A stretch of 59,389 bases of DNA from Pseudomonadota bacterium (GTDB lineage Bacteria > Pseudomonadota > Gammaproteobacteria > Burkholderiales > Burkholderiaceae_C), in contig JAVHYA010000027.1 of the NCBI GenBank assembly GCA_031119395.1, positions 1 through 59,389 of the forward strand, written 5' to 3'. Below the pieces are notes generated by a model that was not told the DNA's origin, made no database searches, and was given only the letters and a program-made list of their open reading frames with translations. Positions 1 through 59,389 of this stretch are shown here, one piece after another (the first letter of the stretch is position 1; each line of letters begins with the position of its first letter). Made by a program: the position numbers and the translations under genes.

Positions 1-64
1 AAGCCGCATGACACGGCCGCGAATGGGATGTGTCAGCGGCGTGACAGCGCGCCGCCAGGTGCCC

Positions 65-1237
65 TTACCGGCGCGCGAATTCCCCGGACGATGGATCGAG
101 CCCGCGCGGCCAGAAGGCCCACAGCCGCAGCGGCTGCTTCATGCGCGCGGCGAAGCGGCCGGCCTCGGCGCCGGTGCCGGCGAAGAAGTCGGCACGCACG
201 CTGCCGACGATGGCGCTGCCGGTGTCCTGCGCGACCACCAGGCGCTGCAGTTGCGCGGTCGGTCCGCTGGAGGCCAGCCACAGCGGCGTGCCGTAGGGGA
301 TCGCGTCGCGGTCGACTGCGACCGAACGGCCGGCGGTGAGGGGCACGCCCTGCGCCCCGCGCGGGCCGAAGGCGGCGTCGACCTCGCCCAGCGGCTCCTC
401 GCGGAAGAAGGTGTAGCGCGGGTTGCTCCACAGCATCTGCTGCACGCGCTGCGGGTTCTGCTGCGCCCAGGCCTTGACGTCCTCGGGCCAGCGGCCGATC
501 GGGCTCACGCCCTGGGCCGCCAGCCACGCCTGCACGCTGCGGTAGCCCTGCTCGTTGGTGCCGGCGAAGGCCAGGCGCACGGTGCGCTGGCGGCCGTCGG
601 GCTCGGTGATGCGCAGGCGGCCCGATCCCTGGATGTGGAGCATCAGCACGTCGATGGGATCGGCCATCCACGCGATCTCGCGGCCGCGCAGCGCGGCCTG
701 GGCCTGCGGGTCGGTGTCGATCTGCTGGCGCGTGTACCAGGGCTTGCGCGGCGCCCAGCCGGCGGGCAGGCCGTACAGCGGCACGCCGTGCGTGGCGGTG
801 GCCTGGCGGGTGCCGTCGAAGATGGGCTCGTAGTAGCTGGTGAGCAGCCCTTCCTGCTGGCCGGCGGGCGATTCGACGCGGTACGGCTGCAGCCGCTCCA
901 CCATCCACTCGCGCTGCTCCTCGGGCGTGGCGATGGACAGGCGGCGCACGTCGCCGCACAGCGGCGCGAAGGCGGCGTTGGGGCGCTGGCAGTTGGACAG
1001 CAGCGCGACCCAGCCGTCGCTCAAGGTGTCTTCCGCGAAGCCCGGCAGTTCGGCCCAGGTGGCGGGCACCCATCGCGTCTTGGGGTGGGTGAGCGGGCCG
1101 CTCAAAGGCGGCAGCGGCGCCGGCTCGGTGGGCGTGGGTGAAGGCTGGGGCACGCGCACCGGCGGCCCGGAGGAGCAGCCCACCACCATTGCTACGATCG
1201 CGACGGCGGCGGCCAGCCCCCAACTTCTTTTGCTCAT
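65..1237 (-). CDS. mltA: Membrane-bound lytic murein transglycosylase A
   Basis: Predicted outer-membrane lipoprotein of 390 residues that cleaves peptidoglycan glycan strands to 1,6-anhydro ends. The N-terminus (MSKRSWGLAAAVAIVAMVVGCSS) is a lipoprotein signal with the lipid-accepting Cys in VVGCSS. The central region contains SYYEPIFDGTRQAT and HIQGSGRLR, typical of the MltA domain. The C-terminal 3D-type domain has PYGTPLWL, VVAQDTGSAIVG and RADFFAGTG; the Asp of QDTG matches the region holding the family's catalytic Asp. I chose the start at 1237 because the lipoprotein signal begins there; upstream in-frame residues are not signal-like. This start codon overlaps that of a divergent small ORF at 1236. 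Family assignment is firm. Confidence 0.93.
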   Translation of the reverse strand: MSKRSWGLAAAVAIVAMVVGCSSGPPVRVPQPSPTPTEPAPLPPLSGPLTHPKTRWVPATWAELPGFAEDTLSDGWVALLSNCQRPNAAFAPLCGDVRRLSIATPEEQREWMVERLQPYRVESPAGQQEGLLTSYYEPIFDGTRQATATHGVPLYGLPAGWAPRKPWYTRQQIDTDPQAQAALRGREIAWMADPIDVLMLHIQGSGRLRITEPDGRQRTVRLAFAGTNEQGYRSVQAWLAAQGVSPIGRWPEDVKAWAQQNPQRVQQMLWSNPRYTFFREEPLGEVDAAFGPRGAQGVPLTAGRSVAVDRDAIPYGTPLWLASSGPTAQLQRLVVAQDTGSAIVGSVRADFFAGTGAEAGRFAARMKQPLRLWAFWPRGLDPSSGEFARR

Positions 1238-1361
1238 GAGCCTGATTTTGCTTGAAGCCCTCGCGGCACTCGTGGTCCTTGTCCTCATCGTCTGGTGGAC
1301 GATGTTCCATGGCCGCAAGGGCGGCGAACTGCCCTCGGACGAGGACGAGGACAAGCGCTGA
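1236..1361 (+). CDS. Small single-pass membrane protein, 41 aa
   Basis: I do not recognise a named family. The short ORF encodes a hydrophobic segment of about 20 residues (LILLEALAALVVLVLIVWW), then a basic patch (HGRKGG) and an acidic tail (SDEDEDKR), which is a classic small membrane protein layout. Codon third positions are G/C-rich as in neighbouring genes. Its ATG (1236-1238) overlaps the ATG of the divergent mltA (1235-1237 on the other strand), so each 5' leader would lie in the other gene. No good Shine-Dalgarno is visible, which lowers confidence. I have a vague memory of similar short proteins in Comamonadaceae but cannot confirm it. Confidence 0.5.
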   Translation: MSLILLEALAALVVLVLIVWWTMFHGRKGGELPSDEDEDKR

Positions 1362-1672
1362 GAGCCTGTCCGACCGGTCCGGCCGGGGCCTGCGCCAGCC
1401 CTGTCGGACGGCAGGCCGCCCGGCGGTGCGCACGGGCCGCGAGCGGCCTTCCGACGCGCCCGAATTTGCTCCTTTTTTTATAGCGCTCGGCGCAGCACCG
1501 ACGCGGTTCGTGACACATTTGGCGATACCGCAGATGTCACGTTCGGATACGGAACCGAGGGCCACTTCGCTTCTCATAATGCCCACCGCAGCGCGTGCCG
1601 GCGACCCGGCGCAGTGCGCGGTCCGCACCCGCCAACCGGCGGCGGTCTCACCCATCCAAGGAGCGAAATCCA
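1362..1672. other. Intergenic region with a spaced inverted repeat
   Basis: No gene is supported in these 311 bases. The notable element is a spaced inverted repeat, CGTGACA at 1509-1515 and TGTCACG at 1535-1541, with a 19-nt spacer; it could be an operator or a weak RNA stem. A T-run followed by TATAGC (about 1472-1484) may be a decayed copy of the dispersed repeat described elsewhere. CATAAT near 1575-1580 could be a -10 element for the lipoprotein gene at 1673, but no convincing -35 is present. Confidence 0.4.
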
Positions 1673-2326
1673 ATGAAAACCCAACTCGTCCTCTGCACCT
1701 CGGCCCTCGCGGTCGCACTGACCGGCTGCGCCGGCATGTCCGACACGCAACGCAACGTGGGCGTCGGCGCCGGCGCGGGCGCCCTGGGCGGCGCGGCCAT
1801 CGGTGCGGCCACCGGCAACAGCCGCAGCGCGGCAGCCGGTGCAGCCATCGGCGCCGGCGTGGGCGCCCTCGGCGGCTACCTGTGGTCGCAGCGCATGGAA
1901 GCGCAGAAGCGCCAGATGGAGCAGGCCACGCAGGGCACCGGCATCGCCGTGTCGCAGACGGCGAACAACGAGCTCAAGCTGGCGATCCCGAGCGATGCCG
2001 GCTTCGACACCGGCCGTGCCAACATCAAGCCGCAGCTGGCCAGCGTGCTCGACCAGTTCGCCGGCGGCCTGCGCAACAACCCGAACGCCGAGGTGTCCAT
2101 CATCGGCCACACCGACAGCACCGGCAGCGACGCCATCAACAACCCGCTGTCGCTGGAGCGCGCGGCCAGCACGCGCGACTTCCTGGTGGCCCGCGGCGTG
2201 CCGACGCAGGCCATCCGCATCGACGGCCGCGGCTCGCGCGAGCCGGTCGCGGACAACGCCACCGACGCCGGCCGCGCGAAGAACCGCCGCGTCGAGATCT
2301 ACGTGGGCGAGCGCGCCCCGCGCTGA
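1673..2326 (+). CDS. YiaD-type OmpA-family outer-membrane lipoprotein with glycine zipper
   Basis: A 217-residue lipoprotein with signal MKTQLVLCTSALAVALTGC (lipid Cys 19). Next comes a glycine-zipper segment of about 50 residues (GVGAGAGALGGAAIGAATG and GAAIGAGVGALGGY) that can pack in or against the membrane. The C-terminal OmpA-like peptidoglycan-binding domain (about residues 90-215) shows FDTGRANIKPQL, IIGHTDSTGSD, NNPLSLERA and NRRVEIYV. The start at 1673 has AAGGAG at 1658-1663. The adjacent gene at 2469 is a paralogue lacking the zipper. Its likely role is anchoring the outer membrane to the cell wall. Confidence 0.88.
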   Translation: MKTQLVLCTSALAVALTGCAGMSDTQRNVGVGAGAGALGGAAIGAATGNSRSAAAGAAIGAGVGALGGYLWSQRMEAQKRQMEQATQGTGIAVSQTANNELKLAIPSDAGFDTGRANIKPQLASVLDQFAGGLRNNPNAEVSIIGHTDSTGSDAINNPLSLERAASTRDFLVARGVPTQAIRIDGRGSREPVADNATDAGRAKNRRVEIYVGERAPR

Positions 2327-2410
2327 TCGCAGGCGCGCCGGGCGCGCCAAGCGCCCGTGCCAGAATGCCGCGCCGACCACGGCACGTGGGCGGCACGGCA
2401 CGCAGAACAT

Positions 2411-2446
2411 GAACGGGCGGCGGGCCGAAAGGTCCGCCGCCCGTTC
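2411..2446. terminator. Strong GAAA-tetraloop hairpin between two OmpA-type genes
   Basis: A perfect 13-bp inverted repeat (GAACGGGCGGCGG at 2411-2423 and CCGCCGCCCGTTC at 2434-2446). Three further inner pairs, one of them G-U, close a GAAA loop at 2427-2430. No T-tract follows (GCGATAG), so it may be a Rho-independent-like terminator without a tail, an attenuator, or an mRNA-stabilising stem. It lies about 20 nt before the next gene's start. Confidence 0.6.
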
Positions 2447-2468
2447 GCGATAGTCAGGGAGAGAAAGC

Positions 2469-3023
2469 ATGTTGAAGCACACCGTCCTCGCGGCCGCCGT
2501 GGCGTCCGCGTTGCTGCTGGCCGGCTGCGCCAGCCAGGCGCCGGCGCCCGCGCCGGCCCCTCCGCCCGCCGTCGACGCCAATGCCTGGACCGCGCGCCTG
2601 GCGACGCTCAAGGCCAGCCTCGAGGCGGCCACGCGGGGCACCGGCGTCGTCATCGAGCAGACGGCCGACAACCAGCTGCACGTGGTCATGCCCGCCGACC
2701 GCTCCTTCGACGTCGGGCGCGCGACGCTGCGGCGCGACCTGTCGGAGATGCTGGACAAGATCGCCGAGGGCCTGCGCAGCGCGACGCGCGCCAGCATCCT
2801 GATCGTGGGCCACACCGACGCGACGGGCGGCGACAGCGCCAACGAGAAGCTCTCGCTGGCCCGCGCGGACAACGCGCGCAGCCTGCTGGTGTCGCGCGGC
2901 GTGCTGGGCAGCATCGTGAAGGCCGAGGGCCGTGGCGAACGCGAACCCGTCGCCGACAACCACACCGCCGGCGGCCGCGCCCAGAACCGCCGTGTGGAGA
3001 TCTACATCAGCGAGAAGGGCTGA
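2469..3023 (+). CDS. OmpA-family lipoprotein (paralogue of the preceding gene)
   Basis: A 184-residue lipoprotein with signal peptide and lipobox LLLAGC (Cys 20). A short Ala/Pro linker is followed by a C-terminal OmpA domain (SFDVGRATLRRDL, LIVGHTDATGGD, EKLSLARADNAR, NRRVEIYI). Sequence blocks shared with the upstream protein, such as ATRGTGVVIEQTADNQL against ATQGTGIAVSQTANNEL, show a tandem duplication; this copy has lost the glycine zipper. A purine-rich GGGAGAGAAAG precedes the ATG. The strong hairpin between the copies suggests they can be expressed at different levels. Confidence 0.87.
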   Translation: MLKHTVLAAAVASALLLAGCASQAPAPAPAPPPAVDANAWTARLATLKASLEAATRGTGVVIEQTADNQLHVVMPADRSFDVGRATLRRDLSEMLDKIAEGLRSATRASILIVGHTDATGGDSANEKLSLARADNARSLLVSRGVLGSIVKAEGRGEREPVADNHTAGGRAQNRRVEIYISEKG

Positions 3024-3032
3024 ACGCCGTCC

Positions 3033-3096
3033 GCTACGTTTTTCATCGCTGCTCGCGCCCGTGGGACGGGCGCTGCAGCCCGATTCGATGCATGAA
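3033..3096 (+). repeat. Dispersed two-hairpin repeat, degenerate copy
   Basis: It begins GCTACG, has ATCGCTGCTCGCGCCCG and GACGGGCGCTGCAGCCCGATTCG, and ends near CATGAA. This matches the left hairpin remnant, the CGCCCG/CGGGCG stem and the CCGATT tail of the family. It lies between the convergent lipoprotein and response-regulator genes. Confidence 0.65.
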
Positions 3097-3120
3097 CCCG
3101 CGTCCGCACGGCCGCGGGTT
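3095..3120. terminator. Hairpin between convergent genes
   Basis: AACCCGCG at 3095-3102 pairs with CGCGGGTT at 3113-3120 across a 10-nt loop. It sits between the OmpA-type gene and the convergent response-regulator gene, where a bidirectional terminator is expected. The T-tract is short, so this is a moderate call. Confidence 0.5.
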
Positions 3121-3141
3121 TCCTGCTGGGGCGCCAGCCGT

Positions 3142-3780
3142 TCAGGCGTCGGCCTCGACGCCGCGCAGCAGGTTGGCCAGCTCGACCGCCGACTTGACCT
3201 CCATCTTGTCGAACACGCGGGCGCGGTGCACTTCCACCGTGCGCACGCTGATGGCGAGTTCGTCGGCGATCAGCTTGTTGGGCAGCCCCGCGACCACGCG
3301 GCGCATCACCTCGCGTTCGCGCTCCGTCAGCTCGGCGACGCGGCGCGTGATCTGCTGGCGCTGGCGCCGCTCGTCGATGGCACGCTGCGACTGCACGAGC
3401 GCCTGCTCGATGCGGTCGACCAGTGCGTTGTCGGAGAAGGGCTTCTCGCAGAAGTCGAAGGCGCCGCGCTTGACGGCATCGACGGCCGTCGGCACGTCGG
3501 CATGGCCGGTGAGGAAGATGACCGGCATCTCGGCCAGCTGGCCGCGCTCCGCGAGCCGGTCGAACAGCACCAGCCCGCTGGTGCCGGGCATGCGCACGTC
3601 CAGCAGCAGGCAGCGCGGCTGCTCACGGCCGGGGCTTTCGGACAGCCGCTGCTCGAAGGCCTCGGCGCTGGCGTAGTGCTCGCTCGACAGGCGACGCGAG
3701 CGCAGCAGCCACGCCAGGGCCTCGCGCACGCTGGCATCGTCGTCGACGATGAAGATCAGGGCATCGATCAGGGGTTGCAT
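3142..3780 (-). CDS. FixJ/NarL-type response regulator
   Basis: A 212-residue two-component regulator. The receiver domain (about 8-120) has the acidic cluster FIVDDD, phospho-acceptor Asp about 61 (LLLDVRMPG), Thr in FLTGHAD and Lys in CEKPFSD. The C-terminal LuxR-type helix-turn-helix (about 145-208) has LTEREREVMRRVVAGLPNK and SVRTVEVHRARVFDKM. This is the FixJ/DctR/TtrR architecture. Its partner kinase lies 11 bp upstream on the same strand, so the two form a cotranscribed pair. The regulated targets are not apparent here; no C4-dicarboxylate transporter genes are adjacent. Confidence 0.9.
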   Translation of the reverse strand: MQPLIDALIFIVDDDASVREALAWLLRSRRLSSEHYASAEAFEQRLSESPGREQPRCLLLDVRMPGTSGLVLFDRLAERGQLAEMPVIFLTGHADVPTAVDAVKRGAFDFCEKPFSDNALVDRIEQALVQSQRAIDERRQRQQITRRVAELTEREREVMRRVVAGLPNKLIADELAISVRTVEVHRARVFDKMEVKSAVELANLLRGVEADA

Positions 3781-3791
3781 TCGCTGGTCTT

Positions 3792-5957
3792 TCAGGAGGT
3801 CCGCGCCAGGCCGCCGTCCAGCTGGGGTGCCGGCTCGGCCACCGGCAGCGTGAAGCGGAAGACGGTGCCGTGCGGCCGGTTGGACTCGTACAGCAGCACG
3901 CCGCCGTGCTGCTCCACCACCGTGCGGCACAGGCTCAGGCCCAGGCCCATGCCGTCGGGCCGCGTGGTGAAGAAGGGGGTGAACAGGCGCGCGCCGACCT
4001 CGTCGTCGATGCCGCAGCCCAGGTCGGCCACCGAGAAGGCGAGCCAGCGCCGCACATCGACGCCCACTTCGCCGCCGTGCGCACTCACAGGCCCTTCGGC
4101 GCGGCGCACCTGCAGGGTGAGCACGCGCTCGAAGAGGTCCGCGCGGTCCATGGCCTGCATGCCGTTGCGCGCCAGGTTCAGCAGCACCTGCTCCACCAGC
4201 GTGCGGTCGCAGAATGCCGGCGGCAGGCGCGGCTCGACGTCGAGCACGAGCTGCACGCCGAGCTTGCGCGCCTGCAGGCGCACCAGCGGCATCACGGCCT
4301 CGAGCAGCGCGGCCGGCGCGACGCGCTCGCGCGCGCGGTCGCGCCGCCGCACGAAGTCGTGCACGCTGCGGATCACCTGGCCCGCGCGGTCGGCCTGCTC
4401 GGCGATGCGCCGCATGGCCATGGCGATGTCGTCCCGGTCGGTGGGCGTGACGTCGCCCGGCGCGGCCAGCAGGTTCATCGAGCCGCTGGCATAGCTGGCG
4501 ATGGCCGCCAGCGGCTGCGTGAGCTCGTGGCTCATGAGCGAGGCCATCTCGCCCACCGTGGCCAGCCGCGCGCTGGCCTGCAGCCGCTCCTGGCTGGCGC
4601 GCGACATCTCCTCCACCCGGCGCTGCTCGCTGATGTCGATGAACGCGCTCATCCAGCCGGTCTGCACGCGCTGCGCGTTGATCAGCGGCGCCTCGAAGAT
4701 CAGCACCGGGAAGCGGGTGCCGTCCTTGCGCTGGAACACCGATTCGAAGCCTTCGCGCGCCGTGCCGCCGCTGGCCTGGCGCTGCCGCTGGCGCAGGCGG
4801 TACTCGTGCGCCAGCTCGGCCGGCCAGTAGGGCACGTCGCTCGAGGTGCCCAGCAGTTCCTCGGCGCTGAAGCCGACCATCTCGCAGAAGGCCGGGTTGA
4901 CGTAGGTGATGCGCCCCTGGAGGTCGCGGGCGCGCAGGCCGGTGATGACCGAGTCCTCCATGGCCTTGCGGAAGGCCAGCGCGTCGGACAGGTTGTCCTC
5001 GGCCGCGACGCGGCGGCGGGTGTCGCGCGCCAGCAGCACCAGCACCGACACCAGCGCGATCGACATGGCCGTGACCAGCCCGGTCAGCACGTTGGGGAAG
5101 AGGTCGGGCGCGGCGCGCCAGCCGTCGACGCGCAGCACCAGCGCATTGCCGGGCAGGTCGAGCAGCTGCTGCGCGGTGAACACGCGGTTGCCCAGCCGCC
5201 GCGCGGTGCCCAGGCTCACGAGGCGGGTGCCGTCGGTTTCGGTCAGCGAGACCTCCTGGCCGCGCATGAGTGCGGGCCCCAGCAGCTCGTTGAGCATGGC
5301 GCGCAGCGAATAGGTGGCGACCAGGAAGCCGCCGTCCTCCAGCGGCAGGCAGCTTTCCATGGCCTCGATGCCGCCCGCCATGCCGGCCGGGTGCATCAGC
5401 GGCACGTAGTGGCTGGGCGAGTAGGCGATGCTGCGCAGGCGGCGCGCCCCGGTGCAGGCGAGCGCCACGTCGGTCTGCGCCTCGGCGCGCGTGGTGAGGT
5501 CGAAGACCGACGCGCGAAAGGGCGTGTCGACCGCGCGAAGCAGGCGCATGTCGGCGGCACGCCATTCGATGCGCAGCCACTCGCGGTGCCGGCGCAGCAG
5601 CTCGGCCGCGGCCGCCGTCTGGGCGGCTTCGTCGGGCAGGGCCTGCAGCGCCTGCAGGTCCTGGACGTTGCGCACCAGGCCGGCGCGCACGTCGGACACC
5701 GCGTCGGCGGTGTCGCGGTCCAGCCGCGTCTGCACCTGCTCGACCTCGTGCCGCCCGGCCAGCCACACCACGGTGACCAGCAGCGCCAGCACCAGCACCG
5801 CGAGCAGCACCCACAGGAACCAGCGGCGCCACAGCGAGCGCAACGCGCGCCAGCTGCGTTTCCAGGGCGGCACGGCGGGCGCCGCCGGCACCGGCGTGGC
5901 CAGGGGCGCGGCGCCGGTGTCGGCCGGCGCGGCGTGGGCGGGAAGGGTGGCGCTCAT
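3792..5957 (-). CDS. PAS-containing sensor histidine kinase (DctS/FixL-like)
   Basis: A 721-residue membrane kinase. A TM helix (about 46-68) is followed by a periplasmic sensory region of roughly 240 residues with Cache-like character, a second TM (about 300-320), a PAS domain (about 345-460, with ITYVNPAFCEMVGFSAEELLG) and a kinase core. The phospho-acceptor is His about 477 in SHELTQPLAAI. The ATPase has N box VEQVLLNLARNGMQAM, G1 DLGCGID, F box FTPFFTT and G2 GMGLGLS. A Pro/Ala-rich cytoplasmic tail precedes TM1. It pairs with the FixJ-type regulator 11 bp downstream. The architecture resembles DctS, but the ligand cannot be told. Confidence 0.9.
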   Translation of the reverse strand: MSATLPAHAAPADTGAAPLATPVPAAPAVPPWKRSWRALRSLWRRWFLWVLLAVLVLALLVTVVWLAGRHEVEQVQTRLDRDTADAVSDVRAGLVRNVQDLQALQALPDEAAQTAAAAELLRRHREWLRIEWRAADMRLLRAVDTPFRASVFDLTTRAEAQTDVALACTGARRLRSIAYSPSHYVPLMHPAGMAGGIEAMESCLPLEDGGFLVATYSLRAMLNELLGPALMRGQEVSLTETDGTRLVSLGTARRLGNRVFTAQQLLDLPGNALVLRVDGWRAAPDLFPNVLTGLVTAMSIALVSVLVLLARDTRRRVAAEDNLSDALAFRKAMEDSVITGLRARDLQGRITYVNPAFCEMVGFSAEELLGTSSDVPYWPAELAHEYRLRQRQRQASGGTAREGFESVFQRKDGTRFPVLIFEAPLINAQRVQTGWMSAFIDISEQRRVEEMSRASQERLQASARLATVGEMASLMSHELTQPLAAIASYASGSMNLLAAPGDVTPTDRDDIAMAMRRIAEQADRAGQVIRSVHDFVRRRDRARERVAPAALLEAVMPLVRLQARKLGVQLVLDVEPRLPPAFCDRTLVEQVLLNLARNGMQAMDRADLFERVLTLQVRRAEGPVSAHGGEVGVDVRRWLAFSVADLGCGIDDEVGARLFTPFFTTRPDGMGLGLSLCRTVVEQHGGVLLYESNRPHGTVFRFTLPVAEPAPQLDGGLARTS

Positions 5958-5982
5958 GCGGCCCTCGGGGTCGGCGGTGCGC

Positions 5983-6798
5983 TCACAGCACGCGGTGCGT
6001 CAGCGCCGGCAGCTGGGCGCGGCATTCGTGCAGGCGGGCGGCATCGAGTTCGGCCAGCACCACGCCCTCGCCCGTGGCGCGCTGCGCGACGATGCTGCCC
6101 CAGGGGTCGGCCACCAGGGTCTGGCCCCAGGTCTGGCGGCCGTTCTCGTGGGTGCCGCCCTGCGCGGGCGCGGCGACCCAGGCCAGGTTCTCGATGGCGC
6201 GGGCACGCAGCAGCGTTTCCCAGTGCGCCAGGCCGGTGGTGCGGGTGAAGGCGCTGGGCACCAGAAGCAGCTCGGCGCCTTCGCGGGCCAGCGCGCGGTA
6301 CAGCTCGGGAAAACGCAGGTCGTAGCAGACCGACAGGCCCACGCGCCAGCGGTGGCCATCGCGCGAGGGCAGGTCGAACACCACGGGCTGCGCGCCCGGC
6401 GCGATGACGCGCGCCTCGTCGTAGCGCTCGCGGCCGTTGTCGAAGCGAAAGAGGTGGATCTTGTCGTAGCGCGCCACGCAGTCGCCCTCGGGCGACCAGG
6501 CGAAGGAGGTGTTGTAGACGTGGGCCTCGTCGGCGGCCTGCAGCGGCAGCGTGCCGCCGACGATCCACAGGCCCAGCGCGCGCGCCCGCTCGGCCAGGAA
6601 GCGCTGCACCGGCCCGTCGCCGGGCGGCTCGCGAAGAGCGAGCTTGTCGGTGTCCTTGCGGCCCATCATGCAGAAGTACTCGGGCAGGGCGGCGAGTTCG
6701 GCGCCCGCAGCGGCGGCCTCGGCCAGCAGCGCGCCGGCACGCTCGAGGTTGGCGTCGCGCTCGACGCCCGACACCATCTGGATCGCGGCGATCTTCAT
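5983..6798 (-). CDS. Carbon-nitrogen hydrolase (Nit/omega-amidase-like)
   Basis: A 271-residue nitrilase-superfamily enzyme with the complete catalytic triad: Glu40 (LPEYF), Lys113 (YDKIHLF) and Cys158 (SVCYDLRFPE). The sequence resembles the Nit1/Nit2 branch, which hydrolyses deaminated glutathione or alpha-keto acid amides. The start overlaps the yhdP stop by 4 nt (ATGA), and the sensor-kinase gene follows after 25 bp, so yhdP-nit-kinase-regulator is probably one transcript. In betaproteobacteria a Nit gene after yhdP is, from memory, common. The exact substrate is inferred only at branch level. Confidence 0.87.
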   Translation of the reverse strand: MKIAAIQMVSGVERDANLERAGALLAEAAAAGAELAALPEYFCMMGRKDTDKLALREPPGDGPVQRFLAERARALGLWIVGGTLPLQAADEAHVYNTSFAWSPEGDCVARYDKIHLFRFDNGRERYDEARVIAPGAQPVVFDLPSRDGHRWRVGLSVCYDLRFPELYRALAREGAELLLVPSAFTRTTGLAHWETLLRARAIENLAWVAAPAQGGTHENGRQTWGQTLVADPWGSIVAQRATGEGVVLAELDAARLHECRAQLPALTHRVL

Positions 6799-9700
6799 GG
6801 GCGGTTCTCCTGTGGACTGGCGCGGCCTTCGCGCGCCCACTCGGGCAGCGCAGGCAAGGACGGCAGCGTGGGCAGCTTCGGCAGTTCCTGCTGCAGTGCG
6901 CTGCCGATGCGGCGCGGCACCTTGGTCACGCGCGGGTCGGCCCAGGTGCCGTCGATCTGGAACTCCTGGGTCGCCGCCACGGCCAGCGGCTTGCTGAGCA
7001 CCATCTGCGCCAGGAAGGTGCCCAGGCCGATGGCGGGGTTGATGGCGGTCGCCACCAGCGCGGCGGTGCCGGCATTGATCTCCGGCACCACCACGACGCG
7101 CAGATTCTGCGTCTCGCGCGCGATGTCGGCCGAGCCGTCCATCAGCACGGCGGCGTTGACGCCCTTCATCTGCAGGTTGTTGGTGGTGGCGATGCCGTCG
7201 GCGATGTGCGCGTCGCCGCGGATGAAGTCGAAGGCGAAACCGGCGCTGAAGATGTCGCGGAAGTCCAGGGTCAGCCGCCGCGGCAGGGCCTGCAGGCTCA
7301 GCACGCCCAACAGCTTGGCGATGCCGGGCTCGGCCTTGAGGAACTGGCCCGAGGTCATGTCCAGGTGCATCTGGCCGCCCAGGCTGGGGTAGTCGATGGA
7401 GAAGGGCGAGCCGCGCCACTGCACCTCGCCCGCCAGCTCCCCCTTGCCGCGCGCCAGCACGCCCTTCATGCCGAAGCGCTCGAGCAGCGCGCCGGCGTCG
7501 GTGATGTCCAGCTTGAAATTCATCGCGGTGCGCCGCGGCGCCCGGCCGCCGGCGTTGGGCGCGGCGGCCCAGGAGCCCTGGGCGCTGAAGGCGCCTTCGG
7601 GCGTGGTCAGGGCCAGCTTGTTGAGGCGCCACTCGCGCGTGGCGCCGCCGCGGTTGACGGCGTCGATCTCGGCACGGCCGAGCTTGCGGCCGAGCAGCTC
7701 GAAGTCGTCGACCACCACGTCCAGCGCGGGCAGGTCGCCGGGCTCCTCGTCGAGCAGCGATTCGACCTGCTTCGCCTCGCTGGGCTCGATCTTCAGGCGC
7801 GCGAGGCGGGCGTAGAGGCGCCCGGCCTGCTGCACGCGGTACTCGGCATAGCCGCTGAGCTCACGGGCGTCGATGTTGGCGCGCCAGAGCGTGCCCTCGC
7901 GCGTGCCGCCCATCACCACGTCGTGCAGCGTGCGGCCTGCCACCGCGAACTCGCCGGCACGGATCGCCACCAGCGTGGGCACCCAGGCCGATTCCTCGGC
8001 CTCGCTTGCGGGCGCCATGGCCTGGGTGCTGCCGGCCGCGTTCTCCTCGAAGACCTTGCGCCAGGCCTCCACGTCGACCCGCGGCAGGGCGATGTTGGCC
8101 AGCACGCCGCTCTCCGGAAGCGCACCGGACTCGACCGCCGCCTGCCCGATGCGCACGGCGCCGCGCAGCACGCGGGCGGCACCGGCCGTCAGTTCGCGCT
8201 CGTACTGGGCCGAGGCCGCGCTGCCCAGCGTCATCTCGAACTGGTCGCGCGTGGCGCGGCCCTCGCGGTCGCGCCGCAGCACGGTCTGCGCCACGCGCAG
8301 GGGCACGGAATCGCCGGCCGCCTTGCCCAGCGGGGCCGGCAGGTCCAGCGCCAGGCCCTGCAGGTTGCTGTCGAGGCTGAATTCGGGCGTCTCGTCCCGC
8401 ATGCCGAAGGTGGCGGTGTAGGCCGTGCCGCCCTGCATCTGGCGCGCCAGCCGGGTGAGCCAAGCGGCCTCGCGCGCGGCGCGCAGCCCGTCGGCCGTGA
8501 CGTTGCCGGTGGCGCGCAGGCTGAAGTCCTGGCCGGCCGACGAGTAGCGCCCCTTGCCTTCGACGCGCACGTCGCCGCCGCCGAAGCGCGCCTGGACGCC
8601 GGCCAGCGAGAAGCCGCTCTCGGTGAAGCTGAGCGTGCCGCGCGCCTGCGTGAGCGGCGGCGCCTCGGGCGCCAGGCGCAGCTCGTTGTCGGCCAGCACC
8701 ACGCCCGCCTGCACCTTGGCCTTGTCCATGGCATCCAGTGGAAGCTCGAGCTTGAGCCGGTAGTCGCTGTTGCCGGTGGCGCGCACGCCGGCCACGAAAT
8801 CGCGCGCGCCGCCCAGCAGGGGCGCGCCGACGCGCAGCACGTCGCCCAGCGGACCGCGGGCCTGCGCATCGACCTGCAGCACGCCATGGTCGAGGTTGGG
8901 GATGCGCGCCTCGCCCTTCACCATCTCGACCGCGGGGGCGCCGGCAATGCGCGCACGGGCGTTGTTCACCTGCATGCTCGCGCGCTCGAAGACCAACTCG
9001 CCCGACAGGGCCGTGAGCGGCGGCCACGCGGAGGGCTTGCCGCCGGCCTCGTGGGGCACATAGGCGTAGTGCACGTCGTGCACCTTGGCCGCGATGCGGA
9101 ACTCGCCCTGCCGGGGGTCGAGGAAGGGCATGTCCCACAGGTCGCCGCGCAGGCGGAAGTCGACGCCGCTGGCCTCGCCCTTCGTCACGGCATCGCGCAC
9201 GTAGTCGCGCACGTCCTTGGGGATGTCCAGCGGCAGGTAGCGCCACACGCGCGTGCCGTCGGCGCGCGTGAGCTGGCCCTTGAGGTCCAGGATGCCGGGA
9301 AAGCGCGACTTGCTGCCCGACTTCGCGGGGTCGCTGGTGCGCCAGGCCAGCTCGGCCATGCCCTGGGCGTCGGCGTTGGCGAAGCGCACGTCGGGCATGG
9401 CGAGCTCGATGCGCTCGCCGTCGCGCTTCCAGCGCAGCCGGCCGCTGAACTGCGCCAGCGGGAGCACCGGGTCTTCGAACACGCCGGGCAGGTCCAGCGC
9501 GCCGTCGGCCATCGCCAGCGACGCGGTGCCGCCGGCCTGCGTCATCTCGAATTCGGCATCGAGGCCGCGCACGCCGGGCACGCCGACCGGCGGCCGGGCC
9601 TGCGCGATGCGGGCGGCGGGGGTGGAGAGGTCCACGCTGGAGGCCAGGCTCAGGCCCGTGACGCGGCCCCGGGCCTGGTAGGTCCGAGGAGTTTCCAGCG

Positions 9701-10919
9701 GCCCCTGCCAGGCCACGTCGATGTTCTCGACGAGACCGCGTGGCGCGCGGGCGGCGATGACCTGGTGGGCCTGGTCGCCGATGGGCAGGCGGTTGGCGAT
9801 CAGCGCCAGGGCCCCCAGGTCCAGCCGGTCGGCGCGGAAGGCGCCGCTTTCGGGCGTGCGGCCCTTGGCCGGCACGCGCTGGAACCACAGGTTGCCGCCC
9901 GGCCAGCGCATGCCGCTGCCGGTGGTGAATTGCAGGTCGCGGGTGGAGAAGGCGAACAGGTCGTCGCTGCTGTGCACCGCCAGCCGCCCGGTGACCTGGC
10001 TGAGCACGAGCGGCTCCAGCGACTCGCCCAACACGGCGTTGACGCGGGCCAGTCCCAGGTCGGCGGCGCCGCCGACCGGCCGGCCGTCGTCCACGTCGAC
10101 CCAGGCGCGCAGGGCGCCGTTGCCCTCGCGGATGCGCGCGTCCAGCGTCACGTACTGGCCCAGACGCGTCACGTCGATGCGCGGCAGCTCGGCGTAGAGC
10201 TGGCCGTCCCAGGTCTGCCAGTTGCCGCTGCGCACCGACAGCAGCGGCTGGCGGAAGTCGCCCTGAACGGTGAAGCGGTCGCCCCAGCCGGCCGGCGGCG
10301 TGGCGTCCAGCCGCATGAGGTGGCGGCGCGCGCTGTTGCGGGAGACAAAGCGCACGTCGTTCAGCAGCAGCGGCGCGGCACCGCGCTTCTCGTCGGTCCA
10401 GCGCACCGTGCCGCGCTCGACGACGAACTCGCGCTGCGAGAAGAACCAGTCGGCCGAGCGGGTGTCCTCGCCGCCGTCCTTCGACAGGTCCAGGCCCGCG
10501 ACATGCAGCCGCCCGGCGGCGTCCAGGCGCACCTCGGCCTCCGGGCGGTCGATGTAGAGCTGCTCGAAGCTCAGGTGCCACAGCGAGCGCGGCGAGACGC
10601 TGGCCACCACCCGCGCCAGGCGCAGCGCGTCGCGCCGCTGCGCGTCCTGCAGCACCACGTCGCGCAGCTCGATGGTGGGGAAAAGCCCCTTGGATTCTGC
10701 GGTGATCGAGCCGATGTGCACGGGGGCGCCGATGGCCTTGCTGGCCTGCTGCTCCAGCGCACCACGGTAATCGGCGATTCGCGGCACAATCCACGCGTGT
10801 AGGACCACGACGGACAGCGCGAAGACCAGCCATGCGGCGATCAGCAGCCCCAGCAGCCAACGCGCCGTCACAGCCGTCATCTTGAGCAGTCGTGAAGGGG
10901 TAGGCGTCGTGACGTTCAT
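6795..10919 (-). CDS. yhdP: YhdP-family AsmA-like envelope protein
   Basis: A 1374-residue protein with one N-terminal TM helix (about 18-44, WLLGLLIAAWLVFALSVVVL) followed by a very long periplasmic beta-rich region. This is the AsmA/TamB-like groove architecture that in YhdP moves phospholipids to the outer membrane. The C-terminal AsmA-type end contains LDFRDIFSAGFAFDFIRGD and AINPAIGLGTFLAQ, typical of the family. Length fits the family (about 1270-1400). The start at 10919 leaves only 25 bp to the divergent glnE. The downstream Nit gene overlaps its stop. Confidence 0.9.
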   Translation of the reverse strand: MNVTTPTPSRLLKMTAVTARWLLGLLIAAWLVFALSVVVLHAWIVPRIADYRGALEQQASKAIGAPVHIGSITAESKGLFPTIELRDVVLQDAQRRDALRLARVVASVSPRSLWHLSFEQLYIDRPEAEVRLDAAGRLHVAGLDLSKDGGEDTRSADWFFSQREFVVERGTVRWTDEKRGAAPLLLNDVRFVSRNSARRHLMRLDATPPAGWGDRFTVQGDFRQPLLSVRSGNWQTWDGQLYAELPRIDVTRLGQYVTLDARIREGNGALRAWVDVDDGRPVGGAADLGLARVNAVLGESLEPLVLSQVTGRLAVHSSDDLFAFSTRDLQFTTGSGMRWPGGNLWFQRVPAKGRTPESGAFRADRLDLGALALIANRLPIGDQAHQVIAARAPRGLVENIDVAWQGPLETPRTYQARGRVTGLSLASSVDLSTPAARIAQARPPVGVPGVRGLDAEFEMTQAGGTASLAMADGALDLPGVFEDPVLPLAQFSGRLRWKRDGERIELAMPDVRFANADAQGMAELAWRTSDPAKSGSKSRFPGILDLKGQLTRADGTRVWRYLPLDIPKDVRDYVRDAVTKGEASGVDFRLRGDLWDMPFLDPRQGEFRIAAKVHDVHYAYVPHEAGGKPSAWPPLTALSGELVFERASMQVNNARARIAGAPAVEMVKGEARIPNLDHGVLQVDAQARGPLGDVLRVGAPLLGGARDFVAGVRATGNSDYRLKLELPLDAMDKAKVQAGVVLADNELRLAPEAPPLTQARGTLSFTESGFSLAGVQARFGGGDVRVEGKGRYSSAGQDFSLRATGNVTADGLRAAREAAWLTRLARQMQGGTAYTATFGMRDETPEFSLDSNLQGLALDLPAPLGKAAGDSVPLRVAQTVLRRDREGRATRDQFEMTLGSAASAQYERELTAGAARVLRGAVRIGQAAVESGALPESGVLANIALPRVDVEAWRKVFEENAAGSTQAMAPASEAEESAWVPTLVAIRAGEFAVAGRTLHDVVMGGTREGTLWRANIDARELSGYAEYRVQQAGRLYARLARLKIEPSEAKQVESLLDEEPGDLPALDVVVDDFELLGRKLGRAEIDAVNRGGATREWRLNKLALTTPEGAFSAQGSWAAAPNAGGRAPRRTAMNFKLDITDAGALLERFGMKGVLARGKGELAGEVQWRGSPFSIDYPSLGGQMHLDMTSGQFLKAEPGIAKLLGVLSLQALPRRLTLDFRDIFSAGFAFDFIRGDAHIADGIATTNNLQMKGVNAAVLMDGSADIARETQNLRVVVVPEINAGTAALVATAINPAIGLGTFLAQMVLSKPLAVAATQEFQIDGTWADPRVTKVPRRIGSALQQELPKLPTLPSLPALPEWAREGRASPQENRP

Positions 10920-10944
10920 TGAGGATCGCGCTGTGTCGGAAATT

Positions 10945-13722
10945 ATGACCGCCGGCCCCGGGCCGGGTTCCTCCGCGGCGGGCGTCGGCGAAGCCGCGAC
11001 GCCGCCGTCCGCCCACGCCCGTTTCGTGCAACGCCTGCGGCGCCGTTATGCCGCGGAACTGCCCTTGCTGCCTGTAGGCGCACCGGTGCGCGGCCACATG
11101 GAGGCCGCCTACGGCGTGCTGCGCGAGCACGGCCATGCCCCCGGCGATGCGCTGCGCATCGTGCGCCAGCTCGTGATGGAGCGCCTGGTCTCGCTCGACT
11201 GCGACGGCCCCGCCCCGTGCGCGCTGTCGGACGTGACGCAGGCCGTGACGCAGCTGGCCGAATTCGCGCTCGACACCGCCTGCCGCGTCGCCTTCGACGA
11301 ACTCGATGCCGCGCATGGCCCCCCGCTGGGTCCCGAGGGTGTCCGGGCACAGCTGTGGGTGGTGGGCATGGGCAAGCTCGGCGCGCGGGAGCTCAATGTC
11401 TCCAGCGACATCGACCTCATCTACCTGTACGACCACGATGGCGAGACCGCCGGCGACGCCACCGGGCGCGGCCGGCTGTCGAACCAGGAGTACTTCGGCC
11501 GTGCCGTCAAGCGCATCTACCAGCTGGTGGGCGAGACGACCGAGCACGGCTTCGTCTTCCGCGTCGACCTGGCGCTGCGGCCCAACGGCAATTCCGGCCC
11601 GAGCGTGGTCTCGCTCGACGCACTGGAGGAGTACCTGCAGGTGCAGGGCCGCGAGTGGGAGCGCTTCGCCTGGCTCAAGAGCCGCGTGGTCGCGCCGACC
11701 GCCGTGGTGGCCGGGGGCTCGGCCCAGCCCTTGCGCACGGTGGTGCTGCCATTCGTCTTCCGCCGTTACCTGGACTACAGCGTGTTCGACGCGCTGCGCG
11801 TGCTGCACCGCCAGATCCGCGAGCAGGCCGCACGCCGCAGCGCCGGCCGGCCCGAGCGCGCCAACGACGTCAAGCTCTCGCGCGGCGGCATCCGCGAGAT
11901 CGAGTTCACGGTCCAGCTGCTGCAGGTGGTGCGCGGCGGCCAGTTCCCCGAGCTGCGCACGCGGCCCACGCTCGATGCGCTGCAGCGCCTGGCGCGCGCC
12001 GGGCTGATGCCGCAGGCCACCGCCGACACGCTGGCGCGCGCCTACGAGTTCCTGCGCCGCGTCGAGCATCGCATCCAGTACCTGGACGACCAGCAGACGC
12101 ACATGCTGCCGGTGGCCGACGAGGACCTGCGCTGGATCGCGCGCACCCTGGGATTTGCGGACTGCTGCGCCTTCCTGTCCGAGCTGGACGCCCACCGCGA
12201 GTTCGTGGCCGAGGAATTCGACAAGCTGCTGGGCGGCGGCGAAAAGCGCTGCAACGGCGGCCAGTGCAAGGGCGGCCCCAAGGGCGCGGCCCCCATCGAC
12301 CTGGCCGAGCTGCTGGCCGAGCTGCCGGCGCCCTTCGCCGAGCGGGTGAAGGCCTGGTGCGACCATCCACGCGTGCTGGCGCTGCGCGACGAGACCCGCG
12401 CCCGCCTGCGGCAGCTGGTGCGCCGCACCGGCCAATGGCTGCAGGAGCCGGATGGCGAAGGCGCCGGGCAGACGGCCAGCCACATCGAGGCGGCCCTGCG
12501 CTGGGCCGACTGGATCGAGCCGCTGCTGCGCCGCGAGAGCTACCTCGCGCTGCTGGTGGAACGGCCCGGCGTGCACGAGCGCCTGCTGCGCCTGCTCGGC
12601 TCGGCGAAGTGGCCTGCGCGCTACCTCATGCAGCACCCCGGCGTGATCGACGAGCTGGCCGGCGTCGAGATGCTGCGCGGCCGCTTCAACGCCGCGGAGT
12701 TCGAAGAAGAAGTGGAAGCCCGGCGCAGCTCGCTGTCGAGCACGGGCGAGGCCGACGAGGAGGCGCTGCTCAACGTGCTGCGCCGCGCCCACCATGCCGA
12801 GGTGTTCCGCACCCTGGCGCGCGATGTCGATGGCCGGCTCACCGTCGAGCAGGTCGCCGACGACCTGAGTGCGCTGGCCGATGCGGTGCTGCGCGTGACG
12901 GCCCGCTGGTGCTGGAGCCACGTGCGCAACCGCCACCGCGAGCAGCCGCAGTTCGCCATCATCGGCTACGGCAAGCTGGGCGGGAAGGAACTGGGCTACG
13001 GCAGCGACCTGGACATCGTCTTCGTCTACGACGACGACGACGAGAGCGCCGGCGACGTGTATGCCGCCTACGTGCGCAAGCTCATCAACTGGCTCACGGT
13101 GAAGACCGCCGAGGGCGACCTGTTCGAGATCGACACCGCGCTGCGGCCGAACGGCAACTCAGGCCTGCTGACCACCACCTTCGAGGCCTACGAGAAGTAC
13201 CAGCTCGGCCGCGGCAGCAACACCGCGTGGACCTGGGAGCACCAGGCCATGACGCGCGCGCGCTTCGTGCTGGGGGACCCCTCCCTGGGCACCCGCTTCG
13301 ATGCCGTCCGCGAGGCCGTCATCACCGCGCCGCGCGACATCGAGGCGCTGCGCCGCGAGATCGTCGCCATGCGCGAGAAGGTGCGCGCCGCGCATCCCGT
13401 CAAGGCGGACCGCTTCGACGTCAAGCACAGCCCCGGCGGCATGGTCGATGCGGAGTTCGCGGTGCAGTTCCTGGTGCTGTCGGCCTCGGGCGCGCACCCG
13501 GCGCTGGTGCCCAACCTCGGCAACATCGCGCTGCTGCTGCGGGCCGAGGCGGCGGGCTTGCTGCCCGTGGGCGTGGGCCGCGACGCGGCCGCCGCCTACC
13601 GCGAGCTGCGCCGCCTGCAGCATCGCGCACGGTTGAATGAGGAGCCGACCCAGTTCCCGCCGGCGCTGCTGGCGCCGCAGCGCGACGCCATGCTGGCGCT
13701 CTGGAGGGCGGTCTTTGGCTAA
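10945..13722 (+). CDS. glnE: Glutamine synthetase adenylyltransferase/adenylyl-removing enzyme
   Basis: A 925-residue bifunctional enzyme that adds or removes AMP on glutamine synthetase in response to PII and glutamine. It has two nucleotidyltransferase domains, each followed by a helical domain. The N-terminal (deadenylylating) domain has GMGKLGARELN and SSDIDLIYLYD near residues 142-160; the C-terminal (adenylylating) domain has GYGKLGGKELGYGSDLDIVF near 673-692. Each is followed by RPNGNSG. Length is close to E. coli GlnE (946). I chose ATG 10945; upstream in-frame codons run into the yhdP start region. The end overlaps rlpA by 8 nt. Confidence 0.93.
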   Translation: MTAGPGPGSSAAGVGEAATPPSAHARFVQRLRRRYAAELPLLPVGAPVRGHMEAAYGVLREHGHAPGDALRIVRQLVMERLVSLDCDGPAPCALSDVTQAVTQLAEFALDTACRVAFDELDAAHGPPLGPEGVRAQLWVVGMGKLGARELNVSSDIDLIYLYDHDGETAGDATGRGRLSNQEYFGRAVKRIYQLVGETTEHGFVFRVDLALRPNGNSGPSVVSLDALEEYLQVQGREWERFAWLKSRVVAPTAVVAGGSAQPLRTVVLPFVFRRYLDYSVFDALRVLHRQIREQAARRSAGRPERANDVKLSRGGIREIEFTVQLLQVVRGGQFPELRTRPTLDALQRLARAGLMPQATADTLARAYEFLRRVEHRIQYLDDQQTHMLPVADEDLRWIARTLGFADCCAFLSELDAHREFVAEEFDKLLGGGEKRCNGGQCKGGPKGAAPIDLAELLAELPAPFAERVKAWCDHPRVLALRDETRARLRQLVRRTGQWLQEPDGEGAGQTASHIEAALRWADWIEPLLRRESYLALLVERPGVHERLLRLLGSAKWPARYLMQHPGVIDELAGVEMLRGRFNAAEFEEEVEARRSSLSSTGEADEEALLNVLRRAHHAEVFRTLARDVDGRLTVEQVADDLSALADAVLRVTARWCWSHVRNRHREQPQFAIIGYGKLGGKELGYGSDLDIVFVYDDDDESAGDVYAAYVRKLINWLTVKTAEGDLFEIDTALRPNGNSGLLTTTFEAYEKYQLGRGSNTAWTWEHQAMTRARFVLGDPSLGTRFDAVREAVITAPRDIEALRREIVAMREKVRAAHPVKADRFDVKHSPGGMVDAEFAVQFLVLSASGAHPALVPNLGNIALLLRAEAAGLLPVGVGRDAAAAYRELRRLQHRARLNEEPTQFPPALLAPQRDAMLALWRAVFG

Positions 13723-14863
13723 GGTCGTGGGGTGGCTGGCCCTGGCGTGTGCGGTGGCGCTGGCCGGCTGCGCGAGCGGTCCACGCGGCAGCCGCGACGG
13801 CGCGCCCAGCGCCGTGCCCAGCGGGCTCGATCGGGTGCCCGATGCCGAGCCACGCATCGAGCCCGTGCGCAGCAGCGGCGGCACCAGCAAGCCCTACACC
13901 GTGCTGGGCCGGGCCTACACGCCGATCACCGACGACCGCCCCTTCCGCGAAAGCGGCCTGGCCTCGTGGTACGGCACGGGCTTCCATGCCCAGTCCACCG
14001 CCAGCGGCGAGCCCTACGACATGTACGGGATGACGGCCGCGCACAAGACGCTGCCCCTGCCCAGCTACGTGCGCGTACGCAACCCGGCCAACGGCCGCGA
14101 GGTGATCGTGCGCGTGAACGATCGCGGCCCCTTCCACGACGGCCGGATCATCGACCTCAGCTACACGGCCGCCCTGCGGCTGGACCTGCTGCGCGGCGTG
14201 GCGCCGGTGGAGATCGAGCGCATCACCAACGAGGACATCCGCACGGGCGCCTGGCGCCGCGAGGGCGACACGCGGCTGGCCGCCGCCCCGGCGCCCGTGG
14301 CAGCACCGCGCAACGACGTCGTGACCGTGCCGGCAGCGTGGGCGACGCCCGTCGCGGCCCGACCGGGCGATCGCCCGCCATCGGCGATGCGCGCCACCGG
14401 CACGCTGGTCGCGCAGGCCACGCCGCTGCCCACCGAAGCGGACGCCGGCGCGCCGACCGCCAGCGATGCCGCGCCGCCGCCGCGCTTTCGCGGCATGGAG
14501 GTGACGGACCTGCCGGCGCTCACCCCGGCTTCACCGCCGCCTGCGGCCGCGCCGGCGCCCTCGCCGGCACCTTCGAGCGCTGCGCCCGCGGCGCCCTCTG
14601 GCAGTCCGTCGACCGCCGGCGCGCCCGCGCCGGGCTTCTGGGTGCAGCTTGGCGCCTTCCGCGAGCGCGAGGGCGCCGACGGCCTGCAGGCCCAGGCCGG
14701 GCGCGCCCTGCCCGCGCTGACGACGCAGTTGCGCGTGTTCAGCGAGAACGGCACCCACCGGCTGCAGGCCGGGCCCTTCGCCACGCGCGAAGCGGCCAAC
14801 GATACGGCCACGCAGCTGCGCAACGGGCTGCGCCTGGCGCCGATCGTGGTCGAGCGGCGCTGA
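13715..14863 (+). CDS. rlpA: RlpA-type septal lytic transglycosylase with SPOR domain
   Basis: A 382-residue lipoprotein. TTG 13715 is the best start: it follows GGAGG at 13703-13707 by 7 nt and gives a clean signal (WLALACAVALAGC). The double-psi beta-barrel domain (about 85-175) contains GLASWYG, AQSTASGEPYDMYGMTAAHK, VRVNDRGPFHDGRIIDLS, the RlpA core that cleaves naked glycan. A Pro/Ala-rich linker of about 120 residues precedes a SPOR domain at the C-terminus (GFWVQLGAF, LQAGPFATR), which binds denuded septal peptidoglycan. The start overlaps the end of glnE, implying coupling with it. Confidence 0.9.
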   Translation: MAKVVGWLALACAVALAGCASGPRGSRDGAPSAVPSGLDRVPDAEPRIEPVRSSGGTSKPYTVLGRAYTPITDDRPFRESGLASWYGTGFHAQSTASGEPYDMYGMTAAHKTLPLPSYVRVRNPANGREVIVRVNDRGPFHDGRIIDLSYTAALRLDLLRGVAPVEIERITNEDIRTGAWRREGDTRLAAAPAPVAAPRNDVVTVPAAWATPVAARPGDRPPSAMRATGTLVAQATPLPTEADAGAPTASDAAPPPRFRGMEVTDLPALTPASPPPAAAPAPSPAPSSAAPAAPSGSPSTAGAPAPGFWVQLGAFREREGADGLQAQAGRALPALTTQLRVFSENGTHRLQAGPFATREAANDTATQLRNGLRLAPIVVERR

Positions 14864-14877
14864 GCGCCCTGCGTCCG

Positions 14878-15765
14878 CTACGCGGGAAACTCGGCCGCGA
14901 TGCGCGCCAGCTTGTCGGGGTTGCGCTGTGCATGGATGCGCACGATGCGCTCGCCCTCCCATTCGAAGGCCTGGACCGACTCCAGCATGCCGCCGACGTA
15001 GCGCAGCAGGCCGGGCGCGCCGTTGACCTCGGCCACCACGAGCTTCAGCGCGTTCGCGTGCCGGCGCGCGATGGCGAAGTACAGCTGCGCCACGCGCTGC
15101 CCGCCCACCAACGGCCGGCCGAAGGACGGCACCTTGCCGCCGCCGTCGCCGATGAGCGCCACGTCTTCCGCCAGCAGCGCCTTCAGGCCCTGCAGGTCGC
15201 CGCGCGCCGAAGCGTCGGCGAAGCTGCGCAGCAGCGCCATCTGCCGCTCGCGGGCCACCGTGAATCGCGGCCGACCTTCCTGCACGGCGGCCTTGGCGCG
15301 GTGCACCAGCTGGCGGCAGGCGGCCTCGCTCCTGCCCAGCGTGGCGGCGACCTCGGCGTAATCGACGTCGAAGACCTCGCGCAGCAGGAAGGCCGCGCGC
15401 GCGTCGGGCGCGAGCCGCTCGAGCACGGCGAGGAAGGCGACGGACAGCGTGTCGGCCCGCTCGACGATGGCCTCGGGCGTGGCCGGCCCGTCGGCGTCGG
15501 CCTCGACCATCGGCTCGGGCAGCCAGGTGCCGACGTAATGCTCGCGCTGGCGCTGGGCGGAGCGCAGGCGGTCGAGCGCCAGTCGCGTGGTCACGGTGAC
15601 CAGCCAGGCCTCGGGGTTGTCCAGCGTGTGGTGGGCCGCCTCGTGCCAGCGCAGCCAGGCGTCCTGCACCACGTCCTCGGCTTCGGCCACGGAGCCGAGC
15701 ATGCGGTAGGCGATGCCCTTGAGGCGCGGGCGGTGGCGGTCGAAGGTGCGGGTGGCGTCGTCCAT
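14878..15765 (-). CDS. ECF41-type RNA polymerase sigma factor with SnoaL-like C-terminal domain
   Basis: A 295-residue extracytoplasmic-function sigma factor. It has sigma-2 (YRMLGSVAEAEDVVQDAWLRW) and sigma-4 (RAAFLLREVFDVDYAEVAATLGRSEAACRQLVHRA in overlapping parts), then a SnoaL-fold extension of about 110 residues. The linker motif WLPEP and the C-terminal DGGGK and NPDKL are hallmarks of ECF41 (SigJ) sigma factors, whose C-terminal domain regulates their activity instead of an anti-sigma. The usual partner gene of this group (a carboxymuconolactone decarboxylase or oxidoreductase) is not adjacent. MDDATRTF at 15765 is the natural start. Confidence 0.9.
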   Translation of the reverse strand: MDDATRTFDRHRPRLKGIAYRMLGSVAEAEDVVQDAWLRWHEAAHHTLDNPEAWLVTVTTRLALDRLRSAQRQREHYVGTWLPEPMVEADADGPATPEAIVERADTLSVAFLAVLERLAPDARAAFLLREVFDVDYAEVAATLGRSEAACRQLVHRAKAAVQEGRPRFTVARERQMALLRSFADASARGDLQGLKALLAEDVALIGDGGGKVPSFGRPLVGGQRVAQLYFAIARRHANALKLVVAEVNGAPGLLRYVGGMLESVQAFEWEGERIVRIHAQRNPDKLARIAAEFPA

Positions 15766-15825
15766 GACGACTAGACGGACGAGCGGCGCGGGCTGTGACA
15801 GCCGGCGCGGGCCCTGCCCCGGTGT

Positions 15826-15888
15826 GCTATCGAAAAGACAGCTTCCCGCGCCCACCGCACGGGCGCTGGAGGCCGATCTGGCTTGAAA
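15826..15888 (+). repeat. Dispersed two-hairpin repeat copy
   Basis: It starts GCTATCGAAAAGACAGC, continues GCGCCCACCGCACGGGCGCTGG and ends CCGATCTGGCTTGAAA. All blocks of the family are present. It occupies the gap between the sigma-factor gene and the ferritin-like gene. Confidence 0.8.
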
Positions 15889-15928
15889 GACGATGCGAGG
15901 CCGGGCACGCGCCAGCCGTGCGCGCCGC

Positions 15929-16786
15929 TCAGGCGCCCTGGTACTCGGGCTTGTTGCCCAGCGAGGCCGTGAGTTCCTTGCGGTAGCGGTTGAGCTCCTG
16001 CACGGTCTTGAAGCTGCGGTTGAGCAGCAGGCTCAGGTTGTGCAGGATGCGGTCGCCGACCTTGTTCTCCCACACGGCGTCGAACTTGATCTGCTTGTCC
16101 AGCCAGTGCTCGAGCCAGTCGGGGTCGGGCATGCGGCTCTGGATGGTGTCGCGCGGGAACAGGGCCTTGTTCACGTGCAGGTTGGTGGGATGCAGTGCCT
16201 GCGCGGTGCGGCGGGCACTGGCCATCAGCACGCCGACCTTGGCGAAGGCGGCGCGCGCCTCGTCGCCGAACTTTTCCATCGCGCGCTTCATGTAGCGCAG
16301 GTAGGCGCCGCCGTGGCGAGCCTCGTCCTGGGAGAGCGTGGTGTAGATGTGCTTGATGACCGGCTCGGTGTGCCATTCGGCCGCGCGGCGGTACCAGTGG
16401 TTGAGGCGGATCTCGCCGCAGAAGTGCAGCATGAGCGTCTCCAGCGGCGGTGCGGGGTCGAAGTCGAAGCGCACGTCGTGCAGCTCCTGCTCCGTGGGCA
16501 CCAGTTCGGGCCGGAAGCGCTTGAGGTATTCCATCAGCACCAGCGAGTGCTTCTGCTCCTCGAAGAACCAGATCGACATGAAGGCGGAGAAGTCGCTGTC
16601 GTGCCGGTTGTCGCGCAGGAACATCTCGGTGGCCGGCAGCGCGGCCCACTCGGTGATGGCGTTCATGCGCACGGTCTGCGCCTGCTCGTCGGAGAGCATG
16701 CCCGCATCGAAGGACTGCCACGGGATGTCCCGGTCCATGTCCCAGCGGACCGACTCGAGTTGCCTGAAGAGTTCCGGATACAGCAT
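15929..16786 (-). CDS. Diiron ferritin-like protein (acyl-ACP desaturase-like fold)
   Basis: A 285-residue soluble helical protein with two E-x-x-H iron-binding motifs (EEQKH at 76-80; DEARH at 154-158) and further acidic ligands (E54 in LPATEMF, E125 in CGEIRLNHWY). Spacing resembles the stearoyl-ACP-desaturase/ferritin-like group rather than storage ferritin. I prefer the start at 16786 because GGGGA lies 6 nt upstream; an alternative ATG at 16798 adds four residues. The substrate is unknown. The nearby lipid-modification operon and glutathione peroxidase make an oxidative or lipid role attractive, but that is inference. Confidence 0.72.
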   Translation of the reverse strand: MLYPELFRQLESVRWDMDRDIPWQSFDAGMLSDEQAQTVRMNAITEWAALPATEMFLRDNRHDSDFSAFMSIWFFEEQKHSLVLMEYLKRFRPELVPTEQELHDVRFDFDPAPPLETLMLHFCGEIRLNHWYRRAAEWHTEPVIKHIYTTLSQDEARHGGAYLRYMKRAMEKFGDEARAAFAKVGVLMASARRTAQALHPTNLHVNKALFPRDTIQSRMPDPDWLEHWLDKQIKFDAVWENKVGDRILHNLSLLLNRSFKTVQELNRYRKELTASLGNKPEYQGA

Positions 16787-16920
16787 TGTCTTCCCCATAG
16801 AACGCCGATTTTAGTGGGCCGCCTGTCCTGCGCTGGCGGCTTGTCGCCCAACGCGCGATGATGCAGGTACGCCATTTGCTGCCCGGCGGATGAGCCCCCA
16901 GTCGATCCAGGAGTATTCGC

Positions 16921-17520
16921 ATGCGTGCCGCCCTCACCAGCCTTGCCCTCGCCCTGACCACCGGGCTGGGCCTCGCCCCTGCCGTTTTCGCGCAGACGCC
17001 ACCGGCCAAGACCGCGCCCGCGGCCCCGGCCGATTCGTCCTGCCCCCCCATCCTGCAACACACCTTCGCCCGGCTGCAGGATGAGAAACCCCAGTCCCTG
17101 TGCCAGTACGCGGGCAAGGTGGTGCTGGTCGTCAACACCGCCAGCTTCTGCGGCTTCACGCCGCAGTACAAGGGGCTGGAGGAACTGGACCGCAAATACC
17201 GCGACAAGGGTCTGGTGGTGCTGGGCTTCCCGTCCAACGACTTCGCCCAGGAATCGGGCAGCAACAAGGAAATCGCCGACTTCTGCGAAAGCACCTTCGG
17301 CGTCAAGTTCCCGATGTTCGTGAAGTCCTCGGTGCGCGGCAGCGATGCCAACCCGCTCTTCAAGGAGTTGGCCAAGCAGACCGGCACGACGCCGAAATGG
17401 AACTTCTACAAGTACCTGATCGCGCGCGACGGCAAGGTGGTCGATGCGTACTCCAGCATGACCTCGCCCGACGACAAGGCCTTCGTCCAGACCATCGAAA
17501 GTCAGCTCAAGGCAAATTGA
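16921..17520 (+). CDS. Periplasmic glutathione peroxidase-family thiol peroxidase
   Basis: A 199-residue peroxidase with a Sec signal (about residues 1-24, cleavage after VFA). The GPx fold carries the catalytic tetrad: Cys77 (VNTASFCGFT), Gln110 (PSNDFAQ), Trp160 and Asn161 (PKWNF). It uses Cys rather than selenocysteine, so it probably reduces lipid or organic hydroperoxides with thioredoxin-like donors. Export to the periplasm is less usual for the family. AGGAG lies 8 nt before the ATG. It sits just upstream of the fatty-acid-modification operon. Confidence 0.88.
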   Translation: MRAALTSLALALTTGLGLAPAVFAQTPPAKTAPAAPADSSCPPILQHTFARLQDEKPQSLCQYAGKVVLVVNTASFCGFTPQYKGLEELDRKYRDKGLVVLGFPSNDFAQESGSNKEIADFCESTFGVKFPMFVKSSVRGSDANPLFKELAKQTGTTPKWNFYKYLIARDGKVVDAYSSMTSPDDKAFVQTIESQLKAN

Positions 17521-17807
17521 GACTGACCAGTTCACAAAACGACGGATAGGTATTAGCATGGACCCATGCGTCCAAATTCGGTCTGTGGGCCGCTCACAAT
17601 CGCTTACCAAACGTCGGGGAACCGTGGAAGTTCGCCTACGCTCCTAACGAGGACCGGGGCGCATCATGGCCCCACGGTTTTCATGCTGCGAAGCCTTTCG
17701 GGCCTGGTCCCGAATGGAATCCCGAGGCGACTCTTCTCCTCCTCCCTCCCTCCCTCCTTCGTTTCGGGGCGCTTCGCAGCATTTTTATTTTTCGGGGGTG
17801 GGCGGCC
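17521..17807 (+). other. Structured intergenic region ending in a T-rich terminator-like element
   Basis: No ORF is convincing here. ATGCTGCGAAGC (17683-17694) pairs perfectly with GCTTCGCAGCAT (17771-17782), and the second arm runs into TTTTATTTTT, as a terminator would. The 76-nt loop holds a C/T tract of about 26 nt. Upstream, AACCGTGG (17620-17627) can pair with CCACGGTT (17672-17679). This could be a small RNA, a long 5' leader with an attenuator for the operon starting at 17808, or a terminator for the peroxidase gene. I cannot assign an RNA family. Confidence 0.5.
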
Positions 17808-19163
17808 GTGAACCGCGGCGCCTCCTTCCTGCGGGTCGCCGTCATCGGCGCCGGCATCTCCGGCCTCGCAGCCGCCCATGCGCTGCGCCATGAGGCCCAG
17901 GTCACCCTCTTCGAAGCCGAGCCCCGCCTCGGCGGCCATGCGAACACGGTCGACGTGACCCTGCCGGTGAACGGCACGCCGGTCACGCACGGCGTGGACA
18001 CCGGCTTCCTGGTCTACAACGACCGCACCTATCCCCAGCTCATCGGCCTGCTGGCCGCCCTGGGCGTGGCCACCGCTCCTTCGGACATGTCCTTCTCGGT
18101 GCAGGCCCCCCGGCCGGGGCGCCCGCCGCTGGAGTGGAGCGGCAGCAGCCTCGCCACGGTGTTCGCACAGCCTTCCAACCTGCTGTCGCCGCGCTTCCTC
18201 GGGATGCTGGCCGACCTGCTGCGCTTCAACCGGCTCACGACCCGCATCGCGCTGGACGGCAGCGAGGCCGAGCGCGCCGAGCCGCTGGGCGCATTCCTCG
18301 ACCGCCATCGCTTCGGCACCGCCTTCCGCGAGGGCTACTTCCTGCCCATGGTCGGCTGCATCTGGAGCTGCCCGACGGCGCAGATGCTGCAGTTCCCGGT
18401 CGCCACGCTGATCCGTTTCTGCCACAACCACGGCCTGCTGCAGGTCGCCGACCGGCCGCAATGGCGCACGGTGCGCGGCGGTTCGCGCCACTACGTGCAG
18501 CGCATCGCCGCGGCGCTCGAAGAGGCGGGCGCCGAGATCCAAGCCGGCACCCCGGTGCGCCGCCTGCTGCGCGCCGCCGACGGCGTGCGGGTGCACACGG
18601 ACGCCGGCGTGCGGCGCTTCGACCACCTGGTGCTGGCCACGCACTCGGACCAGGCCCTGGCGCTGCTGGGCGCGGACGCGAGCGCCGACGAACGCGCGGT
18701 GCTGGGCGCGATCCGCTACCACCGCAACCGCGCGGTGCTGCACACCGATGCCGCCATGCTGCCCACCCGCCGCACCGCCTGGGCCGCCTGGAACTACGAA
18801 CGCGCCGGCGACGCCGCGCAGGAGTCGGGCGCCGTGTGCCTGCACTACCTGCTCAACCGCCTGCAGCCGCTGCCCTGGTCGCAGCCGGTGATCGTGTCGC
18901 TGAATCCGGTGCGCCCGGTGGCGCGTACTGAGGTCATGGCCGAATTCGACTATGCCCACCCGGTGTTCGACCTCGCCGCGTTGCGTGCGCAGGCCGAGGT
19001 CCCGGCATTGCAGGGCCTGCGCAACACCTGGTTCGCCGGGGCCTGGATGGGCTACGGCTTCCACGAGGACGGGCTGAAGGCGGGCCTGGCCGCCGCCGAA
19101 GGGGTGCGCGAGCGGATCGGCGCGGCATCGACGGCAGGCGTGGACCTGCTGCAGGCCGCATGA
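17808..19163 (+). CDS. FAD-dependent amine-oxidase-like protein of the CFA cluster
   Basis: A 451-residue flavoprotein. The N-terminal Rossmann motif VAVIGAGISGLAAAHAL, then FEAEPRLGGHANTVDV, binds FAD; the C-terminal region NTWFAGAWMGYGFHEDGLKAGLAAAEGV matches the flavin amine-oxidase family member (COG2907) found next to cyclopropane synthase genes. GTG start with GGGGGTGGG upstream. The stop overlaps the next start (ATGA). Related clusters in other proteobacteria make modified membrane fatty acids, and this protein is the likely oxidase/desaturase of the pathway. Its specific reaction here is inferred. Confidence 0.85.
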   Translation: MNRGASFLRVAVIGAGISGLAAAHALRHEAQVTLFEAEPRLGGHANTVDVTLPVNGTPVTHGVDTGFLVYNDRTYPQLIGLLAALGVATAPSDMSFSVQAPRPGRPPLEWSGSSLATVFAQPSNLLSPRFLGMLADLLRFNRLTTRIALDGSEAERAEPLGAFLDRHRFGTAFREGYFLPMVGCIWSCPTAQMLQFPVATLIRFCHNHGLLQVADRPQWRTVRGGSRHYVQRIAAALEEAGAEIQAGTPVRRLLRAADGVRVHTDAGVRRFDHLVLATHSDQALALLGADASADERAVLGAIRYHRNRAVLHTDAAMLPTRRTAWAAWNYERAGDAAQESGAVCLHYLLNRLQPLPWSQPVIVSLNPVRPVARTEVMAEFDYAHPVFDLAALRAQAEVPALQGLRNTWFAGAWMGYGFHEDGLKAGLAAAEGVRERIGAASTAGVDLLQAA

Positions 19164-20014
19164 ACTCGCCGGTGGGCGGCCTGGCGCCTGCGCGCGCCAT
19201 TGCGCCGCAGGCATGCGCCGCGAACGAGCCGGCGCAGTTGCTGATCGGTTTCGGCGAGGTGCGCCACGCGCGCCTGCGCCCGAAGGCGAACGCCTTCGCC
19301 TATCCCACCTACTTCCTGATGCTCCCGATGCGCAGCCTGCGCGACGGCCGGGTCCCCACAGGCTCGCTGCCGGTGAACCGGCCCGGCTGGCTGTCCTTCC
19401 ACGACCGCGACCACGGCGACGGCCGCGGCCCCGAGGCGGGCGGCGCGCTGGCCTGGCTCGACGAGTTGCTGGCGCAGCACGGCATCCGCGACGCCACCGG
19501 CGAGGTCTGGCTGCACTGCTACCCGCGCGTGATGGGCTACACCTTCAAGCCGGTGAGCTTCTGGTACTGCCATGCCGCCGACGGCGCGCTGCGCGCGATC
19601 GTGGTGGAGGTGAACAACACCTTCGGTGAACGCCACTGCTACCTGCTGGACCACCCGGTCCACGGCATGGAGCTGCATGCCGCCAAGCGCTTCCACGTCT
19701 CGCCCTTCTGCCGCGTCGAGGGCAGCTACCGCTTCCGCTTCTTCGTCGACGAACACCGCACGCGCACCGTGACGCGCATCGACCACCACGACGACGAGGG
19801 CCTGCTGCTGCAGACCAGCGTGAGCGGCCAGCTGGTGCCGCTGACGCAGGCCACGGTGCGCCAGGCCCTGTGGCGGCACCCGGCGATGACCTTCGGCGTC
19901 ATCGCCCGCATCCATTGGCAGGCCGCGCGGCTGTGGCTCAAGCGCGTGCCTTTCTTCACCAAGCCCGCGCGGCCCGAGCACTTCGTGTCGCGCGACGCCG
20001 ACGCCCCGAATTGA
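19160..20014 (+). CDS. DUF1365 family protein
   Basis: A 284-residue DUF1365 protein, recognised from GEVRHARLRPKANAFAYPTYFLMLPM, YTFKPVSFWYCH, VVEVNNTFGERHCYLL and KRFHVSPFC. No enzymatic activity is established to my knowledge; the family consistently travels with the FAD amine oxidase and CFA synthase. The start overlaps the preceding stop by 4 nt and cfa begins 19 bp after its end, so it is cotranscribed. Several conserved His/Arg/Phe blocks suggest a catalytic or lipid-binding role, which is speculative. Confidence 0.85.
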   Translation: MNSPVGGLAPARAIAPQACAANEPAQLLIGFGEVRHARLRPKANAFAYPTYFLMLPMRSLRDGRVPTGSLPVNRPGWLSFHDRDHGDGRGPEAGGALAWLDELLAQHGIRDATGEVWLHCYPRVMGYTFKPVSFWYCHAADGALRAIVVEVNNTFGERHCYLLDHPVHGMELHAAKRFHVSPFCRVEGSYRFRFFVDEHRTRTVTRIDHHDDEGLLLQTSVSGQLVPLTQATVRQALWRHPAMTFGVIARIHWQAARLWLKRVPFFTKPARPEHFVSRDADAPN

Positions 20015-20033
20015 AGCCCGTGCGCCCCACGCC

Positions 20034-21275
20034 ATGACCCTGTCCACCACCGCCCCCCACTTCGCGCTGCCCCAGGACGCACCGCGCGCCGCCCGCACCG
20101 TGCTGGGCCTGCTGCAGCGCCTGGCGCACGGATCGCTCTCGGTGCAACTGCCCGATGGCCAGGTGCAGCACTTCGGCGCCGCGCCCGGCGCCCGGCCCAC
20201 GGCGTCGATGACGCTGCGCAACTGGACGGTCTGCGCCGCGGCGCTGAAGTCGGGCGACATCGGCTTCGCCGAGAGCTACATCGCCGGCGACTGGAGCACG
20301 CCCGACCTGCCGGCACTGCTGGAGCTGTTCATCGCCAACCGGCGCGCCGTCGAGGACGTGGTCTACGGCCGCTGGCTGGGCCGCCTGGCCTACCGCGTGC
20401 GCCACCTCCTGCAGCGCAACAGCAGGGCCGGCAGCGCCCGCAACATCCAGGCGCACTACGACCTGGGCAATGCCTTCTACCGCCTGTGGCTGGACGAGAC
20501 GATGAACTACTCGTCGGCCCTGTTCGGCGAGGACCGCAGCCAGCCGATGGCGCAGGCGCAGAAAGCCAAGGTGCGGCGCACCCTGCAGCTGGCCGGCGTG
20601 CGGCCCGGCGACCGGGTGCTCGAGATCGGCTGCGGCTGGGGCGCCCTGGCCGAGATGGCGACGACCGAATTCGGCGCCAGCGTGACCGGCGTGACGCTCT
20701 CGCACGAGCAGCTCGCCTTCGCGCGCGACCGGCTCGCCGGCCTGGGCGTGGGCCCCGAGCGCGCCGACCTGCGGCTGCAGGACTACCGCGACATCACGCC
20801 GCCCGCCGGTGCAGCCGGCTACGACGCGGTCTGCTCGATCGAGATGGTCGAGGCCGTCGGCCGCGAGTACTGGCCGACCTACTTCGGCGCCATCGCCCGC
20901 CTGCTCAAGCCGGGCGGACGCGCCTGCATCCAGAGCATCGTGATCGACGACGCCCTGTGGCCGCGCTACATCCGCTCGACCGACTTCATCCAGCAATACA
21001 TCTTCCCGGGCGGCTGCCTGCCCTGCCCGTCGGAGCTCAGGCGGCAGGCCGAGGCGGCCGGCCTGGCGCTGGTGGACGAGTTCGCCTTCGGCACCGACTA
21101 CGCCGAAACGCTGCGCCGCTGGCGCGACCGCTTCCTGGCCGAGCGCCAGGCCGTGCTGCAACTGGGTTTCGACGAAAGGTTCATGCGCCTATGGGAGTTC
21201 TACCTCGCCTATTGCGAAGCGGCCTTCACGCAGGCCAACATCGACGTGGTGCAGTACACGCTACAAAAACGATAG
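20034..21275 (+). CDS. cfa: Cyclopropane-fatty-acyl-phospholipid synthase family methyltransferase
   Basis: A 413-residue SAM-dependent methyltransferase acting on unsaturated acyl chains of membrane phospholipids. Diagnostic segments are NIQAHYDLGNAFYRLWLDE, MNYSSALF, the SAM-binding VLEIGCGWGALAEMA (about 197-211), SIEMVEAVG, and FPGGCLPCPSEL. Being embedded with the amine oxidase, DUF1365, DUF3833 and SDR genes, it may be the methylating enzyme of a furan- or branched-fatty-acid pathway rather than a stand-alone CFA synthase. Its last codons (YTLQKR) come from a dispersed repeat that begins at 21260. Confidence 0.9.
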   Translation: MTLSTTAPHFALPQDAPRAARTVLGLLQRLAHGSLSVQLPDGQVQHFGAAPGARPTASMTLRNWTVCAAALKSGDIGFAESYIAGDWSTPDLPALLELFIANRRAVEDVVYGRWLGRLAYRVRHLLQRNSRAGSARNIQAHYDLGNAFYRLWLDETMNYSSALFGEDRSQPMAQAQKAKVRRTLQLAGVRPGDRVLEIGCGWGALAEMATTEFGASVTGVTLSHEQLAFARDRLAGLGVGPERADLRLQDYRDITPPAGAAGYDAVCSIEMVEAVGREYWPTYFGAIARLLKPGGRACIQSIVIDDALWPRYIRSTDFIQQYIFPGGCLPCPSELRRQAEAAGLALVDEFAFGTDYAETLRRWRDRFLAERQAVLQLGFDERFMRLWEFYLAYCEAAFTQANIDVVQYTLQKR

Positions 21276-21817
21276 CTGCCTGCGCAGGACTGGCGGGCGC
21301 AGCAGCCCTTTTTGGCTTGAATCCCCTGGCGCAGGCCTCGGCCCAGCCGGGACCTGCGCTGGCGGCGGCCCTGCCCGACGCCCGGCCGGCCGGCAGCACG
21401 CGGCTGCGCGTGTGGGGCCTGGACATCTACGACGCCAGCCTGTGGGTGGCACCGGGCTTTCGGCCCGACGCCTGGGCGCAGGGGCGCTTCGCGCTCGAGC
21501 TGCACTACCTGCGCAACTTCGATGGCGAGGACATCGCGCGCCGCTCGCTCGACGAGATCCGCCGCCAGGGCCCCGTGAGCGACGCCCAGGCGCAGGCCTG
21601 GCTGGCCGCCATGCGCGCCGCCTTTCCCGACGTGAAGAAGGGCGACCGGCTCACCGGCGTGCACGAGCCGGGCGTGGGCGCGCGCTTCTTCCATAACGGC
21701 GAGCCGCGCCCGCCGGTGCGCGATGCCGTGTTCGCGCAGCGCTTCTTCGCCATCTGGCTGGACGCGCGCACCTCGGAGCCGGCGCTGCGCGAGGCGCTGC
21801 TCGCGCCGGCACGCTGA
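21191..21817 (+). CDS. Chalcone-isomerase-like periplasmic protein
   Basis: The mature part (LRVWGLDIYDASLWVAPGF, ALELHYLRNFDGEDIARRSLDEI, FFAIWLDARTSEPALREALL) matches the bacterial chalcone-isomerase-like family. The N-terminus is a probable signal peptide (KTIAACAGLAGAAALFGL then AQASAQ) translated from a dispersed repeat. The start is uncertain: ATG 21191 overlaps cfa by 85 nt and gives 208 residues; TTG 21317 would remove the signal. No strong ribosome-binding site decides it. Genes of this kind accompany the CFA/DUF3833/SDR set. The fold can bind fatty acids, so a lipid role is plausible but unproven. Confidence 0.7.
   Translation: MGVLPRLLRSGLHAGQHRRGAVHATKTIAACAGLAGAAALFGLNPLAQASAQPGPALAAALPDARPAGSTRLRVWGLDIYDASLWVAPGFRPDAWAQGRFALELHYLRNFDGEDIARRSLDEIRRQGPVSDAQAQAWLAAMRAAFPDVKKGDRLTGVHEPGVGARFFHNGEPRPPVRDAVFAQRFFAIWLDARTSEPALREALLAPAR
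21260..21321 (+). repeat. Dispersed repeat copy inside overlapping coding ends
   Basis: It reads GCTACAAAAACGATAGC, then GCGCAGGACTGGCGGGCGC and TTTTTGGCTTGAA. It supplies the last cfa codons and, in another frame, the hydrophobic signal segment of the chalcone-isomerase-like protein. Confidence 0.75.
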
Positions 21818-21819
21818 CC

Positions 21820-23139
21820 ATGGCGCCCGAGCTGCCTCCGCCCTCGCGCACCTTCGGCCCCTCGCAGGGCCTGCGCTACGGGCTGCTCGGGCTGCCGCTG
21901 GCCTTCGTCGCGCTGCCGCTGTACGTGCAGCTGCCGCACCACTACGCCGCGAGCTTCGGCGTGCCGCTGGCCGCGCTGGGCGCGGTGCTGCTGGGCGCGC
22001 GGCTGCTCGACGCCTTCGTCGATCCGCTGCTGGGGCGCCTGTGCGACCGGCTGTTCGGACGATCGGCGCAGGCCGTGCTGGCCGCCGGCGCGGTGGCCGC
22101 AGCGCTGCTGGCAGCGGGCTTCGCGGGGCTGTTCTTCCCGCAGGCGCTGGTCGACCCGGCGCGCACCGGCGTGCTGCTCGGCGTGGCCGGCGCGCTGCTG
22201 GCGCTCTCCTACCTCGGGTACAGCCTGCTCTCGATCGCGCACCAGTCCTGGGGCGCGCTGCTGGGCGGCGATGCGGCCATGCGCAGCCGCGTGGTCGGCT
22301 GGCGCGAGGGCCTGGGCCTGGTCGGCGTGGTGCTGGCCTCGGTGCTGCCGGGCCTGGCGGGGTTGCCGGCGATGGTGGGCTTCTTCGTGCTGGCCCTGGG
22401 CGCCGGCTGGCTGGCCTGGACGCGCGCGCCGCGCCCCGCCGCGGCCACGGTGACCGCGAGCGTCCACGCCGCCATGCTATGGCTGCCGCTGCGCCGTCCG
22501 GCCTTCCGGCGCCTGCTCGGCGTCTTCGTGCTCAACGGCATCGCCAGCGCCGTGCCGGCCACGCTGGTGCTGTTCTTCGTGCAGGACCGGCTGCAGGCGC
22601 CGCCGGCCATGCAGCCGGCCTTCCTCGGCAGCTATTTCCTCTGTGCCGCCGCCTCGATCCCGGTGTGGCTGCGCCTCGCGCCACGCTTCGGACTGGCCCG
22701 CACGTGGCTCGTCGGCATGGGGTTGTCGGTGGCCGTGTTCGCCTGGACCGCGGCGCTGGGCGCCGGCGACGCGATGGCCTTCCTCGCCGTGTGCGTGCTG
22801 TCGGGCGTCGCGCTGGGCACCGACCTCGTGCTGCCGGGCGCCCTGCTGGCCGGCCAGATCGCCGAGGCGGCCGACCAGCCACGCGCCGGCGCGTACTTCG
22901 GTTGGTGGAACTTCGCCACCAAGCTCAACCTGGCCCTGGCCGCCGGGCTGGCGCTGCCGCTGCTCGACGCCGGCGGATACGTGCCCGGCACGCGCGACGC
23001 CGAGGGCCTGCGCGCACTCGGCTGGGCGTACGCCGTGCTGCCCTGCCTGCTCAAGCTCCTCGCCGCCGGCGCCCTGTGGACGCTGGTGATCCGGCCGCGC
23101 ACGGCCTCGTCTTCCTCACCCCTCGCCGATCCCCCATGA
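21820..23139 (+). CDS. GPH/MFS-type membrane transporter
   Basis: A 439-residue protein with about 12 hydrophobic helices. The N-terminal layout YGLLGLPLAFVALPLYVQLPHHYA, then GARLLDAFVDPLLGRLCDR, is characteristic of the glycoside-pentoside-hexuronide:cation symporter branch of MFS. It begins 3 nt after the preceding stop and overlaps the DUF3833 gene by 4 nt, so it belongs to the lipid-modification operon. In that setting the substrate is probably lipid-like rather than a sugar. This is inference from context; no specificity residues are readable. Confidence 0.82.
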   Translation: MAPELPPPSRTFGPSQGLRYGLLGLPLAFVALPLYVQLPHHYAASFGVPLAALGAVLLGARLLDAFVDPLLGRLCDRLFGRSAQAVLAAGAVAAALLAAGFAGLFFPQALVDPARTGVLLGVAGALLALSYLGYSLLSIAHQSWGALLGGDAAMRSRVVGWREGLGLVGVVLASVLPGLAGLPAMVGFFVLALGAGWLAWTRAPRPAAATVTASVHAAMLWLPLRRPAFRRLLGVFVLNGIASAVPATLVLFFVQDRLQAPPAMQPAFLGSYFLCAAASIPVWLRLAPRFGLARTWLVGMGLSVAVFAWTAALGAGDAMAFLAVCVLSGVALGTDLVLPGALLAGQIAEAADQPRAGAYFGWWNFATKLNLALAAGLALPLLDAGGYVPGTRDAEGLRALGWAYAVLPCLLKLLAAGALWTLVIRPRTASSSSPLADPP

Positions 23140-23690
23140 CCCTCTCGCCCTCCCGCCGCCGCCTGCTCGGCCTGGCCCTCGCCCTCGGTGGCGTCGCCGC
23201 CACGCTCGCGGGCTGCGCCAGTCCCACGCCGGCCGACTACGCCAACGAAAAGCCGGTGCTGTCGCTGCGCGACTACTTCAACGGGCGCGTCGAGGCCCAC
23301 GGCATGTTCCAGGACCGGGCCGGCAAGGTCGTCAAGCGTTTCGAGGTGACGATGGACTGCACCTGGACCGGCGACCAGGGCGTGCTCGACGAACGCTTCA
23401 CCTACAGCGACGGGAGCACGCAGCGCCGCGTGTGGACGCTGCGCGCCCTGCCCGACGGCCGCTTCACCGGCACCGCGCCCGATGTGGTCGGCACCGCGCA
23501 GGGCGAGCAGCGCGGCAACGTCTTCCAATGGAACTACACGCTGCGCCAGCCGGTGGGCGAGCGCACTTTCGACGTGCAGATGGACGACTGGATGTACCTC
23601 ATGAACGAGCGGGTGATGCTCAACCGCGCGCGCATGAGCAAGTTCGGCGTCGAGGTCGGGCAGGTGACGCTCACCTTCATCAAGCGCTGA
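23136..23690 (+). CDS. DUF3833 lipoprotein
   Basis: A 184-residue lipoprotein: twin-Arg-containing n-region (SPSRRRLLG), hydrophobic stretch and lipobox TLAGC (Cys 27). The body (YFNGRVEAHGMFQDRAG, RFEVTMDCTW, LDERFTYSDG, VQMDDWMYLMNERVMLNRARMSKFGVEVGQVTLTF in parts) matches DUF3833, a lipocalin-like beta-barrel family. A lipocalin-like lipoprotein could carry fatty acyl groups between membranes. It is translationally coupled on both sides (ATGA with the transporter, TGATG with the SDR). Confidence 0.85.
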   Translation: MTLSPSRRRLLGLALALGGVAATLAGCASPTPADYANEKPVLSLRDYFNGRVEAHGMFQDRAGKVVKRFEVTMDCTWTGDQGVLDERFTYSDGSTQRRVWTLRALPDGRFTGTAPDVVGTAQGEQRGNVFQWNYTLRQPVGERTFDVQMDDWMYLMNERVMLNRARMSKFGVEVGQVTLTFIKR

Positions 23691-24511
23691 TGCGAGCGCG
23701 CATGCCCTGGTTCGCTCCCCTCAACCCGCCGCTGGCCGACTGGCGCGGCAAGACGGCCTGGATCGTCGGCGCCTCCTCCGGCATCGGCCTGGCGGTGGCG
23801 ACGGCGCTCGCGGCGCGCGGCGCCCGCGTCGCCGTGTCGGCGCGCCATCGCGAGGCGCTCGACGCGCTGGCCGCGCGGCACCGCGTGGCCGAGGGCGAAC
23901 TGCCACGCATCGTGGTCGCGCCCCTGGACGTGACCGACGCGGATGCGGTGCAGGCGGCGCATGGCGGGCTGTGCGAGGCCTTCGCCGGCACGCCGGATTT
24001 CGTGCTCCTGTGTGCCGGCACCTACGCGCCGCTGCGCGCCGACGCCTTCGACCTCGGCACCATGGCGCGCCACCAGCAGGTCAACTACATGGGGGCGCTG
24101 AACGTGCTGGCCGCCGTGCTGCCGGCGCAGCTCGCGCGCGGCAGCGGCCACGTGTCGCTGGTGGCCAGCGTGGCGGGCTTCCGCGGCCTGCCCAAGAGCC
24201 TGGCCTACGGGCCGACCAAGGCCGCGCTGACCAACCTGGCCGAGGTGCTGTACGCCGACCTGCACGCGCGCGGCCTGGGCGTGAGCGTGGTGCAGCCGGG
24301 CTTCGTCGAGACGCCGCTGACGGCGCAGAACGACTTCGAGATGCCGGCGCTCGTGTCGCCCGCGCAGGCGGCCGGCGCGATGCTGGCAGGCTGGGCGCGC
24401 GGCGCCTTCGAGATCGACTTCCCGCGCCGCTTCACCGCCTGGATGAAGCTGCTGCGCGTGCTGCCCTACCGCTGGTACTTTGCGGCAGTGCATCGCTTCA
24501 CCGGGCTCTGA
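23690..24511 (+). CDS. Short-chain dehydrogenase/reductase
   Basis: A 273-residue Rossmann enzyme with cofactor motif VGASSGIGLAVA (about 26-37), LDVTDAD, NYMGALNVLAAVLP, catalytic Ser in SLVASVAG and YGPTKAAL (Tyr-x-x-x-Lys). A C-terminal tail with RRFTAWMKLLRVLPYRWYF could associate with membrane. The start overlaps the DUF3833 stop by one base; ATG 23702 is an alternative. It is the last gene of the seven-gene operon and is followed by a dispersed repeat and a bidirectional terminator. Confidence 0.87.
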   Translation: MRARMPWFAPLNPPLADWRGKTAWIVGASSGIGLAVATALAARGARVAVSARHREALDALAARHRVAEGELPRIVVAPLDVTDADAVQAAHGGLCEAFAGTPDFVLLCAGTYAPLRADAFDLGTMARHQQVNYMGALNVLAAVLPAQLARGSGHVSLVASVAGFRGLPKSLAYGPTKAALTNLAEVLYADLHARGLGVSVVQPGFVETPLTAQNDFEMPALVSPAQAAGAMLAGWARGAFEIDFPRRFTAWMKLLRVLPYRWYFAAVHRFTGL

Positions 24512-24512
24512 T

Positions 24513-24576
24513 GCTATCGAATCGATAGCTGCATGCGCAGGCGGGACGGGCGCTGCAGGCCGATTCGGCTCATGAA
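24513..24576 (+). repeat. Dispersed two-hairpin repeat, well-conserved copy
   Basis: The left hairpin is GCTATCGAATCGATAGC, with perfect arms; then GCGGGACGGGCGCTGCAGG and CCGATTCGGCT. It is the best copy for defining the family. It sits between the convergent SDR and GST genes. Confidence 0.85.
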
Positions 24577-24581
24577 GACGA

Positions 24582-24601
24582 AAGGCGCCCGCAGGCGCCT
24601 T
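24582..24601. terminator. Bidirectional terminator between SDR and GST genes
   Basis: AAGGCGCC (24582-24589), CGCA loop, GGCGCCTT (24594-24601). The symmetric A/T flanks allow it to act for both convergent genes. Confidence 0.65.
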
Positions 24602-24620
24602 CCTGGCAGGGCACGCGCGT

Positions 24621-25235
24621 TCAGGCCGGCCGCGTGTCGACGAAGCTCGGACGCTGCAGCAGCTTCTCGTGCAGCCGGTCGAGGTTCGGGAATTCGCCGC
24701 GCCAGTCGATCTCCGGGAAGCGGAAGGCGATCCAGCCCAGCGCGCAGCCGACGGCGATGTCGGACAGGCTCAGGTGGATGCCGCTGCAGAAGGGTTTCTC
24801 GCCCAGGCCCTTGGCCATGGCGGCGATGCCCTGCTCGACCTTGGCGCGCTGGCGATCCATCCAGGCCTGGCTGCGCTCGCCGTCGGCGCGCTTGCGCCAG
24901 GTGGCTTCCATGCGCCAGAGCACGCCGGCGTCCATCACGCCGTCGGCCAGCGCTTCCCAGGTCTTGACCTCGGCGCGTTCGCGGCCCGAGGCGGGGATCA
25001 GCTTGCCGACGGGCGACAGGGTGTCGAGGTATTCGACGATGACGCGCGAGTCGAACATCGCCTCGCTGCCATCCATGATGAGGCAGGGCACCTTGCCCAG
25101 GGGGTTGGAGGTGGCGATGGTGGTCTCGTCGGACCACACGTCCTCCTGCACGAACTGGTAGTCCAGCCGCTTCTCGGCCATGACCACGCGCACCTTGCGC
25201 ACGTAGGGGCTGGCGGTCGATCCGATCAGTTTCAT
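24621..25235 (-). CDS. Glutathione S-transferase (YibF-like)
   Basis: A 204-residue GST. The N-terminal thioredoxin-like domain has MKLIGSTASPYVRKVRV (Ser/Thr active-site region), NPLGKVPCLIMDG (cis-Pro) and FDSRVIVEYLD (Glu/Asp-Ser glutathione contact). The helical C-terminal domain contains LSLSDIAVGCALGWI with the conserved N-capping Asp. It resembles the YibF/beta-like bacterial group. It is transcribed toward the fatty-acid operon, with the divergent purB 211 bp away. The substrate is unknown. Confidence 0.87.
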   Translation of the reverse strand: MKLIGSTASPYVRKVRVVMAEKRLDYQFVQEDVWSDETTIATSNPLGKVPCLIMDGSEAMFDSRVIVEYLDTLSPVGKLIPASGRERAEVKTWEALADGVMDAGVLWRMEATWRKRADGERSQAWMDRQRAKVEQGIAAMAKGLGEKPFCSGIHLSLSDIAVGCALGWIAFRFPEIDWRGEFPNLDRLHEKLLQRPSFVDTRPA

Positions 25236-25356
25236 TGCGGGCGGGTCCCTCGGAAATGGTTCTTGGCGCCCCCGGGACCGGGCCTCCAGCCCGCCCCCAG
25301 GGTCAAGGCGAGTGGCCGGACGCCGGGTCGCCTTGGGAGTAGCGCTTTGATTCTAG

Positions 25357-26826
<1,470 letters not shown>

Positions 26827-26833
26827 CACCTTT

Positions 26834-26896
26834 CTTTCAAGCGAAATCGGCCTGCAGCGCCCGTCCATCGGGCGCGACGCGCTACCAAAACAAGAG
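26834..26896 (-). repeat. Dispersed two-hairpin repeat copy, reverse orientation
   Basis: On the minus strand it reads TTGTTTTGGTAGCGCG, then CGGGCGCTGCAGGCCGATTT and CGCTTGAAAG. The left arm is decayed. It occupies the purB-yaeQ gap and is the only minus-oriented copy I found. Confidence 0.75.
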
Positions 26897-26905
26897 CAAT
26901 CACCC

Positions 26906-27466
26906 GTGGCGCTCAAATCCACCATCTTCAAGGCCAACGTGGCCGTGGCCGACATCGACCACGGCTACTACGCCGACCACGCGCTGACCCTGGCGCGCCA
27001 TCCCAGCGAGACCGACGAACGGATGATGATCCGGCTCGTGGCGCTGGCGCTCAACGCCCACCAGCTGCAGGACACCTGCGGCGGCGACGGCACGCTCGCC
27101 TTCGGCGCGGGGCTGTCGGACCCCGACGAGCCCGACGTGTGGCTGCGCGACTTCACCGGCCGCGCGCGCCTGTGGATCGAGGTCGGCCAGCCCGAGGACA
27201 AGCCCGTCATCAAGGCCTGCGGCAAGGCCGACCAGGTCATCGTCTACGCCTTCGCCCACTCGGCCGACATCTGGTGGCGCGGCATCGAAACCAAGCTCAC
27301 GCGGCCGCAGAACCTGCAGGTCTGGCGCATCCCGACGGCCGCCTCGCAGCAGCTCGCGGCGCTGGCCCAGCGCAGCATGCAGCTGCAGGCCACCGTGCAG
27401 GAAGGCGCGCTGATGCTCGGCGACGGCAGCACGACGGTCGACATCGAGCCGCTGCGCTGGAGGTAG
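26906..27466 (+). CDS. yaeQ: YaeQ family protein
   Basis: A 186-residue protein matching YaeQ throughout (MALKSTIFKANVAVADIDHGYYADHALTLARHPSET in parts, RLWIEVGQPEDKPVIKACGKA, VIVYAF). YaeQ has a PD-(D/E)xK nuclease-like fold, and E. coli YaeQ was linked to suppression of rfaH-related haemolysin loss; its real function is unsettled. GTG start, 9 bp after a dispersed repeat. Confidence 0.88.
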   Translation: MALKSTIFKANVAVADIDHGYYADHALTLARHPSETDERMMIRLVALALNAHQLQDTCGGDGTLAFGAGLSDPDEPDVWLRDFTGRARLWIEVGQPEDKPVIKACGKADQVIVYAFAHSADIWWRGIETKLTRPQNLQVWRIPTAASQQLAALAQRSMQLQATVQEGALMLGDGSTTVDIEPLRWR

Positions 27467-27483
27467 GCGCGGCGCCCAGCCGC

Positions 27484-27789
27484 TCAGGCGCCCGGCATCG
27501 CCGCGCCGCACTGCCAGCAGCGCTCGAAGCCGCCTTCGACGAATTCGCCGCACACGCAGTGCCACTGGCGCTGCGGCGGATGCTGCAGCGCATGCAGCAG
27601 GCGGCGCGCACGCTCGAGCTGCGCGTCGTCGTCGATCCAGATTTCGGGCAGGCACTGGTCCGGCGGCAGCTGGCCGGCCACTGCGCAGAGGAACTCGCGC
27701 TGCACCGACGCGCCCACGCCCTCGCTGCGCAGCACGTCGGCCCACAGCGTCGCGATCGCGAGGTTGGGGGCTTGGGCGAGGCGGCGCAT
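27484..27789 (-). CDS. DUF2007-like protein with C-terminal zinc ribbon
   Basis: A 101-residue protein. The N-terminal part (NLAIATLWADVLRSEGVGASVQ, LPEIWIDDDAQLERARRLL) resembles the DUF2007 putative signal-transducing fold. The C-terminus CVCGEFVEGGFERCWQCG holds four Cys in a zinc-ribbon arrangement. It lies 15 bp downstream of the DUF3717/DUF1289 gene on the same strand and is probably cotranscribed. The function is unknown. Confidence 0.75.
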   Translation of the reverse strand: MRRLAQAPNLAIATLWADVLRSEGVGASVQREFLCAVAGQLPPDQCLPEIWIDDDAQLERARRLLHALQHPPQRQWHCVCGEFVEGGFERCWQCGAAMPGA

Positions 27790-27804
27790 GCGGCAGCGCT
27801 TGTT

Positions 27805-28266
27805 TCAGGCGGGCGGCGCCTCGGGATCGGGGCTGGGGCCGGGGTCGGCCGGCGCGGCATCGGCCTCGCGCGCCCGCTCGGCGTAGCGGTTGAAGCGCCA
27901 CGCCGTGTCTTCCATCGTGATGCGGCGCCAGGTCTGGCGCTTTTCGGCGGGCGTCATGGCGGGCCAGTGTTGCACCTCGTCGAAGCTGCGTCCACAGCCC
28001 TTGCACTGGTCGTCGCCCTGGCTGGTGGAGCAGATGGCGATGCAGGGCGTGTCGGGCGTGGTCTCGTACCAGCCGAGCCAGGCGGCCCAGGCCTTGGCGG
28101 GGAAGCCGACCTCGTCGACCTCGTCCTCGCGATAGAACACCATGAGCGCATACACCTCGGCCAATGCCCGCACCTCGGGCGCGAGGGTGACGCCGTCGGG
28201 CGAGGGTTTCTTCTCGCGCCAGAAGTTGATGGCGGCCTCGATGTCGGTGATGTGGATGGCGGCCAT
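27805..28266 (-). CDS. DUF3717-DUF1289 fusion protein
   Basis: A 153-residue protein. The N-terminal half (MAAIHITDIEAAINFWREKKPSPDGVTLAPEVRALAEVYALM in parts) matches DUF3717. The middle (TPCIAICSTSQGDDQCKGCGRSFDEVQHWPAM in parts) matches DUF1289, a small Cys-rich putative Fe-S or zinc domain with pattern C-x3-C-x8-C-x2-C. The acidic Pro/Ala tail is low complexity. I chose ATG 28266, where the DUF3717 sequence begins; a start two codons upstream is possible. The function is unknown. Confidence 0.78.
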   Translation of the reverse strand: MAAIHITDIEAAINFWREKKPSPDGVTLAPEVRALAEVYALMVFYREDEVDEVGFPAKAWAAWLGWYETTPDTPCIAICSTSQGDDQCKGCGRSFDEVQHWPAMTPAEKRQTWRRITMEDTAWRFNRYAERAREADAAPADPGPSPDPEAPPA

Positions 28267-28361
28267 GGGCAAGCGTGTCTCTCGGCGGGCCGGGGATGAT
28301 AGTGCGCGGTCCGCGAGGCGGCTGTCGGACCAATGCCCCGCCGATGCCCAAGGGAATGACT

Positions 28362-28425
28362 GCTATCAAAACAGTAGCTGCGCGCGCAATGACGGCGGGC
28401 CTTTCGAGGCCTTTCCTCTTGAAAG
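28362..28425 (+). repeat. Dispersed two-hairpin repeat, degenerate copy
   Basis: It starts GCTATCAAAACAGTAGC, followed by GCGCGCAATGACGGCGGGC and a diverged tail ending TTGAAAG. It sits upstream of the riboswitch. Confidence 0.7.
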
Positions 28426-28478
28426 ACCGTGTTGCCGAGGTTGTCAGAACCGAAACGCGGATGCTCTAATCGCGGCCA

Positions 28479-28614
28479 CGAAGGGGAGTAGCTCCCGCCC
28501 GTTGTCCAGGCAACGGGTATCGCCAGGTCGTCAATACGAAGCAGATAACACTTCCGGCCTGTCGGGCGACGCGCGTCGCAGAGACAGCAGCGCGCACGCC
28601 GAGCAAGACCTTCG
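28479..28614 (+). ncRNA. yybP-ykoY (Mn2+-sensing) riboswitch
   Basis: The family signatures are visible in order: AAGGGGAGTAGC at 28481-28492, a P2-type stem (CCGTTG/CAACGG region, about 28499-28516), ATACG at 28534-28538, and GCAAGACCTTCG at 28603-28614. P1 is closed by CGAAGG (28479-28484) with CCTTCG (28609-28614). In the family the two conserved internal loops bind Mn2+. It lies 126 nt upstream of a TerC-family gene, the classic target. An alternative helix that would break P1 follows (separate entry). Assignment is by motif only, with no covariance search. Confidence 0.88.
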
Positions 28615-28642
28615 ATTTGAACCCCCAAGGTTCGGTCGAAGG
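28609..28642 (+). promoter_or_regulatory. Alternative hairpin competing with riboswitch P1
   Basis: CCTTCGA (28609-28615) can pair with TCGAAGG (28636-28642), with a nested GAACC (28619-28623)/GGTTC (28629-28633) stem inside. Its left arm is the right arm of riboswitch P1, so the two folds exclude each other. No T-tract follows, so the switch may act on translation, Rho access or RNA stability rather than intrinsic termination. Confidence 0.6.
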
Positions 28643-28740
28643 CTTGAGACAGATCCTCCGGAACACCCGGCGCTTCAGTCCCACGTCGTTCCGACCGTCA
28701 CCGGCCGGAATGAATCGAAACGCACTGGAGTGTTCTGTCC

Positions 28741-29478
28741 ATGGAATTGTTTTCTGCGCAGTGGCTGTCGGCCCTGCTTGCCATCATCCTGATCGACCTC
28801 GTCCTCGCGGGCGACAACGCGATCGTCATTGCGCTGGCCGCACGCGGCCTGCCCTCGCACCTGCAGAAGAAGGCCATCGTCTGGGGCACGGTCGGCGCCA
28901 TCGTCGTGCGCTCGGTCATGACGATCGGCGTGGTGTGGCTGCTCAAGATCCCGGGCCTGATGCTGGTCGGCGGCCTGGGCCTGCTGTACATCGCCTGGAA
29001 GCTGCTGGCCGACACGCATTCGGACGAGGAGAGCCACGGCCCCGGCGCCACCACCTTCTGGGGCGCGATGAAGACCATCGTGATCGCCGACGCGCTGATG
29101 GGCATCGACAACGTGCTGGGCGTGGCCGGCGCCGCGCACGGCGACTTCACGCTGGTGGTGCTGGGCCTCTTGATCAGCGTGCCGATCGTGGTCTTCGGCA
29201 GCACGCTGGTGCTCAAGCTGGTGCAGCGCTTCCCGGTGATCATCCAGCTCGGTGCCGCGGTGCTCGCGTTCACGGCCGGCAAGATGATCGTCAACGAGAA
29301 GCTGCTGGCCCCGTGGTTCGCGGGCGACGCGCCGGCCAACCAGGCCGCCTATTGGGGCGTGTGCGTGATCGCCATCGTGGCCGTGCTCACGGCCGGCTGG
29401 CTCACCAACCGCCGCAAGCCGGGCTCGGAGCGCATCGAGCAGGCGGAAGTGGCAGCGCGGGTGAACCCGATTGACTGA
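28741..29478 (+). CDS. TerC-family membrane protein, probable Mn2+ exporter
   Basis: A 245-residue polytopic membrane protein with about seven helices. The two pseudo-repeat acidic motifs IDLVLAGDNAIVIALA and IADALMGIDNVLGVAG are TerC hallmarks and likely metal ligands. TerC proteins under yybP-ykoY riboswitches (Alx/MeeF/MeeY type) export manganese, often to metallate secreted enzymes. Regulation is by the riboswitch upstream. A paralogue lies at 52666-53349 without such a riboswitch. The acidic loop THSDEESH could bind metal. Confidence 0.9.
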   Translation: MELFSAQWLSALLAIILIDLVLAGDNAIVIALAARGLPSHLQKKAIVWGTVGAIVVRSVMTIGVVWLLKIPGLMLVGGLGLLYIAWKLLADTHSDEESHGPGATTFWGAMKTIVIADALMGIDNVLGVAGAAHGDFTLVVLGLLISVPIVVFGSTLVLKLVQRFPVIIQLGAAVLAFTAGKMIVNEKLLAPWFAGDAPANQAAYWGVCVIAIVAVLTAGWLTNRRKPGSERIEQAEVAARVNPID

Positions 29479-29524
29479 TTCCGCATCCCACGTTTTCATC
29501 CACTGACGGAAGAAGGAGCGCCCC

Positions 29525-29989
29525 ATGGACAAGATCATTCTCTATGTCGACGACGCCGCCTACGCGCGTGAGCACCTGCAGCGGCTCGCGCCGGCGGCGG
29601 ACAGCTCGGCGTCCCGGCACTGGGTCCTGGTGGCCTGCGCTCCGCGCATGACGCACCGCATCAGCAAGTGGGTCAGCCACAGCGCTCGCGAGAACTGGCG
29701 TGCCAAGTGGTTTGCCCGCGCCCAGGAGGCGCTGGTACCGGCGCTCCAGCATGGCGGCGCCAAGGTCACGGCGGTGCTCGCCAAGGGCCCGCTGACCGAA
29801 CTCACGCAGCGGCTGCAGCTCGAGCACGGCGCGGCCCAGGTGGTCGACGCACGCCGGCCCAAGGTGGGTGTCGACCTGGAGCCGGTGGTGCAAGGCAGGA
29901 CGCCCGCCGGACAGTCGGGCTGGGCCCTGCCCGGCGCCGTGATGGGCATGGGCGCACTGCTCGTGCTGGCGAACGAACTGGCCGAATGA
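29525..29989 (+). CDS. Small hypothetical protein, possibly UspA-like with C-terminal membrane segment
   Basis: I do not recognise a named family. The 154-residue protein starts MDKIILYVDDAAYAREHL, similar to a universal-stress-protein beta strand. Conserved-looking VLVACAPRMTHRISKWVSHSAREN and VLAKGPLTELT follow, and the protein ends with GWALPGAVMGMGALLVLANELAE, a hydrophobic segment that could be a tail anchor. GAAGGAGCG precedes the ATG. It follows terC by 46 bp and is closed by a strong terminator, so it is probably in the Mn-regulated transcript. Confidence 0.75.
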   Translation: MDKIILYVDDAAYAREHLQRLAPAADSSASRHWVLVACAPRMTHRISKWVSHSARENWRAKWFARAQEALVPALQHGGAKVTAVLAKGPLTELTQRLQLEHGAAQVVDARRPKVGVDLEPVVQGRTPAGQSGWALPGAVMGMGALLVLANELAE

Positions 29990-30036
29990 GCCGCTGAACC
30001 CGCGCGTGCGCCACGGGCGCGCGCGGCTGTCATGCA

Positions 30037-30069
30037 CGCCGCAGGGCCTGGCCGTCCTGCGGCGTTTTT
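30037..30069 (+). terminator. Rho-independent terminator
   Basis: CGCCGCAGG (30037-30045), 10-nt loop, CCTGCGGCG (30056-30064), then TTTTTC. This is the clearest intrinsic terminator in the window, ending the terC-hypothetical unit. Confidence 0.85.
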
Positions 30070-30107
30070 CTTTGCGCCAGCTCGCCCCGGCGCCGCTGCC
30101 GCGGCGC

Positions 30108-30120
30108 TATGCTGGCGCCA
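30108..30120 (+). promoter_or_regulatory. Possible leaderless -10 element of the holin-like gene
   Basis: TATGCT at 30108-30113 is followed six bases later by the ATG at 30120, with no Shine-Dalgarno between. Same layout as at purB. Confidence 0.4.
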
Positions 30121-30473
30121 TGCGACTGATCCTCAAATGGCTCCTGAGCGCGCTGGCCCTGCTGGCGGTGTCGTACCTCTACAGCGGCGTGCAGGTCACC
30201 ACCTTCACCCACGCGTTGATCGCGGCGGCGGTGATCGGCCTGCTCAACATGGTGGTGCGGCCGGTGCTGGTGGTGCTGACGCTGCCGGTCACCATCGTCA
30301 CGCTGGGCCTGTTCCTCTTCATCATCAACGCGCTGCTCTTCTGGGCCGCGTCGGGCCTCCTGAGCGGCTTTCACGTCAGCGGCTTCCTGGCGGCGCTGAT
30401 CGGCTCGCTGCTCTACTCGCTGCTGGGCGTGGTGATCGAGTCCGCGCTCGGCGGACTGTTCGCCCGCCGCTGA
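30120..30473 (+). CDS. Phage-holin-like four-helix membrane protein
   Basis: A 117-residue, strongly hydrophobic protein with four helices (LLSALALLAVSYLYSGV; ALIAAAVIGLLNMVVRPVLVVLTLPVTIV in parts; GLFLFIINALLFWAASGLL; FLAALIGSLLYSLLGVVIE). It matches the 4-TMS holin-like family (pfam04020) found in many bacterial chromosomes outside prophages. The true function is unclear, and the lack of phage genes around it argues against lysis. It converges on the NRPS gene with only 13 bp between stops. Confidence 0.85.
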   Translation: MRLILKWLLSALALLAVSYLYSGVQVTTFTHALIAAAVIGLLNMVVRPVLVVLTLPVTIVTLGLFLFIINALLFWAASGLLSGFHVSGFLAALIGSLLYSLLGVVIESALGGLFARR

Positions 30474-30486
30474 GGCACGGACACGA

Positions 30487-33400
30487 TCAGGCCGGCTGGG
30501 CGCTGTCCGGCCGCGCGATCTGGCGCATCGTCTCGAAGACCAGGCGCCGCGGCGCCACGCGCCAGCCCAGGCGCTCCTCGATGGCCAGCACGGCGCGCAT
30601 CGCCAGCAGCGAGTGCCCGCCGAGGTCGAAGAAGTTGTCGCCCGGGTGCACGTCGTCGACCCCGAGCACCTCGCGCCAGATGCCCGCGATCGCGGCCTCT
30701 TCCGCCGTGGCAGGCGCGGCCGCCACGCGCCCGGCACCGCCGTTAGGCGAGGCTGCGGGTGCGGGCAGGGCGTTGCGGTCGATCTTGCCGTTGGGCAACA
30801 AGGGCATCGCGCCCAGGCACACCACATGCTGCGGCACCATGTACTCCGGCAGGTGCAGGCGCAGGTGTTCGCGCAGCGCCGTCGCATCGGCCTGCGCACC
30901 GTCGCGCAGCACGGCGTAGGCCACGAGGCGCACGTCGTCCTCGCGCTCGCTGCGCGTGACGACCACGCACTGCGCGAGGGCGGGATGCTCGTTGAGCACC
31001 GACTCGATCTCGCCCAGTTCGATGCGAAAGCCCCGCACCTTGACCTGGTGGTCCAGCCGGCCCAGGTGCTCGAGTTGGCCGTCATGGCGCCAGCGGCACC
31101 GGTCGCCCGTTCGGTACAGCCGCGCGCCGGACGGGCCGCCCGGGCCATCGGGCACGAAGCGTTCGGCCGTGAGCGCCTCGCGCCCGTGGTAGCCCAGGGC
31201 CACGCCGGCGCCGCCGATGAAGGCTTCGCCCGGCACGCCGACGGCGCAGGGCCGCCCCTGGGGGTCGAGCACATGCACCTGCGTGTTGGCGATGGGCCGG
31301 CCGATCGCGATGCCGCGGCGCGGATCGCGAACCTGCCAGCAGGTGGACCACACGGTGGTCTCGGTCGGGCCGTACATGTTCCACAGCGCGCCGCAGCTGG
31401 CGAGCAGGCGCTCGGCCAACGCGGCCGGCAGCGGCTCGCCGCCGACCAGGGCGCGGAACCCCGGCCCGCCGGTCCAGCCGATGTCCAGCAACGCGCGCCA
31501 GGCCGACGGCGTGGCCTGCAGGGTGGTGATCTCGTGGCGCTCGATCAGCAGGCCGAGCTGCGACGGGTCCTGCACCTGCTCGCGGCTGGCGATGACCACC
31601 TGCGCACCCACGGCCAGGGGCAGCAGCAGTTCCAGCACCGCGATGTCGAAAGACAGCGTCGTCACGGCCAGCAGCCGGTCGCCGGCCTGCAGGCCCGGCG
31701 TGTGCGCCATGCTGACGAGGAAGTTGACCACCGCGCGGTGCGGCACCGCCACCCCCTTGGGCCGGCCGGTGGAGCCGGAGGTGTAGATGAGGTAGGCCGT
31801 GTCCTCGGGGCCGGCGTCGAGTGCCGGGTCGGCCGCCGGTGCCGCAGGGGGCATGGCCTCGAGCACACCCGGCGCCGCGATGTCGATCACCGGCACGCTC
31901 GATGCCCAAGGTACGCTGCCGATGTCCTCGCCGGCCGTCAACAGCGCAGTGGGTCGTGCGTCCTCGACCATGTGGGCCAGCCGCTCGCCGGGAAAGGCGG
32001 GATCCAGCGGCACATACGCCGCCCCCGCCCTGAGCACCCCCAGCATCGCGACCACCATGTGCACGTCGCGCGGCCCGCACAGGCCCACGCGGTGGCCGCG
32101 CGCGATGCCCCGGCGGCGAAGCAGGTGCGCGAGGGCATTCGCACGCGCCTCGAGCTCGCCGAAGCGCAACTGCCGGCCCCGGGCATCGATCAGCGCGACC
32201 TCGTCGCGTCGCGCGCGGGCGCCGACCTGGAGGTGCGCATGCACCAACGGGTGTGCAGGCAAGGCCACGGCTTGACCCTGCCACGACGCGACCAGGGCGC
32301 GTTCCGCGGGCGCGACGCTGTCGAGCGCCGAGATCGGCTGGCCGTCGTCGGCCTGCAGCAGGCCCTGCAGCAGCACGAGGTAGTTGTCCAGCAGCCGCTG
32401 CGCGGTCGCAGGCGTGAACAGGTCGGTGGCGTACTCGATGTGCAGACGGTGGCCGAACTCGGTATCGACGTGCAGCGACAGGTCGAACTGCGCCGCGACA
32501 CGGTCGAGCTCGAACTCCTCGTAGCGCAAGGGCACGGCGGGCAGCGGGCCGAGCGGCGCGTTGACGACGTTGAAGAGCACGCGCACCAGGCCATCGGGAG
32601 GCTGCGCGCGGTCCTGGCCCAGGGCCTCGACCAGTTCGTCGAAGGGCATGTCCTGGTGGTCGAAGGCGTCGAGCGCCGTGCGTCGCACGCGCTGCAGCAG
32701 TTCGCCCACGGCCGGGTCGCCCGACAGATCGGTGCGCAGGACCAGCGTGTTGACCAGCGTGCCGACCAGCGATTCGGCGGCCAGGGTGTGCCGGTTGGCC
32801 ACCGGCACGCCCACCGCGACGTCGGACACGCCGGCCTGGCGCGACAGCAGCAGCTGGAAGGCCGCCAGAAGCACCACGAAGGGCGTTGCCTGCGCCCGCA
32901 CGGCGGCCGTCCGCAGCGCCGACTGGAGTGCGGCCGGCAGGGGGGCCGAAACCTTGCCACCGCGAAAGCTCGGACGCGCCGAGCGCGGGAAATCGGTGGG
33001 CAACTCAAGCGCCTGCAGGCCGGCCAGCCGCGCGAGCCAGTGGCCGCGCTGCGCGGCGCGGCGCTCGACTTCGGCGGGCGCGTGCTGGTGCAGCGCGTGA
33101 TCGGCGTAGTGCACCGCCAGCGGCGGCAGTGCCGGCGCATGCCCGGCGACCCAGGCGGCCTCGCACAGGAGCAGCTCGCGCAACAGCACCGTCATCGACC
33201 AGTTGTCGGTGATGGCGTGGTGCTGCACCCAGAGCAGCGCATGGTCGTCGTCGGCCAGGCGCACCAGCGTCACGCGGTGCAGCGGGGCCTGCCGCAGATC
33301 GAAGGGCGCGGCGACACGTTCACTCAGCAGGGCCCGGGCCGCGCCTTCCCGCGCATCGAGTGGCGTCTCGCGCAGATCGATGCATTCGAAAGGCAACTCC

Positions 33401-35682
33401 ACGGCGGGCTCCACGACCTGCATCACCTGCCCCTGCTGCAGCGCGAGCCGCGTGCGCAGCGATTCGTGCCGCTGCACGAGCATCCGCAGCGCCTGCACCA
33501 GGCGCTCGGCGTTCAGCGGCCCCCGCAGGCGCAACGACAGCGCCACGTTGTAGGCCACGCTGTGCGGGTCGAACTGCTGGACCAGCCACATGCGGCGTTG
33601 CGAGAGAGACGCAGGCAGGGGCACGGCACGCGAGGCCGCAGGCACCTCCGCCACGCCGGGAGCCGCCTCGGGCAGGCGTTGGCGCACCTGCTGCGCGAGG
33701 CGTGCCACGGTGGGCACGTCGAGCAGCACATCCCAGGGCAGTTGCACGCCCCAGCGGTGCTGGATGCGCGAGGCCACCTGCGTGAGCAGGAGGGAGGTGC
33801 CACCGAGCTCGATGAAATGGGTATGGGTGTCGAAGCCTTCACGGCCCAGCACCTCGGCCCACATGTGCCAGAGCGCCTGCTCGACGGCGTCCACAGGCGC
33901 ACCGCCCTCACCGGCCTCGTCATGCAGCACGGCCAGCGGCGCCAGCGCGCCGGCAAGCCAGGCCTGCCGACAGCGACTGCGCTGGATCTTGCCGCTGGAG
34001 GTCCGCGGCAGCGCACCGCCACGCATCAGCGCCACGGCGTGCACGGGCACCTCGTGCGCCTGCACCACCGCGCGGCGCACGGCGCGCAGGATCGCGAGCT
34101 GCTCCGCGTCGGAGGACGCCCGGCCGCGCGCCTCCACCAGCACCACCGCGGCGTCGACGCCGGACGCGTCGACCGCGAAGGCGCAGGCATAGCCGCCGGT
34201 GCGCAGCTGCGGGTGGGCCTGCTCGGCCGTCCACTCGATGTCCTGCGGGTACAGGTTCTGGCCATGGACGATCAGCAGGTCTTTCAGGCGGCCGGTGACG
34301 AACAGTTCGCCACCCTCCACGAAACCCAGGTCACCCGTGCGCAGGAAGGGCCCGTCCCCGTCGGCCCGCCGCGCCTGGAAGGTGGCCGCGCTCTCTTCGG
34401 GGCGCCGCCAGTAGCCGGCGCCCACGGCCGCGGAGCGCACCCAGATCTCGCCCACGCGGCCGGCCGGACAGGGCACGCCGGTGGCGGGATCGACGATGCT
34501 CAGCGTCACCCCGGCCATGGGCGGGCCGCAGCTCACGACCGAGCGCACGGCGGTGGGCGACGCGGACGCCGCGGCGGCAACGACCTCGTGCCGGTGCAGC
34601 GCCTCGCCGTCGAGCCGCAGCGACCGCGCCGGCACGTCGACCGCACAGGCGGACACGCCGAGCACGGATTCGGCGAGGCCATAGGCCGGCGCGAAGGCGG
34701 CCGGCCGCAGGCCCGCGGGACCGAAGGCCTGCAGCAGGCGCCCGGCGGTGCTGGCGCGGATCGGCTCCGCGCCACAGGTGAGCGAGACGAGGCTGTCGAG
34801 GCGCCCCGACCATCCCGTGTCGGCGTGCTGGCGCAGGCAGGCCGCATAGGCCGACTCCGGCGCACCGGTGTGGGTGATGGCGAACGCGTCGACCGCATCC
34901 AGCCAGCGCAGGGGCCGGCGCAGGAAGCTCAGCGGCGACATCAACCAGGCAGGCGCGCCGCAGGCGAACGGCAACAGGATGCCCGACACCAGCCCGTAGT
35001 CGTGGAAATGGGGCAGCCAGTTCAGGGCACGGCTGGCGGCCGTGATGCCGAAGGCCGCGCCCAGCATGTCGAGGTTGGCCAGCACCTGGGCATGGGTGAG
35101 GCACACGCCCCGCGGCTCGGCGGTGGAGCCCGAGGTGTATTGCAGGTAGGCCAGCGCCCCGGCTTCCACGGCCGGCAGCGCCGCGACGGCGGTGGCACCG
35201 GCCAGGGCCTGGGGGGCGTGCCACGGCATTCCGGTGGGACCGAAGGCGTCCTGCATGGCGGGCAACGCCGACGCGTCGCACAGGCCCAGCGCGGCCGCTG
35301 CATCCTGGGCGATGCCCTGCAACCGCGGCAGCCCGCGCTGCAGGCGCGCGGCATCGAGCGCGGGCACCGGCACGGCGACCCGGCCCGCCAGCATGCAGGC
35401 CCAGAAGGCGCGGACGAAATCCAGGCCCGGGCGCAATGCCAGGAGCACGCGATCGCCAGGCCGCCCGTGCGCCGCCAGGCGTTGCGCCAGCGCGCGGGCT
35501 TGCTGATGCAGTTCCTGGAAGCTGAGCCGGTCGACGACGGACAGATCGTCCGCCACCCAGCTGACGGCCAGGGCAGCGCCGCCCTCGGCGCAGCGCGCGT
35601 GGAACAGCTCGACCAAGGTGGCGACGGGACGGGCGGCGGTCGAATCCGGCCGAGGAACAACGGCGGAAGGTGGCACGGTCAA
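30487..35682 (-). CDS. Orphan lipo-NRPS: FAAL-PCP-C-A-PCP, no thioesterase
   Basis: A 1731-residue single-module synthetase. A fatty-acyl-AMP ligase (about 1-590; LQYTSGST, WLPHFHDYGLVSGILLPF, LLIVHGQNLYPQDIE, SSGKIQR) would load an acyl chain on PCP1 (about 600-665; ELGGTSLL). The condensation domain (about 690-1120) has HHAITDNWS, with Asn where Gly is usual. The adenylation domain (about 1150-1650; LIYTSGSTGRPKG, YRTGDRCRW, NGKIDRNAL) gives the code D-I-L-Q-L-G-M-V-W-K, close to the glycine code DILQLGLIWK. PCP2 (about 1660-1725; DLGGHSLL) ends the protein; no TE or reductase follows. The TTG start at 35682 is uncertain; GTG 35676 is near. No MbtH, PPTase or exporter is adjacent. Predicted product is an N-acyl-glycine-type thioester released in trans. 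Confidence 0.9.
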   Translation of the reverse strand: MTVPPSAVVPRPDSTAARPVATLVELFHARCAEGGAALAVSWVADDLSVVDRLSFQELHQQARALAQRLAAHGRPGDRVLLALRPGLDFVRAFWACMLAGRVAVPVPALDAARLQRGLPRLQGIAQDAAAALGLCDASALPAMQDAFGPTGMPWHAPQALAGATAVAALPAVEAGALAYLQYTSGSTAEPRGVCLTHAQVLANLDMLGAAFGITAASRALNWLPHFHDYGLVSGILLPFACGAPAWLMSPLSFLRRPLRWLDAVDAFAITHTGAPESAYAACLRQHADTGWSGRLDSLVSLTCGAEPIRASTAGRLLQAFGPAGLRPAAFAPAYGLAESVLGVSACAVDVPARSLRLDGEALHRHEVVAAAASASPTAVRSVVSCGPPMAGVTLSIVDPATGVPCPAGRVGEIWVRSAAVGAGYWRRPEESAATFQARRADGDGPFLRTGDLGFVEGGELFVTGRLKDLLIVHGQNLYPQDIEWTAEQAHPQLRTGGYACAFAVDASGVDAAVVLVEARGRASSDAEQLAILRAVRRAVVQAHEVPVHAVALMRGGALPRTSSGKIQRSRCRQAWLAGALAPLAVLHDEAGEGGAPVDAVEQALWHMWAEVLGREGFDTHTHFIELGGTSLLLTQVASRIQHRWGVQLPWDVLLDVPTVARLAQQVRQRLPEAAPGVAEVPAASRAVPLPASLSQRRMWLVQQFDPHSVAYNVALSLRLRGPLNAERLVQALRMLVQRHESLRTRLALQQGQVMQVVEPAVELPFECIDLRETPLDAREGAARALLSERVAAPFDLRQAPLHRVTLVRLADDDHALLWVQHHAITDNWSMTVLLRELLLCEAAWVAGHAPALPPLAVHYADHALHQHAPAEVERRAAQRGHWLARLAGLQALELPTDFPRSARPSFRGGKVSAPLPAALQSALRTAAVRAQATPFVVLLAAFQLLLSRQAGVSDVAVGVPVANRHTLAAESLVGTLVNTLVLRTDLSGDPAVGELLQRVRRTALDAFDHQDMPFDELVEALGQDRAQPPDGLVRVLFNVVNAPLGPLPAVPLRYEEFELDRVAAQFDLSLHVDTEFGHRLHIEYATDLFTPATAQRLLDNYLVLLQGLLQADDGQPISALDSVAPAERALVASWQGQAVALPAHPLVHAHLQVGARARRDEVALIDARGRQLRFGELEARANALAHLLRRRGIARGHRVGLCGPRDVHMVVAMLGVLRAGAAYVPLDPAFPGERLAHMVEDARPTALLTAGEDIGSVPWASSVPVIDIAAPGVLEAMPPAAPAADPALDAGPEDTAYLIYTSGSTGRPKGVAVPHRAVVNFLVSMAHTPGLQAGDRLLAVTTLSFDIAVLELLLPLAVGAQVVIASREQVQDPSQLGLLIERHEITTLQATPSAWRALLDIGWTGGPGFRALVGGEPLPAALAERLLASCGALWNMYGPTETTVWSTCWQVRDPRRGIAIGRPIANTQVHVLDPQGRPCAVGVPGEAFIGGAGVALGYHGREALTAERFVPDGPGGPSGARLYRTGDRCRWRHDGQLEHLGRLDHQVKVRGFRIELGEIESVLNEHPALAQCVVVTRSEREDDVRLVAYAVLRDGAQADATALREHLRLHLPEYMVPQHVVCLGAMPLLPNGKIDRNALPAPAASPNGGAGRVAAAPATAEEAAIAGIWREVLGVDDVHPGDNFFDLGGHSLLAMRAVLAIEERLGWRVAPRRLVFETMRQIARPDSAQPA

Positions 35683-35687
35683 TAAAG

Positions 35688-35725
35688 GAACGCACGAGGG
35701 CCGGTGGCCCCCTCCCTGTGCGTTC
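35688..35725 (-). promoter_or_regulatory. Hairpin immediately upstream of the NRPS start
   Basis: GAACGCAC (35688-35695) pairs with GTGCGTTC (35718-35725), extended by AGGG/CCCT with one bulged G. On the NRPS transcript it ends 5 nt before the TTG start and would cover any ribosome-binding site. It may be an attenuator or a translation block. An AT-rich patch at about 35792-35818, further upstream, could hold the promoter. Confidence 0.45.
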
Positions 35726-35899
35726 TCGAAGAAGAAGAGGGACGGAGGGCGGATGCGCGCCGGACGTGGCTCCGGCGTCGCGCGGACCGCTCGATATTAG
35801 TTCCTAAGTTCTAGTTTCCGTCAGAGGATGCCGCGCCGGGCACGTGAGATATGGCACGGACGACCCGCCCAAGGCGAAGGCGAGCGCCTACTGCGCTGC

Positions 35900-37489
35900 T
35901 CAGAGCGGCTTTTCGTTCATCTGCTCGCGCGCTTTCACGTCCACTTCGCGCGCACGGGTGTCGATGATCGATGCCTCGTAGTGGTCGATGCGCAGCGGCC
36001 CGCGGCCATCGGCATTGGCACGGACCAGTTCCTGCGCCGCCTTGAAGCGGTCGCGTGCCGCCACGTAGTCGAGGATGGCGACGTTGGCTTCGGCGTCGGC
36101 GCGGATGGCACGCAAGGGGTCACCCTGCTCGTTGTAGAGCGCCGACAGCATGCGCCAGGCGCCGTTGTCGCGCGGGTGCGTCGCGACCCAGTCGCGCAGG
36201 GGCGCGGTCATCGGGCCGGGGTTGTGGGTGGCGATGGCGGCCTGGGCCGCGAGCATCATCTCGGCCCGGTCCTTGGCCTTGGTGTTCAGCAGCGCCGCCG
36301 CCGCCGGGCCGTTGCGGGCCGCGAGTTCGATCTCGGCCGAGAGCAGCCGCGCCAGCCGCGACGCGGCCGCGTCGCCGCGGGTGCGCGCCACCAGCCGCTC
36401 GGCCAAGGCGCGGGCGCTGCGCGCGTCGCGCAGCTCCGACGCGCTCAGGGCGGCGGCGTAGAGCGTGCCGGCCTGCTGGGCCGGCGAGGTCTTGGCGAAT
36501 TCGCTGCTGTCGGCCGCCTCGACCCACTGTCGCAGCACGTCGACGCCCGGGCGCGTGAGCACGCGGGCGCGGGCGCTGATCATCGCGTGGTCCATCGCCA
36601 GCGGCAGCGGGGGCACGGCCTCGGCGCGGAACTGGAAGCGCGCCTGCATCTCGGTGATGCGCTCGCTGGTCAGCGGGTGGCTGCGCAAGTAGGGGTAGGC
36701 GCCGTTGTCGTTCAGGCGCGAGGCGAACTGCAGCCGCTCGAACATGCTGGCCGCGCCGCGCGGCGAGAAGCCGGCCTGCGTCATGACGCCGTAGCCGATG
36801 CGGTCGGCCTCGCGCTCCATGTCGCGCGAGAAATCGAGCTGCTTCTGCTGCGCGAAGGCCGAGCCGCCGGTCATCACGGCGGCGCCCAGGTCGCCGCCGC
36901 TGCGGCTCTTCGAGGCCGCGACCGCGCCGAGGATCATGGCCGCGATGAGCCACGGCGCCTGCCGGCTCTGCTGCGTCAGCATGCGCGAGATGTGGCGCTG
37001 GGTGACGTGCGACAGCTCGTGCCCCAGCACGGCGGCCAGCTCGTCGCGGCTGCCGACCACGGCGATCAGCCCCATGTTCAGGCCCAGGTAGCCGCCGGGC
37101 AGCGCGAAGGCGTTGATCGTGCGGTCGTGCCCGAGCAGCACGGTCCAGGCGTAGCGCTCGTCGAGCTCGGGCGTGAGCTCGCCGCGGGTGCGCGCCGCAG
37201 CCATCAGGCGCTGCCAGATCTCCTGCACGTAGTCGACCACCACCGGGTCGTCGACGTAGTCCGGGTCCCGGTACAGCTCGCGGGCGATGCGGTCGCCGAG
37301 CTGGCGCTCGGCGGTGGCGGTCATCTCGGCGCCATCGCTCATGCCGGGCAGCACCTGGGCGCGTGCGGCGGGCACGGCGAGCAGCTGCGACGCTATCAAA
37401 GCGATAGCTGTCAGCGCCCGCCAGGCGGGCGTTTCAGGCCGATTCGGCTTGGAGACTCGATGGAGGGAAGAGGGCGGGCGGTGGGTCAA
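35900..37489 (-). CDS. Periplasmic M48 metallopeptidase with TPR-like tail (BepA-like)
   Basis: A 529-residue exported protein. The TTG at 37489 follows AAGGA by 7 nt and is the best start; no ATG precedes the signal. The signal peptide ([23 protein letters not shown]) is encoded partly by a dispersed repeat. The peptidase domain has the zinc motif [12 protein letters not shown] (HExxH) and the third ligand in MEREADRIG. The C-terminal half is helical and TPR-like. The architecture matches BepA/YfgC, which degrades or assembles outer-membrane beta-barrel proteins. It is divergent from moaC, 61 bp away. Confidence 0.88.
37392..37452 (+). repeat. Dispersed repeat copy encoding part of a signal peptide
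   Basis: It reads GCTATCAAAGCGATAGC, GCGCCCGCCAGGCGGGCG and CCGATTCGGCTTGGA. Read on the minus strand it gives [20 protein letters not shown], the start and hydrophobic core of the M48 peptidase signal. Confidence 0.85.
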
Positions 37490-37550
37490 GCAGCGGTCCT
37501 TGTCGAACGTCCGGGCCCGTATGATGCGCTCCCGCCCGCTTCGTTCACCC

Positions 37551-38039
37551 ATGCCGACGTCTCCGCTCACCCACTTCGATGCCCAGGGCCAGGCCCACAT
37601 GGTCGACGTGGCCGCCAAGCCCGCCACCCACCGCGTGGCCGTCGCCACCGGCGTCATCGAGATGCGGGCCCAGACGCTGGCGCTGATCGAGTCGGGCAGC
37701 GCCAAGAAGGGCGACGTGCTGGGCGTCGCGCGCATCGCCGGCATCCAGGCCGCCAAGAAGACCAGCGACCTGATCCCGCTGTGCCACCCCCTGGCCCTCA
37801 CCCGCGTGGCCGTGGCCTTCGAGACCGCCGCCACGCCCGTCGCGCAGGTGCGCTGCACAGCCACCGTCGAGACCGTCGGCCCCACCGGCGTCGAGATGGA
37901 GGCATTGACCGCGGTGCAGGTGGCGCTGCTCACCGTCTACGACATGTGCAAGGCGGCCGACCGCGGCATGACGATCACGGGGGTGCACGTGGTCGAGAAG
38001 CACGGCGGCAAGTCGGGCAGCTGGGTGGCCGGCGCCTGA
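37551..38039 (+). CDS. moaC: Cyclic pyranopterin monophosphate synthase
   Basis: A 162-residue enzyme of molybdenum cofactor synthesis, converting the MoaA product (3',8-cyclo-GTP) to cyclic pyranopterin monophosphate. Conserved blocks are [34 protein letters not shown] and [15 protein letters not shown]. Length fits the family. The start at 37551 follows a short leader; TATGAT at 37520-37525 is a candidate -10. No other moa gene is adjacent. Confidence 0.95.
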
Positions 38040-38055
38040 GCGGCAACGGCCTTCT

Positions 38056-39762
38056 TCAGTCCGCCGGCAGGCTGCCCAGCCAGCGCAGGTAGTCCTCCGG
38101 GTACGCGGCGCGAAAGCGCGTCAGCTGGGCCTGCAGCTCTTCGTCGGCTCCGAGGAGCGAGGCCGCCTGGATGCGCTTGACCACGACGCGCGGCTCCGGC
38201 GAGAAATGCAGCATGTCGCCGGCCAGGTCGTACATGGCCGCCGCGTTGCCGCGCGTGACAGGCGTGAGCGTGAGCTCGGCGAACTTCACGGCATCGCCGA
38301 AGAACCAGGAGCGGCCCCGCAACCGGTCGAGCGTGTGCTCGCGCCAGGCCGGCAGGCGCTCGGCGCGCGGCAGATACAGCTGGCTCACGCGGGTGTAGTC
38401 CCAGGCGACTCCGGCCAGGAATGCTATCGAAATCGTAGCGGTCAGCGCAGCCACGACGGGCGCAAACGGCCAATTCGGCTTGGAAACGGCGACGGGACGG
38501 CCCGGCCAGAGGAAGCCCAGGCACAGGCCGAACACCAGTTGGAACGGCGCGTACCAGAGCGGGTATTCGAGCAGGCTGTGAAGCACGATCACGCCCAGCA
38601 GCCCCCACACCATGATCCGCGCCGGATCGCGCTCGGCCCACGGCCGCGCCCGCAGCACCATCCAGAGGAAGCCGCCGCAGATCGCCACGGCCGCCGGGAT
38701 GCCCAGCGTCACCGCCAGGTGCAGCGGCAGGTTGTGTGCGTTGTCGAGGATCTCGACGAAGCGCTCGCCGGCGTACAGGTGGCTGTAGTGCGCGTAGCTC
38801 AGCTCGCCCCAACCCCAGCCGCGCCAGGGGTGCTGAGCGATCAGTTCGAGGACGTTCTGCCAGAGCACGAGCCGCCCGTGGCCCGGCGGGGCGCCCTCGC
38901 GCAAGCGCGACACCATGCCTTCGACGTTGCCGCTGGCCAGGCGGGGGAGGAGCCAGGCGGCCGCAGCGTACAGCGGCAGCAGCGCCAGCACGGCCGAGGG
39001 ACGCGCCAACCGGGGACCGTCCTGGGGCGCGGTTCGGCGCTGCCGGCTGCCCAGCCAGGCGGCGGCGCCCACGATGCAAAACAGCTGGAGCAGCCCGGTG
39101 CGCGAGGTCGATGCGGCCAGCCCCATCACCAGCCAGGCCGCGGCCGCGGACCACAGCAGCCGCGCGCCGCCCGATCCACGCGCCTGCAGCCAGAGCACCG
39201 CCACCAGCCCCAGGGCACACAGGGTGGCGAACTGGTTGCGCTGCCGCAGGTTGCCGTAGGCCATGCCCAGGGGCTCCGTCGGAACGGCGCTCCAGGGCTG
39301 CAGCCAGGCCGCGTGCCCGAAGTACTGGGCCAGGCCGAACAAGACGCTGAGGCATGCCGCCCATGCGAGGCCGCGGCCGACGGCAAGGGATCGCTCGACC
39401 GCCAGCGCGTGCGGCTGAGCGACGGAGCGGCCGGCGAGGAAGGCGCAGCCGACGACGAGCAGCGCCCCCGCGATGCCCCTGCCCGTCGGTCCGACGAAGG
39501 TGATGGCCGCCAGCAGCACGGCGCAGATGCCCAGCACGCCCCACGCGCGGCCGCCTTGCTGGCCATCGCCTGCCGCCAGGGCGAGCAGCACCGCGCAGCC
39601 GGCGCCCCAGAGTGCTTGCCAGGCACTGCTCACGGGTCCGGCCGCGAGCGGGAACAGGAAGGGGGCTCCCACCAGCAGGGTCAGGGCGAGGCGCCGGGCA
39701 CTCTGCGCGGTACCGGGCGCTGCAACCGCGGCGATCAGCACGCCTGCGCGCCGGTCCGACAA
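38056..39762 (-). CDS. PglL/TfpO-type O-oligosaccharyltransferase (Wzy_C family)
   Basis: A 568-residue protein with about 12 TM helices. The Wzy_C-type periplasmic region contains WGWGELSYAHYSHLYAG and EILDNAHNLPLHLAVTLGIPAA, as in PglL/PilO ligases that transfer glycans to pilin. LRQRNQFATLCALGL in the central region is also typical. The cytoplasmic or periplasmic C-tail is helical. It is divergent from the minor-pilin operon, fitting a pilin-glycosylation role. One hydrophobic stretch (about residues 425-446, VAALTATISIAFLAG) is encoded by a dispersed repeat. Confidence 0.85.
   Translation of the reverse strand: MSDRRAGVLIAAVAAPGTAQSARRLALTLLVGAPFLFPLAAGPVSSAWQALWGAGCAVLLALAAGDGQQGGRAWGVLGICAVLLAAITFVGPTGRGIAGALLVVGCAFLAGRSVAQPHALAVERSLAVGRGLAWAACLSVLFGLAQYFGHAAWLQPWSAVPTEPLGMAYGNLRQRNQFATLCALGLVAVLWLQARGSGGARLLWSAAAAWLVMGLAASTSRTGLLQLFCIVGAAAWLGSRQRRTAPQDGPRLARPSAVLALLPLYAAAAWLLPRLASGNVEGMVSRLREGAPPGHGRLVLWQNVLELIAQHPWRGWGWGELSYAHYSHLYAGERFVEILDNAHNLPLHLAVTLGIPAAVAICGGFLWMVLRARPWAERDPARIMVWGLLGVIVLHSLLEYPLWYAPFQLVFGLCLGFLWPGRPVAVSKPNWPFAPVVAALTATISIAFLAGVAWDYTRVSQLYLPRAERLPAWREHTLDRLRGRSWFFGDAVKFAELTLTPVTRGNAAAMYDLAGDMLHFSPEPRVVVKRIQAASLLGADEELQAQLTRFRAAYPEDYLRWLGSLPAD
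38423..38486 (+). repeat. Dispersed repeat copy inside a coding sequence
   Basis: It has GCTATCGAAATCGTAGC, GACGGGCGCAAACGGCC and AATTCGGCTTGGAAA. On the minus strand it encodes SKPNWPFAPVVAALTATISI of the PglL-like protein without breaking the frame. Confidence 0.8.
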
Positions 39763-39919
39763 ACGGTGTGCGGGCCTGGACCGACGGCGTTTGCTTTATT
39801 CACAAAAATAAACATGATGAAACAATCGTCAGCTACTAGTTTGCAATGGTGTGCCAAAGCACGCCGACCGCAGCATGCAAGACGACGCCGGCAGACCGAG
39901 ATGCGTACCGGCATGACAG

Positions 39920-39940
39920 GCGTCTGCCCTTGCCAGACGC
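39920..39940 (+). promoter_or_regulatory. Leader hairpin upstream of the minor-pilin operon
   Basis: GCGTCTG (39920-39926), 7-nt loop, CAGACGC (39934-39940), ending 16 nt before the first start codon at 39957. An AT-rich stretch at 39791-39822 further upstream is the probable promoter region, with TTGCTT as a -35 candidate. Confidence 0.35.
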
Positions 39941-39956
39941 ATGGATCGAGGACGGG

Positions 39957-40448
39957 ATGAAAACACAGATGATGACGGCCGCGACGCGGGCGGGGCTGGG
40001 CGGCTTCACCCTGATCGAGGCCATGGTGGTGGTTTCGCTGGTCGCCATTCTTGCGGCGCTGGCGGCGCCTTCCTTCACGACGCTGGTTGCGAACCAGCGG
40101 GTGAACTCGTCCGCGCAGGAGCTGCAGACGCTGTTCCAGTTCGCGCGGGCCGAGGCGGTCTACCAGCGCACCCCCAGCACCGTGACGGCCACCGGCCAGA
40201 AATGGGAGGCCAAGGTCGGGGCGTCGGTGCTGCGGGAGACGGTACTGCCCGACGCCGTGACGGTGACGCCCGCCTCCGCCAATGGGGTCAGCTTCGACGT
40301 CACCGGCGCCGCCAAGCCGGCCGCCGGCAGCGCGCCGTACCTGGTGTCGGTGTCGGCCGCCAAGGCCTCGAGGCTGCAATGCGTCAGCGTGACGGGCGCC
40401 GGCCTGGTCCGCCAGGTCCGCAAGCTGTCCACCGAAAGCTGTTCCTGA
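39957..40448 (+). CDS. fimT: FimT/GspH-like minor prepilin
   Basis: A 163-residue type IV minor pilin. The class III leader ends at Gly16, with mature sequence FTLIEAMVVVSLVAILAALAAPSF; Glu5 is present (residue 21). The body fits FimT/GspH (LVANQRVNSSAQELQTLFQFARAEAV). GACGGG lies just before the ATG. It begins the operon fimT-pilV-pilW-pilX-pilY1-pilE. Two Cys near the C-terminus probably form the pilin-type disulfide. Confidence 0.85.
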   Translation: MKTQMMTAATRAGLGGFTLIEAMVVVSLVAILAALAAPSFTTLVANQRVNSSAQELQTLFQFARAEAVYQRTPSTVTATGQKWEAKVGASVLRETVLPDAVTVTPASANGVSFDVTGAAKPAAGSAPYLVSVSAAKASRLQCVSVTGAGLVRQVRKLSTESCS

Positions 40449-40470
40449 ACCCGCTGTGCCACCCATTGCC

Positions 40471-41010
40471 ATGCACGCCCCTTCCATGTCCAAGTCTTCC
40501 CGGGTCAGCGGCTTCGGCCTGATCGAGGTGCTGGTGGCCGTCCTGCTCGTGAGCATCGGCCTGCTGGGCGCCGCCGGCATGCACGTGCGAGCCGTCGAAT
40601 ACACCATGGACACCGAGCGCCGCCAGATGGCGGCCATGGTGGCGTCGGAGCTGATGGAAACCATGCGCAGCGACACCACCACCGTGCTGCAGGCCACAGG
40701 CGCCCCCAAGAGCGACCTGGGCGGTTACACGAAGGCGAAGGACGCCGCCCTGCCCACGGTGACCACCGCCGACTGCATGCCGCTGAGCAGCGACCCGGGC
40801 AAGCGCCTGGGCTGCTGGGGCGTGCGTGCCAAGCGCGTGATCCCCGAACTGCCCGACGCGCTGATCACCAGCGCCTTCACGGTCGGGGTCGACGCGACGA
40901 CCAACGTGGTGGCCATCACGGTGGCCTGGCCCGTCAAGAAGGGCCAATGCCTGAACGCAACCGGCAATGACGATGACTACTGCACCTACACCCTGCGCTC
41001 GCGCCTCTGA
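40471..41010 (+). CDS. pilV: Type IV pilus minor pilin PilV
   Basis: A 179-residue prepilin: leader to Gly14, then FGLIEVLVAVLLVSIGLLGAAGMH, matching PilV (GLIEVLVAxLxxSIGLLGxA). Glu5 is conserved. Start choices are ATG 40471, ATG 40486 or GTG 40456; none has a strong ribosome-binding site. The end overlaps pilW by 44 nt. In other species PilV, W, X and Y1 form the priming complex that starts pilus assembly. Confidence 0.88.
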   Translation: MHAPSMSKSSRVSGFGLIEVLVAVLLVSIGLLGAAGMHVRAVEYTMDTERRQMAAMVASELMETMRSDTTTVLQATGAPKSDLGGYTKAKDAALPTVTTADCMPLSSDPGKRLGCWGVRAKRVIPELPDALITSAFTVGVDATTNVVAITVAWPVKKGQCLNATGNDDDYCTYTLRSRL

Positions 41011-41875
41011 CCCGGGCGCGCGCCGCGCCCGCAGCACCGACCAGCGAGGCATCTCGCTGGTGGAGATCATGGTGGCGATGGCCATCGGGCTGGTCATCGT
41101 GCTGATCGCCACCACGGTCTACACCCAGGGCGTGTCGAACTTCAGCTTCCGCACGGGCCAGAGCGAGAACCTCGGCAACAGCCGCTACGCGCTCGACACG
41201 ATCGAGGCGGCCTTCACCAAGGCGGGCTATCGCCGCGACCCCACGCAGAACATGAAGCTCGCGTTCCCGGCCAATGCGACGGCCTACAAGAACGGCTGCC
41301 AGTTCGCCGCCGGCGAGGCCATCAAGGTCCCCAGTGTCGGCGTGCTGTGCATCCGCTTCCAGGCGCGGGACAAGGACGAGAAGGACTGCGCGGGCACCGC
41401 GGCCGGCATCAACAGCCTGGCGGCCTACGAGGCGCCGCCGGCGCCTGCCATCGGCGCCGGCATGTTCGTCGAGAAGTACTTCGTCGCCACCACCAGCAAC
41501 GAGAAGTCGCTGGTCTGCCTGTCGGGCAACCAGGACAAGGACACCGAGGCAGGCACGCCGGTGGCCGATCGCGTGAGCGGCGTGATCTTCGAATACGGCG
41601 TGGGCAAGGCAGCGGTGGACGACGACTCGATGGCCGAGCGCAAGGTCGAGAGTTACACCCGGGCCGTGCCGGCCGCCGGAAACGTCGTGCGTGCGCTTCG
41701 CTACAACCTGCTGTTCTCCAGCACGGTAGGCGGGCTGAGCAGCGCCGGGGAGTCCACCGTTTGCGACCGTTGGAAGCAGCTGAGCGACACCGCCAACACC
41801 GACTGCGACACCGCCAGGGGCCAGCTCTACCAGGTCGCCAGCGGCTCGCTGATGTTGCGGAACCTGATGCCATGA
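40967..41875 (+). CDS. pilW: Type IV pilus minor pilin PilW
   Basis: A 302-residue prepilin with leader ending at Gly28 and mature sequence ISLVEIMVAMAIGLVIVLIATTVY; Glu5 is residue 33. The length and the RYALDTIEAAFTKAGYRRD block match PilW. It overlaps both neighbours (44 nt with pilV, 4 nt ATGA with pilX), so the operon is translationally coupled. Several Cys pairs are typical. Confidence 0.88.
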   Translation: MTMTTAPTPCARASDPGARRARSTDQRGISLVEIMVAMAIGLVIVLIATTVYTQGVSNFSFRTGQSENLGNSRYALDTIEAAFTKAGYRRDPTQNMKLAFPANATAYKNGCQFAAGEAIKVPSVGVLCIRFQARDKDEKDCAGTAAGINSLAAYEAPPAPAIGAGMFVEKYFVATTSNEKSLVCLSGNQDKDTEAGTPVADRVSGVIFEYGVGKAAVDDDSMAERKVESYTRAVPAAGNVVRALRYNLLFSSTVGGLSSAGESTVCDRWKQLSDTANTDCDTARGQLYQVASGSLMLRNLMP

Positions 41876-42456
41876 ACGACTTTTCGATGCACCGCATGCG
41901 CAGAATGCCGCCGCGCCGCGGCCAGCAGGGCGCCGCCCTCTTCGTCGCCATGATCATGGTGCTCCTGCTGCTGGTGATCGCGGTGGCGGGGATGCGCACG
42001 GTGACGCTGGAGTCGCGCATCGGCGGCAACATGCTGCAGAGCCACAACCTCCAGGAGACGGCCGACGGGACCCTTCGCGAGGGCGAACGGACGATCCAGG
42101 CGTTTGGCATCTCGCTGCAGCCCTGCGCCAGCGGCGCCAAGTCGCCGGTGACCGGCGGCAAGCCCTGCTTCATCTCCGAGGCACGGGCCGACACGAATGG
42201 GCTCAAGACCACGTTCACGGTCAGCGCCAAGGCGACGGGCTTCGACATGCCGAAGGGCTACTGGTATCCGCGCTACATCACCACACAGTGCCCCAAGGGC
42301 GCCAGCGCCACCGCGGCCCTGGAATCGGCAAACACCGGCTGCACCGAGTTCTACGAGGTCAACTCGCAGGCCACCCTGTCCAAGTCCGACGAACCGCAGG
42401 CCTGCGGGCCCGATGCGCTGTGCCTGCGCTCGTCGATCAACCTGTTCATCAAATAG
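41872..42456 (+). CDS. pilX: Type IV pilus minor pilin PilX
   Basis: A 194-residue PilX-like protein. The N-terminal QQGAALFVAMIMVLLLLVIAVAGM is the PilX_N segment, which lacks the usual Glu5. ESRIGGNMLQSHNLQETADGTLREGE follows, as in the family. The start overlaps the pilW stop (ATGA). PilX bridges minor pilins and the PilY1 adhesin in the tip complex. Confidence 0.86.
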   Translation: MNDFSMHRMRRMPPRRGQQGAALFVAMIMVLLLLVIAVAGMRTVTLESRIGGNMLQSHNLQETADGTLREGERTIQAFGISLQPCASGAKSPVTGGKPCFISEARADTNGLKTTFTVSAKATGFDMPKGYWYPRYITTQCPKGASATAALESANTGCTEFYEVNSQATLSKSDEPQACGPDALCLRSSINLFIK

Positions 42457-42472
42457 CCCGCCGAGGAAACGC

Positions 42473-45400
42473 ATGATGGTGAAGACCTCGATCCAAGACC
42501 GGCCCACGTTCAGGGCCTTCCATGCCGCGGGCCTGCTGATGGCGGCCGTTGCCCTGTTCGCCGGCCAGCATCTGGCGAACGCACAGGTCACGACCGAGAG
42601 CGCGCTCGCGCAGACGCCGCTCTTCGTGAGCCAGGGCTACCCACCGCTGAACATGCTGGTGATGGGCCGCGACCACAAGATGTACTACGAGGCGTACAAC
42701 GACGCCTCGGACCTCGACGGCGACGGTGTGATCGACGTGGGCTACAAGCCCGACAAGATCGACTACTACGGCTACTTCAACAACAACGCCTGCTACACCT
42801 ACGACAACGACATGTTCAGGCCCGTGGCTGCCGCCACCGGCACGAAGAAGAAGCAGTGCGACGGCACCAAGTGGAGCGGCGACTTCCTGAACTACCTCAC
42901 CACCTCGCGCATGGACGCGATGCGGCGGGTGCTCTATGGCGGAACGCGCAACGTCGACACCGCCAGTTCGACGGTGCTGCAGGGTTCGTACATCCCGCGT
43001 GACGCCCACAGCTGGGGCAAGGCCTACGACTTCGCCCGCGACGGCACGGTGTACCGGATCCAGGATTACGCGCCGCTGGCCAAGCCGGTGGACAACACGC
43101 GCCACCTGTTCGCCGTGACCACCACGGGCGAAAGCGGCGACGGTGCCATCCCGCTGCTGCGGGTACTCAACGACTCCAAGTTCCAGATCTGGGAGTGGGT
43201 GTCCAAGGAACAGCCGGTGGCCCAGGACAAGTGCATCGACAACGGCACGAACTGCGAACAGGGCGCCAGCTCGCAGTACGAGATGCTGACGGCAAGTTCC
43301 TTCCAGAACCTCAGCATCACCACGTGGAAATGGAGCGGATCCATTCCAGGCAACGTGACGGACATGAACGCGCGCTTCCTCGCCAGCGCGCTCCTGGGGA
43401 ACCGTTGCGGCACGGGAGGCGTGAGTGTCATCAACACCACGGGCCCCAACAACAACCCGTTTGCCGGAAGCAACGGCTGCACGAACGACAACTACTTGAC
43501 GCTGATCGCGGGCAATGTCTACATCCCCGCCGCCGGCACCTATCGCTTTGCGGTCGACGGCGACGACGCCGTGGACTTCACGATCGGGAGCACGACCGCC
43601 AGCTGGTACGGCGGCCACGCCAACAACCGCAGCCAGGACAGCCTGGCGAGCCACTCCAACAGCTTCACCTTCACCACTGCCGGCTGGCAGCCCTTCGTGT
43701 TCCGCCATGTCGAAGCCACAGGCGACGACAACTGGGGCCTGGCGATGCAGATCACCCGGCCAGCCAGCGCGATCACCGACCGGAAGATCCGCGTCGAGGC
43801 CTGCGTCGGCACCGATGCCGCGCTGCGCGAGGACACCTGCAAGCCGTATCAGAACGACGCCGGCACGATCGTCTACAAGCCCACCGGCCTGCTGCACGAC
43901 TTCGGCGAGAACGAGAAGATGTACTTCGGCCTGCTCACGGGCTCGTACCAGAAGAACATCGCCGGCGGCACGCTGCGGCGCAACGTCAGCAAGTTCACGT
44001 CGGAAGTGAATCCCAAGACGGGCCAGTTCATCACGCCGGCCGATGGCAAGGGCATCGTGGCCAACATCGATGGCCAGAAGGCGATCGGCTTCAACGGCTC
44101 CACCTACAACAACTGCGGCTGGATCACGGACGGCCCGATCAGCGGCAAGTCCGACCCGTCGATCTGCGCGATGTGGGGCAACCCGATGGCCGAAATGATG
44201 TTCGAGACGCTGCGCTATTTCGCCGGCGCGAGCGCGGCGCATCCGACGTACGACTACGGCAACGGCTCGAGCAAGGACAAGGACCTGGGCCTGTCCAAGC
44301 CTGACTGGAAGCCGCCCTACTCCTCCTCGACCGGTGGTGGCGGTTACCTGCAGTGCGCCCGCCCCGTGATGACGGTGCTCAGCGACATCAACCCCTCCTA
44401 CGACTCGAAGATTCCGGGCAGCCGCTATAACTCGGTGGCGATCAACGCGGCAGACCTCGGCGCGTTCGACGTATCGAGCGAAGTCGATGCGATCGGCAGC
44501 GCGGAGGCCATCCACGGCAACAAGTACTTCATCGGCCAGTCGACCACGAGCAACGCGGATGCGGCACCCACGGTCAAGACGGTGGACGCCCTGTCGTGGG
44601 TGCGCGGCCTGTCGCCGCAGGAGCCCAGCAAGGAAGGCACCTACTACGCCGCGGGCGTCTCGCGCTACGCCGCCAACAACTTCCTGTTCGGAAACGCCAA
44701 GGGCAAGAACCGCCTGATGACCTACTCGGTGGCCATCGCGTCGCCGTTGCCGGAGATCCGGTTCCCGGTGGGTGACGGCCGCTTCGTCACCATCGCGCCT
44801 TACGCCAAGTCGGTGACCGGCAGCAACATCGACAACACGAAGTTCGCGCCGACCAACCAGATCGTGGACTACTACGTCGACCGCATCGCCAACACCGGCG
44901 CGGCCGACAAGGACACGACGGTCAACGGCGGGCGGCCCTATGCCGAGTTCCGGATCAACTACGAGGACGTGGAGCAGGGCGCCGACCACGACATGGATGC
45001 GATCTCGCGCTACACGGTCGCGCTGCAGGCCGACAACACGGTGAAGATCGACATGGTGTCCGAGTACGCAGCAGGCGGCATCGGCCAGCACCAGGGCTAC
45101 GTCATCTCGGGCACCACGAAGGACGGCATGTACCTGGACGTGCGGGACAAGGACACCGCATCGGTGTTCTACGCGCTCAACACGCCGCAGGGACGCGACC
45201 CGGGCTACTGCGTCGGCCGCTCGACCGATTCCGAGTGCATCAACCTGGGCCTGACGTCCAGCCGCGTGTTCACGCCGAGCGCGACCAGCAGTTCCGGCAC
45301 CTTCCTGAAGAACCCGCTTTGGTATGCGGCCAAGTACGGCATGCCGGGACGCGACCCGAGCACCGTCACGGGCGACCCCGACAACTACTTCCTGGTCACC

Positions 45401-47434
45401 AACGCGACGACCCTGAAGGCCCAGATGACCAAGGCCTTCAACGACATCGTGCAGAACACCAACTCGGTGACGGCCGTGTCGGTGGACGTGCCCGAAGGCA
45501 CGATCGCTGCCGGCGCCGACCTTTACCGCACCCGCTTCGAAGCCGAGGGATGGGTCGGCGACGTGATCCGCGAACGGCTCACCGACAGCGCCACCGGCTT
45601 GAACTACGTGCGCAGGTGGAGCGCGGCGGACGTGTTGTCCAACCGCACTACGGCGCGCAAGATCTACTACTCGGCGGCGGGCGTCGCGACGCCGACGCTG
45701 CGCGAGTTCAACTGGTCGACCATCAACGGGCAACCGGCCGATGCAGCGTGGAAGACCGCGCTCAACATCAACCCCGCCACCAACACGTCCGACGGGAAGG
45801 CGGAACAGCGCATCGCCTTCCTGCGCGGCGAGAACGACACGCTGCGCGTTCGCAAGAAGCTGACCAGTGGCAAGCCCAACCTGCTGGGCGACATCGTCAA
45901 CTCCTCGCCCGTGCGGGTGAGCGGTCCACTGTACCGGGCGAGCGCGGCCGATCAGCTGGAGGGCACCAACAGCAACTACGGCACCTTCGTCAGCGGCCAG
46001 GCGGGCAAGCCGGAGATGATCTACGTGGGCGCCAACGACGGGATGCTGCATGCGTTTCGCGCCGAGACCGGCGTGGAGGAGTTCGCCTTCATCCCCACGG
46101 CGGTGCGGCCCAACCTGAACCTGTTGACCGCGTCCAACTACGGGGTCAAGGACGGCATCGAACACCGCTACTACGTCGACGGCACGCCGACCGTGTCGGA
46201 CGTCTTCTTCGGCGGCACGTGGCACAAGGTGCTGGTGGGCAGCCTGGGCGCCGGCGGCAGGGCGGTGTTCGCCCTGGACGTCACCGACCCGACCGCTCCC
46301 ACGCTGCTGTGGGAGTTCGGCTCCGGCCAGGACAACAACATGGGCAATTCCGTGGCCCAGCCGACCATCGCGCGCATGAACGACCCGAGCTCGGGCAAGG
46401 GCAAGTGGGTGGCGCTGGTGCCCAGCGGCTACCAGGGGGGCAACAGCCTGGCCGGCAACGGCGGCGCCAGCCTGTTCGTCATCGACATCTCGAACGGCAG
46501 CGTGCTGCGACGGCTGGACGTGGACGCCGGCGCGACGACCGCGGAACTGGGCACGCTGGGCAACGGCCTGTCGCGCATCTCGGCGGTTGACGGCAACGGC
46601 GACGGCAAGGCCGACATGGCCTACGCCGGCGACCTGATGGGGAACGTGTGGCGCTTCGACATGCGCAGCGGCGACGTCAACGCATGGACCGCGCAGAAGC
46701 TGTTCACGGCCAAGGACGGGAGTGGCGCACGTCAGCCCATCACCGCGGCACCCTACGTGATCGGGCACCCCCTGGGCCGCGGCGATCTGGTCATGTTCGG
46801 AACCGGCCGCCTGCTGACCGCGACCGACAAGAGCAGCACGCAGAAGCAGACCGTGTACGGCATCTGGGACCGGTACTCGGAGTTCAGTTCGGTGGCCCCA
46901 TCGCCGCTTCCCACGGCCAACAAGGCACGCACCAACCTGCAGGAGCAGACCTTCACGGAGCTCGTCGCGGGCTCCGGCAACTACGCGATCTCCAGCATCG
47001 CCATGCAGTGGTACAAGACCACGGCCACGGGCACGACGGACACGGACGTCGACAGGTGGGGCTGGTTCGTCGACCTGCCGCGCAACGGCGAGAAGATGAC
47101 CTACGACATGACGCTGTACGGCAAGGGGCTGTTCTTCTCGACCATCCGCACGTCGGAAGACCCGTGCTCGGCCGGCTTGAGCGGCACCCTCTACGCGGTC
47201 GATCCCAATTCGGGCGGGCAGACCAAGTACGTGGTGTTCGACATGAACGGCGACGGCGCCTTCAATGCCGCGGACGGCACCGGTGACAAGCTGGTCAGCG
47301 GCACGCAGACCGGTGCCGGCAAGCAGACCATCCGCGCAGGGCGGGTCTTCGATCCGAGCGCGAACGCCGAGAAGCGCGTCAACTCGGGGGTCGAGTTCGG
47401 CCGCCAGAGCTGGCGCCGGCAACCTGCGAACTGA
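42473..47434 (+). CDS. pilY1: PilY1 tip adhesin/assembly factor with PA14-like insertion
   Basis: A 1653-residue exported protein with signal peptide (about 1-38, cleavage near LANAQ). The N-terminal region shows [12 protein letters not shown], a Ca-binding-like loop, but no DxSxS MIDAS of a von Willebrand domain. Residues about 280-430 ([38 protein letters not shown]) look like a PA14 sugar-binding domain. The C-terminal PilY1 beta-propeller (about 1136-1653) contains [33 protein letters not shown], and Ca-loops DGNGDGKAD (about 1373) and [21 protein letters not shown] precedes the ATG. It controls pilus extension and adhesion in the family; the PA14 suggests glycan binding. Confidence 0.92.
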
Positions 47435-47442
47435 GGCCACCG

Positions 47443-47919
47443 ATGACAGCACCTTGCAAGCACGCTCCTTCCGCTCAACGGGCCGCCATGCGCCGTTCTG
47501 CGTCAGGCTTCACGCTCATCGAATTGATGATCGTGGTGGCCGTGATCGCGATCCTGGCGGCCATTGCCTATCCCTCGTACCAGGAATACGTGATGCGCTC
47601 GCGGCGCGTGGAGGGGCAGGCACTGTTGAACGACGCGGCGGCGCGGCAGGAGCGCTGGCGTGCGCAGAATGGCAGCTACATGACAGACCAGGCGAACATC
47701 GCCAAACTCAAGCTGCCGAATGGCGACAAGTCCCAAAACGGCTACTACAACTTGAAGGTGAGCGCGGTGGGTGACGGCTCCGACGGTGGCTACACCCTGA
47801 AAGCTGAACGAGCACCGACCCAGGCCGACAAAAGGTGTGGCGACTTCACGTTGACCGCCACGGGAAAGAAGGACCTGGCATCGGGTACGCCAGGGACGGT
47901 GGCGCAGTGCTGGAGATAA
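47443..47919 (+). CDS. pilE: Type IV minor pilin PilE
   Basis: A 158-residue prepilin: leader to Gly22, mature [28 protein letters not shown], Glu5 conserved. The short globular domain ([28 protein letters not shown]) and C-terminal Cys pair fit the PilE minor-pilin type rather than the major PilA. GAGG lies 8 nt before the ATG. It is the last gene of the cluster and starts 8 bp after pilY1. Confidence 0.9.
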
Positions 47920-47978
47920 GGCTCGTCTCCCCGACCTAATCGCGCATGTCAGCGGCGTCGAGTCCGACTGTTTGCCGT

Positions 47979-48794
47979 TCAGACGTGCAGCACGCCAGAC
48001 ATCCGCAACCATCGGATGTCCTGGCCGCCCACGATTCGTGAAAGCGCACTGCTCGGATCCGCGGCCAGCACGCCGATCTCGGCCATGATCTCCTCGGTCT
48101 CCGCCGGCTTGGTGTGGGTGATGTAGATCGGGTAGCGACGCCCGGCAGCGATCTGGCTGAGTTCTGCCGCGAGCGAGTCGGGCGCAAGGTGCAGGCTGCG
48201 CGCGGCCAATGCCAGCTCGCGGTTGCTGAACGCCGTTTCGATGACCAGGGCGGCCACGTCCAGGGCATTGATGCGGTCCCAGAAGGGTTTGTTGCGTTCG
48301 GTGTCGCCACTGAAGACCCAGTGCGGGCCGCCGCTCGCCGAGCGGATGGCAAAGCCGCACGCGGGCACGGTGTGGACGGCCGGCAGGACCTCGACAACCT
48401 TGGGCGCGCGCGTGCCGATGCGCAGCGTCTCGCCCACGGCAAAGTCGTGAAAGCTGACGAAGGGCGCATCCTGGCTGGGGATGTTCGCGAAGTCGGGCCA
48501 GATGACGTTGTTGAACACATGGGCCCGCAACGCTTCGATGGTGGCGCGCAGTGCATGCACACGCAGCGGCGCGCCGCGCCGACTGGCCACGGCATCGATC
48601 ATCAGAGGCAACGCGGCGACATGGTCGAGGTGCGAATGGGTGAGCACGACGTCGTCGATGGCCGCCATCTCTTCCAGCGTCAGGTCGCCGACGCCCGTCC
48701 CGGCATCGACCAGCAGGTCGTCGTCGACCAGGAAGGACGTGGTGCGGCAGTCCCTGGCGATGGCGCCCGAGCAACCCAGCACACGCACCTGCAT
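47979..48794 (-). CDS. Metallo-beta-lactamase-fold phosphodiesterase (cNMP PDE class II-like)
   Basis: A 271-residue MBL-fold hydrolase with the metal motif LTHSHLDHVAALPL (HxHxDH), further ligands in AVHTVPACGFAI and VFSGDTERN, and a C-terminal His in YITHTKP. The N-terminus MQVRVLGCSGAIARDCRTTSFLVDDDLLVDAG is typical of class II 3',5'-cyclic nucleotide phosphodiesterases. I start at 48794, preceded by GGAAGGA. It lies 24 bp downstream of an adenylate cyclase gene, so it may hydrolyse that enzyme's product. The substrate is inferred. Confidence 0.82.
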   Translation of the reverse strand: MQVRVLGCSGAIARDCRTTSFLVDDDLLVDAGTGVGDLTLEEMAAIDDVVLTHSHLDHVAALPLMIDAVASRRGAPLRVHALRATIEALRAHVFNNVIWPDFANIPSQDAPFVSFHDFAVGETLRIGTRAPKVVEVLPAVHTVPACGFAIRSASGGPHWVFSGDTERNKPFWDRINALDVAALVIETAFSNRELALAARSLHLAPDSLAAELSQIAAGRRYPIYITHTKPAETEEIMAEIGVLAADPSSALSRIVGGQDIRWLRMSGVLHV

Positions 48795-48818
48795 CGGATC
48801 AGTCCTTCCAGAAAGCAA

Positions 48819-51104
48819 TCACTTGCGCTCGAATTGAATGGCGCCGTCCCAATCGGTGTCGGGCGGCTGCATGCGGATGGAGGCTAAGCGCTGAGCGTAA
48901 ACCCGGTAAAGGACTTTTTCCTCATGGCGGGAGCGCAAGGCCTCGAGAAGCTGTTCCGTGGCGTGCCAACGGCGGGCACGATAGGCCTCCAGCACCTCGT
49001 GCCATTGTGATAGCTCTTCCAGCTGCTCCGGCTTGGCATTTGCACGCAAACCACAGGGCGTCAAGATGGTGACCTCCTGAAGCTTGCCCTTGACCCGGAC
49101 GCGGTCCACCTCTTGCCAGAGACAGGCATCGCACTGCAGGCGTGTCGCTTCACTGGCCACGATGCCGATGCCGTAGTGCTCGCCAAGGCCCTCCAGCCGT
49201 GCGGCCAGGTTGACCGCATCACCGATGACGGTGTAGCTGCGCCGGTGTGCCGACCCCATGTCGCCCACGCTCATGGTGCCGGTGTTCAGGCCGATGCCGA
49301 CGCTCAGGGCGGGCAGGCCGCGCAGCCGATGGGCGGCGTTGATGTCATCCACCGCGGCGCTCATCTCCAGCGCGGCCTGGACGGCCAGGCTCGCGTGCTC
49401 CGGCGTGTCCACCGGTGCGCCCCAGAAGGCCATGACGCAATCGCCCATGTACTTGTCGACCGTCCCGCGGTGCTTGCTGATGATGTCGGTCAGGCGGCTG
49501 AAGACCTCGTTCAGGAAGGTCTGCAGGTCCGCGGGCGCCATCTGCTCCGACAGGCGGGTGAAGCCGCGCATGTCGCAGAACATCACGGTCAGCTCCTTGC
49601 TCTCCGCCCGCATGGTGTAGCGGTTCGGGTCCAGGACCATCTCGCTGACCAGTTGGGGCGGCACGTAGGTGCCGAAGAGCCGGGCCAGTCCGCGCCGCGT
49701 GCGCGCCTCGACGAAGTAGCCCCAGCCCATGTTCACCACGAAAGCCGCCACCACCATCAGCACGCACGCCGCCTGCGGCATCACCAGGCCGGCGTGTCGG
49801 AACAGCAGGTGATTGATGACCAACGGCGCCAGCATGCAAGCCAGGGCCAGGAGCGCGGCGCGCAACGGACCGAGCAGGGTCAAGCCGATCGCCAGGACGC
49901 CGCCGAGCAGCAGGATCATGGTGAAGTCGTAGCCTGCCGCGTAGTCCGGGACGGCCAGAAAGCGACGGTCGAGCAGACTGGAGATGACGCTCGCGTGGAC
50001 TTCCACGCCAGGGTAGATGGCGCTCACCGGCGTGGCGCGCAGGTCCTGCAGGCCTGGCGCGCTCGCGCCGACAAGCACGATCTTCCCGGCCAATTCGCCA
50101 GCGGCCAGCCGGCCATTGAGCACGTCGATGGCCGAGATGTAGCGAAACGATCCGCCCTGTGCTCCGCCCGGCCCGCGATAGGGCACCAGCGCACTGGCCT
50201 GCTGGTCGACCGGCACGGCGATCGGGCCCTCGGGCCGGCCCATCACCAGGGCCTCCAGCAGCGGCTCCGCACGACCAGCAGCCCCCGTCAACCGGGGGTA
50301 GGGCGCGGAGGCGCCCACAGCCCGGCGGTAGACGGCCAGCCCCAGAGACTCGTAGTAGCCGGCCAGAGCCGAGGCGCCGCCCTCGGCCGGCTCGTAGCGG
50401 GCGATGAGCGGCACTGCGCGAACGACACCATCGGCCCGGGGGTCGATGAGCACATTGAGGAATCCTGCCGGCGCCACGGCAGCCAGCGCGGGGATGCTGG
50501 CACCGTAGCTGTTCCACGCGGTGGCGTAGCGGCGTGTGCCCGAAAAGGCGTCGGGCGGCAGCACAGGGGGTGGCAACCCACCCTTGGCGCGGGGTTGGGG
50601 GCTTTGTGTGAAATAGAACCCCAGCACCACGTTCCGGCCCGCCAGGGAGCGGGCGAACGCCGCGTCGTGGTCCAGCGTGCCGGCGAGTCGTCCGATCGCC
50701 GCCCCAACCGAGGGGTCCGCTCGCGAGCGCTCGGCCAACAACGCCTGCAGCGCTTCCTGGCCCGAACTGCGGTCGGCTTCGGCGAACATCACGTCGAAGC
50801 CCAGAACCGCCGCCTGTTGCCGGCCCACAAGTTCGCTGGTCAGCCGCGCCAGCCGATCGCGGCTCCACGGCCATTGACCGACCTCCTGCAGGCTGGCGTC
50901 GTCGATGTCGACGATGACGATGCGCGGGTCCAAGGTACCCGGCATCGTGGCGCGCAGTCGGGCGTCATAGATGAGCGCGTCGAAGCGGTCGAGGAAAGGC
51001 AGGTGCGAAACACCCGCCGAATGCACCAGGGCCAGCAGCACGGGCAGCAGCGTGATGGCGACACGCGGCCAGTGCCTGCGCAGCGACCGCATCAGCCGCT
51101 GCAC
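48819..51104 (-). CDS. CHASE2-domain adenylate/guanylate cyclase
   Basis: A 761-residue membrane cyclase. TM1 (about 14-32), a large periplasmic CHASE2 sensor (about 35-380; IVIVDIDDASLQEVGQWPWSR, VLNGRLAAGELAGKIVLVGASAPG in parts), three TM helices (about 395-470) and a class III catalytic domain (about 500-690). Metal-binding Asp residues are in VMFCDMRGF and YMGDCVMAFWG, and Lys in DKYMGD with Asp in VIGDAVNLAARLE favours ATP. Related proteins sit with FHA and PP2C genes. It lies 15 bp downstream of the FHA gene. Confidence 0.9.
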   Translation of the reverse strand: MQRLMRSLRRHWPRVAITLLPVLLALVHSAGVSHLPFLDRFDALIYDARLRATMPGTLDPRIVIVDIDDASLQEVGQWPWSRDRLARLTSELVGRQQAAVLGFDVMFAEADRSSGQEALQALLAERSRADPSVGAAIGRLAGTLDHDAAFARSLAGRNVVLGFYFTQSPQPRAKGGLPPPVLPPDAFSGTRRYATAWNSYGASIPALAAVAPAGFLNVLIDPRADGVVRAVPLIARYEPAEGGASALAGYYESLGLAVYRRAVGASAPYPRLTGAAGRAEPLLEALVMGRPEGPIAVPVDQQASALVPYRGPGGAQGGSFRYISAIDVLNGRLAAGELAGKIVLVGASAPGLQDLRATPVSAIYPGVEVHASVISSLLDRRFLAVPDYAAGYDFTMILLLGGVLAIGLTLLGPLRAALLALACMLAPLVINHLLFRHAGLVMPQAACVLMVVAAFVVNMGWGYFVEARTRRGLARLFGTYVPPQLVSEMVLDPNRYTMRAESKELTVMFCDMRGFTRLSEQMAPADLQTFLNEVFSRLTDIISKHRGTVDKYMGDCVMAFWGAPVDTPEHASLAVQAALEMSAAVDDINAAHRLRGLPALSVGIGLNTGTMSVGDMGSAHRRSYTVIGDAVNLAARLEGLGEHYGIGIVASEATRLQCDACLWQEVDRVRVKGKLQEVTILTPCGLRANAKPEQLEELSQWHEVLEAYRARRWHATEQLLEALRSRHEEKVLYRVYAQRLASIRMQPPDTDWDGAIQFERK

Positions 51105-51119
51105 TGCGGCGAGGGCCGG

Positions 51120-51776
51120 TCAGCCGTTGACGAACTGCATGCGCGTGCCGCCGAGTTCGAGCACGTCGCCATCCTGCAGCGCGACCGCCTCGGTGCCGAG
51201 GGGCTCGCCGTTGAGCGTGGTGCCTCCGTCGATCGGCGCCACGACGTAGCCTTGCAGGCGACGGGTGACGGCCGCCACGGCCACGCCGGGCTTGCCGATG
51301 GTGGTGACCACCTTCTGCAACGAGACCTCGCGGCCGGCACCGCTGCCGCTGAGCACGCGGATGACGGCCGACGCGCTACCGCCCAACGGAACGGGCGCGG
51401 TGACGCCGGCAGACAGGGGAACTGGAGCGGATGCGGGTGCGAGACCTGCCGCTGCAGGACGAGGGGCTGGCACGTCGATGGTGGCGCCATTGAGTGCGAG
51501 GTAGCGGATCTTGTACTTGCCGACTTCGATGACGTCGTTGTGCTCGAGCGCCTGCTTGCGGATGGCTCGCGCGTTGACGTACGTGCCGTTGGTGCTGTTG
51601 AGGTCTTCAAGATAGACATCGGAGCCGATCATGTGCAGCACGGCATGCTCGCCGCTGACGGCAAGATTGTCGATCACGATGTCGTTGTAGGGACGGCGGC
51701 CCAGCGTGGTGCGCTCCTTGGCGAGCGACACCTCCTTGAGGACGACCCCATCGATAGCAACCACCAACTTCGGCAT
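51120..51776 (-). CDS. FHA domain protein with a second, degenerate FHA-like domain
   Basis: A 218-residue protein. The N-terminal FHA (about 20-95) has the phosphothreonine-binding residues in LGRRPYND, SGEHAVLH and NSTNGTYVN. A Pro/Ala linker follows. The C-terminal part (about 138-217; TTIGKPGVAVAAVTRRLQGY, TTLNGEPLG, LQDGDVLELGGTRMQFV) looks like a second FHA fold lacking the classic Gly-Arg. It sits between the PP2C phosphatase and cyclase genes, so it probably relays phospho-Thr signals. No Ser/Thr kinase is visible in the window. Confidence 0.88.
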   Translation of the reverse strand: MPKLVVAIDGVVLKEVSLAKERTTLGRRPYNDIVIDNLAVSGEHAVLHMIGSDVYLEDLNSTNGTYVNARAIRKQALEHNDVIEVGKYKIRYLALNGATIDVPAPRPAAAGLAPASAPVPLSAGVTAPVPLGGSASAVIRVLSGSGAGREVSLQKVVTTIGKPGVAVAAVTRRLQGYVVAPIDGGTTLNGEPLGTEAVALQDGDVLELGGTRMQFVNG

Positions 51777-51839
51777 GGCCGACTCTCCTGAACGCGATTG
51801 TGTTGTCAGCAGGCCTTGCGGAACCGTCTTCCCGGACTG

Positions 51840-52646
51840 CTACAAGGAAGCGGAGGCCGATCCGGCCAGCGCCAGCACCACCGAAATGTTGTCCCGGCCG
51901 CCATTCTCGTTCGCGGCTGCAACCAAAAGTGTTGCTTTTTCTGGAAGACTATTATCTTGTAACAAAAGTGTGAAAATCTGCGCGTCGCTCACCATTTCGC
52001 TGAGACCGTCGGAACACAGCAGGAAAAGGTCGCCGGGCTCGGCCTCGTGCTCGTTGACCTCGAGTTCCACCTGCCGTTCGATCCCGAGCGCACGCGTGAC
52101 GAGGTTGCGATGCGGTGACACCGCGGCCTCTTCCGGCGTGATGGCACCGGCGTCGAGCTGCTCCTGCAGCAGCGAGTGGTCACGCGTCAGCAACTCGAAC
52201 TCGGTGCCCCGCCGCAGCCGATAGCAGCGCGAGTCGCCGATGTGCCCGACCAGCACGCGGGGCCCGCCGAAGGCCGCGACCACCAGGGTGGTGCCCATGC
52301 CGCGCAGTTGCGTGTTGGCGGCACCGGCCTCGAAGATCGCACGGTTCGCTTCGTCCGTACTGTTCTGCATGGCCCGCCGAATGGCCCGCGATGGTGCCGC
52401 AGGCCCCGCGTGCGCCAACCAGCGGCCGAAGCTGGCCTGCACGAGGGCGATGGCCATGCCGCTGGCGACCTCGCCGCCGTTGTAGCCGCCCATGCCGTCG
52501 GCCAGCACGGCCACACCCAGGCTGGGATCGAACGCGATCGCGTCCTCGTTGTTGCCTCGGACCTTTCCAGCATCGGTGAGTGCAGCGAACTCCCAGGGCA
52601 GCGGCCGCACCGACGTCGTGGCTGGAGCGGGTGCGGCGCTGGTCAT
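51840..52646 (-). CDS. PP2C-type Ser/Thr protein phosphatase
   Basis: A 268-residue Stp1-like phosphatase with all metal and phosphate motifs: GKVRGNNEDA, VLADGMGGYNGGEVAS, GTTLVVAAF, VGHIGDSRCY, LTRDHSLLQE, LLCSDGLSE and GGRDNISVV. It would reverse Ser/Thr phosphorylation, presumably of FHA ligands or targets. The 3' part (51921-51980) is strikingly AT-rich (about 32% GC by my count), unlike the rest of the gene. It is the first gene of the leftward signalling cluster. Confidence 0.92.
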   Translation of the reverse strand: MTSAAPAPATTSVRPLPWEFAALTDAGKVRGNNEDAIAFDPSLGVAVLADGMGGYNGGEVASGMAIALVQASFGRWLAHAGPAAPSRAIRRAMQNSTDEANRAIFEAGAANTQLRGMGTTLVVAAFGGPRVLVGHIGDSRCYRLRRGTEFELLTRDHSLLQEQLDAGAITPEEAAVSPHRNLVTRALGIERQVELEVNEHEAEPGDLFLLCSDGLSEMVSDAQIFTLLLQDNSLPEKATLLVAAANENGGRDNISVVLALAGSASASL

Positions 52647-52665
52647 GGGTATGCGGGCAGCGGGC

Positions 52666-53349
52666 TCAGGTGGCAGCCGCCACGTGACGCCGGCTCAGCC
52701 ACTTGCCGATCGCGATGACCAGCACGGCTCCGGCGGCGGCGGCGGCGTGCAGCAGCCACGGGTTGGCGGCCATCACGCCACGCAGCGACACGTCGCTGGC
52801 GATGGTTTCCCCGCCCACCCAGCCGATCAGCGCGGCACCCAGCATGACGATGATCGGGAAGCGTTCCATGAGCTTGATCATCAGCGTGCTGCCGAAGATC
52901 ACCAGCGGAATGCTGATGGCCAGACCCAGCACCAGCAGCACCATGCTGCCCTGAGCGGCCGCCGCCACGGCGATCACGTTGTCCAGGCTCATCACCAAGT
53001 CGGCGATGAGGATGGTGCGCACGGCGGCCATCATGCTGCCGTACTCCTTGCCGCCCTCTTCACCCTCGTCCTCGTCGCCCAGCAGCTGCACGCCGATCCA
53101 CAGCAGAAGCAGCCCGCCGACGATCTGCAGGTACGGCAACGCGAGCAGCTTGGCAGCCACCACCGTCAGCACGATGCGCAGCACGACCGCCGCGCCCGAG
53201 CCGAAGAGGATGGCCTTCTTCTGTTGTTCAGGCGGCAGGGAGCGAGCCGCCAGCGCGATCACGACCGCGTTGTCGCCCGAGAGGATGATGTTGATCCAGA
53301 TGATCTTGACCAGACCGATCCAGAAGTCAGCGCTTTGCAGGATTTCCAT
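52666..53349 (-). CDS. TerC-family membrane protein (second paralogue)
   Basis: A 227-residue polytopic protein with TerC acidic motifs INIILSGDNAVVIALA and IADLVMSLDNVIAVAA and an acidic loop (GDEDEGEEGG) between helices. It differs from the paralogue at 28741 and has no yybP-ykoY riboswitch upstream. ATG 53349 is preferred, with GGAG about 11 nt upstream; a GTG at 53364 is possible. The transcript would start within or before the sucCD terminator hairpin. Probable metal (Mn2+) exporter, by family. Confidence 0.87.
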   Translation of the reverse strand: MEILQSADFWIGLVKIIWINIILSGDNAVVIALAARSLPPEQQKKAILFGSGAAVVLRIVLTVVAAKLLALPYLQIVGGLLLLWIGVQLLGDEDEGEEGGKEYGSMMAAVRTILIADLVMSLDNVIAVAAAAQGSMVLLVLGLAISIPLVIFGSTLMIKLMERFPIIVMLGAALIGWVGGETIASDVSLRGVMAANPWLLHAAAAAGAVLVIAIGKWLSRRHVAAAT

Positions 53350-53380
53350 TGATGACGTCTCCACGATGTTATGTGTGGAA

Positions 53381-53412
53381 AGGGCGCTCGCAACCTGGAT
53401 TGCGAGCGCCCT
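53381..53412 (-). terminator. Terminator hairpin after sucCD
   Basis: A perfect 13-bp stem: AGGGCGCTCGCAA (53381-53393), 6-nt loop, TTGCGAGCGCCCT (53400-53412). On the minus strand it is followed by TTCC. It ends only 31 bp before the start of the next minus-strand gene, terC. Confidence 0.8.
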
Positions 53413-53454
53413 CTCGTTTATGTGGCGCGAAAGCGATCTGCCCAGGCGGCAGGA

Positions 53455-54348
53455 TCAGAGAAGGCCCTTGAGCAGCTTGCCCATTTCGGAAGGGTTGCGG
53501 GTGATGGTGAAGCCGCACTCTTCCATGATGGCGAGCTTGGCATCGGCCGTGTCGGCACCACCGGAGATCAGCGCGCCGGCGTGGCCCATGCGCTTGCCGG
53601 GAGGGGCCGTCACGCCGGCGATGAAGCCGACGATCGGCTTCTTCATGTGGTCCTTGCACCAGCGGGCGGCTTCGGCCTCGTCGGGGCCGCCGATCTCGCC
53701 GATCATGATCACGGCGTCGGTATCGGGGTCGTCGTTGAAGGCCTTCATCACGTCGATGTGCTTGAGGCCGTTGATCGGGTCGCCGCCGATGCCCACGGCG
53801 GTGGACTGGCCGATGCCCAGCTCGGTGAGCTGCGCCACGGCTTCATAGGTCAGCGTGCCGGAGCGGCTGACCACGCCGACGCGGCCCTTCTTGTGGATGT
53901 GGCCCGGCATGATGCCGATCTTGATCTCGTCGGGCGTGATGAGGCCGGGGCAGTTGGGGCCCAGCAGCAGCGTCTTCTTGCCACCCTTGGCTTCCTTGGC
54001 CTTCATCTTGTTGCGCACTTCGAGCATGTCCTTGACCGGGATGCCCTCGGTGATGCAGATCGCCAGGTCCAGGTCGGCCTCGACGGCTTCCCAGATCGCG
54101 GCGGCAGCGCCAGCCGGCGGCACGTAGATCACCGACACGGTGGCGCCGGTCTGCGTGGCGGCTTCCTTCACCGACGCGTAGATCGGGATGTTGAAGATCG
54201 ACTCGCCGGCCTTCTTCGGGTTCACGCCGGCCACGAAGCAGTTCTTGCCGTTCGCGTATTCCTGGCACTTCTCGGTGTGGAACTGCCCGGTCTTGCCCGT
54301 GATGCCCTGGGTGATGACCTTGGTGTCCTTGTTGATGTAGATCGACAT
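53455..54348 (-). CDS. sucD: Succinyl-CoA ligase, alpha subunit
   Basis: A 297-residue TCA-cycle enzyme subunit that carries the phospho-His and binds CoA. Recognised from [55 protein letters not shown] and the active-site [14 protein letters not shown]. It lies 12 bp downstream of sucC. Confidence 0.97.
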
Positions 54349-54360
54349 GGCGAATGTTCC

Positions 54361-55521
<1,161 letters not shown>

Positions 55522-55619
55522 GAGGAGTCTCTCGGAACGGAGTTGGATGGTGCTGTTGTCCGCGGGCCACGGGCGCCGACTGGCTGGGCAGGCGGGGGCG
55601 GCGGAGCAGCCGTCGACTG

Positions 55620-55639
55620 TATCATGGTGCGTTGCACCA
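55620..55639. promoter_or_regulatory. Palindromic operator-like site in the sucC-argC gap
   Basis: TGGTGC (55625-55630), GTT, GCACCA (55634-55639) forms a 15-bp palindrome overlapping TATCAT (55620-55625), a possible -10 for argC. It could be a repressor operator for either divergent gene. The regulator is unknown. Confidence 0.4.
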
Positions 55640-55723
55640 CAGGCCCGGGCCGTTCATGTGGTCAATACGTAGTTTCCGCGTCAACGGGAACGCTCCCGCA
55701 GCTCCAGTCAGAGGAGGCATCGC

Positions 55724-56647
55724 ATGCCCAGGATCTTCATCGACGGCGAGGCCGGTACCACCGGCCTGCAGATCCGCGAGCGCCTCGCCCGCATGCCGCA
55801 GGTCGAACTGGTCAGCATCGCGCCGGAACTGCGCAAGGACGCCTCCGCCAAGCGCGACCTGATGGCCGGAGTCGACCTGGTGATCCTCTGCCTGCACGAC
55901 GACGCCGCGCGCGAATCCGTCGCGTTGATCGACGGCCTGGGCAGCCGCAAGCCGCGCATCGTCGACGCCTCGACCGCGCACCGGGTGGCGCCCGACTGGG
56001 TCTACGGCTTTCCCGAACTGGCGCCAGGCCAGGCCGACGCGGTGGCGAAGGCCGAGCGCGTCGCCAATCCCGGCTGCTACGCCACCGGCGCCATCGCGCT
56101 GGTGCGGCCGCTGGTCGATGCCGGGCTGCTGCCCGCCGATTTCCCGATCGCGCTGCCTTCGGTGAGCGGCTACTCCGGCGGCGGCCGCGCCATGATCGAG
56201 GCCTACGAGGCCGGCACCGCGCCGCTGTTCGAGACCTACGCGCTGGGCCTGAAGCACAAGCACATCCCGGAGATCATGAAGTACACCGGCCTCACGGCGC
56301 GGCCCGTCTTCATCCCTTCGGTGGGCAACTTCAAACAGGGCATGCTGGTGCAATTGCCGCTGCATCTCGACCAGCTGCCGGGCAAGCCCAATGCGGGCGA
56401 CCTGCAGGCCGCGTACGCCGCGCATTACGCGAAGAGCAACACGCCCGAGCAGTTCGTGAAGGTGCTGCCGCCCACCGAGGACGGCAAGCTCGACGCGCTG
56501 GCGCTCAACGACACGAACGTGCTGGAGATCCGCGTGTTCCCGAACGAGGACCACCGCCATGCCGTCGCCATCGCCCGGCTGGACAATCTGGGCAAGGGCG
56601 CCAGCGGCGCCGCGGTGCAGAACCTGTCGCTGATGCTGGGGCTCTGA
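55724..56647 (+). CDS. argC: N-acetyl-gamma-glutamyl-phosphate reductase, type 2
   Basis: A 307-residue short-form ArgC that reduces N-acetylglutamyl phosphate with NADPH in arginine synthesis. N-terminal [13 protein letters not shown] is the nucleotide-binding loop; the catalytic Cys118 is in [24 protein letters not shown] and LKHKHIPEI follow. GAGGAGG precedes the ATG. No other arg gene is adjacent. Confidence 0.95.
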
Positions 56648-56672
56648 GCCCCGGGCGCGCGACGCGAGGGCC

Positions 56673-56981
56673 TCAGCCTTCCGCGAGGACGCGCGCCAAT
56701 GCGACCGCGGCCAGCGCGACCAGCCCGGCACCACCGACCTGCAATGCGTAGCCGGTGGCGCGCTCGTAGCGCCGGCTCACCGTCTTGCGCAGCCACACCG
56801 GCATCTGCGTGTCCCGGCCCTCGAGGGCACCGGGCGGCCTGCGGCCATCCGTGAGCTGGACGCCCCAGGCTGCCAGCCGCATGGCAGCGATCACGGTGGC
56901 ATAACAGGCCAGGCTGCCTTGGGCGCACAGCGCGTCGTAGGCCTGGGCGACGAGATTCGCACCCCAGCACCACGCGCTCAT
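56673..56981 (-). CDS. Small hypothetical membrane protein
   Basis: Not recognised. From ATG 56981 it encodes 102 residues: MSAWCWGANLVAQAYDALCAQGSLACYATVIAAMRLAAWG in parts, a basic loop (RRPPGALEGR), and a C-terminal hydrophobic helix (YALQVGGAGLVALAAVALARV). It converges on argC and is divergent from the HTH gene at 57166. Longer in-frame starts exist. Evidence is composition and one or two possible helices only. Confidence 0.5.
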   Translation of the reverse strand: MSAWCWGANLVAQAYDALCAQGSLACYATVIAAMRLAAWGVQLTDGRRPPGALEGRDTQMPVWLRKTVSRRYERATGYALQVGGAGLVALAAVALARVLAEG

Positions 56982-57165
56982 GCTGGCGCTCCGGCCGCGC
57001 TGCGCCCGGGCGTGGCCTGCCTCGAATCGAACATGTTGGCTCCCTGTCTGCTTCGCGGCCTTCTGGCGAGTCCGATGCGAAGCGGCGCAAATTCTGGCAA
57101 GGGCACGCCCAACAGTCAATTTTTCCCGACTGACTTTCAGGCGAACAATCGGAACCATCGGGCGC

Positions 57166-57603
57166 ATGACAGGTGCCGAGGAACGAGAGGCCTTCAGCCA
57201 ACGGTTGCGCACGGCACTCGATCAGGCCGGATGGAAGGCCATGGGCGCGACGCTCCTGGCCCGCGAGTTCAACCGCCGCAATTCCGGCCCCGCCATCACC
57301 GCTCACGCCACGCGCAAATGGCTGCAGGGCGAGGCGATCCCGGCCCAGGGCAATCTGCAGGACCTTGCCAGCTGGCTCGAGGTCCCCGCGCCCTGGCTGC
57401 GTTTCGGCGAGCCGCCGCGGCCGCCGCAGGCGGCGGAGTCGCCCCCCACCCCCTACGTGTCCGAACAGGCCGCCAAGGTGGCCGCCGACTTTCTGCGACT
57501 GGGCGCGCAGGAGCAGCGCGTCGTCGAATCCCTGATCGTGCTGCTGCTGGCGCGCAGCGGCACGGCCGACGTGCCAAGCAAGCCCACGCCGCGCCGCCGG
57601 TGA
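57166..57603 (+). CDS. Helix-turn-helix (XRE-like) transcriptional regulator
   Basis: A 145-residue protein. The N-terminal domain (FSQRLRTALDQAGWKAMGATLLAREFNRR, then ITAHATRKWLQGEAIPAQGNLQDLASWLEV in parts) resembles a lambda/phage-repressor HTH, with PWLRFGE as in the family. The C-terminal part is helical (AADFLRLGAQEQRVVESLIVLLL). The AT-rich stretch upstream (57100-57165) is a likely promoter and operator region. The target is unknown. The neighbours do not suggest a prophage. Confidence 0.8.
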   Translation: MTGAEEREAFSQRLRTALDQAGWKAMGATLLAREFNRRNSGPAITAHATRKWLQGEAIPAQGNLQDLASWLEVPAPWLRFGEPPRPPQAAESPPTPYVSEQAAKVAADFLRLGAQEQRVVESLIVLLLARSGTADVPSKPTPRRR

Positions 57604-57657
57604 AGCCGGGAGCCGGTTTCACCGGCGCATCGACCGAGAGGCGATCGGCGCCCGCGC

Positions 57658-58095
57658 TCAGGCGCCCCCGGCCGCCTCGAGCAGGTCGCGCAGCGTGCGC
57701 AGGTCGTTTGCGATCCAGCGCGCGTCGCGTTCGAAGGCCGTGTCGTCCATGGTTGGCTGCCGAATCAGCGTGAACTGGAACTCGCACACCTCCCGGCCCA
57801 GGCCGATGACGCGAAAGGGCAGGTAGATCTCGGCGGCGCCGGGTGGCTCCTCGGGCGTGACCCAGTGGTCGAGCACGCCGAAGTCGTTGGCCGGCGCGAA
57901 GCGCACGCGGGCCCGGCTGCCATCGGCGCTCTCGAAGCGCCAATGCGCGCCCTCGCGCGTGAACTGGCCGCTGGAGAGGCCGCTGGCCCATTCGGGCATG
58001 CGCAGCGGGTCGGCCGCCAGCGCCCAGGCGCGCTGCCAGTCGCAGGCCGTGCGCTGGGTGATCACGCGGGTGGTGGTCGCGGAAACATCAGTCAT
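57658..58095 (-). CDS. SRPBCC (START-like) family protein
   Basis: A 145-residue polyketide-cyclase/START-type fold: [27 protein letters not shown] at the N-terminus, [20 protein letters not shown] and a C-terminal helix ([18 protein letters not shown]). The start at 58095 has GGAGGTGA just upstream and overlaps the end of recX by 8 nt, so it is cotranslated. The ligand is unknown. Confidence 0.83.
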
Positions 58096-58579
58096 CGTCA
58101 CCTCCTGCAAGGCTGCGGTCGCGGGCCGCGCCGTCGGCGTCCTGTGCGCGCAGAACCTTTGCCACCGTGGCGCCGGAGAAGCCGCGCGCCATCAGGAAAC
58201 GGCTCTGGCGTGCGCGCTCCTTGGCATCGGCGGGCGGCCCGTCGAAGCGGCGCTGCCACAGCGCCCGGGCGCGCTCCACCTCGGTGGCTTGCAGGCCGGA
58301 CACCGCCTCGGCCACGGCGTCGGCCGCGATGCCCTTGGCCTGCAGTTCCTGCCGCACCCGGGCGGCACCCAGCCGCGGGGCACGCTGGTGCAGCACCGAC
58401 TGCACCACCCGCGCTTCGCTGATGAAGTCCTTGGCTGCCAACTCGTCCAGCGCGCGCGCCAGCGTGCCGGGCTCTTCCTCGTGCCGCGCGAGCTTGCGTT
58501 CCAGCTCGGCCCGCGAATGCTCGCGCTGGCTGAGCAGGCGCAGTGCGCGGCCCTTGAGCGAAGGAGCGGAAAAAGCCAT
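58088..58579 (-). CDS. recX: Regulatory protein RecX
   Basis: A 163-residue RecA inhibitor with the three-helix repeats: [52 protein letters not shown] in parts, and [24 protein letters not shown]. It lies downstream of recA on the same strand, separated by about 200 bp containing two kinds of repeat elements. The end overlaps the SRPBCC gene. Confidence 0.93.
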
Positions 58580-58581
58580 TT

Positions 58582-58643
58582 GCTATGAATTCGATAGCTG
58601 CTCACGCCCGCAGGATGGGCGCTGGAGGGCAATTTGCCATGGA
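58582..58643 (+). repeat. Dispersed two-hairpin repeat copy between recA and recX
   Basis: It reads GCTATGAATTCGATAGC, CGCCCGCAGGATGGGCGCTGG and GGGCAATTTGCCATGGA in order. The left hairpin has one mismatch. It begins 2 bp from the recX start codon, so it forms the recX 5' leader. Confidence 0.8.
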
Positions 58644-58659
58644 ATCATGGACTTGGGAC

Positions 58660-58766
58660 GCCAAGGGCGCGAGGCGTCGCGAAGGGCGCGGAAGAACACA
58701 GGAGGTCCTGTGCTTTCTCTCTTCTGCGCCCTCTGCGAATCCTCCGCGCCCTCTGCGTTCGGCTGT
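58660..58766. repeat. Second repeat type: inverted and direct GAGGGCGC-rich motifs
   Basis: On the plus strand TCTGCGCCCTCTGCG, ATCCTCCGCGCCCTCTGCG (about 58726-58764) is a tandem imperfect direct repeat. The left side has CCAAGGGCGCGAGGCG and CGAAGGGCGCGG (about 58661-58693), which can pair with it. The central part is AACACAGGAGGTCCTGTGC. It resembles a REP/MITE-like element and lies in the recA-recX spacer. Confidence 0.6.
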
Positions 58767-58778
58767 CCGACCCCGTCT

Positions 58779-59389
58779 TCAGTCGGCCTCGCCCGCCCCG
58801 GTGGGCAGCAGCGAGATGCCCAGCGACTCGCGCACCTTGTTCTCGATCTCCACGGCCAGGTCGGGGTTCTCGCGCAGGAACTCGCGGGCGTTGTCGCGGC
58901 CCTGGCCGATCTTCTCGCCGCCGTAGGCGTACCAGGCGCCGGACTTCTCGACGATGCGGGCATTGACGCCCATGTCGATGATCTCGCCCTCGCGGCTGAT
59001 GCCCTCGCCGAAGAGGATGTCGAACTCGGCCGTCTTGAACGGCGGCGAGACCTTGTTCTTGACCACCTTCACCTTGGTCTCGTTGCCGATCGCCTCGTCG
59101 CCCTTCTTGATGGTGCCGATGCGGCGGATGTCCAGGCGCACCGAGGCGTAGAACTTCAGCGCGTTGCCGCCGGTGGTGGTTTCGGGCGAGCCGAACATCA
59201 CGCCGATCTTCATGCGGATCTGGTTGATGAAGATGACCATGCAGTTGGTCTTCTTGATCGTGGCGGTGAGCTTGCGCAGCGCCTGGCTCATGAGGCGGGC
59301 CTGCAGGCCGGGCAGCGAATCGCCCATCTCGCCCTCGATTTCGGCCTTGGGCGTGAGCGCGGCCACCGAGTCGACGACGATCAGGTCGA
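58779..59389 (-). CDS. recA: Recombinase RecA, 3' part (cut by window edge)
   Basis: The C-terminal ~200 residues of RecA run off the window. Visible are [56 protein letters not shown] in parts (L2 loop and core), [14 protein letters not shown] and [17 protein letters not shown]. The C-terminal domain ends [13 protein letters not shown]. The N-terminus with the Walker A lies beyond 59389. recX follows downstream. Confidence 0.97.

Follow-up and report, generated by a model that had tools for sequence, protein, structure and literature searches.

The window (the whole stretch of 59,389 nucleotides that was analysed) encodes a monomodular lipo-NRPS that we read, with slightly more confidence than doubt, as the part of a split assembly line that makes acyl-glycine, the rest being encoded at a distant locus. 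The tie to the second locus is comparative: each of the 18 carrier genomes examined has a partner NRPS gene (as a variant in G255, at contig ends in G410 and G312, and in part in G378), and the last carriers of both lines, neither of which has a thioesterase (TE), bear the same helix signature.

The lipo-NRPS gene and its insertion site

The gene is an exact minus-strand open reading frame whose Pfam matches (AMP-binding and PP-binding twice each, Condensation and AMP-binding_C) bear out the FAAL-PCP-C-A-PCP layout of the original prediction, which had also read the A-domain code D-I-L-Q-L-G-M-V-W-K and the C-domain motif HHAITDN correctly (Table 1). Its start codon is uncertain, being a TTG in a frame where a convincing ATG is absent. 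The top four NCBIfam models best placed in the first domain are all fatty acyl-AMP ligases (FAALs), with lead scores of 426 and 425 bits that fall below the whole-protein cut-offs of 600 and 775, and the 18 PDB matches of this domain include FadD23, FadD28 and FadD32, the best one being deposited as 'polyketide synthase'; by these matches the domain appears nearer to FAALs than to acyl-CoA ligases. The elongation module is complete, with Pfam C, A and PCP domains and the core motifs (HHxxxD, those of the A domain and GGHSL), and has Asn in place of the last Gly of HHxxxDG. For release, Pfam found neither a TE nor an R nor a terminal C domain, and 13 residues follow the last carrier; by its domains, the lipo-NRPS does not class as a complete stand-alone NRPS.

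Table 1. Features of the lipo-NRPS and its insertion site, with positions in the window.
Feature	Position	Strand	Remarks
Monomodular lipo-NRPS FAAL-PCP-C-A-PCP	30487..35682	(-)	1731 aa from TTG; without release domain
Fatty acyl-AMP ligase domain, residues 22-585	33928..35619	(-)	Pfam, NCBIfam and PDB matches
Carrier 1, residues 590-670	33673..33915	(-)	GGTSL type; without xLxQ helix
Condensation domain, residues 690-1129	32296..33615	(-)	Pfam
C-domain motif HHAITDN	33202..33222	(-)	HHxxxDN clade-wide
Adenylation domain, residues 1155-1640	30763..32220	(-)	Glycine-like code DILQLGMVWK
Terminal carrier, residues 1655-1731	30490..30720	(-)	13 residues from carrier match to protein end
Terminal-carrier helix signature RRLVFETMRQIA	30514..30549	(-)	xLxQ class; common to the partner gene's last carrier
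M48 (BepA-like) protease	35900..37933	(-)	One border of insertion site; functional link not thought likely
PF04020 membrane protein	30006..30473	(+)	Opposite border of insertion site; functional link not thought likely
Upstream region, two Xenophilus-conserved blocks (CCATATCTCACG; ACTAGAACTTAGG.ACTAA)	35797..35854	(-)	Possible promoter/operator

In PMC12283262, DILQLGMIWK is reported as the code of Gly-activating domains, and the code of the lipo-NRPS agrees with it at 9 of 10 positions, which places the A domain, as far as its sequence goes, with the glycine-type Stachelhaus codes. Since the two codes differ by one residue and some relatives combine these domains with a Pfam thioesterase, an N-acyl-glycyl thioester is our best guess for the product. 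The original prediction had proposed this thioester together with its release by an unknown partner; the former stands as a guess, whereas the latter now has a candidate in the operon described below. The product may, as that prediction also suggested, serve as a small lipid signal or membrane lipid. Part of the clade carries another code, DPLQLGIVWK (L014, L016, L075, L116, L166). The nearest solved structure of the C-A-PCP part is linear gramicidin synthetase LgrA, whose second module we take to accept glycine.

A scan of 19 neighbouring proteins found no further NRPS gene, and of 57 genomic matches to the protein, the gene itself is the only one on the window's contig. The original label of an orphan is thus apt for the neighbourhood but not for the genome, given the distant partner gene of all 18 carriers examined. 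Its claim that there is no exporter needs correcting: the gene for an MFS-type transporter is found some 7 kb off, though nothing suggests a connection.

Contig 154 of a 5.1 Mb genome makes up the window, and the nearest named relatives of this genome, among the best 80 matches, are Xenophilus. Six of the 15 genomes of the genus, the window's included, carry the gene; its C-A-PCP part is 82-92% identical in the five congeners, where the open frames span 1765-1772 aa. Whole-gene dN/dS within Xenophilus is 0.17-0.23 and that of any single domain at most 0.35, so all domains are under purifying selection there, and together with the conservation among congeners these values argue that the lipo-NRPS is more than a product of chance. 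In the Xenophilus loci read, it sits between the M48 protease and PF04020 genes, and at all eight non-carrier sites read (8 of 9 non-carrier congeners were fetched, with G406 left out) these two genes abut, 19-166 bp apart, without an NRPS. Variovorax sp. N23 has the gene at the same insertion site, 57% identical, which may reflect either a single old gain followed by losses or a later exchange. The two upstream blocks are near-identical across five Xenophilus loci, and no other fetched locus matches them exactly, re-fetched copies aside; co-regulation through a common promoter motif was discarded, as the blocks were not found ahead of the partner operon. Xenophilus aerolatus (G399) carries two copies of the gene, the second being an HHxxxDN lipo-NRPS with code DPLQLGIVWK between thiolase and ClpB-like genes (L166, 9326-14461).

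Two other loci of the window deserve mention. At 38056-47434, a PglL/Wzy_C_2-type oligosaccharyltransferase gene lies beside those of GspH, PilV and PilW-like minor pilins and PilY1, perhaps a pilin glycosylation and assembly locus judging from its gene content, and at 17808-21275 (+) amine oxidase-like, DUF1365 and cyclopropane-fatty-acid-synthase-like genes stand in series.

The HHxxxDN clade and the distant partner operon

Relatives came from two sources, named genomes (best 80 matches) and a sample of 399 genomes drawn from the family. A tree was built by a quick method from 99 rows of glycine-type C-A modules (modules with an ILQ/PLQ/MPQ/IAQ-type code plus L002; L001, L010, L166 and most re-fetched loci were excluded). 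In it, all 18 HHxxxDN modules and one HHxxxDT row from a cut contig form a single group with an SH-aLRT of 100. The non-redundant HHxxxDN copies number 19, each ending without a TE, and are laid out as FAAL-PCP-C-A-PCP in 12 cases and as C-A-PCP-C-A-PCP in seven; with two kinds of front half ahead of a constant terminal module, the loading half seems to have been swapped while the terminal module was kept. Readings of HHxxxDN as a defect or as a mark of the FAAL donor were ruled out, since the motif is clade-wide and found also in copies with a C-A-PCP donor. The C-terminal tail measures 12-25 residues in this clade versus 37-59 in its sister clade and is so short that it offers no obvious docking part.

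No other NRPS gene was seen within about 5-10 kb on either side of the HHxxxDN copies read, which occupy at least nine distinct gene neighbourhoods with no constant companion gene. Neighbours were called in all contexts, 20 of those around the copies at other loci being scanned with Pfam and more later, and the local candidates (a PLD-like protein, a peroxiredoxin, a BtuF-like protein, a thiolase and others) were rejected as belonging to one context or genus each. Two broad families recur, fam15 and the GT4-type glycosyltransferases of fam16, and are not counted as partners because each is found in 4 of 13 loci and in no fixed place.

Among the 399 genomes, 29 carry relatives: 17 TE-less ones (nine HHxxxDN, eight sister-clade), four TE-bearing ones and eight other NRPSs (G033, G241, G368, G091, G330, G119, G282 and G096). 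The TE-bearing relatives L128, L129, L105 and L111 all gave a Pfam thioesterase match when scanned (4/4). Their FAAL-PCP-C-A(Gly)-PCP-TE gene is the only condensation-domain gene found in each of the four genomes, which are likely, by gene content, to encode self-sufficient lipo-glycine synthetases.

The lipo-NRPS might work in the same way, as a self-sufficient N-acyl-glycine synthetase whose product would be freed slowly by hydrolysis or by a general type II thioesterase and serve as a lipid signal or surfactant, the other operon being incidental. The shifting neighbourhoods and the solitary TE-bearing relatives fit this, as does the one strong PF00975 match in G000, the genome searched for it, which lies in another cluster, on contig C78. 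We nevertheless consider such self-sufficiency unlikely, if by no means negligible: the partner NRPS gene accompanies every one of the 18 carriers, and the terminal carriers of the clade have an xLxQ helix that those of the four TE-bearing relatives lack.

The partner came from a condensation-domain search of the 18 carrier genomes, which in every case revealed a further NRPS locus containing two C domains. In G000 it is an operon on contig C89 (56636-71281) that encodes a C-A-PCP-C-PCP protein, an A-PCP-KS-AT-ACP-aminotransferase protein, an Sfp-type transferase and two alpha/beta-hydrolase-like proteins. The partner lies on another contig than the gene, or 0.25-1.4 Mb off on the same one (G412, G049, G244, G408). 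Its TE-less C-A-PCP-C-PCP core is found in 17 of the 18 carriers, with the A domain of G049 called in two pieces and G378 giving a partial read only, while the G255 variant ends in C-A-PCP; contig ends truncate the loci of G410 and G312. Upstream of the core, the subunit A-PCP-KS-AT-ACP-aminotransferase III occurs in 15 carriers, sometimes cut or split, and that of G255 gave no aminotransferase match. Sfp-type transferase and both hydrolase-like genes together adjoin the partner in 12 carriers, where they come after its C-A-PCP-C-PCP gene; in the three readable g50 genomes none of them was found next to it. Beyond the gene or genes and the partner locus, 13 of 19 carriers (the 18 of the search plus G402) have no C domains at the cut-off. 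The original prediction had set itself against a conserved TE/PKS partner in a known pathway, and here the outcome is divided: a conserved PKS-NRPS partner does exist, but neither a named pathway nor a published name for the operon was found in the literature searched.

Two ideas about the partner were abandoned. That of a sheath glycoconjugate led nowhere, and loading of the A-less partner module by the A domain of the lipo-NRPS is unsupported, A-less partners existing also without the gene (G322, G016). The A codes of the PKS-aminotransferase subunit follow lineage (L165, 9146-16282, and relatives), being either the Val-like DALWLGGTFK or DVQFMAQVVK, which we take to be Pro-like, and this subunit also occurs in Corallococcus and Pseudoxanthomonas loci. 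In G240 (L205, 1044-9125) it opens with a C domain, unlike the other complete copies called, and may from this layout have formerly taken an upstream chain.

Co-occurrence, terminal carriers and a candidate release route

We surveyed the 399 genomes for the C-PCP end of the partner at E<=1e-70 and found it in 24: in eight of nine HHxxxDN genomes, seven of eight sister-clade genomes and nine of 382 others. The ninth HHxxxDN carrier, below the cut-off, is G255 with its variant partner, and the sister-clade carrier without a partner at the cut-off, G308, has one extra C domain at a contig start. Fisher's test gives p = 4e-10 (8/9 versus 16/390), a value that ignores phylogeny, with genus g1 amounting to about one independent contrast. 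All four TE-bearing genomes lack the partner at the cut-off and have a single C domain each. Within the genus, the partner is present in 6/6 carriers and in one of nine non-carriers (G400), and the other eight non-carriers have no C domain (six) or one weak match (two).

Sister-clade genomes show gene and partner close together in six of eight cases, where the homologue adjoins the partner (G290, G129) or lies 13-53 kb off (G240, G032, G367, G005); in G371 and G308, the candidate pieces are on separate contigs. As most sister-clade homologues thus adjoin the partner or lie near it, the link looks like an ancestral operon from which the gene has since moved away, to judge from these layouts. 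The co-occurrence is confounded by shared ancestry, and the partner clearly can live without the gene: nine of the 24 survey genomes, as well as the congener G400, have it without an HHxxxDN or sister-clade gene. Conversely, the TE-less NRPSs of G119 and G282 belong to another clade, and these two genomes lack the partner at the cut-off.

Many ordinary carriers have a 'PT[VI]' helix start near the C-terminus. In its place, the terminal carriers of the two TE-less lines read RRLVFETMRQIA or similar, a helix of the form RRLxFExLxQxA. The xLxQ pattern, which was fitted after the sequences had been viewed and applied with carriers of a non-fitting core motif left out, matches 49 of the 80 terminal carriers with short tails and none of 122 non-terminal or long-tailed ones (0/86 before C, 0/22 before PCP, 0/14 before a long tail); a looser first pattern was less specific, matching 43/80 short-tailed terminal carriers and also 15/84 before C. 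In the HHxxxDN clade, xLxQ marks 18 of 19 terminal carriers (that of L075 is one residue off) and 0/19 internal ones, and in the partner 11 of 14 terminal carriers (two unparsed, one variant) and 0/14 internal ones; in this comparison, the four carriers whose core motif did not fit the pattern are two terminal ones of the partner and two internal ones of the sister clade. All nine partners read later carry the signature when the pattern is widened by one residue. An xLxQ-like carrier also occurs in another clade (L132 of G282), whose genome lacks the partner at the cut-off, and the common helix may reflect carrier ancestry, not a common enzyme.

It is conceivable that ancestry or ecology alone explains the link, the same lineages having inherited a gene and an operon that do unrelated work, as the confinement of carriers to few genera and the genomes that hold the partner without the gene would allow. 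We find this quite improbable, since TE-bearing and TE-less relatives differ in whether they have the partner, gene and partner share an operon or region in most sister-clade genomes, and the signature is confined to terminal carriers. That the lipo-NRPS serves the siderophore-like NRPS-PKS cluster on C78 of its own genome as an alternative loading subunit, as suggested by the paralogue L002 there (42% identical, likewise FAAL-PCP-C-A-PCP, and preceding a PCP-C subunit), is highly improbable, given that 13 of 19 carriers have no C domains beyond gene and partner, that most carriers lack a C78-like cluster and that L002 differs in its HHIVTDG motif, its code DIWHVSLIEK and its 48-residue tail.

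The two alpha/beta-hydrolase-like proteins of the partner operon, hydr1 and hydr2, are candidates for handling the chains. In hydr1, C-S-G is invariant in 14 proteins (as G-x-C-S-G in 13) along with one His, and in its AlphaFold model (pLDDT 79) the Cys closes a strand just ahead of a helix, as expected for nucleophile-elbow geometry in so far as the model holds. Its structure matches are alpha/beta-hydrolases generally, mainly esterases and lipases, and do not discriminate between hydrolase and transacylase; in other enzymes, a thiol nucleophile favours transfer over hydrolysis. At the elbow position hydr2 has G-x-R-x-G in 12 of 13 proteins and G-x-G-x-G in one, and looks catalytically dead by sequence because Arg or Gly replaces the nucleophile; its G-D-S-P-G near residue 70 aligns, in our reading, with a loop also present in hydr1 and is not the elbow. 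The hydr2-like proteins (L165, 2603-3415, and 12 relatives) form a set of conserved pseudo-hydrolases beside a Cys-type sibling. A hydr2 homologue is found in 18/18 carriers, one of nine non-carrier congeners and 0/4 TE-bearing genomes, and that of the four g50 carriers is 37-40% identical and lies on another contig or far from the partner.

Both proteins resemble the exosortase A-associated hydrolases 1 and 2 (TIGR03100/TIGR03101) but score below the cut-offs of these families, with 99.0 of 202.75 bits for hydr2 and 62.6 of 168.45 bits for hydr1. In G240, the sister-clade gene stands beside an XrtA polysaccharide deacetylase gene that scores above its cut-off, and in G215 the partner operon adjoins polysaccharide-export-type genes, the lipo-NRPS not being found there at the cut-off. 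A cell-surface polysaccharide theme is accordingly a lead.

In the split assembly line that we favour, the FAAL would load a fatty acid onto the first carrier, the C domain would join it to glycine on the second, and the N-acyl-glycyl thioester would wait there for the partner operon. We infer the hand-over from comparative sequence evidence, and the hydr1/hydr2 pair may act on both terminal carriers. By the favoured route, the hydr1-type thiol enzyme, aided by the nucleophile-less hydr2, would transfer the acyl-glycyl chain to an amine of the partner's product or to another acceptor. A more speculative proposal, which we rate as unlikely, makes RRLxFExLxQxA a carrier class that is read by a trans-acting Cys transacylase and its nucleophile-less sibling, which would join or transfer the chains of both TE-less lines, acyl-glycine and an aminotransferase-made amino chain, perhaps onto cell-surface polysaccharide. 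If true, chain fate in such a release system would be decided by a signature on the carrier instead of a domain in cis.

NRPS genes without a release domain or NRPS neighbours are easily dismissed as fragments, and with the comparative tie to a distant operon, cluster-based mining would miss half of such a pathway. The terminal-carrier signature offers a simple sequence test for lines whose release may occur in trans. For such a release enzyme, the Cys-type hydrolase paired with its nucleophile-less sibling provides a concrete candidate.

Relation to known systems

PvdL, which we take to be a FAAL-initiated NRPS, shares the FAAL-PCP-C-A-PCP order; PRK05691 is the best NCBIfam match of the lipo-NRPS (1278 bits against a cut-off of 4090), and PvdL chains are among the PDB matches. 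Unlike PvdL-type NRPSs, the lipo-NRPS has one module with nothing further in cis and lies outside a siderophore cluster. The FAAL-PCP-C-A-PCP-TE NRPSs of the next clade out (L128, L129, L105, L111, L055) have the same order and a glycine-type code but differ by their thioesterase (4/4 scanned, L055 left out), an HHxxxDQ motif, the absence of xLxQ in the four read and that of the partner (0/4). Sisters in the tree are the multi-module FAAL-...-Gly NRPSs L121, L122 and L123, which like the lipo-NRPS end in a TE-less glycine module and adjoin the partner (L121, L122) or lie in its region (L123), but comprise two or three modules and show HHxxxDE/Q/G motifs and tails 38-59 residues long. LgrA is presumably a dimodule that feeds a long line, unlike the lipo-NRPS. 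For the C-A-PCP part, it is the best solved relative (PDB 6mfz and others).

N-acyl amino acids of the stieleriacine type are made by single acyltransferase-type enzymes, not NRPSs. The likeness to the stieleriacines (PMC7293339) is that the lipo-NRPS would also make an N-acyl amino acid in a setting suggestive of surface polysaccharides. The evidence here for an exosortase theme comes from sister-clade loci and from hydrolases with weak scores. Bacterial glycine lipids (GlsB), described in PMC11631085 as products of N- and O-acyltransferases, have an N-acyl-glycine core in common with the predicted product, which the lipo-NRPS would make by a carrier-bound route. The two-locus arrangement was not found described in the literature searched. 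The parts are of known kinds; what is new is their distant arrangement at two loci with a matching class of terminal carriers.
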